DNA from: Simmondsia chinensis
Lineage: Eukaryota > Streptophyta > Magnoliopsida > Caryophyllales > Simmondsiaceae
Length of the DNA: 64,000 bases
Reading direction: 5' to 3'
Assembly: GCA_018398585.1 (NCBI GenBank)
Contig: JAGTTD010000013.1
Location: forward strand, 5,366,492-5,430,491
The notes under the pieces are model-generated. The model was given only the letters and a program-made list of their open reading frames with translations. It had not been told where the DNA came from and made no database searches. The translations under genes and the position numbers were made by a program. Below are positions 1-64,000 of this stretch, piece after piece (position 1 is the first letter of the stretch; every line of letters begins with the position of its first letter).

Positions 1-150
1 ATTCAAAATTAAAAAATAAAAAAAATCAGAAAAATTATTTTCAAGACATAGCTTTTGTTTTTAAAAACATAAAAACTTAAATAGAAAATGATACCAATTC
101 AGTCTTCATATATCGTGGAGGTCCGAACGACCATTAGAGAAATGATAATA

Positions 151-425
151 GGCCTCGTTTGGTTATCAGGAAGAAAATGCAAGAAATTGGAATTTATTGG
201 AAGTGGGCATTTGCCTTCTTGTTTAATTACCAAGAAATTGGTAAAACATGAAAACGAAAATTATTTATCTATTTTCAATTCTTTTAAAACATAAAAAGTA
301 ACTTATCTACAACTCTAAACTCTCAGATAAATTCTAATTTCTTGGTTTTTAACTAGTCTAGCAAAGAAAGTCCTATTTTCTATACATGTAGCCAAATACA
401 AAAAATTAAATTCCTGAAAAATAAA
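151..425. mobile_element. Decayed MITE, GGCCTYRTTTGG family
   Basis: The left end (GGCCTCGTTTGGTTATC) matches the better-preserved relatives at 811-1148 and 19661-20012, and the interior shares their order of motifs (an internal TTGTTT..TTACC block, then a fragment resembling AACTAGTCT). The right terminus is eroded to a short AGCCAAATAC stretch, so the end is approximate. No protein is encoded. The first 150 bases of the window show only AT-rich sequence. Confidence 0.4.
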
Positions 426-810
426 ACATTTTGTAAAAATTAATTAAATCATAACATTAAAATTGGTGGTTAAGTCCAAATCAAGGAATTAATACTGGAG
501 ATATTAAATATATTTAAGGCGCTAGCTACCACATGCCAACCTATATGCCTGTTTTATTATTCTAATAATAATAATTTGACCATATTAAATTTATATTTAT
601 ATTAAAATATAACAAATTATTTAAATATTGTTGAAGTGTGAAATTGTAATTTTAATTTCAACAGATCAAAAGAATAATAAAACTAAAATTATAGATTTCA
701 AGTTCAATCTTAACTCGTTGAACTGGATCTAACTATTTCAAAATTTTAAGATAATGGGTTCTTTCAATAAATAAAGAGGTTTCAATACATAAAGAGGTTA
801 GAGAAACAAA

Positions 811-1148
811 GGCCTCATTTGATTTGCAGGACGTAAAAGTAAAAAGTAGAAATTTATGCAAAGTACGGTTTTGACTCTTGTTTGGTTGGCAGAAAATATG
901 AAGAATACAGGAAATAAAAATTGCTAACCAATTTTCAAGTTCTTCAAAAAGAAGAAAGTAACTTACCTAGTCCCCCTGATAAGTTCTAATTCTTTCGTTT
1001 TAAACTAATCTCACTAAAGAATTTTTATTTTCCATCTTGACAACCAAATATTTTTTACCTACTTTCAGGAAAGTTGACACGAAAATTGAATTCCCATTAA
1101 ATGTAACTTCCTGTAAAAATTTAATTCATGTGGCAACCAAAAGAGGCC
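811..1148. mobile_element. MITE, about 338 bp, inverted ends GGCCTCATTTG / CAAAAGAGGCC
   Basis: The ends are imperfect inverted repeats: GGCCTCATTTGATTTGC on the left and GGCAACCAAAAGAGGCC on the right. Each end is flanked by AAA. Interior and size match the copy at 19661-20012 inside the FBT1 first intron, and the 3' sub-terminal block (AATTCATGTGGCAACCAAA) is nearly the same in both. It is non-coding. The superfamily is uncertain; the ends recall Tourist or hAT MITEs. Confidence 0.6.
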
Positions 1149-1983
1149 AAAGTTTTCAAGAAATTTAAAGCAAAATAATATGAAAAGAATATGTGAGGAC
1201 AAAGTGCTGCAAACTTTTTTTTTTGTTTTTTTTTTTTTTTTTTGGAAACAGAACAACTCCCGAAGACAGAACTTACATAGAACCAGAAAAAGCTGGAAAC
1301 TAGATGAGACAGAGGCACACAATATGCAAAGCTGGGCCATGGAAGGATCTAGCCTTGAGACTTCTAGCTTTGCTAAATAGCAGCGGATCTAGATTGGAAA
1401 GACCGAGGGTGTGGGCCCGACCCACATTTTGTTTATGTGTGTGTGTCTATATATATAGGGCATAAGTCCTATGAGAGGGTGAGAATGAGACCAAATAAAT
1501 AGTTCAAAATTCACCCTCTTATCTTTCACTGTTTACAACAGCCATTCCCTGTATATATAATACCCAAATGATTGGCTCGGAAAACATTGGTGCTTCAACT
1601 GCTCCACAAGGCGGCTAATTAATTCTTCACCCTTTTATCTTAATTTTTTTCCATCATTGAAAATCTTCTTATAATAATTTAAAAAAAAAAAATAGATATT
1701 TCCTTATCTGCTAATCTAAAAAGATTATTAGAATGACAATTTCCTTCCATAATACCAAATGCAACTCCAATGATTACGGTAGACTATTATCGCAATTTCT
1801 ATAATTGTAACATGGTACTTAATTATGTTATATATATATATATAGACCGGCAGTTAATACCGGTCATGAGAGTGCGGGTGTTACAATTTGGGACCATATC
1901 TCCTCCTTGTTCCTCTCATAATTTAGCGAGCTAAAGTTTTAGGTTTTCCTCTTTTGAAAGGGCGGCCTTAAGGCAGGAGGCTC

Positions 1984-2019
<36 letters not shown>

Positions 2020-2689
2020 TCACACATATAAAACAATCCAGTGCTTCAAATAGACTCCAACCATGGCACGTTTTTGGGAGGGTATGATATATAAGGTTCA
2101 GGGTGTTACCCTGTATAGAGACTGTTTTCGAAGATCCTCCAACTCTAAAAAGAAAGAAGGAATATATATGTGTGTGTAGGCATTAGAGTTTGATCATAAA
2201 TTTGTTGGATGACCCAAAAGTATTCATCAAATTGTGGTGGACAGTATAGTGTAGGAATCCTGCGCCATATACTTCTCTAGTAAAAATCACTAAATTCTGA
2301 TGAAAGATATCTGTATATATACCGTCAAATATATGTTTCATAATAGCAATTCTGAATGAAAATCGGTTGGATTTGAACAAAGCCTTAATTACTAAAAAAT
2401 AAGAATTCTAATACTTCTCGGAAGTCAAAGAATGTCGAACGCTCACAATCTGAATCTTTTTTGAGGATGGAAAATTCTGCTAAATTTTCCGGGAAAAGGG
2501 GGAAGAAGGACAAAAAGAAGAGTCACTAACAACTCGGTGGAATCTTGATGACTGGGGACAAAATACGGTTTCAGGAATAACAATTCTAGAGGGCTGCCAA
2601 TATGGAGTGAAAACGACCCTATTATTTTTTGTGTCTTTTCCGACTATTATGATATACTCCTAGTTTATTTATTTATTTCTGGAATGGTA
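1149..2689. other. Gene-free AT-rich spacer
   Basis: No gene is recognised. It holds a T-rich run at 1217-1243, a (TA)n tract at about 1988-2018, and a short degraded piece of the RTE LINE 3' tail in minus orientation at about 2095-2146. The fragment is recognisable by the reverse complement of the 'GGTTGGGGGTCC ... AGGGTAACACCCTGA' block found in the other tails. Open frames here are shadows of low-complexity sequence. Confidence 0.6.
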
Positions 2690-2699
2690 TGGATGTATG

Positions 2700-2952
2700 A
2701 GGGTTTATTTATCAGGCACTAATGCACCGGATCTCATTAGAATTCCAAAATTAAGCATGCTTGGGTAAGAGTAATACCAGTATGGGTGACCTCTTGGGGA
2801 AGTCCTCGTGTTGCCAACTCTATAAGGTTGGGAGTCATCGGAAAGCCTTTCGGCAGGGTTACACCCTGAAGGGGTAAGGCTGCTCACATCCATCCCCCGA
2901 CCCTACTTAGGAGGAAGCCCTTGAGGCACTAGGTCTGTTGTTGTTGTTGTAT
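2700..2952 (+). mobile_element. 5S-rRNA-headed SINE, complete copy (head subfamily A)
   Basis: Head (about 2700-2817): starts AGGGTTTATTTATCAGGCAC and continues through CACTAATGCACCGGATC, TTAAGCATGCTTGGG and GTCCTCGTGTTGC, which is plant 5S rRNA from about nucleotide 1 to the 3' end. It keeps the A-box, intermediate element and C-box region. A hairpin-like bridge (CAACTCTATAAGGTTGGG) joins it to a tail shared with the RTE LINE copies. The 3' end is GGCACTAGGTCTG followed by (TTG)n. The target-site duplication TGGATGTATG lies at 2690-2699 and 2953-2962, proving retroposition. It is not a 5S gene, because it is single, fused and flanked by a duplication. Confidence 0.9.
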
Positions 2953-2962
2953 TGGATGTATG

Positions 2963-3258
2963 GTGGGAGTTACTGTATTTTTTTTGTTTCTGGGTGTATT
3001 GGGTTATTACATACGACTTTCATGTGTTTCTTGGTATTTTTCCTTTTTCGCACTATATCTGCTTCTTTGATTCTCTTCGTAAAATGTCAGTTTTTGTATT
3101 TCGAGTTTTTATCGGGAGAAAAGAAATGAAAGCTAGGGCTATGGGAGAGTAGGGGCATGGTGTAGTGTGGAGAACTCGAACAAAGTTGTAGACGCCACCA
3201 TGCACATGCTCATACTACCTAATTTCCTCCCTTATTCATTGTTTTAGCCACCATCACA

Positions 3259-3298
<40 letters not shown>

Positions 3299-4607
3299 GG
3301 TAATAAAAAGCGATTATATTTTATTTGTTGTGTTAATTAAGTCTCTTTACTATTAATCGTATCAATTTAATCTTTGAAAACTTTATATTTTTAATTTGAT
3401 CCTGTAGTGAATGAAACTTTTGTTAATAACTCAACTTTCGATCACATCAGATGCAAGTGAGTCAGTGACCCAACATAACCTTACTTCGTTAACCCAATTT
3501 AAACCTATAACTTCTATTTTTACTTTAGGACTAGATCAACACGAAGTAAATTATATAAGGATGCATTAACATAATTGAAGGTATGAGAATTACATTTTTG
3601 TAATAGACGAGGTACAAGTACCTACAAGAATAACCCTTACTATTATTCTTATAATTATCGGCTCAAATTAACTTGTGCTCATTTTTCACCGGGCCTTTTA
3701 GGCCTAATCCACAGAGTCGGAACAAACAAGTTCCACATATAAGTCCAAGTGGGGTCCCATCCTAAAATCAATTGGCATAAGGTGAAGTAACCCACTGGCT
3801 TATAAATTGATATCTTCATTCTCACAACTCCGATGTGGGATTCTAATTACTAGGCTTACATGTGGAGTCTCAATACAAAGAGCTATTTCGGAGCAACAAG
3901 TCTTAATTTTCCTCATAACTGAGTATGATATGATGAGTATTCAGTACAGAGCCGACAAATAAAAAGACAAATAAAGTCTGCAAAACTCATCCATACTATT
4001 CAAAAGAAATAATTAAAACATATACAATCAAAATTTAGGGGAGACGGGATGGTGCTTCCCGCTGATAGGAGCGTGCAAAAAAATTGAAGCACTCGGATTT
4101 GAAACCACGAAACACCTCATTTAGCATTCCCAGTGGTTACTACATGAACTTTTCTCCATCCATAGCATACAATTTTCAAATTTAGAAAACGCTAAAGGAA
4201 CACAATATAGTACTCTTAAGGATATAGTATCGTAACCTACACGAATACATCTCCTTCTTTGATAAGTAGGAGAGAGGAAGGATTCTTTAAGTCGTACATA
4301 AAATGTATTTAAAAAAAATGAATACTTCTTGAACAGTCTCGCATCACATACATTAGAACACCAAAATCTCACAAGGGACAATTTGCTTATAGATTCGACC
4401 CTCTCTGTCCTCTACGCTAACTAATTAAAAACCTAACCGATGTCCACTGAATATACCACAATTTTTTGATATCACCATCGCCAATTCATGGATCCAATTA
4501 AGAAGCATTGGGGGCAACTGTCCCCGATGGATTTTAGAAAAAAAAAATGCGTATTTAACATTATATATAGCATGTTATTTGTATAAGAAGCAAAATTTTC
4601 CACAAAG
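2963..4607. other. Gene-free spacer with an (ATT)n array
   Basis: No gene is seen. A perfect ATT microsatellite fills about 3261-3298. About 3299-3650 resembles a decayed member of the MITE family with GGGTTATTTA ends (compare 28654-29038), with the characteristic 'AATTAAGTCTC ... AATTTAATC' motifs and a right end AATAACCCTTA. About 3690-3900 has promoter-less repeat text ('CTCCGATGTGGGATTCT') common in plant LTR debris. Confidence 0.5.
3261..3298. repeat. (ATT)n microsatellite
   Basis: About 12 uninterrupted TTA/ATT units. No function is implied; the array is likely length-variable. Confidence 0.95.
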
Positions 4608-4620
4608 TTGTAAGTAATGA

Positions 4621-4870
4621 AACGAAAGGAAATGAACATACTCAGTGCCTCAAGGGCTCTCGTTTACGCAGGGTCTGGGGGGCAGATGTACCCAGTCTTC
4701 CTCCTTCAGGGTGTTAACCTGAAGAGAGGCTGTTTCCCAGTGCCCCCAACCTGAGAGTGAGGACTTTCCAGGAGGTCACCCATCCTGGTATTACTCTCGT
4801 CCAAGCAGGCTTAACTTCGGAGTTCTAATGAGATCCAGTGACGTCGTATTGGTAGCCTCTTTGGTTAAAT
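4621..4870 (-). mobile_element. 5S-rRNA-headed SINE, complete copy (head subfamily B)
   Basis: It reads on the minus strand. The 5' end near 4870 starts ACCAAAGAGGCTACCAATAC and runs into 5S sequence (GGATCTCATTAGAACTCCG, GAGAGTAATACCAGGATGGG). The RTE-like tail (GGTTGGGGGC ... GAGGCACTGAGTATG) ends near 4640 in a decayed tail. The 13-bp direct repeat TTGTAAGTAATGA at 4608-4620 and 4871-4883 is the target-site duplication. The 5S-to-tail junction (GTCCTC then ACTCTCAGGTTGGG) differs from subfamily A, which keeps GTGTTGC. Confidence 0.9.
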
Positions 4871-4883
4871 TTGTAAGTAATGA

Positions 4884-6835
4884 GTTGATGAATAATTGTT
4901 AATTAATTTTAAAAATTAATTTAATGAGATGGGGGCGTATGATTCCAAAAAACTAAAAGAGGAAGGAAGATGTGACATTACTAATTGTAGAAGGAAGGCA
5001 GCACGCGCTGGTCCCACCCATGTGATCTTTCAACCTCCTTTTTTTTTAAAAAAAATTCATAATTTAAATATTTATTATCTAAATATCATTTATATTATTT
5101 GATTTTATATATATATATATAAGGCATGACTAATATAAGAAAGTGAGATCGCTTATTTGACTGCCGATATCTCTTTCTCTTATCTGACATCGCCCTCTTC
5201 TTCCACTTTAACCAAATATATGGTTCAGAATTCACCTCAGTGACCCTGCATATAAGAATTGTCTCATAAATATATATGACATAATTTTTATGAGATAATG
5301 ATTGGAGCGAATCTTGGCCGTTCATTCTCTCCTCCCCCCACCCAACCCTTCCTTTCTCTCTCTCTCACCATCACCGCCTGCCCGCCTCCCTTCTTTCTCT
5401 CTCTTCTAATATCCCTTTCTCTCTCCCCTATATCCCTTCACTCTCCGGTGGATGGGCGGCGGCGGTGGGTCGTGGGGGGTCATTGGAAAAAGAGAGAAAA
5501 TGGAGGGGCAGCGGGCGGGCGACAACGGTGTTGACCAATAGTGGGAGTGGTGAATGAGAGAAAGAAAAATGAAGGGTTGTGAGAGAAGTGGGGAAATATT
5601 TTTTTGGACCCTCATAAAAAAAAGGGGATCAATCTTGACAGTTTATTATAATAGACAGCCAAAATTTGTCTCTTTTACTCTCTCACCTTCTCTCTCTCTC
5701 TATATATATAGCACTCTTGCAACATATATGATGTGAATTCTATTAGAATCTAGACAATTTTCATCAAAACATAATGAAATGGTATATAATCATGATAATA
5801 TATTTATAATTTACGTTAGTGTTTTGCCAAAAATTCAACAGATTATGAAAAAAAAAAACTCACTAGAATCTAATAAAAGCTACATATGTATTGTGTAAAT
5901 CATGTGTTATGCCAACATGTTTTGAAAAAAGTCAAAACATATTATGATACTGAATACCAAGAATTGTCTTTAATATCAACATATTCCCAAAAAGATGAAA
6001 TAAATTTCAGCTAAGGTTACCTAACTATAAAATTTTTAAACTTTAAGGTATTTGAGATATTAAACTTTTAAATGTCAAGTTACTTCTTATATATATTAAA
6101 ACGTTGACATATATAACTGATAATATTCAAATCTGAAAGTATCTGAACAAATTTTAAGATGGTGCCTGCACGAATGCCAAACGAACGGAATTTTTTTTTT
6201 CTTTTGCATACGTGTGGTAAGTCGTAGTTCAAAACGACTCACCAAGGCAATGAGTCACACCCAAGCATAACGACTTTGCAAAGTCGTCTGAGATACCAAC
6301 ATTCCTAAGAAAATTTTTGATATAACAAAAAATACGATGATTAGTCCATATGAGTACACAAAGACTTTGTCGATAGGACGTGCGGAATTGAAATTCTTAG
6401 TTGCAGGTTCAAGACCTACCATGCTCAATATATACAAACTAGTGAAAGGATTCGAACCCAAAACATCGTGTGCTTCTGTCTACCGAGCATAGGACCATAC
6501 AAGTTATAAGTTGTCATTGCTTATTTACTATAAAAGCTATTAATATTTCATCAGACGATCGATATTCAAGCAATAAAAGGCACTACAGTTAATAGCGAGT
6601 TAGTGTTCAAAAAAAAAAATTTTAGCAAGTTTTCTTTTCGACAGTAAGTGAACCTAAGAACATCTTTTTATGACGTCTATGTCACAAAAACTGCTATCTC
6701 TCACACAACTTTTTACGTACGTTGGAAAAAAAAAATTGTTCTTCATGTAGATATCCACATGGACATGGCATACTTGTGGATACCAACTCTGGGGAAAAAA
6801 AAGGCTACATATATATATATGGGTGAATATCAAAT
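4884..6835. other. Gene-free spacer
   Basis: No gene is recognised. A GC-richer island at about 5310-5560 with CT-rich and GGCGGCGG stretches gives short open frames on both strands, but none has a known domain. About 6000-6130 has copies of a 'CTTTAAGGTATTTGAGATATT' motif related to the MITE at 62131-62549. Several A or T runs are present. Confidence 0.5.
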
Positions 6836-7037
6836 GAGAGCATTTGACTATGGTGAAATATGAGAGCTTAAATCTCAGCCATTAAAATCAAAATAAAGGG
6901 CTAAAATTACACATATAAAAATGCCCTAAAAGCTCTCTCTCTCTCTCTTTCCTCTTCTTTATATGTGCAAGCTCAGCCCTTCATTTTGAATTCAATTGCT
7001 GAGATTTAAGCTCTCATATCTCACCATAGTCAAATAC

Positions 7038-7041
<4 letters not shown>
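6836..7041. mobile_element. MITE, 206 bp, long (about 44 bp) inverted ends
   Basis: The left arm starts GAGAGCATTTGACTATGGTG and runs to about 6879 (ends AAATCTCAGC). The right arm (about 6999-7041, starting GCTGAGATTT) is its near-exact reverse complement. The loop holds a (CT)n tract and no coding sequence. The flanks are (TA)n on both sides, so a TA duplication cannot be told from the microsatellite. A Mutator- or mariner-derived MITE is possible; the family is not assigned. Confidence 0.75.

Positions 7042-7073
<32 letters not shown>
7042..7073. repeat. (TA)n microsatellite between MITE and SINE
   Basis: About 14 AT dinucleotides separate the MITE from SINE copy 7074-7310. A second (TA)n tract follows that SINE at about 7312-7327, so the SINE probably landed inside the array. 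Confidence 0.85.
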
Positions 7074-7075
<2 letters not shown>

Positions 7076-7310
7076 GAACATACTCGGTGCCTCAAGAGCT
7101 CCCGCCTACGCAGGGTCTGAGGGAGGCGGATGTACGCAGCCTTCCCCCTTCAGGGTGTTGACCTGAAGAGAGGCTGTTTCCGAGCACACCCAACCTGAGG
7201 GTGAGGACTTCCCAGGAGGTCACCCATCCTGGTATTACTCTCGCCCAAGCATGCTTAACTTCGGAGTTCTAATGGGATCCAGTGACGGTGTGTTGGTGCC
7301 CTCTTTGGTG
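7074..7310 (-). mobile_element. 5S-rRNA-headed SINE (head subfamily B)
   Basis: Minus strand: the head begins GCACCAAAGAGGGCACCAAC, then 5S text (GGATCCCATTAGAACTCC, AAGCATGCTTGGGCGAGAG, CAGGATGGGTGACCTCC). The GTCCTC/ACCCTCAGG junction matches 4621-4870. The tail GGCTGCGTACATCCGCC ... GAGGCACCGAG follows the RTE 3' end. The flanks on both sides are TA repeats, so the target duplication cannot be delimited and the ends are approximate. Confidence 0.85.
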
Positions 7311-8947
7311 CGTATATATATATATATGTACATATAAAATTTTAGTATTGTCAGAAGCAGGCTCATTTACACAAAAATTGGGCTTTCGAGGTCCTCAATT
7401 GCACAAGCCCAAAGCATTAACAGGCTTGGGATCAACTTGCTTAGCTAAACGAGTCAACTTGAGCTAGAAAAGCGTCGCAATTTCTGAGATAAGTAACTTC
7501 TTAATTTAGAAGCTCATTTACACCCATAAGCGGCATGTATATATGTTCTCAATAGGGGTGTAAATGAGCCGCATTGTCTCACAAAGCTTTCAAGCCTAGC
7601 CCAGCCGGCTGTTTTAGCTTAATGAGCCCGAGCCTGAGCCTTAGTCTAAGTAAGAATATTTTAATACAATTTATTAGATTAAATAGCCCAATCAATCCTA
7701 GTCTCAGCCTAAATTAGCCAAACTCAAACCTCAACAAAGCCAAACGAGCCCAAGTCAAGCTGAACCTACCAAGCTATGTTTCAGCTCAACAAATCCGAGC
7801 CAGACCCCGAGCTCAAGCTTTAAGTTTCCAAACTCGAGGTTCGAGCCGAGTTTGAAGCTGACAAGCTCATGCTCGGCTGAGCTCATATACACGCATAACT
7901 CACCTACTCAAACAAGACTACATAGTCAAAATAACATCTCAGGCTCAACATGACGATCTCAAAGATATCAAAGATAATGCAAAAGAAAATTTTCAATCTT
8001 ATAGCCATCTTGGCACGAACAACGATGCCATTTCAGTTACACCAAATATTTGTTCAAGGTCAAGGCCACATCCATTATGGCAATCAAAACACAAATACAA
8101 AACACAGCTCCTGAACTACAACTACAGCATGCTGTTTCCTTATAACACAAGAAAGTCAGTTGGTAGTGGTACCTGTCTCTCGTGTTATCTACAATGTGTC
8201 ACCGTGCCTCATCTCAAAAAGATATGCTGAACGGTTGGCTGTTGACAGTTGGTTGCGCTAGAGGAGGGCCGCGGTTCAATCCGCCAGCGACAATCACGAT
8301 CTACCATGTTGCTTTTGAAATGCCTGTGGAGGTAGGGGACAATCACAAACTGAACCAAACCGACCAGAGCAGAAAACTTCCAGTTTGAACTCAAGTTTGA
8401 TAAATCTTAACAAGCTTGAGTTCGAACAGAGTCTTAAACAAGTGATGTAGCACAACTTGAACTAACAAACATAATTTTGTCTCTTCAAAACTGAAAATAA
8501 TGAATTACAAAACTCATACCTATTAGATAGCTAAGAAGATCAACAAGAAATTAACTAAGAAACTACTTCTCTAAGATAAAAGAACTCGGTTACCCTATTA
8601 ACTAAAATAATAATAGCTAAAATATCCTATTAGTTTAAAAGACATATTTTATTATAGCCCTGTCAATTAGTATACCGAAAGCAAATAACATATCATGTCT
8701 TCTATGATCATTAAACATCTTATTTGTGCTACTTCAGCAAGATTCTGAACCTCTATTCAAACTCAATTCGATAAGATAGTCGACTTTGTCAATACACGGC
8801 TCGACTAGACTGTTTGTGTTATCGAACAAGTCGAGATTGTTACTAGGCTTTGCCGATTTAGCTACTCAATTACAAAAAGAGCCAATCTAGAATTCAAAAA
8901 AGCAATAAAACTAACCCTAGTTTGAATATGAAAGTTCAACATCACCT
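7311..8947. other. Gene-free spacer with a decayed hAT-like repeat
   Basis: About 7553-7899 begins TAGGGGTGTAAATGAGCC and ends GAGCTCATATACACGCATA, with many AGCTC/GAGCC motifs between. This is the usual look of a decayed non-autonomous hAT element; no convincing 8-bp duplication is visible. The rest up to the FBT1 stop codon is AT-rich 3' flank. A GGTTCAATCC motif near 8272 resembles a tRNA B-box, but no cloverleaf could be built. Confidence 0.45.
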
Positions 8948-11900
8948 TCAATTCGATTTCATCTCGATATCGCTACTATCAGTTGACGTGGTACCGGAGT
9001 CATCTAGGGGAAGAAGGCCAAGCAGAGGCAAAGGTAAAAGAGAGCTGAGGTTGCAGAGAATGATCAAAGCAGCAAGACTATCGAAGTGGTCTTTGGTGAC
9101 ACCAAAGAGTTGGGTCAGACCGGCGCCAATCAGCCCACCTAGAACACTTCCCGCGTTTGATATGGACATCAAGGTGGCGAAAAGAGTAGCTTCTACTCCC
9201 TCTGGGCATAACTTTGCAGCCAGCACGAGGATCGGCATGAACGAGATCTGCAATAGGAGGAAGTCAGTCCTGTTGGAGGTTTTTTTTTTTTTTTTAATTT
9301 TTTACATATGGTACAAAGTTACACATGGGTAGCACAACCACCCTACGCAACCCTATAAATCCCCAAACCCCAGATGAAAGTGGGACTCAATCCTCGGTAT
9401 CAGGTACCATCCCCGAAACATTACGAGCTGAGTTAGCTAACAACTTAGCATCAAAACACGAGACTGTTCTTTTTGTTGTTTGATAGGTAAGCAAGGATGG
9501 GGATTGAATTTAGGACATTTTGTCCTAATGCCTCTAACTTCGGCAGTTTTTACTACTCGAGTATAGCGTCATTGGCTCATATTACAAGAACTAACAAGCA
9601 TAAAATCAAATAAAAGACATATGATGTTTACATGACAGATTTTGAGGCGGTTGCATAATCAGACATTATGCAACAATAATATAGAAATAGCCTTGATAAT
9701 GCATATATATTGTATTTATTTATTAGAACATTGGGTTTCTACGTTAAAATATTAAGAAAGAAATAAAAATTGATAATTGTATTACTTGTCATCTATATAT
9801 TTTTTATCAAAACGTTTCAACCATATTGCTGCCAACATAAGCAGTTAAAACATATGTTCTTATAAGACCCAACACAACCACTGCAACCTAATTCATAACG
9901 TCTGAGACACTCCACTTCCACAACATAGTGTCTATTACGCGATCTCAAACTGTAATTTGATTCCATCATCATAACATGCGAATAAAGTAAAAGTATTGAA
10001 GTTCACTGCCCAGAGTGGCTAAAAGCATTGAGCCCATGTGCAGGAGTGCAGTTGCAATCAACGTAGTTGACTCACCACTACAGAACAATTTTCCCAGTGA
10101 AGCATAAATTTAAGGAAAAAGAGAAGCCAGCATGTGTATAGTAGTTATCACATTTGAATGCATGCAGTTAACGCAATTGATACACCAACAGCAATTACGC
10201 GATTATAGAACAATCATAAGAAAAGCCAATGAGACAAAAACAGCAAGAATTTTGAGGCTATAAATGACAAATTATAGGTTCATATTTCCGCTTCTCCAAC
10301 TCTAATTACCTACCCAGAAAAATGAAAACAAAAGAACAATCACATAACAATAGTAACTAATACCTGAACCGGACAGGATAATTCAGTTAAAAACTGGACC
10401 GGGCTGGTATTGTCCAGCTTGGACCTCTGTCCATCTTTCGGACCTTTACCAACTTCTGGTTCAGTTTGGATTAGACCGATGAACATTTTTACTATGCATG
10501 GATTATTATTATCATTATGCTTATCATCACATATTAATCCAGGAGAAGATTTGAATTAAACCAACTGAGCAATTTACTGTAAATCCAATTACCTGGCCAA
10601 GAACAGTCAAAATCAGAGAATCCCCAACGGCAAACCACTCATCACTTATACCAAATTGCCTGTTCAGTCCAGTGACAAGGAAAACCTGAAACGAAATCCA
10701 ATCAGAATCAATTTTGCAATCGATCATTTCAGACATCACCAAAATAAAAGACCTAATACGAACCTGAGTTATCCCTAGAACTGTGCCTGAAACAGTTGTT
10801 GCCAAAAATACCTTCCGCAAAGGAACATTCTTCAAAAATCCATTATATAGTCCAACACCAAGCAAAGATGCGACTGCAGTAACAAGCTTGACGCGACCGA
10901 GAAATTCAGGGGTAAAACCAAGCTTATTTGTTCTGAAAGACCAAAAGCTCCCCGTCACAAATCAAACATGCTCATGAGAAGACTTGTGTTACTCAGGCTG
11001 GTTTATGCGAGCCAGACACGGGAATGTATCCCAACACCAGATTCAGCTATTTTTCAAGACTTCTCAGTGTTTTCAGGTCTACCTTAGAACGTCCAAGTGT
11101 CTTACTATATCGAAGTGTCATTACCTAGACAGTTTTAGAGTGGAATGCAGAGTCAAATAACAATGGAGAAGACCACAGGGGAATAAGGAAAGAAAAAGAT
11201 GAGAAAATGGAGAAAAAAATTTATATCTTCCACACCAGTGTTGGGCTTAGGTGTGGAGCTTGGTTTAATGGACATTGTTTTATGAAGTTGAGAATTGGGC
11301 CAATCCATTTTAGGCTCAAGAAACACTAGGGTTTAGTGTGTATGTCTCTATATATACTTATCAGGGTTGTCAAAGTTGTGAGCCACATAAATTGCCTCTT
11401 GTACTATTCTCAAAATAGTGAAATTATTTTGCTCTACTCCGTAGATGTAGGCTCCGGCCACACCACGTAAATTCTAATATTCTTGATATTACTCCCCAAT
11501 CCCCTTTTGTGATTGCTACTTCGATTTAGTAGGCGGTCCTAACAACTAGAAATAAAGAAGAAACATACGTGAAGAAAAACATTGCAGAGTCGGATTGAGG
11601 TGTTGCCTGCCACAGGAAAACAAATAAGGTGGGGAAGTACACATTTGGTTGCCTGACAGCTTCCCACAACTGGAATATGCTTTGCTTGAAGCTCTCAGAA
11701 AAGCCCGAACCCTTTACATTGCCATTGTATTCCCATGTTGGCCCAAAAACGCGCTGCTCTTTTACCAGAACAGCAACTGCTGATGTAATTAGTGGGAGCA
11801 ATGCAGTGATACCAAAAACAAATCTGAAAATAAAACATGAAAACTATTGATAAATTTGCATTATATTAGAATCGAGAATCCTGATACCAATGCTAATCTT

Positions 11901-14900
11901 GTGAACACACCTCACCCCATAAGCATCCACCAAAGAGCCACTGAAGTAGGCACTCACAATCCCACCGAAAGCTGAGAATCCCCAGCATAGTGACTGGAGA
12001 GAGCCTGACATGCTTTGAGACTCACCACGGGCCCTTTCTACAACCATGGAATCTACAACCTAAACGATGCATTACTTTCCAATTTTTCCAGTGTAACAAG
12101 ATAATTAAGAAAAGAACATGGAGATCTCAGACCTATCAAGCAGTTTCTGTTTTTGCTTTTTGTTCCTTTTTGCTTTCAGAGAAATCAGAAGATAAAGCAT
12201 GTCGGCTCTTCTATTTTAATTCTGTTGTCTAAAGTGAAGGAGCCCTTGAGGCACTGTGTTAGCTATTGTTGTTGTCATTGTCTAAAGTGCATTAAGTAGG
12301 TTCTTTGTACAAACGTAGGAAATTCAGTAAAATTGCGAACAGCCAAGATTACTTTGTGGTGGTAGCATAAATACTTAGTGAGTTACTCAAAAATATTTAT
12401 TAAATATCAGATCAACATCATTTTCACAACCCATAAAGACTAATGGATAAGAAAATAGGCTCATTAAGCAAAGTGCAGCATCGTCCAATAGAATTTTCCC
12501 ATTCACCTTTGTCTATAATTTCAAGAAAATTACGACACAGAAAGCATAATTGCCAAGGCGACGACAACTTCTCCAGTAATTAAACATGTACTAAGAAATT
12601 TTCCTCGAATTGGAGTACAAGATTATCACTCTTTTTCTCTAATTGAGCTATCAAAATACCATGCTAGTCACATTACATACATCAGCAGTTATGTCCTATA
12701 TCATCAGTAAATTTCAGATATTTGCACATATGCATAATGTGAACTTCGAGATTTCTCAAAATGATATTTAGGTTCTTGCACAAATGTCTCCAACCACAGT
12801 TAAACAATAATAAAGTGTAGAAAATGCTTACGACATCAGAGAAGGCAACTGAAAGAGATCCAAGAAGTATGCACATAGCAGCACCATATTTGCTGTCAAC
12901 AACAGTAGCCATCAAACTCCATGAAAATGCACCAAGAAGCCCTGACAAAACCAAGTATGACCTTCTCCGGTACCCAAAAAGAGGGATAGTATCACTGCAA
13001 TCACCAGACTCTCACTAAGTGGCAACTGGAAAAGAGTGCATTTAGATAGTTCTAAGAAAGATTATTTGCATTAAAATTTAAGAAACACTCACCTAATAAA
13101 CCCATAAAGGGGCTTAACAAGCCATGGAAATGAAGCGAAACCGGAAATCACGGCTGTCTAGTCAATGAAAAATAAATTTGTCAGCGAATCTACAAGATGG
13201 TGCATCCAGAGAAAAAGGAAATTTTCAACTTAAATGTACTTCACATGCACACACACTACAATTGTTTTCTTAATCGATTTGACCCAGAGAGGAATTCAAC
13301 CAGCTCTGTTAAAACTAGATTCATCAATTATGCATAAAAAAGTACATAATATATTGTGCCTAAACTCTGTTAATAAATATATAAATGAAAAGACAACAAT
13401 TACATATGCAAAGAAAATAATTCCACAATATCCAGATGCAGGACGGTCAAAAAATTTATGGCATTATTCATTTAGTAATGGGGATGGAGGCAGGACAGAT
13501 ACAAAAGTTATAGAAGATACCTCTGCAGGATCCAGTTGCAGATCATCTTTCAAATAAAAACTAACGGCCAGTTTGGCAAGGCCCAATACACCTTGGACAA
13601 AGTAGACCATAGCAACAGCTATCGTATCTGGGGACATGTCAACCCCAAAGCATCTCAAACGACTCTTAGGTTTACTATTCTTCCGTGGAGCAACTTTACT
13701 AGAAGAAGCTGCATCATCCTCGACATCAGTTGTCATCAAGTCCCCTCTTCCTAAACCTAGAACAAGAACACGTTTGAGGTTTGAGATATCAAGGGAACAG
13801 GAGGAAAAATGAAGACAGAGCATGCCGTCACTATTATCATATTGAAATTATGACAGCACAAAAGGACAACTGTGGATCTTTAATTTAAACTACATCAGTG
13901 AAACTACAATTGTACTACAAGTTTCATCATAAAAGAGTGGTTGCATACGCTTAGCAGCACATTGCACAGGAGATACATTGCCTACTCACGCAATTTATTT
14001 ACATAGCAATCCATATGGAAAAAGGAACCTAGTTGAAGTCAAGGAGATCGAATTCAAGGGAACATTATCTGACATAGAAAAGGTAAGAAACCAAAGTGTC
14101 TCAGCCCTCACCTTATTCTTTGTATGCCCTCTCATGGATGCACGTAACATTGAAAACTCAAGACAACCAAATTGTCGGATGAAATCAAATCAAGGATAAC
14201 ATAACAGTCAATTAGAAAAGCTTGCATATCCATGATTCAACAACAATTAGGAGTGGAACAGTAAATCATAAACTCAACAAAGGTATAAACCTGCTAACAG
14301 TTTGTGATTCCTCATATATGCATGCAGGATACTTAAGGTCCATCCCCACCATTTTATATTACATCTTATCTTTTCCATTTGGATGGAGGCAGCACAATCA
14401 ATGCCGAATTCCACATCACAGTCCTCCAGCTGTAGCAAATTAAGCCCAGAAGGATATGTTGTGCCCATATTGTCAATACTACAACATTTATCTTTTTGAT
14501 ATATAAGTCCAGCAGAATCACCGAATTCCCGCACTATGCCCCTCTGATGAAGCAACTAAAGGAAAAGGGTCCCATAATGTTAGCATATTGGTGATGCCAA
14601 TAGACAGCAAATGATTTCCAATCTTATTTTTGAGGAAAAACAAGAGATTACTTGAAGATGTCATACTTTGAAGATGTCATCCTTCAAAAGTAAGGGAAGG
14701 GAGAGAAAGGAAAGATGAAGAAAAACAGGGAACGCAACACAGGCGTGCTTTCTTCATCTCTCTGGGGCTTCCCTAGGCAGCACTGAGTGCATGTTGGAAG
14801 CAACAATTGAGAAGGAACAAGGCACCCACTCTAACATTTGCTGCGTGGAACTATATACAGATTGCAAGAGAAGAGAATTTCATTTTGCTGATTTCTCCTT

Positions 14901-17900
14901 TGTATCTTATTAATATAAGGACAACATCATGGCAGCCCCACAGTACATGCTGCCTCCTGATGTGCTCTTCTTCTATAGAGAAGAAACAGTGGGATTGGAC
15001 AATTTAAGACAGCACCACGTAAGAAAAATATCGCAGGAGCACTCATTGTCTTTGCACCTCGAGGTGCAACCTGCTTTGCTTTAACATTCACCATACTCAT
15101 TTTGGCTTTTGGACATTGACCCAGAACACCTCCAGATTTAGTATTTGAAAAGAATATAATTCTTTCTGGAAAAAATTTGGTCTAAAAGGGTGGGACAATC
15201 TCATTTCTGAAACAAACTTCTGTCACGAACCTAAGTCCGTGACTTGAATTAATTTAGGAGAAGACCGAGAGAGAGAGAGAAAGGGGATAGAGATTAAGAA
15301 GAGAATTTATAGAATAAGTTCGGAAAAGAAGAGAAATTTTGTAGAAAGAAGAGAGAGGGAGTGACGGTTTGAGGAAGAGGGAAAGAGAGAGAGTAAGAAT
15401 TAAATTTTTTTGTACTTTCAATTGATGATCCAAAATTACAAAATTGCAAGTCATTATATAGAGCTTGGGGAGGGGGAACAAACCGGCACCCTTACACACC
15501 TCCTAGCCTACACTAGCCCACAATTACATTAATGCTTAATCCTTGCTTGTAAAATAAGTAATCTAGCCTAATCTACTTCACATGGGCAACCAGACCTATG
15601 CCCATAATTTAAACTATTTTTCCACTAATTAATATTACATTTTACATTACATATTTGATACAAAATAATAAAAGCAAAAAAATGGCTACTTGACACGGTC
15701 CAAGTGGGCTGTTTGGTCATGGCACATGACAATCCCCTTCCCTTCAAACAATCCTTGTCCTCAAGGATTAAAACTTGGAAATTGCTTTAAGATGTAAGAC
15801 AAGTCTTCCCAAGTTTCTTTCTCCTCGGTGCCGTTGGTCCAGTGTACCTTGATCTTGCGTACTCTCTTGCCCTCGTGCTCGTCCCAACGTCGTTTTATGA
15901 CTCTTGTAGGTTCGAAGGTAGCGGCTTCACGGTTCTTAGCCTTCTTTAATTTCTTCATCACTTGTTCGACCTTCTTCTTAACCGTTTGAACTACCCCTTT
16001 GTGAGACAACGAGTTTAAGGTAACCTTTTTCTTCTGTCCCTAAAGCGTGATTTCTTTGCTCTCCTTGTGGCATGTGAGTCGGAGTGCGGCGAAGTCAAAA
16101 GTGATGGGTCCATACTTCTGAAGCCATTCTACCCCCAATACTAAGTCATGCCCCTTCAAGTTCAGGGCCCGAAGGTTGTCCTTGAACGTGACTCCTTGCG
16201 CCTTCCACTCAATCTCGGGACATCGTGAGTAACTCACTAGAGCTTCCCTGTTGGCCACGGTCACCTCCATAGCCGCTGTAGGGAGAGTCGGTAGCTTGAG
16301 CTTTTTAATCAAGTGCTCGTCTATGAAACTGTGGGTGCTCCCACTGTCCACAAGGATCATTATGGGTCTTCCCTTGATGCTTCCTTTGATTCTGAAGGTG
16401 TTGTGAGTGATTTTTCCTTCCAAGGCACACAACGAGACTTCCATTTCTTCTTCTTCTTTTTTTGCTTCTTCCTCTTGGCTCGCTTCTTCCTCCACCCCTC
16501 TCATACTGTTGAGTTGCTTAGGTTTACACACGTGACCAGGAAAGTACCGCTCTTGACACCGATAGCATCTGCTGTGATCACGTGTGGGTTGCGAGGTTCC
16601 TGCTGACACGGTGGGCCCTCCTTTGGGCACGGTTGGCTTGGACACGGAGTGGGATGAGGATTGTGGCGGCTGTGTCTGGTTCAGCGGGAAGGGCTTAGTC
16701 ACGGTTTTGTCCTTGCGGATAGGCCTCGGTGTTGGCTGCATAATGGTCCTTAGCTCTTCCATTGCAACTTCTTGTAGTCTAGCCTGCTCAAAGGCCGTAC
16801 TTAAGTCTGGAGGTTTTCCAGCCTTAACCGTGGCTCTTAGGGCTGGCTTAAGTCCACTGATGAAGCTTGAGATAAAGTAGGCTTCATCCAAAGTGGGGTG
16901 ATAAATTAACATCCAACTCTTCAATTCTTCGAATTTTATCACATACTCCTCCACCGCTCCTTCTTAAGTCATTTTACTAAACTCTTCCACTATATCTTGA
17001 AGTCAGCGATCCCCGAAACGTTTGCAAAGCTCGTTCATGAAAAACGGCCATGTCATTTGAGGGTGCCTAAGTTCAAGAGCGTGGTACCATATGTCCCCAT
17101 GGTCGTGAAGATCGCTGGATGCATACTCTACCCATTCATTCTCGGAAACTTGATACCAACGAAAATATTTAAGACATTTTCGAATCCATGCTCTCGGGTT
17201 CATACCTTCAAACTTCGGAATTTCAAGCCTTGGCGTGTGGTTGGACCATGTGCGGTTGCTTCCGTTGCTTCGGCTATGGTCTCGTTCTTCCATGACCCGG
17301 GGTGGGCCACGGTTGCTCCTAGGGTCCGAAAAGCATGCGGTTGGAGGTGGTAAAATTCCATCTCCCATTCGAGCATAGTTCCCGGATCCTCCTTGAGTGG
17401 TAAATTCGGTTGCAACCACGGTTGGTGCTATGGGCTCAACTTCGGGTCTCTTTTCTTGGGCTCTAACCAATCGGCTAACGGCTTCGATTAGGGTCTTGAG
17501 CTCCAATCCTATGTTATCCACTTTGGCTCCCAGATTTTCCACCGTGGCTCCCATGTTTTCCACGGTTTTCTTCATCTCAAGGTTGGTTCGGTTTTGTCGT
17601 TCGGCTAAGCCCCCCAAACGGTTCAACCAGCCTTCAATAATGCCAACCCACTCGTTGGACTCAGTGTTTTCTGATGAGGACATACTCGTAGCGGGACGGG
17701 AACTTCTTGTTTTGGCCAGCTTAGTGATTTTAGGGCAATGGAAATTTTTTTTTTTAAACAGTAAGAATGCAGTTTTTTTTTTTTTTTTAATTTAAATTCG
17801 AAAATGATAGCAGCGGAAAATGCCTTTTTTGATAGAACGAGCCTCTTGATCGCAAGATAGCTCTGATACCACTTTGTCACGAACCTAAGTCCGTGACTTG

Positions 17901-20345
17901 AATTAATTTAGGAGAAGACCGAGAGAGAGAGAGAGAGAGAAAGGGGATAGAGATTAAGAAGAGAATTTATAGAATTAGTTAGGAAAAGAAGAGAAATTTT
18001 GTAGAAAGAAGAGAGAGGGAGTGACGGTTCGAGGAAGAGGGAAAGAGAGAGTGTAAGAATTCAATTTTTTGTTCTTTCAATTGATGATCCAAAATTACAA
18101 AATTGCAAGTCATTATATAGAGCTTGGGGAGGGGGAACAAACCGGCACCCCTACACACCTCCTAGCCTACACTAGCCCACAATTACATTAATGCTTAATC
18201 CTTGTTTGTAAAATAAGTAATCTAGCCTAATCTACTTCACATGGGCAACCGGACCTATGCCCATAATTTAAACTATTTTTCTACTAATTAATATTACATT
18301 TTACATTACACATTTGATACAAAATAATAAAAGCAAAAAAATAACTACTTGACACGGTCCAAGTGGGCTGTTCGGTCATGGCACATGACAACTTCTGAAC
18401 TAAACGAATAAAGTATGCCATCAATCATGAAGCTAACCGGTCATAATTGGCATCACATCGGGGAAGAGGCTAACAAATGCTCTATAGTACCTAACAAAAG
18501 CTCCAAATTACCAGGATTGTCCTAAGCCACCAGCTGTATCAGCTTCACCAAACACAATATAGTAGGTTTGAGCTTGACCACACATTTTGGAGTTCCTCCT
18601 TTCAAATCCAGGAATCTTGAACCTACATATCTGGATAATCCCCCATTGTTTTTCCTTTCCTTGAATTCCCATGTCTTCTTATGGACAAATATCTTTCTTT
18701 TTTAGCATCTGTATTCAATTAATGATGCAGTGGGTAGGTATGAACTGCTATATATAGCAGTATGCAATTCACAGGGCTTGTTTGGTATTTTTTTGCTTTA
18801 GGATTGGGGGTCCTTGTATACGGCCTTTCTTTAGGGTAGTACCCTGCATACATATCTAACCTCCCCCCCGGCCGACCCGGCTCCAGCCGGAGCCCTTGCA
18901 GCATTGGGTTCATTGTCGTTGTTGTTGTTGTTTGGTATTCTTTTTGTTTGCAATTTTTTTGTTATCTGGATTTTGAAAACAATTTTTTCTTGCTTTTCAT
19001 TTCCTGTTATAAGTTTTCACGCAACTAGGAAAAAATTAAAAACAAAAAACCAAAAATAAGAGAGAGTTAACTAAAAACTACAAACAAAATACGACAAACA
19101 AAATACGACATCAAATAGGCCCTAAACTAACAAAATTGTGAACACAATTATGTTAATTTGATAACTACTAAAACCTCCTCTAACAGATTATAATCTATCA
19201 TTAATTACCCTAATTAACTCGCAATGCAATATCATTCTCATATCTGACCCTTCAGTTCTAAAGCAAGACGTAACACATTAAATAAATAGCCTCGATCATG
19301 CGATGTCCAGCCAAGATAAATTTTAGGGTTATTTACACTAAAGGTCCTGTACTTTGCTCATTTTGTCAATTTAGTCCATATACTCTGAATTGTGTCAACT
19401 TAGTCCCTCCACAGTTTATTTTGTGTCAATTTAGTTTTATGGACAAGTTGAAGTTAAGTTAATGACGTAATTTTTAATGACTCAATCCAATTAGATTCAA
19501 TTAACCCACTATAATCCACCCGTTGACTCAATTTAACCCAACCCATGATCGAACCATTAAAAATTTCATCAACTATTCACATAAAATTTACTAAGGACTA
19601 AATTGCCAAATATCACTTATATAGGGATTAAATTGACACAGTTAACAATATAATGACTTGGGCCTTGTTTGATTACCAAAAAATAAGTGCATAAAATCAG
19701 AATTCATGGGAAGTAGGTATTTGTCCTCTTGTTTGGTTACCTGAAAATTGGCAGAATGTGGAAAATAGAAATTTCTTAACAAAATTTCAATTCCTTCAAA
19801 ACATATGAAGTAACGTACCCAATCCTCTATGTAAATTCTAATTCATTTGTTTTTAGCTAGCCCAACCCCCAACCCCGACTAATAAAGCTCTATTTCTCAT
19901 TCTGATAACCAAAAACTTTGTACTTGCTTCCAAATAAGGTAACCCAATAATTGAATTCTTGAAGGATACAACTTTTCATAAAAATTCAATTCCTGTGGCA
20001 ACCAAACAAGGCTTAAATTGACACATTAGCAAAGTCAACAGACCATTAGCTCAAATAACCCTAAATCTCATTTAATTGAAACAAATTACGAAAAATGAAA
20101 CATAATACAATTCAGTACTTGCCGTTTATGGAATCCAAGAAAGGCAACTCCTCCATGTCACGGCGGTGAGACGCCGCCAGCGGCATCGAAATTGGAACCG
20201 ACATGCTGCTTCCCGGCTGCGGCGACGGAGGCGGACGGCGGCGCCGGCGGCGAACTCCGACACAGCGAACCCGAGAAACAGTTGGTGAAAAGAAGAGCGA
20301 GAAAATTGGAGAGAGAGATCTGGAGGGAGAAAGGGAGATTGACAT
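8948..20345 (-). CDS. FBT1: Chloroplast folate-biopterin transporter, FBT1 type, ten exons
   Basis: A predicted 611-residue plastid-envelope carrier of the BT1/FBT branch of the major facilitator superfamily, moving folates or pterins. Exons in transcript order: 20119-20345, 14363-14541, 13521-13756, 13093-13157, 12832-12994, 11911-12059, 11569-11823, 10764-10932, 10593-10685, 8948-9247. All junctions are GT-AG and phases chain without a break. Residues 1 to about 50 are rich in Ser, Arg and Pro, like a transit peptide. The core (from about residue 172) carries [30 protein letters not shown] (residues 240-249), [15 protein letters not shown] and [15 protein letters not shown]. The C-terminus EMKSN agrees with what I recall of Arabidopsis FBT1 (At2g32040). 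Exon 2, spliced at CAGAG/GGGC, was chosen because it alone restores the frame from exon 1 to exon 3, so it is the least certain part. Intron 1 is about 5.6 kb and full of transposons. Confidence 0.9.
11239..11544 (+). mobile_element. Solo copia-type LTR in an FBT1 intron
   Basis: TG..CA ends (TGTTGGGCTTAGG ... GGTCCTAACA), an internal TATATATA box, and the copia-LTR text CTCTACTCCGTAGATGTAGGC ahead of CACCACGTAAATTC. The flanking 5-mers ACCAG and ACTAG differ by one base and are the probable target duplication. No internal element sequence or second LTR is present, so it is a recombined solo LTR. It begins only 24 bases into the intron below the donor of the 11569-11823 exon. Confidence 0.75.
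12237..12277 (+). mobile_element. 41-bp micro-insertion of the RTE/SINE 3' tail
   Basis: The insert GGAGCCCTTGAGGCACTGTG..TTGTTGTTG is only the last part of the RTE/SINE tail. It is bracketed by the 12-bp direct repeat TTGTCTAAAGTG at 12225-12236 and 12278-12289. It is an extreme 5' truncation and shows where reverse transcription starts. It lies in an FBT1 intron. Confidence 0.85.
15221..15731 (-). repeat. 3' LTR of the Ty3 element
   Basis: Starts TGTCACGAACC and ends CACATGACA on the plus strand. It holds a (GA)n tract four bases shorter than in the other LTR, and a TATATAG motif. Confidence 0.93.
15761..17683 (-). pseudogene. Ty3 gag-protease with residual chromodomain-like tail, interrupted
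   Basis: Reading minus strand from 17683: a coiled-coil-like gag N-terminus, retrotransposon gag domain ([19 protein letters not shown]), zinc knuckle [15 protein letters not shown], then the aspartic-protease motif [13 protein letters not shown] (about 16330). Two in-frame stops close together near 16970-17010 separate the gag halves. After the protease the reading jumps to an 82-residue piece (16009-15761) ending in a chromodomain-like stretch, [18 protein letters not shown]. All of RT, RNase H and the integrase core is missing, so mobility would depend on enzymes supplied by a relative. Confidence 0.85.
17860..17871 (-). other. Ty3 primer-binding site
   Basis: TGGTATCAGAGC on the minus strand, four bases from the 5' LTR end. 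It is complementary to the 3' end of plant initiator tRNA-Met. Confidence 0.93.
17875..18390 (-). repeat. 5' LTR of the Ty3 element
   Basis: Directly repeats 15221-15731. The differences are a handful of substitutions and a slightly longer (GA)n tract. It drives transcription toward lower coordinates, the same direction as FBT1. Confidence 0.93.
18797..18927 (+). mobile_element. 5'-truncated RTE LINE tail in FBT1 intron 1
   Basis: Contains GGTCCTTGTATACGGCC ... GGGTAGTACCCTGC ... GGAGCCCTTGCAGCATTGG and a (TTG)n end. It is flanked by the imperfect direct repeat TTGTTTGGTATTYTTTTTG (18779-18796 and 18928-18946). A CCCCCCCGGCCGACCCGGCTCCAGCCGG insert-like change is private to this copy. Confidence 0.8.
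19326..20061. mobile_element. MITE (GGGTTATTT family) disrupted by a second MITE
   Basis: The ends GGGTTATTTACACTAAAGG and AGCTCAAATAACCC are inverted repeats. Interior motifs such as GTCAATTTAGTCC match 28654-29038 and 52045-52421. The normal length (about 380 bp) is restored if the 352-bp insert 19661-20012 is removed, which shows nesting. Confidence 0.75.
19661..20012. mobile_element. Nested MITE, GGCCTTGTTTGATTACC ends
   Basis: Inverted ends GGCCTTGTTTGATTACC and GGCAACCAAACAAGGC. Same family as 811-1148. It sits inside MITE 19326-20061, so it is the younger of the two. No clear target duplication is seen. Confidence 0.7.
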
Positions 20346-21538
20346 GAAAAATAAAAATTGTTAAATTAATCTTAAAATATATAATTAATTTTAATGAACT
20401 TTTTTGTGCCTTTGGAGTAGTAAAACTTTTAGGTGTATTGCAGTACTACCACTATATCCTCTCGAGCCTTAGCCTTCTTTCATTTTGCGTTGAAGGAAAA
20501 ATGTTCGAGTATTTATTACATTAATATTTTAATATATATATCAGAATATATATTAAAATTTAAATATTTTATTATATTGATACATTAGGTTGAAATTTGA
20601 TAAATTTATGAAACAATCTGACTAATTTTGTACCAAAAATGCTGATATAAACATTATTATGATAATATATTAAAAATGTCAATGTTTTGCATCAACAATT
20701 ATGTGAATTGTGATAAAATGATTAAGAAATTTTTTATATAAACTACATAAATATTCCCAATATCATATGTTACTTTTTTCATTTTTGACAAAAACAAAAA
20801 TCAGATTCTAATCAAGTTACTAATATATTGTCGAAGCCGCATCCAATTTTACATTATCCAAAGAAATCGAATTTCAACAAAAAAAAAAAAAAAATTAGTG
20901 ATTGATAAAAATTTTAAAATTTTAGCTATTTAAGTGATAATATATTTAAAACTTAAGGTATCTCGTTATATATATATTAAAATGTCAGGATATCTAGTTG
21001 ATAAATAAGTAAAATGTCAAGATACCTATGATAATTTTTGGGGAAGAAATGAAACTCAATTTTATTAATATCTTTTTGAGATGCTTAATGTGTTAAAGTG
21101 ATTTATAAATATTACAGGTTTGGTAACCTTTTTCAAGTACTCGCCACATTACGCTGTTAAATATCTATTAATTTTTACTTACATTCAAAAAACCTTCAAA
21201 GGAACGATCAAACCTAGGTTTTAAACTGATGTCCGGAGGATTACATCCAATGTATGTGCATTTATTTTTTGAAAAATGGTTTGATTGGTTACTATTGGCA
21301 AAATGCTATACAAAATACCACCTTGCTGCACATACCACCCCCTTACGATGTGGTGACTAACGCAACTATTGTGGAGCTTACTAGCTCGAGAGGAGGCAAT
21401 TTGTATCCTAGAGCACCACCGTCACAATCACAAAATCGGATGAAGTAGCTAGTAGATAAAAAAAAGAAGTGATCACAGTTTCAACCGAGGTGACTGGGTG
21501 TAGCTTAAGATACATCTGTAATAGTCAACAACCAGTAG
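20346..21538. other. FBT1 upstream region, no further gene
   Basis: The sequence just upstream of the FBT1 start is AT-rich, without an obvious TATA or CCAAT arrangement in the first 200 bases. An A-run lies at about 20879-20894, and decayed repeat motifs (AAACTTAAGGTATCTCG) resemble those at 6000-6130 and 62131-62549. Confidence 0.45.
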
Positions 21539-21738
21539 CAAGCAACACTTCCAGTGCCTCAAGGGCTCCCGCCTAAGCAGGGTTTGAGGGGTGGATGTAC
21601 GCAGCTTTCCCCTTAAGGGTGCTAACCTGAAAAGAGGCTGTTTCCAAGAACCCCTAACCTGAGGGCTGCAACACGAGGACTTCCCAGGAGGCCACCCATC
21701 TTGATACTACTCTCGCCCAAATACGCTTAACTTTGAAG
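21539..21738 (-). mobile_element. 5S-headed SINE, 5'-truncated inside the 5S A-box region
   Basis: Minus-strand reading starts TTCAAAGTTAAGCGTATTTGG, so about 50 nucleotides of the 5S head are missing. It then continues through the C-box to GTCCTCGTGTTGCAGCCC and the RTE tail. The 15-bp direct repeat GTCAACAACCAGTAG at 21524-21538 and 21739-21753 brackets the copy exactly. Confidence 0.92.
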
Positions 21739-22602
21739 GTCAACAACCAGTAGAACGTCAAAAAACCAAAAAATTGTCCCTGAAGTTTTACGGTCCCTTC
21801 AAATTCTTGAGAAAATTGGGCAAATGGCATATTATCTCGCATTAACAAAACAAACAAGCATTCACTGTGGCAGGATCTTATTATAGAGACCATCCAAGTG
21901 TGAGGCTTGGCTATGTACCGAAATCGTGTTAAGGTCTTGATCAAATGACAAGAAAAACCAGCTAACGAAGTGAACTGAGATTTCTGACAAATTTTCAAAA
22001 ATATTATCTGTTTTCAACGCTTGCAAACAAGAGTCTCATTGAGACGGGAGTATTTATACAACAGAAAAGGAGAGAGAAGATTCACATCTTCAACAAACAC
22101 AAACAACAACAACAACAGATTCAGTGCCTCAAACGCTCCCGCTAGAGGTGGCCACGGGCCGGGTCGGGATAGGCCCCGGCCCAGGCCCGCATTGTAGTGG
22201 GCCTGGGTGGGCCGGGTCTGAAGGCTCAAACCAGGCCAGGCCGGACCGGGCTTGGAGCCCAAAATATTTGGGCCCGGCTCGGCCTGACCCGGTCCCCCCC
22301 CCCCCAAATTTTTTAAATAAAAAAATATAAACTTAAGGAAAAATAAACTCATTTTGTACAAAAATTATTATAATTCATTGATGAATAATATAAGATACAA
22401 ATACAATCCATCACAATCTTTAATCATTATTTATAAAATATATGATATAAAATAAAATATATAATAAATAATAGTAAATAACGGTAAATAATGTAACAAA
22501 TGTAACTACAACAGTTGGATCCTACTATTTAAAAGTACAAATATATTTATTACAAAATAAAAACAAGATATAGACGTACAGGTACAACAATACGAAATCA
22601 GT

Positions 22603-24806
22603 CTATTGGGGGGTTGTTGTGCCGCCGTCTGACGTATCGGTAGTGCCGTCGTCTTCATCCTCGCTTGATGAACCCAGCCTCAAGTCGTTTTGCTCACTAG
22701 CCTCTGTGTGCATCCAGTCCTTTAAGCACACGGACATCTCCAAGCTGGACGATGATAGCTTCGCCCTCTTCGTTTCAAGCAACCTGCCACCAAGATTAAA
22801 CGCACACTCCGATGGTACTGAAGACACCGGACACATTAGTATATCACGTGCCATGGTGGAAAGCACGAGATACCGGGCTTGATTTGTACACCACCATTTT
22901 AAAATATCAAATTGCGGATTCGCCGGTGTCGCGAAGAACTGGATCATCGGCGTCCGCAAATATTAATCTAACTCGTCATATGATATGGGAGTTTTTGCTG
23001 GCGTCAATTGGTCCAACAGTGTCCACGCATATGACGACTGTGAACTAATTCCACCAGATGTGGAAGATCCTACTGTAGTAGAAGTAGCTTGTGGATTATC
23101 AGATGATAATCTCCGGGAATAACGAGAAAATAAAGTGTATAGGTCTCTATCGACTTGCTCAATGAAAACTAAGGTATTAAAAGTCGGATCTAATTTTCCG
23201 TAAAAATATTCGGTAAACAGGTTCAAACCCCTTCGTTTACAACGGGGATCGAAAATAGTTGCAAAACAATATAAAAGAGGTAGTTCAAGAAAATATTTAA
23301 AAAAATTTCGTTTTCATTGCTGCAATCGATGCGGCCAACAAGGGGTTTGATTCATTACTCGACATCCAATTTACAATATCAATCAATTTTGATATTGCTT
23401 GTGGTATAGTCGGATAATAGCAACCCAAAAAAAAGTTGGTAGCCTCCCTAAACATGGTAAAAAATTTACAAATTTCATCAACTGTGTCCCAATGTACATC
23501 GTTCATATTATAATCACTTAAATCTGAATGAGTATCCTATACAAATTCCATCAGGATATCCTTATATGGTAAAATTCGATCTAACATATCTACCGTTGAC
23601 GACAACCTAGTTGGCGAGTCTAATTTAAATCGTTTATACTCTAAGTCATACGTCCTACATAGAGATCTAAATCTTTTTTTTTGGTTCCGGATGATTTTAT
23701 AGCTATTGTTACATCTCTTAGGTGGAAAGAGAAGCGTTTATTAGACCTAGATCATCCATAACCATTAAATGTAGTATGTGACACATGCAACGTAGATGAA
23801 AACACCGCCGACCTAACACAGGTCTCATATGCTTAATTAATTGTTTAGCGGATGCATTGTTATTGGTAGCTTTGTCGAACGTAATACTAAAAATACGTTG
23901 CTCTATGCCCCAACCTCGGGCTGCCTCCATAATCGCACCCGTGATTATGTCGGCAGTGTGGGGGTAATCTAAATTTACAAAATGGATTATTCTTTTTTGG
24001 ATGGTGAAGGAGAAATCGATCCAGCGTGCTGTTATGCATAAGTAAGGCACACCAGGTTTCGACTTCCAAGTGTCGGACGTCAACGAGAACATGCTCGTGT
24101 TCGTCCGAAAAAGTTCAAAGACCTTAGTTTTCATCCTTTGGTAATCTTTAAACGCGTCCCGCTTTAAGGTGTTCCGAGGAATCCTTACGATTGTGGGGTT
24201 CACCGCTTTTTGCATATACCTGACGAATCTCGAGTCTTCGCCGGTGCTAAAAGGCTTTTCAACCGCAATTACATACCTAGCTAGCGCCCGTCTATTAGTT
24301 TCCTGGGATAATTTAAAGTTAGCAAGCGCACCGGTCGCTTGCTGTATTAATCGTTGTTGGGCTCTTTCTGGGTCTTGTTCGAGGTGGGACTTAACTATAT
24401 GTCTACTTAATGTGCCCGTCCCACTGCCGAGTGGATGACTAAAGGCCTTGAGTGGGTTATATAATTTACAAAAAACTTTATTAACTTCCCTATCTAAGTT
24501 AAAATGCTTCCAGACCCCGCTATTACTACGCCTAGTAGTACTAGTTCTTAAGGGCTGCTGGGTTTCTGTGGTAGGTGTGGCTTCCTTTTCATTTTGTGAG
24601 TCAGGACAATCCTGCTCGTTGTAGGACTGTTGCTTAAAGTCTCAATCTATACTGTCAGTGTATGGAGGTGATGGGCCTGGTTCTAGAAAAGCTCGTTCAT
24701 CAGTATTAAGTTCGACAATTCTACTCCTCTTAGGTATTATAAGCGGTCGTCGAGAAGAACTAGAACTCGAACGACCAGCTCCAGACGATGATGTGTTGTA
24801 TGCCAT
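22603..24806 (-). pseudogene. hAT transposase, degenerate
   Basis: Begins MAYNTSSSGAGRSSSSS near 24806. The catalytic-domain region at 24215-23718 has SLTSDTWKSKPGVPYLCITA and the RCFHLRCMCHILHL motif typical of plant hAT (RICESLEEPER-like) proteins. Further pieces lie at 23506-23297 and 23226-22963, and the C-terminal dimerisation domain at 22959-22603 (ILKWWCTNQARYLVLSTMARDIL, then VSSVPSECAFNLGGR). Stops (for example TGA at 24642-24644) and frame breaks separate the pieces, so no active enzyme is expected. No BED finger is intact in what I can read. Confidence 0.85.
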
Positions 24807-25433
24807 GATGATAATATTACTGATCAGTATTTTAAAAATGCAACTATTAATGCAAAATTATGAAATTAGTAATGCATCTCATATTTACGTATCTTTTAAT
24901 TGTTACTTTAATTATTTTGCACCTATTTAATTATAGTTCTACATTCATTTTGGCAATTTTTATGTTTAACATATTTGAAATTAAAGTTCCGAAAATTGTC
25001 AAATGTTGGTGCAAATGAGGCAAATTCGATGTATAAACAATTAAATCAAGTCAATCGAGATTCGTGACAAGAACGTATAAGCTCGCCCCGCTTCGACCCG
25101 AACAAGCACTGTTCACCGTCCTCAACAGCAGCCCATCCACCTCCTACCCAGACCAGCAGCAGCGGCCCAGCCCAGAACGAACACTCTGCCCCAGCCCAAC
25201 AGCAGCACGTCATCATCAACCTCCAGCCCAGCTCCCCTGCTCGTCACCACCAGCACTGTTCCTAGCAGTATCAGGCCCAACACCCAACAGCCCCTGTTCC
25301 AGCCCACGACCCCTGCCATCGACAGCCCAAACACCACCAAACCAACACCAAGCCCAAACATCAACGCCCGGCCCAACTCCGGCCCGGTCGACCACCATCT
25401 CCACCTCAACCCACCGCCCCTGTTCGGCCCATC

Positions 25434-25640
25434 TTTTTTTTTTTAGTTAGAGTTGGTATGCTCTGATACCATGTGAGAATGAGAGTTAGTGGAGCATACC
25501 CAATAGAATTGCTGTGACATATATTTATAGTAAAGAGTACAAGAATAATTACAGAATATTCTCAGAATAATATCAGGATAATATCAAAATAAAATTAATA
25601 TAAAATCAATATAATCTAATATATCCTAATACCAAACACA
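25434..25640 (-). mobile_element. Poly(A)-tailed copia LTR-leader retrocopy
   Basis: Minus strand: TG-starting LTR text (TGTGTTTGGTATTAGG ... ACTATAAATATATG ... CTCATTCTCACA), directly followed by the tRNA-Met primer-binding site TGGTATCAGAGC (25460-25471), about 20 internal bases and an 11-base poly(A) (T-run 25434-25444). The 7-mer GCCCATC occurs at both borders (25427-25433, 25641-25647). There is no second LTR. A deletion product of an ordinary element is the alternative, but the A-tail plus flanking repeat fits reverse transcription by a LINE better. Confidence 0.6.
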
Positions 25641-25899
25641 GCCCATCGTCAGCGGTACCCGCGCATCACCGACCAGACCTCCGGCCCACCACCAGCGTCC
25701 TGCCCACCACCAACACCGACTTAGGGTTTCGTCTCGATTTAAAAGGAAGAGGGGGCTCGATTTTGGAGAGCTACGGTCACGAGTTTTGGTCTCTGGTTGG
25801 GGGTACCACCGCCTCAGCTCTTTCTCCTTCTTCCCCTGTTCTCTCTCTCTCATATTAAATTTTTCTTTATTTTAATTTTTCGTTAAATTGGAACGAGAG

Positions 25900-26660
25900 T
25901 GAAATTAGCATGGAGATCAACATGAGTTTGTTCAACATCTTCTTCACCGGATCATCCTTGATTGAGAGCTAACTTGCTCTCTAGGGTTAGATGAAATCTT
26001 AGCCTTTACTTTTGTTTACTTTTAATTCGGGTTAATTTGATTGTTTACATGAATTGCTCGGTTGAGATAAATACTTTGAAGTATTATATTTTTATTGTTT
26101 ATTCAATTGATATGATTATTAAGTTTGTAACATTTAATTGTTGATATTGATATTTATAAATTAATTCTTTGTGCTTGTAGCCTTAGGATTAATTAATCAA
26201 GCAATAGTATTAACCGAATTGTTAATTAAAGCCTATCTTTCCTATGCTTTAGTTAGATATGGTCAATACGTAATAATTAACAATACGTAAGGTAAAGCTT
26301 ATTTTTCTTATGCTTTAGTTAGATAGGGTCAATACGCAACACTAACACATTATCTTAATAGGTTGAAGCTTGCAGCCTAAACCACTACCCGTGTGAGAAT
26401 TAATAATCTCAATTTAAGAGTTAACGCAAAAAAAATTGGCTAATGATGGATTTAAAATCCTAGGTTCCAATTTATTATATTTTTTCGATTAGAAGGAGAT
26501 TACTTTAGTTTAATTGTCGTTTTCTAGATTAATTAACACAAAGATATCACTTTTCTTTTAAATCAATTTAGGTCATAAATTAAATTCACGCACTCTTAAT
26601 CCCTGTGGATCGACACCCTCTCGCCCTACACTTCAATTTTGGTGTGTTTAATAGATAGGG
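25900..26660. repeat. Probable LTR debris with an internal tandem duplication
   Basis: AT-rich text with two related units at about 26226-26274 and 26291-26340 (each containing CTATGCTTTAGTTAGATA and GGTCAATACG). A segment near 26600, CCCTGTGGATCGACACCCT, recalls Ty3 (Athila/Tat-like) LTR 3' regions. No termini were found. It lies within the hAT long arm. Confidence 0.35.
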
Positions 26661-26930
26661 TTTTATATTAAATTTTGATAGACGTAGAAAAACACATCAA
26701 TTAGGTAGATAACTAGGAGAAAACAAATAAAATTTCGATACTAAATTTACCGAAGCAAGTGAAGCGAACTATAAAAGTTGAACTTGAGCGAGATTCTCCG
26801 AGCCGAATGCTTTGTCAACAACGAACTTTAGAAATTTAGAATACAATATTGCAAGTAGAAGAAGTATGTAGATGAATGTATAGAGAAAGAAGAGAGAATA
26901 AGAGATTTGTTTGTGAGGAAAATGAAATGA

Positions 26931-27860
26931 CGACAACAACAACAACAACAATCCAAGTGCCACAGAGGCTCCCGCACGAGCAGGGTCGGGGGGGTGGATG
27001 TACGTAGCCTTCCCCCTTCCGGGTAGAAGAGAGGCTATTTCCGCAGACCCCCAACCTGAAGATCGAGTCATCATGCAAACATGGTATCCTACAGATCATA
27101 GAAGCCACAAGCATCAGCTTTGAACCCCTCATAGGACTAGCACTATAAATATGCCCTACATGAGACAACTACAGGCACATAATAAAGCCAATAGTACATG
27201 GCCAATAAAAGCCGAGTAATTGGAAAACAACTAAACAGCAGATAAGTACACTACCTGGGGTTATGACTGCCTAGAAATCTTAAACTACCATTCACTCGCC
27301 GCACTATTCTACGCTGCCACATCCGCTATCCTTATGCTAGCCCTCCGTCGTGCCCTATCTAAGGCCATCTCCTCTCTTAGGTTTAGGTGGGTTAGATCGT
27401 GTCGGATCGTCTTCAACCAACTCCTCTTTGGCTTGTCCCTCCCTCTTCTGCCTAGCGTAGTATGTAGCTGTTCGCACCTCCTGACTAGAGCTGTGGTCGG
27501 TCTCCTGCTAACATGTCCAAACCATCTCAGGCGGTGCTCCCTCAATTTATCCTCGATCGAGGCTACACCCAATTTACCTCTTATTATATCGTTCCTGATC
27601 CTATCTTTCCTTGTGTGGCCACACATCTAGCGCAGCATCCTCATCTCTGCCACCTTCATCCTCTGTGTTTGATTTTGTTTCATTGGGCGACACACTGCCC
27701 ATATAACATAGCCGGTCTTACTATCATCCTATAGTATTTTCTCTTTAGCTTTAGCGGGAACTTTCTATCACAAAGCACCCCGGATTCCATCCTCCACTTC
27801 TGCCAGCCTACTTTAATCCTGTTGTTGACATCCTCATCCACCTCACCATTATGGTGTATT
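26931..27860 (-). mobile_element. 5'-truncated RTE-clade LINE inserted in the hAT element
   Basis: Minus strand: degraded 3' part of the ORF (27860-27306), about 240 bases of 3' UTR, then the tail block GGTTGGGGGTCTGCGGAAATAG ... GGGAGCCTCTGTGGCACTTGG and (TTG)n at 26931-26951. The 9-bp direct repeat ATGAAATGA (26922-26930, 27861-27869) is the target duplication. The tail is homologous to the 3' half of the 5S-headed SINEs, which identifies this LINE family as their likely mobiliser. Confidence 0.9.
27306..27860 (-). pseudogene. RTE LINE reverse transcriptase C-terminal fragment
   Basis: Translation of 27626-27309 gives MCGHTRKDRIRNDIIRGKLG, IEDKLREHRLRWFGHVSRRP and a basic end, a signature of plant RTE-type LINE polyproteins downstream of the RT domain. 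Upstream pieces ([20 protein letters not shown], then [12 protein letters not shown]) are in broken frames. The palm motifs are absent because of 5' truncation, so it is inactive. Confidence 0.85.
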
Positions 27861-28653
27861 ATGAAATGAATGGATTAGATATTTCTAGATAAAAATAAAG
27901 TATTTTTTTTTAATTAATTTGGAGGGGGAGCAACGGCTCCCCCTCAAACGGCTCTTTTAAGAGCCGTTGCCAACGGGTAGTTGTTAACGGGCCTGGGCCG
28001 GGCTGGGCCTCGACCCCATTTTTCTGGGGCCCGAGGCCTGGCCTGCTTGGGAACCGTGCCGCGTCTTGGCCCACGTGGGTCGAGCCAAGCTGGGTTACGG
28101 GTTGACCCGACCCATTGGCCACCTCTAGCTCCCGCCTAAGCGACATTTGGGGGTGGATATACGTAGCCTTACCCATTCAAGGTGTAACCATGCCGAGAGG
28201 CTATTTTCGAGGACCCCCAACCTTATAGGGTTGGCAACACGAGGACTTTCCAGGAGGTCACCCATCCTGGTACTACTCTCGTCCAAGCACACTTAACTTT
28301 GGAATTCTAATGGGATCCGATGCATTAGTGCCTGATAAATGAACCCTTCAACAAACACAAACATTTAAATAATTTTATTGTTTTTGCTTATTAGTTATTT
28401 CCATTTCAATATTTGCCTGTAGGCTATAAATCTAACTGATTGTAATGGTGAATTTCATCAATGAATGACGAATTATTCAGAATTCACCTATCAATTTAGC
28501 AGCTTCTTTTATATCATTTTTTATTTGTAATTTTTAATTTTTTTAAAAACTAAAAATTATACTTTAGAAAGTATTTTTTTTTATTTTTGATTTTATTTTT
28601 AATTTTAATTTGAGTAAAAATTCATAACATGAAATTAAAAATATAAAAATATA

Positions 28654-29038
28654 GGGTTATTTACACCAAAGGTTCCCGTATTTTTGTCATGGTATCAATT
28701 TAGTTCATGTGCTATTAATTGTGTCAATTTATTCCCTCTACAATTTAAATTATATCAGTTTAGTCATTTGATCAAATTTAAGTTAAATTATTGATGTAAT
28801 TTTTAATAGAACAATCACATTAGATACAAGTAACCCAATGCAAATCCACCAATTGACTCAATTTAACTCAATCTATGACTGAAGCGTTAAAAGTTTTATT
28901 AGAAACTTAACACAAATTTTTTTAGGGACCAAATTAGCACAATATGAATTATACGGGAACTAAATTGACACAATTAAAAGTACTAGGACTAAATTAATAT
29001 AGTTGACAAAGTACAGGGACTTTTAGTGTTAATAACCC
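28654..29038. mobile_element. MITE, about 385 bp, GGGTTATTTACAC family
   Basis: Inverted ends GGGTTATTTACACCAAAGG and GTGTTAATAACCC. Interior motifs AATTTAGTTCATG and GACTAAATTAATAT are arranged symmetrically. Same family as 19326-20061 and 52045-52421. Confidence 0.75.
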
Positions 29039-29914
29039 AAAACAATATTTGTATAACCTTTTTTTTTGGTTCTTATACAACCCAAAATTACAAAATGAAA
29101 ATAAATACCAAACAACTCTAGTTTTTAGAATAGTTGGCTCTGTGTTAACAAAGTTTTAAAATCATTTGAGCGTAAATATAAAATCATTCTTGATCCTTCA
29201 CTTATCAGATTAAATTTAATAATTATTTATGAAATATATATATATATAACAAAAATAAAGACGGGTAAATTACATATTAAGGTGTGATATATTAATTATT
29301 TAGTCCATAAACTTTATAAAAAAGCTTTTTAATCCAAAAGTTATAGTATTTAACAACATGTCCGGACGACGATGTGAAAGGATAAAAAATTAATGTCATT
29401 TTTTGGAACTCCGGGGTTCTCTCATTATTCTCCCTCATCCACACATGACCTGCAAGGTTGTCACAATTCTAATATAAAAGAGTTGGATAAGAGACCTATT
29501 TTACACTCTATACATTGCGATTTCTATCTTAAATTTTGGTGTATTAATTTTTTAATGTACAAACTTCATAAAATGAATTTTTACTCTGTTAAGCAATTTA
29601 CCAAAAAACAAATAAAGCAAACCCATTTCTTCTTATCTCAATCCCTCTTGGTAGGTCCTAATTCTAAGTATTGGGACGTTCAGCTTTCCTACATGAAGGC
29701 AAAGTACAGCCTCTATCTCAGTAATGAACAACCCCACGTCGATTCTTTAGCTTCTATTGCTGAGATTGCTGACTATAAAAGGTGAAAGAGAAAATTTGGG
29801 CAAAATACTTACCTAGACGGGGTCAAGGGGTGATCAAGAAGACCCATTGCCTAGACCAGTAGCTCTCATTGCACTTTGAGAGTGTGCTCGCCTACGTTCT
29901 CCTTGTAGTAGGAG
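29039..29914. other. Gene-free spacer
   Basis: AT-rich. A 130-codon plus-strand frame at 29393-29785 has no recognisable domain, no conserved spacing of motifs and no splice context, and is treated as fortuitous. About 29260-29340 has MITE-like text. Confidence 0.4.
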
Positions 29915-30121
29915 GGTAAAAACAACGATACTAATAAAAAATCTAGTGTTTTAAAGGCTCCTGTATAAGCAGGGTGTAGGGGGGTAGATGTACGCGATTT
30001 TCTTTCTTTATGGTGCTGCCTTGAAGAGAGGTTGTTTTTGAGTATCCCTAACTTGAGAATTTGATTTGCAGTATAGAGTAAAAAGCTTGATAGCAGGAGA
30101 GCATCAAGCATGAGTAGGGCT
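29915..30121 (-). mobile_element. 5'-truncated RTE LINE tail
   Basis: Carries the RTE 3' UTR plus tail on the minus strand (block near 29950-30060), with a decayed terminal repeat. The 10-bp repeat GTAGTAGGAG at 29905-29914 and 30122-30131 brackets it. Confidence 0.75.
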
Positions 30122-30131
30122 CGTAGTAGGA

Positions 30132-31469
30132 GAGTCTACGTCATAATTTATGGTAGTGGGCGATTGCGTTCGCGCAGCCCCTACCAATTTAGAAATTAAA
30201 ATAATCGGCTTTGGCTTGTTTAGTATGTTTTTTGATAAAGAAATTAAAATAATAATATAGAATAGTTAACAAGATTTGAGACAACTCATAGAAGTGGGGA
30301 CCAAAAAGAGACAAAGGAAACATTCTGCCCCAAGAAAATGGGATTACAGGTATATTACTGGCAAAATCAACATGCTAAATACGTTAAACCGAACAAAAGG
30401 TAAAGAACCAATAAGCCAAAGTCAGGAATTGGTTTTTTAGCATATTAAGTCAAGTTTAACGACGCTGAGCTTATAGACTTGTCTATTTTAAGTATTTTTA
30501 ATCGAAGTTTGAGCTATGTGAGTTGATTTTGACCCTATAAGAGCTTAAAATAAGTCTGAATTAAGCTTAAATGAGTCATCAAGTTTTGAGTTTAGTTTGG
30601 AGCTCATCGAGTTAGTCAGAAGATTCAATTGCCTCTCGAGCTTGAACTTATGACAGTTGAGCTTTTTTGAAGTTCAGGAACTTATTGAGTTGCGAGCCAA
30701 ATCTTAAGCCAAACGAGATCCGAGATCAGCTCGGCTCAAGAAACTCGATGTTCTCGACAAACTTCAATAACAATTCACTTGGATAAAATAAGGTTTATTT
30801 ACATTTTAATACCCGATATTTTTAAAAATAATAAAAAGGACTCCAATCTTTCTGAATTAATAAAAAGACCCATAAGTTTTTGTCGTATTAATAAAAAATT
30901 CACTCTCCGATATGATAACGACATTTTCTATCAATAGAGCTGAAGTGACAATTATTTTTTAATTAATGCTACAGTAAAATGACAAAAATACCCTTCAATA
31001 ACCATATTTTTTAATAAATTAAGGAAAAACAGACAGTTTCTATGAACTATAACATCTCAAATTTTTTATTAATAACGTAAGAGTAAGAGTATTAAAGGGT
31101 GCTTTGATCATTCTACTGTAACATTAATATAAAAGTATTTACAACGTCAGCTCTTTCAATAAAAAAACATCATTACGCTGGAAATGAGCCTTTTTATTAA
31201 TACAATAAAAACTTAGGGGCCTTTTCATTAATTCTAAGAAGTCAGAATTTTTTTTATTATTTCGAACAATGTCGGATACTAAAATATAAATAATCCAAAT
31301 AAAACTCCCAAGCAAGTTCCAATTTGAGCAGCAAAAAATCACGCAATTGTGGCCACTAACAAAAGCATCAAAAAATTAATTGCAAGTTGGTATTAACTTC
31401 TATAAACAGACTACTAATTATTAATGCAAAAACAAGGTGTTTTTTTTTTTATTATATTAGTATTTTAAG
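30132..31469. other. Gene-free spacer
   Basis: About 30460-30760 contains many GAGCTT/AGCTCAAG motifs of a decayed hAT-like repeat. About 30790-31140 is an imperfectly palindromic AT-rich block (TTATTAATACAATAAAAAC against TTTTGTCGTATTAATAAAA), probably a decayed MITE. No gene is seen. Confidence 0.4.
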
Positions 31470-31480
31470 ATAGCTCAGGA

Positions 31481-31730
31481 CAACGATGACGACAACAACA
31501 ATAGTCTCAGTGCCATAAGAGCTTATGCGTAAGCAGGATCTGAGGAGGGTGAATGTACGCAGCCTTCCCACCCTGAAGGGAGGCTGTTTCCGAGGACCCC
31601 CAACCTGAGGAGTGTGCCGTCATGGAAGTATAGTAGCCTGTAAGTATTGAGAGCAGCAAAGTATTAGAGCAACACATAGCACAAGCCAAGCATAACAAAG
31701 CAAAACTCAGTGGACGGTAACTATTTTACA
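31481..31730 (-). mobile_element. 5'-truncated RTE LINE, 250 bp
   Basis: Minus strand: 3' UTR, the tail block (GGTTGGGGGTCCTCGGAAAC ... GGCACTGAG) and (TTG)n-like repeats. The exact 11-bp duplication ATAGCTCAGGA lies at 31470-31480 and 31731-31741. Confidence 0.88.
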
Positions 31731-31768
31731 ATAGCTCAGGAATTAGACATATTTGTCATAGTGTTTAA

Positions 31769-31884
31769 ACCAAAGAGGGCAACAACACGCCATCACCGGA
31801 TCCCATTAGAACTCCGAAATTAAGTGTGTTTGGGCGAGAGTAGTATCAGGATGAGTGACCTCCTGGGAAGTCCTCACCTTCAGG
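31769..31884 (+). mobile_element. 5S SINE head without tail (subfamily B)
   Basis: Starts ACCAAAGAGGGCAACAACAC, runs through GGATCCCATTAGAACTCCG and GGATGAGTGACCTCC, crosses the subfamily-B junction (GTCCTCACC) and stops at TTCAGGAAAG. All RTE-like tail sequence is missing, so it is a 3'-deleted copy. No target duplication is found. Confidence 0.8.
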
Positions 31885-32566
31885 AAAGAAATCAAATCAA
31901 ATCACAATAAAATTATATAAAATCAAATCAAAACAAAAATGGAAAGAAATTTAAAATTAAGTTGATTAAATCGCGCAGATTTCACCCTAAATCTCTTGTA
32001 TGAGCTTAGCCGTGTCCCGGAGCCGCCAATCCTTTGCGACGCCAAGGCAATGCCAAACTTGACGAAGCGATGCACCAATTGCAGACCCTGACTTGCGTTT
32101 TCAGTCTAACCTTGGCGTCTCTTTTACGACTATTTTTGACTTTAACGTTCTGCTCATCATGACTCGCCAAGAAGTATTTGATGGTTGCATCAAAAATAGT
32201 TTTAAAAATTATTAAAAATTAAAAACTTATATAATTTTTTAAAATTGCATTTAATGTTTAGTAAAAAATTTAAAAAAAAAAAAAAAAAACCAATAATACA
32301 GTCAAGGAGGGCTGCTGAGATGCACAAAGACTATGACGTGACCTCCCTGTTCTTTCTTGCCACCCACCCAAAGTAATGCTTTCTCCATTGACTCTATTTT
32401 TGGGTATTTAAGATCAAATTAACTCCCCCTCCTCTTATACCCGTTTTAGAGTGAATTTTTACGTAAATTATTCTATTATTTTTGTTGATAATTTTACGCT
32501 TTTGTCAAATAATTTGTGACTTTTCCCAGCATTCACGTACCTCATCTCTGTTTTTCCACTCTAAAT

Positions 32567-33115
32567 ATGGAAAATCCAGCGATAAAATCAAACACAAACA
32601 CATCTCCTGGACTTTCTCTCGGACATATCGACGTCTCGGATGCTGATCATTTCATGTCATGGGCGGGCGACGATAGGGCCAGCCGGTGGTGCACATGGGA
32701 CACCTATACATCCATAGAGCAAGCTATAGAGTACATCGAAACCACAGTCAAATCTCACCCATATTACAGAGCAATTTGCATCAATGACACTCCAGTTGGG
32801 GCCATTTCAGTGAGCTCGAATTCAGGAAATGACAAGTGCAGAGGCGAGCTTGGGTACGTCATAGCATCCAAGTACTGGGGCAAAGGGATCGCCACGTGGG
32901 CGGTCAAGGCGGTGGCAGCCACCATCTTCGACGAGTGGCCGCATTTGGAGAGGTTAGAGGCTTTGGTGGATGTAGAGAACCCGGGTTCTCAACGCGTTCT
33001 CGAGAAGGCTGGGTTCATAAAGGAGGGTGTGTTGAGGAAGTACTACGTTCTTAAGGGGAGGACTCGGGATATGGTTATGTTTAGTCTCGTCTCGACTGAT
33101 CCCAAGCCTCGGTGA
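32567..33115 (+). CDS. GNAT-family N-acetyltransferase (plant p20-like)
   Basis: A single-exon, 182-residue acyl-CoA N-acyltransferase of the RimJ/RimL-like GNAT type. The acetyl-CoA-binding motif A is visible as GYVIASKYWGKGIATWAVKAV-like sequence around residues 97-116 (with the GxG of WGKG), and motif B as ENPGSQRVLEKAGF at 137-150. The length is usual for this plant group, whose substrate is unknown. I chose the ATG at 32567 because it gives the family-typical N-terminus; upstream in-frame codons lack an ATG. Codon use is GC-richer than the surroundings, as expected for a live gene among AT-rich repeats. From memory, Arabidopsis At2g32020/At2g32030 are GNATs beside FBT1 (At2g32040), so the neighbourhood looks conserved. 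Confidence 0.9.
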   Translation: MENPAIKSNTNTSPGLSLGHIDVSDADHFMSWAGDDRASRWCTWDTYTSIEQAIEYIETTVKSHPYYRAICINDTPVGAISVSSNSGNDKCRGELGYVIASKYWGKGIATWAVKAVAATIFDEWPHLERLEALVDVENPGSQRVLEKAGFIKEGVLRKYYVLKGRTRDMVMFSLVSTDPKPR

Positions 33116-36100
33116 TCGATGGAAAACGAAAAATTCGGAAGCAGATGTGTAATCCCGTTCTAAGAATGTATCGGATATTTTGGTTAGTAACTTGCTAAAC
33201 GTATTTAATTTGGGTATTATTTTGTGTATCAAATGATGTGATATAAAAATTAGATTATAAGAGATTATATTAAATTAATTACTTTATTGTAAGCTATTTT
33301 TACCATATGCGGTGATAGACAAACTCCAAGTGACTCAAGCAGGTTGCTTGGGGCCTCCCACAATTTTATATTAAAATTTTTCTTTTTGAGAATGCATCTC
33401 AAAATTTTTTCATAGTATTGAGAATACTATTTTAATATGAAGAATTCAACAAAACTCTACATTTCAACAAAGAATAACTTGAGTTAAACTATCCAAGTTA
33501 CTTTTGAGCTGTTATTGGCTCATTTTTGAGCTAATATTAACTGTTAACGAGCCTTCAGTGAGCTTTGAACAAGCTTTGAACATGCTCTTATTGATTCATT
33601 TATGGGCTCTTATCAAACTATTAACGAACATTAACGAGTTGAGTACTCTCCCATTTAACTCAACTTGCTAAATTTATTGAGCCTGCTGGAACTTGGTTGA
33701 TAAGATATCGAGCCCCAATTTTTTTCCGATAATTAAGATTACAAAAGTTTCCAAGCTCAAAAGCCATGGGAGCTATCGAGCCCTAATAACGAACATAAAA
33801 GAGCCATAATCGATTTCAGACACATGAGCGAAAGAAAATATAAATCAAGCCTGGTCAAAATCCATCAACTGCATCAAATAACTACACAAAATTAGGCATA
33901 GATGATGCGTCAAGTAACTAATTACCTCAAAAGTTTAAACTATTAAGTTAAAACCAACCTATAAATATAGTTTTTAACGTTGGTTATATCGATTGAAAAT
34001 GAGTGGATAAGGGGTATAAGCGCATCGTTGAATCAGACTCAAGGGTAGCAATTTTATGGGTGATTGGCTCGGTTGGATCTTCTTGGACACTTGATTTTGT
34101 TTTCAGTAAACTCGGGAGGATTGGCAGGGGAAATGCATAGATACTCGTTCTTCCAACGACATCGGCAGGTAAATAGGTTGGCTGATTATATAGTGGAATC
34201 GGGAATAAATAGGAGGAGAAGCATATGTGTTTTCAGTTTCTGTATCTTTTGTATACTTAGGTTTTCGGCTTAATTTTGAAGGGGACTTTTGATGACTAAC
34301 CATCTATCAAAATAAGAGAAGAATAGTTTTATCATCCAACATACCTCTCACTAAGGGTGCAAACGAATTGAAAGTTTAATGAACTATTCGTATTTGAAAC
34401 TAATTACAACTCATTTGTGTTTGTTATTGGAGCTTAGTTGCCTATAGACCCCCAGTTCAAGGAAACTCAATAAATATAACTAGCCAAATTCAAACAAGGG
34501 GTACTCGACTTGTTAATATTCGTAAATGGTTTGATAGGAGCTCGTAAAGGGATCAATGAAAGCTCGTTAAAGATTCATTAACAATCAATATTAGCTTAAA
34601 AAGAATTCAATAATAGCTCGATAGTAACTCAAACAATTCAACTCGATAGTAAGCTCGATTAAATAACAAGTTCAACTCGATTATAAGCTTAATTCAATTC
34701 AATAATGCATCAATGACAGGCTCACAAACTAACCTAAGTACCAAATACACTAAAACTTTATCAAACCGATTTCAAACAGCCCAAGTTAATACTTTATTGT
34801 TGGAGTCCTCGAAAGAGGACCTCTCCAAAAATAGACGTACGCCACTTAAAAGTGAAGAACACACGGTATTCTTTAGTAAAAGGCGAAAGAATAGTTCGCT
34901 CTGTGTTCACCACATGGCTGCGTAGAGAAGTGTGTAGGGCAAGCGACGCCTAAGTACTAAGCATCCCACCCAAATATTTTCCTGTTGCCGATGTGGGAAG
35001 TTTTCTTTTAACCCTTCCTCAAAGTGCAAAATGGACATGTTGGGAATAATTACATTCAAGTATAAACGAAAGCATAAAATCAACTTAAAAATTGAAACAA
35101 TCAGTACCAGTATTTACCTGGAAGCTCTCTGTCGACTAGAGGGAAAAACCACAGGTCCCAAATGGATGCCTCATCCACTATAAAATTAAGGATTACAATT
35201 TCTAATTATAACTTCCAACCCCATACAATCATCATCAACAATTATCATCATCAGTGTGACTATTGCATGGTAAGTCACGAACTCTCTCAGAGTGTAACTG
35301 TTGCACGGCGAGTCACCAACCCTCTCAAAGTATAGTTTTTGTACGGTGAGCCACCAACCCTCTCAAAACATAACTTTGGATAAAGAAAGCTACATAACTA
35401 TCAAACTCAATCAAAACACCTCACTGATCACAAAAAAAAAAAAAACAAAAAAAATAAAATAAAACACCTCCAAAAGAAATCTCTCACTCTTCACCTGAGG
35501 CATCCCTTTACAAATCTCACAATACCTCACATTTTTCCTCTCTTCTCTTCATCTTTTAACCATCAATCTTAACCCCTATTTATAATTGAGTTACCTAGTC
35601 ATAATAGCAATCAAGCCTCAATTAGATTAGATAACTAAATCACATCAAATATCCCAAATCAAATCTAAATCAAATCAAATAAATATTAATTTTGATATAA
35701 ATAATATCCTAACATATGTAAGGGCCAAAGGTCGAGTCTATATTTTCTAATTGTCTCACTACATTTTAGAAGTGCTTTTTTGTTACTGCAAATCATCTAA
35801 ATTTTATATGCAATTTTAACAAACTCCCAACATTTTCTAATTTTTAAGATATCATGTCTATACTTTCCAAAATTTTTTAATATCACACTTTAGTGCAAAA
35901 GTGAGAGAAAATAATTAAAAAATTTTGAATTTATAGTTTAAAAATTTTAAAATATTTTAAATACTTAAACAAATTTTGAATATCTAAAAAAATTGTTGAT
36001 AGTTAGAAAAGTAATTTATTTTTTTCGATAATTAGCGACCAGTTCACAATACAATTCAGGCGCTCGAGCTAGCAAGCCCTAAAAAATCCGTTAAAAATGG

Positions 36101-36230
36101 GGCATAGAGAAATAAGAATAAGATCAAACAGGACTACAAACAACAAACAACAACAGGCATAATAGGACGAACCTAACTGACCTCTAAGACTGATTCGGAT
36201 CTCAGGGCAATCGAAACAGGATAAAAGCCA
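33116..36230. other. Gene-free spacer
   Basis: About 33480-33850 and 34360-34720 are AGCTC/GAGCT-rich decayed hAT-like repeats (the second starts TAAGGGTGCAAACGAATTG at about 34353). About 34800-35000 is an unplaced moderately complex segment (AAAAGAGGACCTCTCC-like). About 35230-35370 has two to three loose repeats of GTGAGYCACCAACCCTCTCAAA. No gene is recognised. Confidence 0.4.
35260..35365. repeat. Short degenerate tandem repeat, about 45-bp units
   Basis: Three imperfect units contain 'TATTGCATGGTAAGTCACGAACTCTCTCAGAGTGTAACT'-like text: TTGCATGGTAAGTCAC, TTGCACGGCGAGTCACC and TTGTACGGTGAGCCACC, each followed by AACYCTCTCA. Function unknown. Confidence 0.6.
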
Positions 36231-36239
36231 GTCAGGTCA

Positions 36240-38082
36240 TTCTTTCATCAAGTATGGCTCTCACCGTAGGCGGGTTAAAGCCATCGAAGTTCAGGCCTAG
36301 CCTCTTTCCCATCTCAATTACTCGCTCAGCCTCATGTACGCTACTACTCCGCTTCACCATATTCCTCTTCCTCTGCTTGCCTGAGATCTCACCCGATTTC
36401 TATGCGCTATTTCTGGGTGACATATCCTTTAAGAACTCTTGGAGCTCTCGTTTCTGTTGCTCCTTCTTCTTGCACTTCAAAGCTCTCATTTTCCTTTTTG
36501 TCGTCAAACATTTTCCTTTACTCTTCCTAAGAAAGCTAGATCCCTCCATGGGTGGCTTTGCCCTGTCTAAGGCATGGGGCTCGAAACCTGGTGGAAATTC
36601 AGGCCCAGAGGACTTTGAATCATAATTGTTGCAATGTCTCGAGCTTCATTCTCATGATGCGAGGTCTGAGCATGAGGCTGTATTGATTGGGCTTTATCAT
36701 TTTTCAGTCCACGGTAGAAGAGGAGGAGCAGGTTGGATTTGTCGAAGTTCCTGAATTGGTCTTTGAACAACAGGCTGGGGAAGCATAGGAAGGATAGATG
36801 CACGTGGCCAACAACACTCCAGATGCCACCTCTTGACATACGGACCGTGAATACGAATAGCAATCTAACCCAGTGACAGTTCTAAGACGCTCACTCCTTC
36901 GTTCATTAACCTTGTAAGGCGTCCTCCAGACTCCATACAGACATCGCTGATAGCTATCGTCTGTACGAGAGAGGGTTGAATCGGTGTGTTATGTCGCACT
37001 AGGGTGGTGCACTGACTGTCACGGTATGGATGCATACAGCAAGTGGCCTGCCCCCTTGCTAATATGGCTGAGGCCGCAAGAGCAACAACTCTGTGCGAAT
37101 AATCAGGGATCAATTCCTAATTACCCTCCTTGACTAAGACCAAGCAGGAACCCCCGTAAAATTGGACTTGGACCATCTAGTAAATTAATGTAGAGGAGCA
37201 AGTGTCAATGAGGATCCTGGCGGCATCAATACATCTCATGGCTGACGTCCTTGGGTCCATCCTGACGAACTTTCCCCATATTTTAGTGAGATCCATAAAG
37301 CAGTCCTTGGTCCAGTATTGGACAGGCAATCCAAATATCTCGATCCATACTCTTCTGTTTAGAGAACCAAGAGTCTCTTCGGAGTATTTATATACCTCTC
37401 TAAATTTTCGAAGTAAAATCTCTTTATGCTCCAAAGCCTCAGTCGATTCATAGACCAAGATAAAGGTATTGGTGTTTAATCCTCTAGGGGTTAAACCGTG
37501 AAGGTCGTTTTCAGTTATAAAAGTGAGGATATCATCCAAAATGACTTCTTCAGATGAATGCACATTTATAGATCGATTGAGCCAAGCCTCTACACTCTTA
37601 TTGGCGTTAGAAATCACAGTCTTCGGTATGTTAGAAGCCCTAGACCCCTCGACCCGAAATGGAGTATCAACACTCTGATCTTGGTTACCTGTAGTAGCTC
37701 TGGATTGTTGGGCCTCCCTCGATCTGGGTTTATCCCGAATGAATGGTTTTGTTGATCTTCTGTCAGGGTTAGCCCATTCAACCTTGAGCTTAACATCCGC
37801 CATCCATCGTTCATTCATGGATGAAATTGCCCTTTCAGCTTCACACGGATCATGAAACCGAACAAAGCCATAAGAATATCTAGACCTCAACCTCTTCTTT
37901 GCAAGGACAAAAGCATTGTAGATTGACTTGAAACCCCGGAAGATGGCTTTGAGCCATGAGTTAGACGTCCTTTCAGGCAAACCATCAACGAAGATGGACA
38001 CGGCCTCAACAGCAACAGACATTAAAAAATATTTTTTTAGAATGTCACACCAATAAAAATTAACAAATGTTAACGATTTCAT
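36240..38082 (-). pseudogene. Plant L1 LINE ORF1 with an N-terminal RRM domain, degraded
   Basis: The 301-codon frame 38082-37177 starts with an RNA-recognition motif (VSIFVDGLPE as RNP2-like, SRYSYGFVRFHDP as RNP1-like), followed by an acidic/basic linker and a DUF4283-like stretch (RRVWIEIFGLPVQYWTKDCF). Past the stop, minus-strand text at 36625-36254 reads SSGPEFPPGFEP and a basic Lys/Arg-rich block, the usual C-terminal part of plant L1 ORF1. The frame is broken in between (37113-36865). RRM-bearing ORF1 proteins bind element RNA in plant L1s. No ORF2 follows, so this is a fragment. A host RRM gene is the less likely alternative, because of the DUF4283-like part. Confidence 0.7.
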
Positions 38083-40638
38083 GGTGTAATATTGAAAATT
38101 TTGGAAAGTTTAAGTATGGCATTGAAAAATTAAAAAAATTAGGTAATTTTTTAAAAATGCACCTAAAATTTAGTTGGTTTTTAGTAAACAACATCTAAAG
38201 GTAGATTTGGGATTTAAATGAGCTAAGTTGAATTGGGTCAAAGCTCTAGAGGTTTGGGGATCAGGTCGCTAAAATTATTGGCCGAAGTTATTGAGCCTAG
38301 AGACCTTGTCCTCGAATTTGGTATGCTTACTTGAGCTTAAGAAGCTCATTATGATTCAAGCTAACGTAGGCCCGTTTAGGTTTATCTAAGCTCGATAGAG
38401 GCCTTTTAGGTTTGATTAGGCTTGATGTTTGCTTATTAAGATTCACAAGTTTTGATGCTCAAGTTATATCTGGCTTAGACTGCATAACCAGCTCAACATT
38501 CGAGCATTATAATAGGCTGCTTCCTAACTTGACTGTTTACAAGTAATACAGAAAGTGGAATAGTAGAAACCAATTTCTATTTCTGAAATAAATAAAGAAA
38601 CTAGATGTAATACATTTTGCTATTTTCCTACGAATGAACTCTTTCAACCAGTTCATTCCTAAGTGTGCTATGCATGTTGTGTTTGTTTGGCGTCTTCAAG
38701 TACGTTAGTAGATGGAGTATCCACTAAGTGTGTCGAACAAAGTCTTTTTGGTCTTCAAAATCTAAGTGCTTCCGTGTTAATCAATCCTTTAGCCATCTTG
38801 AAATGTATTCTCGTCCCTCTCCCTTGATTTTGATTGTGTCTCTCTTTTACTTCTTTCTTTTGGATAGTAAGGGAGGATTTTACAGACTATGTCCATCTTG
38901 ATTTGCTCATCTTGTATTGATACTAAGCATCAATGCATATTATATAAAAAAGAAAGCAGAGTATCATGCATCGGTGTTATTAAAACTGACTCAGATAAAG
39001 ATTACTATTAAATATTAAATTAATATTAATATATCTAGTTCGAATAATTTTGGTAATACATATAATAAGTTGAAGTAGCATGAATAATAAATCGCAATGC
39101 ACAAAATAAGCAACCAAAAAATATGAATAAATCAGTCATAGAAAGTAATATCAACTGAACGAATCAGAGAGCATTATATCTTATCTATGACCGTAAAAGA
39201 CTTACAGTCATAAGACACCATATTATATAATAGGGAGTGTCCAACATGAATTATAAGTTAAAGTAAAGATTGTAAATACAAAATAAGCAACGTGAAATGC
39301 TCAGTTTGCACACATTGTGGATTCTATATGCAAGATCTCCAAAAATATTTAATTTGTATGTTGTTTAATGCTTTCCCAATTCGCTCCATTCTAAGATCTT
39401 CTGGCCAGTTAACAAAAAATTCACATGAAGACGTGTATGAGATTGCCAAAAATAGCATTACGAGTGAGGGTAATATGCATATAAAAAAGACATATCACAT
39501 ATTACTTCTCCATAAACATGATTAATCTTAATATTAGAACAAAAAACAAGCAACTTCTTGACATCCTAAATACAGTTTTGGATGTTCAAAGCTTTCTCTT
39601 TCGAAAACTTGAATGATTGTGTCATTATCTCCTTTAATTCAATCCTTTGTTAATTAATTCTAAATTTAAATCTCTACCTATTAGTGGCGGTCAACAGATG
39701 GGGCCAACCAGTGGCTCAACCTAATTCCACTCATCTAAGGACTCAACCTGACCTAGGTTATCAGGTTAGGAGTTTGACATGGTACTAGGTTGTTTTGCAG
39801 GTTGAAAAACGTCTTCTTAGACCTATCTCGCTTGCCCTCCCCCCCTGCCTCATGACCCGTTATGACCCTTGTCCAACATGGCTTGACTTATGTCATGAAA
39901 TGGGCTTTTAATGAGTAAAATTTGCATCATATGTTCCAATCTGACCCATCTATGCACTCTAGACTTGCAAATTTGGTCGCATGTCAACTCATTGAATACC
40001 CCATTGCAAATTTTTTTAGATGATAATAAATACAACATCATAATAAGAGTCTCAAATAACCAAAAAAAAAAAAAAAAAGAAGAGAAAATGAACCATAAAA
40101 CCAAAAATTTCACACATAAAATGGAGAGAAATTATTATGTAATCATGGGTCACCACTTCACTTATAGTGACGCCACTCCCATTTTTACCTTTTAATGGGA
40201 AGTTATGCCCAATTTTGTAGGAATTAAATCTTAATATTGAAATTAATTTTTGTTTTAAAATAAAAGAATAATAGATAATTTAATGTCAAAAGTAAAAAAT
40301 AATTTTATACTTCTTATATGTCGGAGCTAATTTGAAATCAAGAAGTTTCAGGTATTCCACATGAAAGCATGATATAAAATACAAACTTGACTATGTAAGG
40401 TTTAAGTCAGATAAATAAAATTATATTAAAATATTAAATGCTTTAATTGAAATAATTTGCCACTTATATTTTTAAAATTATTATTTTAATAAATGGTACC
40501 CAAATAAAATTTTAAGCAAAATATTAAAAGTTTAGAAATGCAAATTTTAAAAAATAGTATCAAATTATAATTTCACATATTTTTAATTAAATTCATAAAA
40601 AATTGAGAATAACTTTTCATTAAAAAATAAAAATAAGA
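38083..40638. other. Gene-free spacer
   Basis: AT-rich. About 38260-38530 has AGCTCATTA/GAGCTT-rich decayed hAT-like repeats, and about 39670-39900 has degenerate GGTTGAGT/CAACCTGAC text. No coding sequence is recognised. Confidence 0.4.
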
Positions 40639-40655
40639 GTAGAAGTCACCGCATC

Positions 40656-40707
40656 CCAAACCCTGCTTATTGCGGGAGCTACGAGGCATGGGACTGTTGT
40701 TGTTGTT
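40656..40707 (+). mobile_element. 52-bp micro-insertion of the RTE/SINE 3' tail
   Basis: CCAAACCCTGCTTATTGCGGG ... GGACTG(TTG)n is bracketed by a perfect 17-bp direct repeat, GTAGAAGTCACCGCATC (40639-40655 and 40708-40724). It is the second shortest tail insertion in the window. Confidence 0.9.
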
Positions 40708-40740
40708 GTAGAAGTCACCGCATCAGCATCAATAAATGTA

Positions 40741-40818
40741 ACCTATAATCATATAATAATTTCTCTAAAATAAATAGAATGACATGAAACCTATAATCAT
40801 ATAATAATTTCTCTAATG
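40741..40818. repeat. Tandem duplication upstream of the L1 fragment
   Basis: AACCTATAATCATATAATAA plus TTTCTCTAA occurs at about 40741-40769 and 40790-40818. It could be a local duplication, or one side of a lost insertion; the L1 fragment begins right after the second copy. Confidence 0.75.
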
Positions 40819-42140
40819 GCAAACACGTTAACATTTGGGATGATAAATGGGTCCCCTCTGTTCCGGGCTTCCGTCCCTCATCCCAACATCCTCCCGACGG
40901 CCTTCTAGTTATGGTTGACCAGCTTATTCATCACGACAACAGAAGCTGGAACCAACAGAAGCTTTCCAAGCTTTTTAGTGAAGATGAGTCGGCCTTGATT
41001 GCTTCTATTCCCGTGGGGAACTCTTTTTTGGAGGATACTCAGGTTTGGCACCACTCAAGAGATGATTCTTTCTCTATTAAGTCCGATTATGCACTCTGGA
41101 ATGTCAATCGTATGCAGGTTTCCGATCTTAACCGCCCCTCCTCCTCTTCATTGGTAGCGGTTCCGAAGGCTTTGCACTCGTTATGGAACCTCCCCATTAC
41201 TCCAAAAGTCAAGCACTTCCTCTGGCGAGCTTACGCCAATGCTATTGCAACTAACGCCAATCTAAAGTCTAGAGGGATTCCTCTCTCTCCAGGGTGCTTT
41301 CGCTGCGGAAGTGTGGAAAAGACCGTTGAGCACATTCTGTTCTTCTGCCCCTTGCTCGGGCTATATGGTTTTGTTCTGATCTGGGGTTCAAGCCGTCCTT
41401 GGAGGGATTCCGTTGTTTCAGGTCATGGTGGGACCACATTTGCTCCATTTTAAGTCTTCCCCAGGAATCTCTATGTTTGATTGCTTTTATTTGTTGGGAG
41501 ATTTGGAAAGCCCGAAACGAATTCGTTTTTAGGCTTAATGATTATGATCCTAGGGAGGTGGCTTCTTGCGTTTCTCATGTTGCATTTGAAGCCATCTCTT
41601 TACTCGCCACAAATTCTCCCTCTCATGGACTCTCGCAATTGTCATCCCCTCAGTGGATCCCTTCACCCTCAGGTATTGTCAAAATTAACTCGGACATTGC
41701 TTGGATTTCTTTGCATTCTAAAGTAGGATTAGCGGTGGTGGCAAGGAACTCGTTTGGATCCATTGTCGGTAGCTGGTGTGGAACCGTTCTCGCTTCCTCC
41801 ACTTTGATGGCCGAGGCTTTTGGGATCTGGGCTGCTTACTCTCTTGCTCTTTCTTATGGATGGTCTAATGTGCTCTTCGAACCTGATTCCAAGAACCTCA
41901 TTGGGTACCTTCAGAAATTGGGTCTCCCGTCTTGAAAAATTAAGACAATTGTTGATAATATTTTTTCTATGATCTCTTTTGAGTCATTTTCTTTCGGTTG
42001 GACCCCTAGAAGTTGTAATAGGGAGGCTTATTTTGCTGCTAAACTTCATTGCTCTCCCTTATGTAAGTATGACTGGTGGAGATTTGTCCCTTCTAGTCTC
42101 GGTCAAATTGTAAACGTTAACGTCTATGGTGTTTAGTCTC
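40813..42140 (+). pseudogene. L1-type LINE 3' part: zinc-binding RT tail and RNase H
   Basis: Text starts NGKHVNIWDDKWVPSVPGFR, typical of plant non-LTR elements downstream of RT. It continues to a zf-RVT domain (TPKVKHFLWRAYANAIATNA, CFRCGSVEKTVEHILFFCP) and, after a frame break near 41355-41400, a plant-type RNase H (VKINSDIAW, LMAEAFGIW, VLFEPDSKNLI). A stop follows at about 41933, then coding-like remnant to about 42110. The 5' RT core is absent. The A-rich 3' end (AAAACAAAAATAAAAACACC, about 42145-42165) lies only about 65 bases before the CDC73 start codon. Confidence 0.85.
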
Positions 42141-42224
42141 TAGCCAAAACAAAAATAAAAACACCAGTGGCCCACCCATCTCCTCTCTCCCACACCCGCA
42201 CCTCTCTCTCCCTCTCTCTCTTCA

Positions 42225-44049
42225 ATGGACCCCTTGTCAGCGCTCCGAGACTACACAATCCGCGGTGATCTCGACAAGATCCACCGCGCAGGGACGGAGT
42301 TCCGCTTCGGCGCGGACTACACTTTCCCCTGCACTATTGACACCGCTTACCGTTCCAAACAAGGCAATCTATACACTCTCGAAACCCTAATTTACTTCAT
42401 CAACAACCACCATCTCCGCCACACCGATTATCTCCAAAGCGCGCGCACGCGCGGCATCCCCGCTGTCACCTTCATCGACCGCAAGCCCTTGCTTGACTAC
42501 CTCCATGGGCGTGCCGCCTCCTCCGACGCCATTGAGCTCTTTCTCCCTCCTCAAAACGCCGCTGTTGCCGCAGCGGGAAATGACGAGTATCGGCCTGAGG
42601 AGCCTCAGTTTTTGTCTGTTCATTCAAATGCGGCTACTGGGGGTGCGGAGAATGATGGGTTTGATGTGGGTGTTGATTTGGGTTCGGAAGTTAGGGTTTT
42701 GGAAACCCTAGACTATACGGGTTTGATTAGGGCTAGTGAGAGGCCTCTTAGGGATAGGGAGGAGGTGTTGCAGTGTAGGAATAGAGATTTTTATAGTGTT
42801 TATATATCAGCGTTGAAGAGGGAGGAAGAGAGGCAGAGGGTTGAGTCGCATCAGAGGAAAGATGGGTTGGTGGCGAAGAATCGGTTGATGGCAGGGGAGG
42901 AAAGAGGAAGAGGGTATCGCGAAGAAGGGTTTGATTCTGGGTCGAAGGGCAAGATGTTGAAGGGTGGGAAGATTGGGGAGGGGGTGCCGATTATTCTGGT
43001 GCCAAGCGCATCGAGTACGTTGATTACTATCTATAATGTGAAGGAGTTTTTGGAGGATGGGGTGTTTATACCGATGGATGTGAAGATGAAACAGATGAAG
43101 GGGCCAAAACCGGAGTGCGTAACGGTGCAGAAGAAGTTTAGTAGGGATAGGGATAAGGTGGTGACCGCGTATGAGGTTAGGGATAAGCCTTCTATTATGA
43201 AGCCTGAGGATTGGGATCGAGTTGTTGCGGCTTTTGTTTTAGGGAAGGAGTGGCAGTTCAAGGATTGGCCCTTTAAGGACCATGTTGAGATCTTTAACAA
43301 GAGTGAGTGAGATTTTGTACTATGAAATTTCGGGTTAGTCCCGTTAATGCTTAAACCCCCATTAGGAAACGCATCACAAAATAACAACGAAAAGTTCAAC
43401 AAAAAAACGAAACAGCGGACAAGATTTAAGTGGTTCGGCCAAATTTGCCTACGTTTACATAGTTGCAAAGATTTCAATATTTCTTGGAAGGTTTTATAGA
43501 GAGTTCCTTCTTTTCTCTTCCACTTTCTCAAACTCTGAATAGGTTTCATAAACAGAAGGAAAAGACCATTATCCCTCACATTAAACCTCCAAATGGGCCT
43601 AGTCCTAAAACAAAGCCCAAAAAATTAGCATGTAGTATTCATGTCATTCAGTTGCTTTCTGCTCCTATCTGTTTCAAGTTGTTTTACGCATAAATCGTTA
43701 CTATATGGATTACTTGGTGAGGTGATAAATATTTGGATTTTGTAGTTATTGGGTTCTTCATGCGTTTTGAGGATGACAGTATAGAATCAGCAAGAAATGT
43801 TAAGCAGTGGAATGTAAAGATTATCTCGGTTAGTATCCTCTTTGCTGAAGCTATTTGACCGTCTATTTTGATCATGCCTTCATGTACATTTCATCTCTGT
43901 TATCTTGGCATATTGATGTTAATACAACATCCGGTGTACATAATTCTGATATACAGATTAGCAAAAACAAACGACATCAAGACAGGGCTGCAGCTCTTGA
44001 GGTCTGGGATAAGTTGGAAGAGTTTATGCGCTCCCGATCTCATTCTTGA
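42225..44049 (+). CDS. CDC73: CDC73 / parafibromin homologue (PHP), Paf1 complex subunit
   Basis: A 417-residue nuclear protein of the Paf1 complex, which travels with RNA polymerase II and supports histone H2B ubiquitination and H3K4/H3K36 methylation; in Arabidopsis CDC73 acts on FLC and flowering. Exons: 42225-43302, 43746-43828, 43957-44049, all GT-AG, phases closing. The N-terminus MDPLSALRDYTIRGDLDKI and HHLRHTDYLQSARTRGIP are family hallmarks. The C-terminal Ras-like Cdc73 domain runs from about residue 255 (GVPIILVPSASSTLITIYNV) through KDWPFKDHVEIFNK and ISKNKRHQDRAAALEVWDKL to the end. Length matches the Arabidopsis protein as recalled (about 415). The 5' UTR abuts an L1 remnant. 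LTPG is the convergent downstream neighbour, as I recall for At3g22590/At3g22600. Confidence 0.96.
43330..43640 (-). repeat. Probable LTR remnant in CDC73 intron 1
   Basis: Contains AAGTGGTTCGGCCAAATTTGCCTACG, a phrase typical of plant copia LTRs, with GGGCCTAGTC and AAGCCCAA motifs nearby. No TG..CA termini or duplication were identified. Confidence 0.35.
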
Positions 44050-45370
44050 GGTTCCTGAGCCTGTGCTGTAAGTTCCTTCTGCAGATCTGCTTTGTAGATT
44101 TAGAAGTAGCTTTGCGATGTTCTAGGCATTGAGATTCTGAAATACAACTTAAGTTTTCAAATAATTAGTCAAATTCTATGTCCTTCCATGAATTTCTGGT
44201 GTTCTTCTAGATTATGCTTCCATATTGATCAATTGATAATTTGATTAATGGTCAACCAATTTGCATTAAAGAGTCATCTCTTCCAAGGAGTCAACCCGGA
44301 AAGAGGAAGAACACCAGGTTAATGAAGTTGTGGATTTTGTGTTCGCCCCTTTAAATATTTTGATTTATTGTATCGTATCTGTAAATATCGATTGATGTAG
44401 GAAAATACTGGCATTCCGTTGCTACGCTGTAAAATATCTTACTGTATTTTGTTAAAAAGGATATGTTGCTAGAATTTCATTTCAGGTGCGCTTGTTCTTT
44501 GAGATTTCCGGCTGTACAGCTTTATTTTATGGTATGTAGTCCCTGCTTTTCGACCTTCCACGGATTTTTCGTTAGAAAAACTGCAGGGTTTTTTTTTTTT
44601 TTGTTTTGCAAATTCTCTCAGTATCATAATCTCATGTGACTGTTGAGAGCTCTTGAAGGGTAATTTTCACTGAACAAATTGCATTAAAGTGCTCTTAATG
44701 AAGGTATTTTGATCAGATTGGAAACTTTATTGATGTATCATGGATCAAATCTCGCTTCATTTTTTCTTCTATTACAAAAAACACTACTCAAAATTTGGAA
44801 GCTCTAGTGGCAGAGTCTTCATGAATTTGATCCTTTTACGTGATCAAACATTTATCAAGTTAGCAATTGTAAGTTAGATCGGTACCTTGCTTCGAACACT
44901 GTTGTTGATCAATGACTTTCTTAAGGGCTTAGAAGAGTGGGAAAATGAGGTCTATTTTATTTTTCTTTGTACAGTGACTGGGTAGAATTATTTATTTATT
45001 TATTTATTTTTGATAAGTAGTGACGAGGTAGAAGCTAAATTAACCGAGAGAAGTAACGGCATTCGACTCTTAGGAATCTATTTGATGCAATTTTAATTGC
45101 GAGTACAACCTCGGGATTATAAAGGATTATGCAATACCATTTTGTTTCGCAATTTTATCGTTACTTGGAGGGGCCTTGGGGCGCTGAGTTTGGTGATATT
45201 CTCACTCTCAGTACTACGCTCCTGCTTAACTTATGTTGGTGTCCCCTTTTACGCAAAGAAACTGCTTTGGGGGCATCATAATGTTGACATTCAGACATTT
45301 TGTGGATTAACTTATTGCCTATCATTGCTTTATGCTTTCTATGTTCCATTGTGTTTTATGCTTTTCAGGT

Positions 45371-45497
45371 TGGGGGTCCTCGGACATAGCCTCCCTTAGG
45401 GTAGCTCCCCAAAGGGGTAAGGCTATGTACATTGCACCCTCCCCAAACCTTGCATATGCGGGAGTCCTTGAGGCACTGGGGTTTTTGTTGTTGTAGG
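45371..45497 (+). mobile_element. 5'-truncated RTE LINE tail
   Basis: GGTTGGGGGTCCTCGGACATAGCC ... AAAGGGGTAAGGCTATGTAC ... GGGAGTCCTTGAGGCACTGGGG then TTGTTGTTG. No clear flanking duplication. Confidence 0.8.
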
Positions 45498-46767
45498 CCC
45501 TCTGGTTTGAGGAAGATCCCCGTTTTTGCTTCTCGGATTATCATCTGTTGATCTAGTGCTTAAACGAAGTGTGTAATTTTAGTTAAGGAATAGCATTTTT
45601 CCTATAATTCGTTAGAAAAAGACATCTCTTAGGCTGGTTTCGGTTCCACTTTGAAAAATCAACGAGACTTACTGTGTTTCTATATTAATACCCTTAAAGG
45701 AAATGTGCATTTTACTGTTAAATATAGTCTTTTGCACTGATTTGGAATGGCATGTATTTTAGTGATCCCCCCCCCCCCCCTCTCCCCCCGGCCCCCCCCA
45801 AAGCTGTTATTGGTAGGGTAAAAATTGTTATTATCAGTGTTAAAGTAATGATGTGACTTACAAATATTGCCTTGAAAACTACTATCTTTTTCTAGTAATA
45901 ACAATTTTGCTCTAGCAAATAACATTACTCTTTTTTCTTGTCGGTTCCCTAATAGTTTGGCCATAATTGCCATTATTGCAATTCTCCCTGAAAAGTGTTC
46001 AATTGGCATCATTGCGGAGCAAGAGGCTTGATTCATGTTACCTGATTCTTTTGCATTTTCCCACAGGAGATGGAAGAGATTTAGATGATGCTTAAAAAGG
46101 GGGCTACACAATGTATGTATTTCGCTGAACTCCTAGAAGAAAAGGTAAAGACGAGCATTCATTGAGCTCGATAATTCCGCCCCCGACGGTCATCCTTGGT
46201 TGCTGCTGATGGCCATTTATGCATCAAGAGTGTCATGAATTTGGCTCAGAATTGGATGTTTGAGTTTGGAGAGGCAGCAGGAGTTTGACACTGCTTAAAG
46301 TCGCATATCTTGTAGTTTGTACCCTGTCAATGTTTAATGGGTATCCTTTATTCTCGTAGTCAATCAAAGATTCGACACTGGAAAGGGAAACGAGAATAGA
46401 GTGACAGCAACAGTTTAAGCTTTTCTTTTTCTGTTAGATTCAGGGTCAGTTTGGTCGAGATGTGAAATTAAGCGTTGTTTCCTTCCAAAAAAGAAGCTTC
46501 GCCAAATAGGCTTGGTGCCTTTTCCCTTTGTTTCGGATGTTGCTTTGTAGTGTACTGTGTTTCTGTCCCAAGAGTGTTTGATCGGTTTATTTATCTAGTT
46601 ATTATTTGACTGGCTTCCCTCTCCTCCTATTGTTTGCTGCTGGTTTTTGGCTTCTTGTTGCCTTGTATTATTATTGCTTTATATTGTTGTTTACTTCCTT
46701 TTTTTCTCTGTACTTTTTACTTCTTTACTTTTCACTTTTTACTTTGTTTTTATCTTTTGTTTTTAGG

Positions 46768-46890
46768 GTCGAGGCCTTGTGAACGCCGCCTCTTTTTAAG
46801 GTTGCACCTTTAAGGGGTAAGGTTGCGTTTATCTTACCTCTTCGGACTCTGCTTAGGCGGAAGCTGTTGGGGCGTTGGTTTTTTTTTTTT
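46768..46890 (+). mobile_element. Diverged RTE LINE tail
   Basis: GGGTCGAGGCCTTGTGAACG ... CACCTTTAAGGGGTAAGGTTGCG ... CTGCTTAGGCGGAAGCTGTTGGGGCG, followed by a T-run. It is more diverged than the other copies and probably old. Confidence 0.6.
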
Positions 46891-47342
46891 GGTTGTTTGA
46901 ATGCTGAGTAGATTCACGAACTTTATCTGTCTTTTCATGTGCTCAAATTGTAGATATATAGTATCAACCCAATTATTAAGGAAGAAAGTTCAGTCGTCTG
47001 ATTGGTTTAAAGTATGTTGCCATGCTTTGTCATGATACTGTTTTTGATACTCTCCAAAAGAGATCTTAGTCTCACTTATCTATCAAAAAGAGTCTTTCTA
47101 AATTCGAATCGCTTATTAATTTCTACACATCATGTTGTGTCTAATGAAACCATAAACTTCTATTATTCGTCATGGACAAAGGATTTCAGTACATACTCAA
47201 AAGCCAAAACACATCTTATTATAAACAAGGAGGAAATCGAATCAATTTGATACAAAGATTATGCCAAAAGAATTTCAATCGATCAGTGTCCCAATCTAAG
47301 TAGATGTGATTGAAACGAGACGAATGGTGTAGTGCTGTAGCT

Positions 47343-49525
47343 TTAGCTGGAGGTGAAGACGAATGTGTAAGACGCAGCGAAGAGAAGGGAAACCAAGAGA
47401 GCGAAAGAGAGTTGGGTCGAGTGTCCATCAGATGACCCGCCTTCTGTGGTTGGTGTCGCCTTGGATCCGCTTCCTGCATCATCAAACTTGAATTTTAGTA
47501 CTTCCATATATTGTATCCATTACTTTCCAAACAACGTGAAAGTATATTCTAGTATCTGCACAATTTAATACTTATTCAATGCCTTTACCAAAAATAGAGG
47601 CGTTCTTCAAATAATGATTCTCTGTTGTTTGTGTAAGTATTTTCTTTCAAAAATATAGGTATGGACAAGAATTTCTATCTCGAGACCTCACCCAAAGCAG
47701 TTGAAGATTTTAACTATCAAGTTAATCCAAAAAGCTCGCCGTATGTATAAATATATAAATTATGTACAAGGCATTTGTGCTTAGAGCGTCCTTCTTTCTT
47801 CTAATATGAGTTGACATTTCTCTTATTCCTATATATGTTTATATATATAAAGATGGATTAAATAATTCAAATATTATATTTGTCGACAATGTTTTCTATA
47901 TCTTTGAATATTGATAGTCATTGTAAAATTAGTAAACGTGTTTATTGGGATAAAATTTAGGGCTAATGAAGTATCTTAAAATAAATTTTATTTTTTTTAC
48001 CACATATCTTAAAATAATTTGAATATAGAGAAGAAGTAGATGAGGAAAATGGGTATTATATTTATTTTAAAAAGGTCGTAAATTATGCAAAAGTAAAAAA
48101 TAAAAAAAAAAAGGCAATTATCCTAGGACAATCTAAAACACGAAAATTAATATTTATTTGGAGAAAGAGAGTATATGATTTTTATTTAAGAAAATACTGC
48201 TGTACCGTAAAATTTCATAAAGTCTTAGGCTTGATTTACATAGTTGAAATATACGAGGTCCACATATAACTTCAAGTGTGATTTCATTTTAAAACTATTT
48301 GACATTTGAATGAGTATCTCACTAAGCTTGCATATTAATCTTTTCTCTCACAAAACTCTAATATGAGATTCTTACCAAACGCATATATAGAGTCCTTAAC
48401 ATATACGGATAGAGTCGTTAACATATACGGAATTTAAGCATACAACTCAGTATAAAATATATGTATCAAAACTATATTTTGGATAATAAAATATTAGTAT
48501 TCGGTAATTATTTTGGATAATAAAAAGTAATATTTGGTAATTACTTTCTTGATTGAATAACATGGGAGCATATATGACACAGATTTTTACCTGCAGGAGT
48601 GGCATCTGGAGATTCAGTTGATCCTGTGGGAGAGCTGGCTCCTGGAGTACTAGCTGGAGATGCAGCTGTAAAATTCAACCTCGTTATTAACAAATATTAC
48701 AAAGATTCTACACGAGTATAAAATTAATACTAGACCTTCACTCATTAGCTTAAACATAAATTAAATATAAGGTATGAGGTGAGCCTATATAATATCATGA
48801 TTTTAAACCCAATTGGCATTTGTGTAAAGGGGTATACTGGATATAAAATTAATTTTAAACTTTTACTCATCAGTGAAATTTTTAGAAAAGTTGGATCTTT
48901 GACTGCTAAAGTTGATACCATACAACTTGACCTTAATTTAAACCTGAAACAATTATTGTCCCTTTTCCGAGTGAACTGAACAGGTTAACATAATTAATTT
49001 TCAGAATAAATCCTTAACAAAATTGGAAGATTCAAGCCATGGGTTTGGTCACTTGGATTCTTAATTGGCAAGTTCTCAAGATTCCATTATAAAATTAATT
49101 AGCTTTACATAAAGTTATTTATTGACCTATATGCAGAGTTTTCAAAACCCGATGTCTCTAATTCTTGAACCGAAAAAGGAAGTACCTTTGCATTGGGAGA
49201 TGGGTGGGGTCTGGACCTTGCAAGCAGCGGGCAAGGTCATAGCCTGAGTCTGGTTAATGTTCAGGCCCAATGATGACCCCGCACCATTCAAAACCTGACA
49301 CAAGCAATTTGGAGATGTCCGAACCACATTCGCCAACTGGGTGCAACACCCACTTGACGGGGTTGAGGAGTTGCCCGAGATATAACTCAAGCACGGGGAC
49401 AAGCCCAACAATACATTGGTACAACTCGATGACAGTGGTGTCTGGGCTGCAACTCCTGCAGCCCACAAGATCAATGCCATCGATAAGCCCATGGCTAGGC
49501 CTGTTGCGGTTGCTGGTTTCGCCAT
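47343..49525 (-). CDS. GPI-anchored non-specific lipid-transfer protein (LTPG)
   Basis: A 181-residue secreted lipid-transfer protein predicted to be tethered to the outer plasma membrane and to move wax or cutin lipids to the wall. Exons in transcript order: 49186-49525, 48591-48665, 47343-47473, all GT-AG and phase-consistent. Signal peptide residues 1-27 end at VAA/Q. The eight-cysteine motif is complete: C35, C45, C60-C61, C74-x-C76, C102, C112. A Ser/Pro/Thr-rich spacer (ASPASTPGASSPTGSTESP) follows, then a GPI-attachment region (GGSSDG) and a hydrophobic end (LSFALLVSLLFAASYTFVF). A TATA box and CCAAT box lie upstream. From memory the Arabidopsis neighbour of CDC73, At3g22600 (LTPG5), is of this type. 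Confidence 0.95.
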
Positions 49526-49643
49526 TTTAGAGGTTTGGTGATGAAATGAATGATGGAGCGTTCGAGACTCGTGGGTCGAGTTTTGAAGTGAAATACAGTT
49601 CGGTTTGGTTTGGTTTGTGGAGACAGAGAAAGAAAGTTGTGAG

Positions 49644-49662
49644 TTTTTATAGAAACTATTGG
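49644..49662 (-). promoter_or_regulatory. LTPG TATA box and CCAAT box
   Basis: On the minus strand CTATAAAAA (about 49644-49652) lies about 120 bases upstream of the ATG, with CCAAT (49658-49662) just ahead. The spacing of the two boxes is tight, but the TATA position suits a 5' UTR of roughly 90 bases. Confidence 0.55.
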
Positions 49663-50577
49663 GGGGTGTTGTGGGTGACCAACTCTTCCTACTCTCTTGT
49701 GCATGCGCCGTCTTTAAGGATGGTTTTGAGGAAATTCAATTATATAATATGCGTTGTTTAAATATATTAATTAAATAACTTCATTAATTGACTTTAGAAT
49801 CACAAAAATATATATAATAAAATAAATATCTTCGATGAATAATATGAAGTAAAACAATATAAAATATAGTAACTATCGGATCATATATTAGATAAAAACT
49901 TTTTACCTTTTCACTTTTTCTATATATAGATAAAAAATAAGGCTACAATAATTATATATATTCAAATTTGTACTCGCCTTATAAGTTATACCAATGTGTA
50001 TTTAATATTAAAAATGACTCAAAGTTCTAAAAGTTCAATATAATGATATGACAAATTTAGGATGGCGAGTATAGAAGTGCCAAATCTTTGGTATTCAATC
50101 AATTTGGTCTCTTTTTTTTTTGCTGATCAATTATTCTGCTCTTTGTTTATAAAATCTTTCTTCTTCATTAAACGCAATGTAAATTAATCAATTGAATTGC
50201 AATCCACTCATCAATTTTACAGGCTATTTATGATAATGTTCAATTTACGATGATGACTCCAAACACGTTGTTGGGATTCAAATTCGCGTCAAGGCCATGG
50301 ATTTGAAATGTTTGACGATGTGATGTGTGTTCAAACTATAAAGAAGGTGACAAATGAGAAAATGCTGGAGGAGAGGCATGATTATTCTACAACTTTACTT
50401 GTTCCAATTAACTTTGTCCCTTTAATTCTACAATATTGTTTAATATATTAAATTTGAATAATAAATAATACAATAAAAAGTCATTACTTATAGAATTAAT
50501 ATTCAGTTATTCATTTAATTTTCATGAACAAATAATTTTATAATATGTATATTTAATATATTAGTTAATTATACTTT
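49663..50577. other. AT-rich LTPG upstream region
   Basis: No gene or element is recognised; A/T tracts only. Confidence 0.5.
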
Positions 50578-50588
50578 TTGCTATGTAT

Positions 50589-50839
50589 AGGGTTCATTTA
50601 TCAGGCACTAAGGCATCCAATTCCATTAGAACTCCGAAGTTAAGTATGCTTGGACGAGAGTAGTACCAGGATGGGTGACCTCCTGGGAAGTTATCCTGTT
50701 GCCAACCTTATAAGGTTTGGGGTCCCTGAAAACAACCTCTCGCTAGGGTTATACCCTAAAAGGGTAAGGCTGCGTACATCCACCCCTCCCAGACCCCGCT
50801 TATGCGGGAGCCCTTGAGGCACTAGGTCTGTTGTTGTTG
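50589..50839 (+). mobile_element. 5S-rRNA-headed SINE, complete copy (head subfamily A)
   Basis: Begins AGGGTTCATTTATCAGGCAC, with the 5S body well preserved (AACTCCGAAGTTAAGTATGC, GACGAGAGTAGTACCAGG, ATGGGTGACCTCCTGGG). The bridge CCAACCTTATAAGGTTTGGG can pair into a hairpin. The tail (GGCTGCGTACATCCACCCC, CCCCGCTTATGCGGGAGCCC, GGCACTAGG) ends in five TTG units. The target duplication TTGCTATGTAT is at 50578-50588 and 50840-50850. It is the best-preserved copy here. Confidence 0.95.
50638..50686 (+). promoter_or_regulatory. 5S-type internal Pol III promoter in the SINE head
   Basis: A-box-like AGTTAAGTATGC (50639-50650), intermediate element GAGAGTAG and C-box AGGATGGGTGACCTCCTGGG (50668-50687) lie in the order and spacing of a 5S rRNA gene (type 1 Pol III promoter). 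They differ from canonical plant 5S at only a few positions. Whether transcription factor IIIA still binds is inference. Confidence 0.7.
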
Positions 50840-50894
50840 TTGTTGCTATGTATGTTTATGCACAATATTTTTCTATTTCTCATGGGGTAAAGGC

Positions 50895-51007
50895 CTCGAA
50901 AATAGCTTATCATAAGGGTATCACCCTGAAGGGGTACGGCCGTGTACATTTCACGCCTCAGACCATGCTTATGCATGAGCCCTTGACCCAATGGATATGT
51001 TATTGTT
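50895..51007 (+). mobile_element. 5'-truncated RTE LINE tail
   Basis: CTCGAAAATAGCTTATC ... AAGGGTATCACCCTGAAGGGG ... TATGCATGAGCCCTTGACCC, with the imperfect 13-bp flank ATGGGGTMAAGGC at 50882-50894 and 51008-51020. It lies 43 bases from the complete SINE at 50589. Confidence 0.75.
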
Positions 51008-51020
51008 ATGGGGTCAAGGC

Positions 51021-52044
51021 AATAGGAGGCATGCCGCTAATTTACAAGCCATTCCCAGTGCTTCATCTCTCGAAATAATGTTTAGGTCTGTGACAAATTG
51101 CCTTCAACTACTCTATTATCTTAAAAGAAATGACCTGATCTTGCTGCTCAATCAACCACCCAATTTCTGTTCTGAACACATATCATCTTCCAATATAAGA
51201 TTCTTAATTTACAACGGGTATTTCATATCGTTTTTTAGTACTTTAATTACGACTACGTTATCATCTTCCATATGAACTACAGTAAACCCCACTCTAAAGC
51301 AAAATTGAATACAATGAATATTTATAGTTGTATTGTATAGGTGTCCCAAAATTGGCATTAGAATATTAAGAATAATTGACCAATATTAGGTGGGTCATAA
51401 ACTCAAAACTCAACGATGACGTTGTCTTTACCGTTGGAGAAATTTCCCAGGAAAGAATTCAAATCTTCTTGCCCCATGTGTCTAGATTCTATTACGTCTC
51501 TTGCTATTGTTAACGAATCGTTTATCACAAAGTGATCGAAACGAAAATGTAAATCGAAAGATGAACTCTCGAAAGATGAACTCGGATTCCACCGAAAAAA
51601 GGGAGGAAAATTTTATCTTTTTAGAAATTAATGAATGCGCCATACAATAACTATAACGAGTATTTATAGGCAAACAAGAAACTCTACAAAATAAAATTAT
51701 GAAAATATACTAAAATACGAAATTACAAAAATACTCCTAACTATGCGGAAAACATAAAAGTGTCCGGAAAACACTTTTAGAGGCCGTATTTGGGGAAATA
51801 GGCGAGGCCAGTGGCAAAGCACTAGGGTTGCATAGTTCAGTTCAATAATTGCATTTTGAGAGGTTACAAGGCCCACCACTCTTTACGAATCAAAAGTTAT
51901 GGCCGTTTGAAGTTGCCCGTGCAAATTAGTACTTTCAACCCACTCGTTTGGATTTTTGATGGTCCAACTGCTCCAGAAACTCTTCGACTACTTATCCTAC
52001 ATCACAAATTCTTAGATTGATGGACAAAAATGCATAACTTAGTA
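51021..52044. other. Gene-free spacer
   Basis: No gene is recognised. Around 51470-51990 the text (GTCTAGATTCTATTACGTC, CCACTCGTTTGGATTTTTGATGG) may be LTR debris, but no ends were found. Confidence 0.4.
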
Positions 52045-52421
52045 GGTTATTTATACCACAAGTCTATATATTATGTTCATTATGTGCAATTTGATCCTCG
52101 TACTTTTAATTATCTCAATTTAATTCATGTACAATTTACATTATGTTAATCTTGTCTAGTGGTCAAATTGAAGTTAAATTAATAAAATAATTTTTAATCA
52201 TACAATCATGTTTGATGCAAGTAACATAATACAAATTCATTTGTTGCTCCAATTTAAACCAACGAGTAATGGGACCACTAAAAATTAAGCACCAACTTAG
52301 CATAAATTTTACTTGAGGACCAAAATGATTCAATGTATTTATAGGGTCTAAATTAATATAATTAAACGTACAATAATTGACACAATGGACCAAATATATG
52401 AAACTTTGCTATAAATAACCC
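52045..52421. mobile_element. MITE, about 377 bp, GGGTTATTTA family
   Basis: Ends GGTTATTTATACC and GCTATAAATAACCC. Interior AATTTGATCCTCG ... GTCTAAATTAATATAATTAA matches 28654-29038 and 19326-20061. Confidence 0.72.
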
Positions 52422-52528
52422 TAAATTATTTTATACACTAATTTTTCCCCTTACCATAATAGTAATTGGGTTTAAAGCATGAATACTACGCACGATCTAT
52501 ATAACTTGTGCTTTTTCAAAAGCATAAC

Positions 52529-52732
52529 TAGGAATGGCAATGGGGCGAGGCTGGTATGGGGGGCGCCTCCTCCATACCCGTACCGGCAACCCAAATCCTA
52601 TAGCCGTACCCGCCCCATTACCCATCACGGGTATGAAGTGGGTACCTGTACCTGCCCCGGCTGGTACAAACCCATACCCGTACCCGCCCTATTGCCCACG
52701 GGTACCCAACGGGTACCCATTACCCACCCCTA
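52529..52732. mobile_element. hAT MITE, 204 bp, with GGGTA/TACCC-rich body
   Basis: Starts TAGGAATGGCAATGGGGCG and ends, inverted, TAGGGGTGGGTAATGGG. Flanking 8-mers AGCATAAC (52521-52528) and CGCATAAC (52733-52740) differ by one base, the hAT target-duplication length. The interior is a dense series of CCCGTACC/GGGTACC motifs, the sub-terminal transposase-binding type of repeat. Confidence 0.85.
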
Positions 52733-52838
52733 CGCATAACCTATTGGTCAAAAGGATTCTAATAATATATAAATGAATCAACTATCCCAAAGGTTTTAGA
52801 TGAGATGTGAAGGTAGAAGAGTGTTCAGTGGCAAGGAC

Positions 52839-53407
52839 TAGACCCGGCAATCGGGTCGGATTGAGTCAGGTCCAGGTTGAGTCAATGTCAGGTCGGGTCA
52901 AAATCGGGTCGAGTTATCGTCGAGTTTGGGTCACCTTTGGTCAGGTCAGTCTCAATTTGGGTTGACGTCGGGTCGGGACAACCTTTCATCAGGTTAATCT
53001 CAGGTCGGGTCATCCTTGGGTTGGATCGGATTACAAGTTCATTCATCAGGTTATTTTGATAATATATTTATTCGACCTTGATAATTATAACTAAAACTAC
53101 GAAATAAATGACTATAATTAGTCTATTATTTTCTTATGATAAGTTGGATTTCTATTTGGGCCATTTTGAGTTACAGGACGAGTTTGGTTCAAGTCTCGAG
53201 TCATCATGGGTCAGGTCTAATTCGGGTTAGGTTATTTCAGGTTTCGGGTCAACTCGGGTCGGGTCAAGTTCAGGCCAGGTCAAATTCGGGTCGGTTCAAT
53301 TTTGGGTTTGGGTCCCAATAAATTTAGAATTTCTTGGGTTAGGGTCGGATCGAGTAGCGGATGAAATGGGTCAGGTCATCGATTCAGGTCATATTTTGCC
53401 AATTGTA
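52839..53407. mobile_element. Non-autonomous hAT element, 569 bp, GGGTC-repeat body
   Basis: Starts TAGACCCGGCAATCGGGTC and ends TATTTTGCCAATTGTA. Flanking 8-mers GCAAGGAC (52831-52838) and GCAAGGAG (53408-53415) match at seven of eight. More than twenty GGGTC/GGTCAGG motifs fill the body, apart from an AT-rich middle at about 53050-53150. Non-coding. Confidence 0.82.
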
Positions 53408-53463
53408 GCAAGGAGCGATGCAAATTCAAAGAGCAACATGGCTCAATGCAAAGCTCCCCGAGA

Positions 53464-53586
53464 GATGATTACAGTAACAACAACCCAATGCCTAGGCAGG
53501 GTTTGAGGGCTGAAATGTACATAGCTTTACCCCTACATGGTGCTACCCTCGAAAGGACATTGTTTTCAAGGGCCCTAACCTAACAA
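53464..53586 (-). mobile_element. 5'-truncated RTE LINE tail
   Basis: Minus strand: GGGCCCTTGAAAACAATG ... TAAAGCTATGTACATTTC ... CCTGCCTAGGCATTGGG then TTG repeats. The perfect 16-bp duplication GCAAAGCTCCCCGAGA is at 53448-53463 and 53587-53602. Confidence 0.88.
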
Positions 53587-53989
53587 GCAAAGCTCCCCGA
53601 GAAAGCAAGAGCAAAATTGAGGTTTTTCTCTTCTTCTTTCTCCCCCCCCCAAAACAACCTCTAGACCTAGGAAAGGACATGCTGAGTATATTCCATGTTA
53701 GGACCACCCAAGAAACACTGAATCGTAAATCAAAATAGCAAATATAATAAAGGGATTGGGAAAAAATTTAAACATTAAAATTTATGTGATTTAGCCAAAA
53801 CATAAATCCATGGAGGGAGAGTAGCATAATTTCACTATGAAAACATAAATATTACAAAAAAGTCTCTCACTCACACCCTATCTCCCATTATTTGCTCCAT
53901 ATCTTTGCTCCTACCAATACCAGAGGCCCCTTGATGCAGCATAATTTTATTTAATTTAGTTCTTTATCTTATCTTATATTTATGAGATA

Positions 53990-54086
53990 AGTTTTCTATT
54001 AGATTAAGGATTTATCTTAATAGTTTTCTATTAAATTTGTAATTTATCTTCCTAGTTTTCTATTAGATTTAGGATTTATCTTATCA
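53990..54086. repeat. Three 32-bp tandem units in the solo LTR
   Basis: Units start GTTTTCTATTAGATTAAGG, GTTTTCTATTAAATTTGTA and GTTTTCTATTAGATTTAGG, each ending near TTTATCTT. They are probably LTR enhancer-type repeats. Confidence 0.8.
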
Positions 54087-54099
54087 ATATCCTTTTTAG

Positions 54100-54368
54100 T
54101 TGGAAACAGCTTCTCGTCAGGATATCACCCTAAACGGGTAAGACTGCGTACGTCACACCCCTTTCAAACCCTGCTTATGCGGGAGCCCTTGAGGCACTGG
54201 GTATGTTATTACAACAACAACAACAACAGTCCCAGTGCTTCGCGGCTCCCGCAATAAGCAGGGTCTGGGAGAGGTGGATGTACGCAGCCTTACCCCTTCC
54301 GAGTGGAAAGGAGGCTGTTTCCGAGGACCCCCAATCTAAAGAGGCACTGGGTATGTTATTGTTGTTGT
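54100..54368 (+). mobile_element. RTE LINE tail, outer copy of a nested pair
   Basis: Begins TTGGAAACAGCTTCTCG, contains TATCACCCTAAACGGG and GCTTATGCGGGAGCCC, and ends TTGTTGTTG. The 14-bp duplication AATATCCTTTTTAG lies at 54086-54099 and 54369-54382. It is split by the inner copy at 54211-54340. Confidence 0.88.
54211..54340 (-). mobile_element. RTE LINE tail, inner copy in inverse orientation
   Basis: Minus strand: TTTAGATTGGGGGTCC ... TGTACATCCACC ... GCTTATTGCGGGAGCC then (TTG)5. A perfect 20-bp duplication of the outer tail (GAGGCACTGGGTATGTTATT at 54191-54210 and 54341-54360) brackets it. Confidence 0.92.
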
Positions 54369-54482
54369 AATATCCTTTTTAGGGTTTAGCTTTTTATAAA
54401 TAGAGCTTTGTAATTCATGATTTTGAAGTTTTGATGAATAAAAATTAAATTGTATTTTTGATTAGTAAATTGTGCTACATCA

Positions 54483-54974
54483 CTCCTATTTATAGGCCTC
54501 TACAATCATAACCACTGGAAAGCCAACAATCACCTCATTTGTGTAACCCTATATAAATCCAACTGTAAATGGACGGTTCTAGGAGACCATCAGTCTCCAA
54601 TCTAACAATTCGTTCCATGGTTGAATCCTTACAAGAGGTTATTTATAGCAAAAATAGCTACAAATAAGCTTAAAACAAAACGAAAATACAATTTATTTGA
54701 TAACTTCTGCTAGGATCATTCTTCTCTGCAACCAATTTTCCTGCGCTTAACAGGTTAGTTGGATGATTAAGCTTTGAAACATCAGAGCACCACATTGTAC
54801 ATATTTAGTCGCAATCTGCTGCTGGCCCGGTCACCATGCTTCCTTGTGTTGGATTAATATCCGAGGGGAAAACGTCTCTGATTGAGCCTGCGTCAAGAAT
54901 TAAAAATATAAGAATGATTTTATACTTTAACATATCGTCTCACACTCATTGGCCATCAGGCTTAAAGTACAGAT
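54483..54974. other. Gene-free spacer
   Basis: No gene or clear element. 53700-53930 and this segment have text resembling decayed LTRs. Confidence 0.35.
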
Positions 54975-55790
54975 AATACATATGCACGTGCTGCTTTTCT
55001 TTTTTGCCCGTGTTGGGCCTGACCCCCCTCAGGCCCACACGGGCTGCTTTCTTGCCCGTGTTGGGCCTGTTCTCAGGCCCTCACGGGTCCTTTTCCCTTG
55101 GCCTAAGTTCTCTTAGGCTAGAGGGCCTTTTTCCCCGCTTGACCTTTGTTGTGATGGCACGTGTGGGTGTGTTGGATGTGTTGAGGGAAGTTTGGTCTAC
55201 ACTGGGTCAAGTTAAGGTTGGACCGCGGACCAATCGTCGGGTTGATGATAGAGGTGGATTTTGGAAGCGGGCTGACTCTGTCTATTTCCACTTGGACTGC
55301 TCTTCACCTGCTGGGCCACGGAAGGGACCACAAGTACCATCCATGTCCCTTCTTTTCTTTGCTTGTTTGCGACTTTAGCCACATGGCCGATTCGAGGACT
55401 TGTTGCGAGTTGTCACGGGTTCGACAGTCCTTTGTTGAGTATGGTGACGCATGAACAGTTTCAAAGCAGCAGTTTCAACATCTCATTTCTCTTCCAAGTC
55501 TGGGCTCGAGTGCATTCTTGTTTTACTGGGTTCAAGGATCTTCATTGTTGTTTTTACGTATTGTTTTTCCTTTGTTTAGAGGCTTGTACTTAGGAGTTTC
55601 CATTGATGTTCCTTTGTATTTCCTCTTTGTTGCTTTTGCGTGTTTTGCTTTCTTTTTGACTGCACTTGTAGGCTTCAGCCAACTTGGGGTATGCCCCTCG
55701 TACTCATGTATGAACGTACATCGGTGCGACTTTTTTTGATATATACAAACTGACTTATCAAAAAAAAAAAAAGAAAAAAAAACCCGTTAA
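54975..55790 (+). mobile_element. Probable L1 LINE 3' end with poly(A)
   Basis: The segment ends TTGATATATACAAACTGACTTATC followed by a 12-base A-run and a second A-rich run, as plant L1 3' ends do. Two direct copies of TTGCCCGTGTTGGGCCTG occur at about 55004 and 55052. Open frames at 55004-55378 have no domain. The 5' limit and duplication were not determined. Confidence 0.4.
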
Positions 55791-55839
55791 GATTAGTGAC
55801 TGTTGAGACTACAACCATAGTCAAAAAGACTATGATACA

Positions 55840-58800
55840 TGAAAGAATGAGAAACACACATAATGCTGTGGCCCTCTCGTATATTTACAGAACTTATAAT
55901 GGGCTTTACATCTTATACAAATCAGGCCAATTGGGCTCAGTTACATATAGTAATAACACCTATACAATATAGTCTAACATCCCCCTTCAACCGAAGCAGA
56001 AGGTAAATAAATGCGAAGGTTAGATCTAAATAGCAAAAAAAGAGTGCGCAGAAGATTTTTTGTGAAGATATCGGCAATTTGCTGTGAGGAAGGAATATGA
56101 AGTACTCGAACAAGACCAATTTTAGCACGCTCATGAACAAAATGGATGTCAATCTCGATATGTTTTGTGCGAATATGCTAGACGGGGTTGGTAGATATGT
56201 ACATGGAAGAAACATTATCACAATAAATCAAAGTAGAAGACTGAGCTCACTAAGGAGAGACCGAACCCAACAACATTCGGACATAGCGTTGGAGACCGCA
56301 CGATACTCGGCCTCGGCACTAGAACGAGAGACGGTGGGCTGTCGCTTAGAGGACCAGGAGATAATGTTGCCTTCGAGGAAAGCACAGAAACCAGAAGTAG
56401 AACGGCAAGTGTAGGACAACCAGCCCAATCAGCAACCGAATAAGCCACAAGTTGGTAACGTGTCGGGGAGATAGTAAAACCATGATCAATAGTGCCCTTG
56501 ATATAGCGAAGGATGGCTGTTTGCGATGATCGTGGAGCATGCATAAACAGACACACCTGCTGAGCTGCATAAGAGATGTCAGGACGAGTAAATGTGAGAT
56601 ATTGAAAGGCACCAACAATGGACTTGTATAAGATGGGATCAGTCATAAGTTCGCCGTCTTCTAAAGAAAGCTTGGACTTGGAATCTGTAAGTGTAGCAAC
56701 AGGGTTGCAGGAGAGCATGTCGGTCCGGTCTAAAAGATCATATGCATATTTAGATTGAGACAAGAATAACCCTGAAGAGAGGTGAGATATTGAGATGTCG
56801 AGAAAGTAATTAAGGCGCCCCAAGTCGGTCATATCAAACTCAGTGAAGAAAGCGAAGTAGATCATGAAGTACCGCATGAGAAGAGTAAACCAATAATATA
56901 GCCATATCATGTCCACGATGTAAGACAAATAAAGAAGAATCTGACTTACAGCTTCGAAAACCCAACTGTTGTAAAAAGGTAGCAAAACGAGTGTACCAGG
57001 CACGAGGTGCCTGCTTGAGACCGTAAATAGACTTATTAAGCTTACAGACATGATCAGGATACTGAGAGCTGATGAAACCCGGTAGTTGCTTCATATAGAC
57101 CTCTTTATTAAGTGTGCTATTAAGAAAAACATTTTTGACATCGAGCTGATGAATAGGCCAGTGTAGAGAAGTAGCAATAGTAAAAACAGTACGAACAGTT
57201 GCAAGTTTAACAACAGGACTGAAAGTTTCACCGTAGTCGTGCCATACCGCTGTGTAAATCCCCAAGCAACTAACCGAGCTTTATACCGTTCAACTTGACT
57301 TGTAGATGTTTGCTTAATACGAAAAACCCACTTGGAGCCAACAATGTTACCATGAGGGGGCGGAGGAACAAGATCCCATGTCTTATTAAGAATAAGAGCA
57401 TTAAATTCATCGAGCATAGCATGCTTCCAGTCCTCATCAGTAAGTGCCTACTTATAAGAAAAAGGTACCTCGGGCAAAGTACTATGAGCAATCATAAAAG
57501 GTTTGAGAAGAGGTTTTACAATACCAGTACGAGCACGAGTCACCATGGGATGAATAGAGGAAGTAGGGGGAGCCGAACCCGGTGCGGGCGGATGTGCAAC
57601 CACGTTTGGTGGTACAGTTGGAGGGGCTGCAGGTGCAGCCGGTGGTACAGGAGCCGCGGGGGGCGGTGCAGCAGCTGCGGTGGGTGGCGCGCAGGAGGCT
57701 GCGGCAGCGGTGGTTGGAGGCCCATGAACGGTGAAGACATGAGCGGAGGAGAAAAGACTTGATGAAGCAGAGTCATTGTATCTTGAGAGAAAGTGCCCAA
57801 TCGTGCAAATAGAAAATCTGCTTGATCAAAAACAACATGCCTCGAAATAATGACTTTATTAGTAGAAAGATCCAAACATTTATAACCTTTGTGATTCTAT
57901 GGGTAGCCCAAGAAAACACATAAGGTAGAGCGCGGAGCAAGCTTATGAGATGTGGTGGCACTCAGATTCGGATAGCAGGCACTACCAAAAACCCGAAGAT
58001 GATTGTAATTAACTTGCTTCTTGTACAAACATTGAAATGGGATCTTTTTCTTAATAGAAGTGGATGGTAGAAGGTTGATAATATGAGCTGCAACATAAAC
58101 TGCTTCAACCCAAAATTCCAAAGGCATGCATACTTGAAACAAGAGGGAACGCATTATGTTACCAATAGTACGATGCATGCGTTCAGCTTTCCCATTCTGT
58201 TGGGAGGTGTGAGGGCAGCAAATCCTACTGAGAATGCCCCTTTGCAGAAAAAGACTATTAAAGTCAAGGTTGATATATTCAGTGCCATTATCACATTGAA
58301 AATGTTTGATTTCCACACCAAATTGATTCAACACAAGATTACGAAACTGAACAAACAGGTCAAAAATCTCAGATTTGGCACGCATAGGATAAATCCACAC
58401 AAAATAAGAATAATCATTCAATAATAGCAAATAATACTTAAAAAAACTGAAACTGATAACAACTGATGTCCATACATTAGAATGAACAATATTGAAAGGA
58501 CGCGTAGTACTAGTGACACACTTTTGAAAAGGTAAACGACTATGCTTACCGAGTTGGCAAGCATAACACAAACTGGACTCAGACGAACTCGAACAAGAAA
58601 TAAATTTTTGTTTGACTATAGTGGACAAGACTGGCTCCTCGGGATGACCAAGTCGATGATACTAGAGAGATTGTGTGTTTTTGGAAGCAACTAGGGAAAC
58701 ATGTGGGGAGAATGCCATGGGCTGCCCGGGTTGACCAAGTCGACTGACTGTGTTTGGTTTGGGAACAGCGAAAAGAGGCCCCGAACTAGTACAACGAATA

Positions 58801-59917
58801 ATGAGGGACATTGTTTTAGCATTTTTAATGAAGAAACCACCCAAGTCAAATTCTAAAAGGCAACAATTATCTTTACAGAATTGACGAACGGAGACTAAAT
58901 TAGTGGAAAGATCAGGAACATAAAGGACATTATGCAAATGGAAGGGACCAACAGGTGTAAGAAGAGAACCAGATCCAATCCCAGCAATCGATAAACAAGC
59001 GCCATTACCAACTAATATTTTATCATAGCCATGATAAGGACGAAGAGACGTTAGCAAATTGGGGTTATTAGTCATATGAGATGATGCACCACTATCCATT
59101 ATCCAGGAAAAATCAGTCAAAGGAGTAGAATGAGCAGTAAGAGATTGAAAATTGGTTTGAGGAGACGCAAACCCTAAATAGAAATTAGAACCAGTGGCAT
59201 AAGTATTAATAGCATAATGAAAAAATGGTGGATATAACATATTCTCACCATAAACAGGAGCACTGAAGAAAGTAGGAACACCAAAGAAAGGTAGGTGAGG
59301 TTGGAAAGCAAAACCAATCATTGGTTTGAGCATAATCAACAGCAACCACCTCCGAGAAATTAAACAAGCAGTCACGGGCAAAAACAGAATCAATTAATTC
59401 TCCACCAGCCAAAATCTCTCTCCTGCGTTGAAATCTTAGATTCCTCCACTCCACCTAGGGTTTCAACTTTCAAATTCAAATCCTCTTCACTGTCTTCAAC
59501 CAAAATGAATCAAAACGATATTCAAAAATTCAATCTTTAGACGATTACTTCGAGATCTTACTCAAACAAAGGCTAAAAGCAATTGCTACTTTTAAGAAAA
59601 GAAAAGAAAAGAAAAGAAGGCTGTTTGGGGAAGGCCAGGGTTAGCTGGGTTGGGGTGTTGGCGGCGGCGGCGCACTAGGGTTTGTCAATATTAGGGTTTT
59701 GAATATTTTGAGGAGGGAAGAGAGGGAGGCTAGGGTTTGCCTAATTTATGAGAGAGCCAGGGTTAGCTCTAATACCATAAAAGAATAAAAAGCACACATA
59801 ATACTGTGGCCCTCTCGTGTATTTATAGAACTTATAATGGGCTTTACATCATATACAAAGTAGGCCAATTGAGCTCAGTTACATATAGTAATAACACCTA
59901 TATAATATAGTCTAATA
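55840..59917 (-). mobile_element. Ty1/copia retrotransposon, 4.1 kb, with short (about 140 bp) LTRs
   Basis: LTRs: 55840-55979 and about 59778-59917, sharing GGCCCTCTCGTRTATTT, CTTATAATGGGCTTTACATC and GCTCAGTTACATATAG. On the minus strand the PBS TGGTATTAGAGC (59766-59777) follows the 5' LTR, one transition from the tRNA-Met sequence. Flanking ATACA and ATGCA are a plausible 5-bp duplication with one change. Most of gag is missing. Both LTRs have several differences, so it is older than the Ty3 element. Confidence 0.88.
56218..59454 (-). pseudogene. Copia polyprotein remnant (protease, integrase, RT, RNase H)
   Basis: Minus-strand order: protease WIMDSGASSHMT near 59095; GAG-pre-integrase LYVPDLSTNLVSVRQFCKD near 58930; integrase 58628-57897 (CYACQLGKHSRLPF, CDNGTEYINLDF, SQQNGKAERMHRT); RT 57417-56840 (SKWVFRIKQ, QLDVKNVFLN, YGLKQAPRAWY); RNase H about 56620-56218 (YIKGTIDHG, SSAEAEYRAVS). 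The order protease-integrase-RT defines copia. Frames break repeatedly and the YVDD box region near 56900 reads out of register, so it is inactive. The gag core is absent. Confidence 0.9.
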
Positions 59918-60675
59918 ATGCATGTTAAGAAATCAAAATCTTAAGCTAACAGACGAGGATACAAGAATGTTTTTACTACAATAGTTATACATTTTAGGGA
60001 GTAGAGAAAATACTTGAAATTTATGCTAGGTAAACATATTGCATTATCGACCCATGATTGGTCTATTATCGAGCTAATATTGAGCGATTAACAAGTCACT
60101 GACGAGCTATAAATGAGTTCTTAACAAGTCTTTAATAAACTAATAACAAACTTTAACTTGTTGATCATTCCCTATTTAAGCTCAACCCATTAAGTTTATC
60201 AAACTTGCTAAAACCCAACTTGTTTACTTATCAAGCCAAAAGATAGAGCACAAATAATCCCTTGTATTTATTTGAAATATGAATAATTATCGAACATTTG
60301 ATTGATTCAGCCCCTTAAGCTCAAGAGTACATGACACATAGAGTAAAAAAAACAAGGGTTAAAATAGAAGGATAATATCTTTGGCCTGCATATATGTAAC
60401 TTTTGTATTAGATAACACCCTTGTTTTCATTTCAACAATTAGAGATACAAAACGACCATCCTAAGGGTGTAATTCTCCAATATCGGACAATTCTTGTTTG
60501 AATTTAGATACAAAACTCGGGTGCAAGAAGGGTGACATGGGCATACCTGCAACGTTAGCTACTCCACACATAGTCAATTGGTTCTGGAGTGATAATATCT
60601 CTTAGTCTGTAGACGTCGAGGGACTGCAATAGAAATAAAACACACAGAACAATACAGGGAAGAACAGGAAAGAGA
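59918..60675. other. Gene-free spacer
   Basis: About 60040-60240 is a decayed GAGCTAATATTGAG/AACAAG repeat of the hAT-like type. About 60590-60640 has splice-acceptor-like text (TTTCTATTGCAG) that might belong to the remnant at 60676-61060. Confidence 0.4.
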
Positions 60676-61060
60676 ACTACAATAGCAATCAAGGCCTTTT
60701 ACCTCCCTTTGCCCGATGTCATGTAATTCATCGCCAAGCGATTAGCAAGCTCGGCTCTGTTGAGTCCTTGTTTTGCGAAGTTGTCCATTAGCTTTTCTTC
60801 TTCTATACGCAAATACAAGTTCGCAAACATTGTTGAAAGTGCTTTCATTTTGGTCATTATGAGTTGCGTCCACCGCGGACAACTCTTTTTAGCTCAAACT
60901 GGTACATCAACATGCATTTGCTGCAAAAATGAAAACCAAATTGTTCTAAATTTATAAGAACTGAAAACCAATTGTATGTAGCAAGAAGCTGCTCTAGGTT
61001 AAGGCCCTGTTCTTGCTCTTCCAGACTAACATTTTGTTTCTCCGTATGCCTTCTCTCCAA
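60676..61060 (-). pseudogene. Possible exon(s) of an unrecognised gene, probably broken
   Basis: Minus-strand text after an acceptor-like ATTTTTGCAG (about 60921) reads QMHVDVPV, a TGA, then a coherent charged helical stretch with MKALSTMFANLYLRIEEEK and GLNRAELANRLAMNYMTSG, ending at a good donor (GGGAG/GTAAAA, about 60677). A further frame upstream (61060-60980) reads HTEKQNVSLEEQEQGLNLEQ. I do not recognise the family. The composition looks coding rather than random, but the TGA and the lack of a start suggest a pseudogene or misjoined exons. Confidence 0.3.
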
Positions 61061-61195
61061 AAATGGCCCTAAATCACTTCAATCAACATGGAGTTCAGTA
61101 TGCCAAAATGGTAATCTCTGATATCATAGTCAGGACTCCATCCAATCAGTTTATAGAAAACAACAGTGCCAAAAAGGCTTCCAAAGCAGCATCGC

Positions 61196-61320
61196 CCCGC
61201 GGGGGGGGGGGGGGGGGGGGGGGGGGTTTTGGTTGTTTGAGATATACATAGCCTTACCCCTTCACAGTGCTACCCTAAATGGAGGTTGTGTCCGAAGACC
61301 CCATCCCTAAAAAGCAAAAA
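61196..61320 (-). mobile_element. Diverged RTE LINE tail with expanded homopolymer
   Basis: Minus strand: GGGGTCTTCGGACACAACC ... AGGGTAGCACTGTGAAGGGG ... AAGGCTATGTATATC, then a 26-base C-run (G-run 61201-61226) where other copies have a short C-tract (CCACCCCCCC). Confidence 0.7.
61201..61226. repeat. 26-base G homopolymer
   Basis: An uninterrupted G-run after CCCCGC. It is a likely slippage site and also a likely place for assembly error. Confidence 0.9.
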
Positions 61321-62130
61321 CGAAACAATAAAGCAACAATAGAGCAACAATGAAGTGTGCAAGCAATAGGCAACAGCCAATAAGTGCTAATAGCATGGCT
61401 TGTAGAATGTGATGTGAGTAAAAGAAAGGACGTTCCCATCAATCTATCTGTGCTACTGCTTTGTCACTTTAGATTACAAGAGTGGCTCCTCTAGTCTTTT
61501 CAAAACATAAGAAGCTTTATCATGTTTTTAGTTTTCTTGCACTACAGCTTCACGGATCTCTGCTCTCTAGCTTTTAACAAATGACCAAAAGCACCTCTTC
61601 ACTTTTCTACTTATAAAGTAAGATGGTAGGAATTTGACTGATTCAGACTGGTGTTTGAATAGATATTGCTAACTATCGTCTTGTGAGCCTAGGGTTTGTC
61701 CGAACAACACGACACTAATATATGTCCTTAGGTTAACTTATGACACTCAGAAAAAAACTATGGATACATGATACAACTTCTAGTTTAGGAGGTCCAACTC
61801 AACACGCGACACATTCTTATGTCTGTTACACGATACATGATATACGTCATTGCCATCTACAGAAAGCATTCTCTCTGTTAGTGTCTTTTATGTATTTTTT
61901 TTCTAACAAGACTACTAACTTTTCAACTGAAGAAAATACTTGATTAAGCTTTTTGGGTGTTTGGCCCATATGGAAAAGAATATTAAATAAAAGCATAATT
62001 TATTTTTGTGCTTTTAGTAAGAAGTATAAAAATAATGTTTGTCTTTAAAGCACAATTAAAAACTTTAAAGATAAAATACCCTCAATCTTTAATTTGGAGA
62101 AATTGATCCTAGAAAAAGTGCTTTTGTATT
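61321..62130. other. Gene-free spacer
   Basis: No gene or clear element is recognised. Confidence 0.4.
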
Positions 62131-62549
62131 GGAAAATTATCATTTAGGTACCCTGAGGTTTGACCATTTATCATGTAGGTACCATGATATTTCAAAATAT
62201 ACAATGGGGTATCTTAAGGTTTAAAAATTTTATCACTTAGTTATCCTAAAGTTTGATGATTTTATACCAAAAATTTTGATTTGACACATGATTTTAGAAA
62301 TATATAGATTCGTCAAATTTTTGCTTAAAACATTGATATAGCTCATATCTATTATTGTAATCATGCGTTTTAATTTGCATCTTTGTTATAAAATTGATCC
62401 GATTCTCACAAAAGTTTATCAAATTTCAACATAGGATACCTAAATGATAAAAATTTCAAACCTCAGGATACCTAATTGTATATATTGAAACGTCAAAGTA
62501 CCTAAGTAATAAATGGTCAAACCTTAGGGTATCTAAGTGATAATTTCCC
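62131..62549. mobile_element. MITE, about 419 bp, with long inverted ends
   Basis: The left arm GGAAAATTATCATTTAGGTACCCTGAGGTTTGACC pairs with the reverse complement of the right arm (62490-62549, GGTCAAACCTTAGGGTATCTAAGTGATAATTTCCC). Sub-terminal copies of GGTACC/GGATACC motifs repeat inside each arm. Non-coding; the superfamily is not assigned. Confidence 0.75.
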
Positions 62550-63645
62550 TTTTGAATAAAATAATGTTGAAAAAGCAATAATTTCGTAACATGACCAAAC
62601 CAAACAGACCAATAAATAATCTCTTTTTTATTTTTTGCTTCTATCACTTGTAGAAAGTTCAAACTTGATAGATCCAGTTATGGCATTATTTGTTTTTTTA
62701 TTTCTTTAATGTTATAAAATCATAGACAGATTATACTAAAAAAAAGAGAATAAAAATACAAACTCAAATATATTTAAAGGAAAATAGTAACTATTTTATT
62801 TTAGAACTCAAGAACCAGAGAGGTTTTTCTATATCTCAAATAATTCCTCATGCTTTTCAATTCTCCTCAACCCACACTTTCATTTTTTCTCACTTTCACT
62901 TTTGTTTTTGTACAATCCACTTTCATTGCACGCCTTATTTATACACCGGACAGGCGGTGACAATACGTAACCTGGAAGAATTTAAGGAGGTGGGCGATAT
63001 ACATGTATGTATATGTGTATATAAAGGTCTTTTACAAAATTTTTAATTTTCTAGGATATTTAATAATATCCGAACCCGGCTATAAAAATAATACCCGAAA
63101 AATATCCAATATTTACAACATTTAAATGTTATTGCTTCTTTTGTTTTTCTAAAGAGAACCAAAGCTACTTCACCAAAACTCAGCTGAACTTCATTTTTTT
63201 CCCCCCTCTTTTCTAAGTCAACAGAGAAGAGTGGCACCAGAGACTAAGTCAACTGTCAACCCACATTCCGAGGATGAAGGGACATCGTGGAACTAAATAA
63301 AGATCAATACACAAAGTAAAATCTTCATTACATAGCGGGTTTTGAGCTAGCAAACGGGTATTGAACCAAGCAAATGAGTACTGAAATTAATGAATGCATG
63401 GGTCATCATCAAAATTTCTGCAAACAAAATGCTTCAAAATTCTTGTATTCTGAGAAACCCAACCCAATTATTATGTAACGTCCATGACAATAGGAGTAGC
63501 AATCGAAGTTGTAATAAGGGGTCCTAGGATTATATATGGGAGTTGTTATTGTCAAGACAATTATGTAACTTATAATGAATAACAATCACAAAATTTCACT
63601 AAATTGCTCTAACAATGACACTCTTACCCTAGCAATTACATTATC
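62550..63645. other. MLO upstream region
   Basis: AT-rich, no second gene. Includes the 5' flank of the MLO gene. Confidence 0.5.
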
Positions 63646-63656
63646 CTATATATATT
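63646..63656 (+). promoter_or_regulatory. MLO TATA box
   Basis: CTATATATATT about 60 bases upstream of the ATG. It is followed by a (GA)n tract (63692-63711) in the presumed 5' UTR. Confidence 0.55.
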
Positions 63657-63691
63657 CAGCAAAGTGGATAAAGCAAAAATAGAGAAGACAG

Positions 63692-63711
63692 TAGAGAGAG
63701 AGAGAGAGAGA
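63692..63711 (+). repeat. (GA)n tract in the presumed MLO 5' UTR
   Basis: About ten GA units directly before the start codon context AAATGG. GA tracts in plant leaders can bind BPC factors; that is inference here. Confidence 0.8.
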
Positions 63712-63712
63712 A

Positions 63713-63834
63713 ATGGCAAGAGGAGAAAGGGAGCCAGCATTAGAGAGCACACCTACCTGGGTTATGTGAATTGTCATTTTTGTCATGATCTTCATCTCTT
63801 TACTTGTTGAAAAGCTACTTGGTTGCCTTGGCCA

Positions 63835-63874
<40 letters not shown>

Positions 63875-64000
63875 GTTTTTTCATCATCTCTTTCAACAAT
63901 TGATCTTACTGTAATAACACTGATTCGTATGTGGTAACTGCAGAGATTAAAGAAGAAGGAACGGAAGTCTCTTTACAAGGCCTTGAAAAGAATCAAAGCA
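63713..64000 (+). pseudogene. MLO: MLO-family gene, 5' end, with in-frame TGA at codon 19
   Basis: The N-terminal start of a seven-transmembrane MLO protein (plasma membrane; calmodulin-binding, and in some members the powdery-mildew susceptibility factor). Exon 1 (63713-63835) reads MARGEREPALESTPTWVM, a TGA stop at 63767-63769, then the first membrane segment IVIFVMIFISLLVEKLLGCLGQ-like. Exon 2 starts at 63944 after an AG acceptor and reads RLKKKERKSLYKALKRIKA, which fits MLO; it runs off the window. Phase is kept only with a GC donor (CAG/GCATCT at 63836), so the intron is GC-AG. The TGA makes this a pseudogene or a null allele, unless it is a sequence error. (TC)n lies in the intron. Confidence 0.85.
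63838..63869 (+). repeat. (TC)n tract at the start of MLO intron 1
   Basis: About 14 TC units immediately after the proposed GC splice donor. Confidence 0.9.

What the first reader, a model, noticed from the sequence alone, without database searches (positions are those of the whole stretch)
50589..50839. A plant SINE family with a 5S rRNA head
Seven copies (2700-2952, 4621-4870, 7074-7310, 21539-21738, 22106-22142 plus 28128-28345, 31769-31884, 50589-50839) carry near-complete 5S rRNA sequence with A-box, intermediate element and C-box, fused to an unrelated 3' body and a (TTG)n end. Five are bracketed by exact or near-exact direct repeats of 10-18 bp, so they moved by retroposition. Most described plant SINEs, as I know them, have tRNA heads; 5S-headed SINEs (SINE3 type) are known from fish and some mammals. 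Seven copies in 64 kb implies many thousands in the genome.
Basis: partly seen in the sequence, partly recalled or inferred. Interest (0 to 1): 0.88.

Follow-up and report, generated by a model that had tools for sequence, protein, structure and literature searches.

The report
Plant SINE with 5S rRNA head
A flowering-plant genome carries a short jumping DNA, likely present in tens of thousands of copies, that joins a near-whole 5S ribosomal RNA sequence to the tail of a longer self-copying element (likely of the RTE type) and is likely copied by that element's enzymes; our keyword searches of open papers turned up no earlier plant case.

Summary
Seven 5S-headed copies lie at the stated places; six pass Rfam's 5S cut-off, the 5'-truncated one does not. 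The window belongs to an 831-Mb plant genome; 13 of 20 systematic 10-kb stretches hold 15 such copies, about 60,000 by extrapolation. Of 56 full-length copies 43 have target-site duplications (12 of the 14 not picked as best matches), against 33 of 3,080 mismatched flank pairs. The head is in register with the plant's own 5S rRNA. The 'unrelated' body is the 3' end of an abundant, likely RTE-type LINE: 12 of 12 LINE flanks fetched, of 136 places scored, carry it. A T stretch before the duplication partly matches the published plant-RTE signature. So this is a SINE3-type element in a plant, predicted to be Pol III-transcribed and RTE-mobilised; it is not Cassandra. The closest named analogue is springhare Ped-1 (5S plus BovB tail). 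Eight keyword searches of open papers listed no plant SINE with a 5S head; Repbase, Dfam and closed journals could not be checked. Species, spread among plants and expression are untested.

The parts
50589..50839 (+). Full-length 5S-headed SINE, subfamily A: 5S-derived head 50589-~50706, LINE-derived body ~50713-50828, (TTG)n tail
   Evidence: cmscan 5S 44.9 bits; profile E 5e-74; sequence
50578..50588 (.). 5' copy of 11-bp target-site duplication TTGCTATGTAT
50843..50853 (.). 3' copy of the 11-bp target-site duplication
2700..2952 (+). Full-length copy, subfamily A, 10-bp duplication TGGATGTATG at 2690-2699 and 2953-2962
4621..4870 (-). Full-length copy, subfamily B, 13-bp duplication TCATTACTTACAA at 4608-4620 and 4871-4883
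7074..7310 (-). Full-length copy, subfamily B, inserted in an (AT)n tract (duplication not informative)
21539..21738 (-). 5'-truncated copy (head starts near 5S +44), exact 15-bp duplication at 21524-21538 and 21739-21753
   Evidence: (28.6 bits, below cut-off)
28128..28347 (-). Head and most of the body of a copy (subfamily A) split by an insert; 16-bp duplication at 28348-28363
22106..22142 (-). 3' end of the same split copy; 16-bp duplication partner at 22089-22104
31769..31884 (+). 3'-truncated copy (subfamily B head plus a few bases of body), no duplication seen
26943..27072 (-). LINE 3' end without 5S head (5'-truncated LINE copy), same body as the SINE; similarity to other LINE copies continues upstream
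31496..31611 (-). LINE 3' end without 5S head; ATAGCTCAGGA repeats at 31470-31480 and 31731-31741
45362..45489 (+). LINE 3' end without 5S head
54100..54210 (+). LINE 3' end without 5S head
54221..54341 (-). LINE 3' end without 5S head

Best explanation
It is a plant SINE family made of a near-complete 5S rRNA sequence fused to the last ~125 nt of a LINE that is likely of the RTE clade, and it is predicted to be transcribed by RNA polymerase III from the 5S internal promoter and likely inserted by the LINE's protein, which would recognise the shared 3' tail and (TTG)n end. Shown: the head is in register with 5S rRNA from nucleotide +1 and close to the plant's own 5S genes; the A-box, intermediate element and C-box stretches (positions recalled) are nearly intact; body and tail equal the LINE 3' end; copies have long target-site duplications; one window copy is 5'-truncated with an exact duplication. 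Inferred: Pol III transcription; mobilisation in trans by the LINE; origin by template switching or RNA ligation between 5S rRNA and LINE RNA; later split into three subfamilies (A, B, C) that differ most in the first 24 nt and at the junction.
For: 5S head in 7 window copies and in 15 copies of the 200-kb sample by profile, of which 9 pass Rfam's cut-off. Consensus A matches the plant's own 5S at 84 of 88 positions from +25 to +112, C at 83, B at 78; in-register identity is 95, 89 and 92 of 107 for A, B, C against 19-34 at shifts of 1-3 nt, measured against a plant 5S typed from recall. Consensus C runs through the last bases of 5S (GTGTTGCACCCC) straight into the LINE sequence, where the genes have a T run. 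Body: L013 holds open frames matching RVT_1 (E 6.8e-18 and 3.2e-9) whose 3' end matches consensus C at 105 of 116, B at 110 of 124, A at 111 of 129; 12 of 12 LINE 3' flanks fetched, out of 136 places scored, carry the body in the same orientation. Duplications: 43 of 56 full-length copies versus 33 of 3,080 mismatched pairs, median 16 bp. Target site: T at -12..-8 is 105 of 205 versus 280 of 738 at -30..-13 (p 8e-5); TTT at -13..-7 in 19 of 41 versus 4-9 of 41 in the eleven farthest of 17 control windows (14-18 in the six nearest, which overlap it); a T stretch there is published for plant RTE LINEs and their SINEs (PMC13295347, passages). 40 of 40 scored matches to consensus A are 94-98% identical, on 20 contigs; 39 of them span at least 245 of its 251 nt.
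Against: No expression data, so Pol III transcription and present activity are untested; the best copies differ from the consensus by 2% (two of them helped to build it), so no very recent insertion was seen. The RTE label rests on recalled motifs and the tail, no tree. Of the 56 full-length copies 42 were picked as best search matches, all near subfamily A; of the 14 others 12 have duplications (rows), one of these in an (AT)n run. 13 of 56 gave none at the threshold. The T stretch is modest and the published TA part of the signature is not seen: the base after the first T is A in only 11 of 43.
Confidence: 0.91

Rival explanations
1. The 5S sequences are LTRs or solo LTRs of a Cassandra-type TRIM, which carry 5S rRNA sequence and move with LTR-retrotransposon enzymes.
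For: Cassandra is a known plant element with 5S-derived sequence, located about the middle of its LTR (PMC10853983, passages).
Against: The element starts at 5S +1, not in the middle of a longer repeat; it ends in TTG-type repeats; duplications have a median of 16 bp, where the TRIMs Ajax and plant Helenus have 5 bp (PMC10886601, passages; Cassandra's own figure is in no call); the body equals a LINE 3' end in 12 of 12 flanks fetched; the two same-strand copies 2.4 kb apart share only the element itself in the repeat list.
Confidence: 0.02
2. The copies are many separate 5S/LINE chimeras made one by one by template switching, not one replicating family.
For: In mammals LINE-1 repeatedly forms chimeras with 5S rRNA and snRNAs (PMC13174262, passages).
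Against: Copies share the same junctions and the same non-5S changes within subfamilies; 40 of 40 scored matches to consensus A have the same head-body fusion on 20 contigs, though these were scored because they are the best matches.
Confidence: 0.03
3. The copies are dispersed 5S pseudogenes or derive from one segmental duplication.
For: The head is near-complete 5S rRNA.
Against: 19 of the 22 head-bearing pieces of window and sample also carry body (alignment; L013 by a separate piece); duplications differ from copy to copy; 46 of the 47 scored 5S gene matches lie on one contig, C8.
Confidence: 0.01
4. It is a SINE with this anatomy but already described, in Repbase, Dfam or a closed journal, under a family name I could not see.
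For: Only CC-licensed papers were searchable; Seibt 2020 and Kojima 2018 are not held; listings were capped (for example 30 of 145); one potato repeat study found unnamed repeat families matching 5S rRNA in Rfam (PMC4524691, passage).
Against: A review gives tRNA as the source of plant SINEs (PMC9033089, passage), and a 2024 5S/Cassandra paper names animals as its example of SINEs with such promoters (PMC10853983, passage).
Confidence: 0.35

Closest known systems
Ped-1 SINE of springhare (Pedetes)
   Same: 5S rRNA promoter head plus BovB (RTE-clade) LINE tail, as listed in Table 1 of PMC3747384 (passage)
   Different: Mammal; different 5S and different LINE; presumably an independent origin (inference)
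Tobacco TS SINE / RTE-1_STu pair
   Same: Plant SINE sharing ~100 nt of 3' end with an RTE LINE, both ending in TTG repeats (PMC3747384, passage)
   Different: TS has a tRNA head with A and B boxes; this family has a 5S head
SINE3 class (zebrafish SINE3, AmnSINE1; lepidopteran HaSE3; 5S-related SINEs of Aspergillus)
   Same: 5S rRNA-derived head; 3' end shared with a LINE where listed
   Different: Listed tails of SINE3, AmnSINE1 and OS-SINE1 are CR1-4_DR-like or RSg-1 (PMC3747384); animal or fungal hosts; here an RTE-type tail and a plant host
Cassandra TRIM
   Same: Plant element carrying the 5S internal promoter
   Different: 5S about the middle of an LTR; moved by LTR-retrotransposon enzymes; here no LTR, 5S from +1, LINE tail, ~16-bp duplications
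Angio-SINE superfamily (Seibt 2020, known here only through citing papers)
   Same: Plant SINEs with a conserved 37-bp 3' domain; may include RTE-type tails (inference)
   Different: The domain's sequence was in no call, so membership could not be tested

Membership tests
SINE (general) | Short, dispersed, no long ORF | tested here: met
   251, 235 and 246 nt consensus; best matches on 20 contigs; frames of the consensus
SINE (general) | Target-site duplications and 5' truncation as from target-primed reverse transcription | tested here: met
   43 of 56 versus 33 of 3,080 controls; truncated copy with exact 15-bp duplication
SINE (general) | Pol III transcript | not testable with these tools
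   No RNA data; longest T run is 3 (A), 2 (B), 4 at the tail (C)
SINE3 (5S-headed) type | Head derived from 5S rRNA with A-box, IE and C-box | tested here: met
   Rfam matches; boxes 15/15, 6/6, 18/18 in consensus A against a recalled plant 5S with recalled box positions; own 5S
SINE3 (5S-headed) type | 3' end shared with a LINE | tested here: met
   12 of 12 LINE flanks fetched; L013
RTE-mobilised plant SINE | Tail shared with an RTE-clade LINE and ending in TTG repeats | tested here: met
   RVT_1 match. Sharing and TTG end are shown; RTE clade assigned from recalled motifs and the TTG tail, no tree built
RTE-mobilised plant SINE | T stretch ~10 nt upstream of the duplication, duplication starting with TA | tested here: inconclusive
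   T stretch present: 105/205 versus 280/738; first base T in 26 of 41; second base A in only 11 of 43
Cassandra TRIM | LTR pair with 5S inside, PBS/PPT, short duplications | tested here: not met
   No LTR pair around the copies, 5S from +1, median 16-bp duplications, LINE tail; PBS/PPT not searched by program
TS SINE (tRNA-headed, same tail type) | tRNA-derived head with A and B boxes | tested here: not met
   5S head instead; ARAGORN finds no tRNA in the window; a loose A/B-box scan of body-only copies gave 4 weak pairs, none convincing
Angio-SINE superfamily | 37-bp Angio-domain | not testable with these tools
   Paper not held; domain sequence in no call

The most novel reading that the evidence does not exclude
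This is the first 5S rRNA-headed SINE of plants: a lineage in which an RTE LINE captured a whole 5S rRNA, so that the SINE runs on the ribosome's own promoter, and which grew to tens of thousands of copies. It supplies the class of donor (a plant SINE3) that has been speculated to have given Cassandra its 5S promoter.
Probability: 0.55. Interest if true: 0.72.

Novelty: new variant of a known kind. Interest (0 to 1): 0.6.

Why it matters
[quoted passage not shown] Thousands of 5S-like copies could also inflate 5S counts. Gene source, LINE partner and SINE are all visible in one genome, so head capture and tail recognition become directly testable. It also gives a plant example of the SINE3 type that has been speculated to have donated the 5S module of Cassandra (PMC10886601, passage), a proposal that had no plant SINE3 in the passages seen here.

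Tried and rejected
Helix-I mimicry: I suspected that the altered first nucleotides keep pairing with the junction as in 5S helix I; shuffles matched or beat the observed duplex in 2,045 (A), 74 (B) and 508 (C) of 5,000, so this is dropped.

tRNA-headed siblings with the same tail: none convincing among body-only copies; these look like 5'-truncated LINE ends.

Spread to other plants: no plant genomes other than the window's own are searchable. A 47-letter junction pattern gave 0 matches in viral contigs. A translated antisense frame crossing the junction hit one Phaseolus protein, whose sequence looks like antisense 5S repeats only; this says little.

Species: two protein searches were made. 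CDC73 (window 42225-43307) is closest to Ancistrocladus (72%) and Nepenthes (69%), with Camellia (69%) and Liquidambar (68%) close behind; the GNAT gene points nowhere. So a eudicot, perhaps near Caryophyllales, unresolved.

Literature: eight keyword searches listed no plant 5S SINE; some lists were capped, closed journals and Repbase are missing, so this is not proof.

Full report
Observation. A profile built from the seven finds them all with E 8e-32 or better, the 3' end of the split copy, and 14 further places (E below 0.01) that match only the body. Five copies have clear direct repeats of 10-16 bp; the 7074 copy sits in an (AT)n tract and the 31769 copy is 3'-truncated. The split copy is one element: a 5,985-bp insert with similar inverted ends and an 8-bp duplication GCTCCCGC lies between 22143 and 28127, and the outer 16-bp SINE duplication is intact.

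The genome. The window is part of an 831-Mb genome in 35 contigs. I took 20 stretches of 10 kb, each at position 1,000,001 of a contig, without regard to content. They hold 53 matches to the profile, 15 of them with a 5S head (profile start at or before position 60), in 13 of 20 stretches; 9 of the 15 also pass Rfam's 5S cut-off. That extrapolates to about 62,000 head-bearing copies, roughly 35,000-100,000 by counting error alone (my arithmetic). The stretches lie near contig ends, which may bias the figure. The loose first look for the window copy listed 7,223 candidates, of which 40 were scored.

Retroposition. Of 21 full-length copies, 18 had duplications (score 10 or more) against 7 of 420 mismatched flank pairs. 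With 35 more copies, chosen as best matches to consensus A, 43 of 56 had them (score 11 or more) against 33 of 3,080, with a median length of 16 bp. Two of the 43 were dropped later as simple repeats. Only 14 of the 56 come from the window and the systematic sample, 12 of them with duplications (11 after the drop); the other 42 are best matches of two searches.

The head. Of the 47 best 5S matches of the genome, 46 lie on contig C8, in arrays near 4.69 and 6.41 Mb. Their 119-nt sequence ends in GCACCCC, followed by a T run in the array that I read. The head of consensus A equals the first array's sequence at 84 of 88 positions from +25 to +112 (C 83, B 78), while the first 24 nt are poorly conserved (10-11 of 24 against a recalled plant 5S). 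Against the same recalled sequence the A-box, intermediate element and C-box stretches are 15/15, 6/6 and 18/18 in A (14, 6, 18 in B; 13, 6, 17 in C), and the register is exact from +1. Box positions are recalled. Head and own 5S share T39, which the recalled plant 5S lacks; the own 5S also has changes at 81 and 95 that consensus A lacks. This would fit capture from an ancestral 5S of this lineage, but rests on a recalled comparison.

The body. Several body-only copies share sequence further upstream. In L013 the upstream part holds open frames, two of three matching RVT_1. The LINE's last 116-129 nt match the SINE consensus at 86-91%. A protein search of the genome scored 136 places of 18,611 first-look candidates, 83-100% identical. 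I fetched the 3' flanks of the 12 best after L013 itself: 12 of 12 carry the SINE body in the same orientation; the nine that were printed end in TTG repeats. So the SINE is 5S rRNA plus a LINE 3' end. The RTE label rests on recalled reverse-transcriptase motifs, the tail and the published pattern that plant RTE LINEs end in (TTG)n or (TTGATG)n while almost all plant L1s end in poly(A) (PMC3747384, passages); I built no tree.

Insertion signature. Ohshima's group reports that plant RTE LINEs and their SINEs insert about ten nucleotides downstream of a T stretch, with duplications that begin with T, followed typically by A (PMC13295347, passages). Here T is 105 of 205 at -12..-8 against 280 of 738 further out (p 8e-5), TTT occurs at -13..-7 in 19 of 41 copies (4-9 of 41 in the eleven farthest control windows, 14-18 in the six that overlap it), and the first base is T in 26 of 41. 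The second base is A in only 11 of 43, so the signature is matched in part. The (TTG)n tail can also blur where a duplication starts.

Subfamilies. Three groups appear: A, starting AGGGTTCATTTACC with a (TTG)n end; B, starting ACCAAAGAGGGT with a shortened junction; C, starting ACCTAAGAGGGT with the full 5S 3' end. The 40 scored matches to consensus A are 94-98% identical on 20 contigs, 39 spanning at least 245 of 251 nt. The closest copies seen are about 2% from the consensus, so I claim no present activity.

What it works like and what it is. It works like springhare Ped-1 (5S head, BovB tail) and, for the tail, like tobacco TS SINE with its RTE partner (both from PMC3747384). By the features tested it is a SINE3-type element. 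It is not Cassandra. Membership of the Angio-SINE superfamily could not be tested because the domain sequence was in no call. [quoted passage not shown] what seems new is a plant case. Origin by template switching or RNA ligation is inferred from mammalian LINE chimeras.

Limits. No plant repeat database, RNA data or species name was available. Novelty rests on eight keyword searches of CC-licensed papers, seen as listings with the starts of abstracts, some capped; of these I saw passages of PMC10886601, PMC10853983, PMC8825457, PMC11490119, PMC3747384, PMC9033089, PMC13295347, PMC13174262 and PMC4524691.

Noticed in passing
window 22143-28127: 5,985-bp insert inside a SINE copy, ends TAGAGGTGGCCA (15 of first 20 bases matching between ends) and 8-bp duplication GCTCCCGC; looks like a hAT-type DNA transposon (recalled features). 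An ORF inside (23718-24641) gave no Pfam match.
   Followed up: partly
window 34804-34919 (-): U5 snRNA match, 88.2 bits, well above the cut-off; gene or retrocopy not decided.
   Followed up: no
window 29805-29936 (+): U1 snRNA-like sequence (52.3 bits, below cut-off 69.5) directly abutting a LINE 3' end in opposite orientation (29935-30059); could be a U1/LINE chimera or two insertions.
   Followed up: no
window 15221-18364: Pair of direct repeats (300 nt at 97%, 149 nt at 95%, 79 nt at 90%) 2.65 kb apart enclosing a frame with aspartyl protease matches (16040-16960): a short, rather young LTR retrotransposon; the other frame between the repeats was not scanned.
   Followed up: no
window 31470-31741: LINE 3' fragment (31496-31611, -) bracketed by ATAGCTCAGGA repeats about 250 bp apart: a 5'-truncated LINE insertion next to the 31769 SINE copy.
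   Followed up: partly
G000 contig C8, 4.685-4.702 and 6.396-6.414 Mb: Two 5S rDNA arrays on one contig with different spacing and slightly different 5S sequences (positions 12, 24, 106).
   Followed up: partly
window 42225-43307 (+): CDC73-like open frame of 361 aa, shorter than most named relatives (about 400 aa) and only 72% identical to its best match: a diverged or decaying copy, or a fast-evolving lineage.
   Followed up: no
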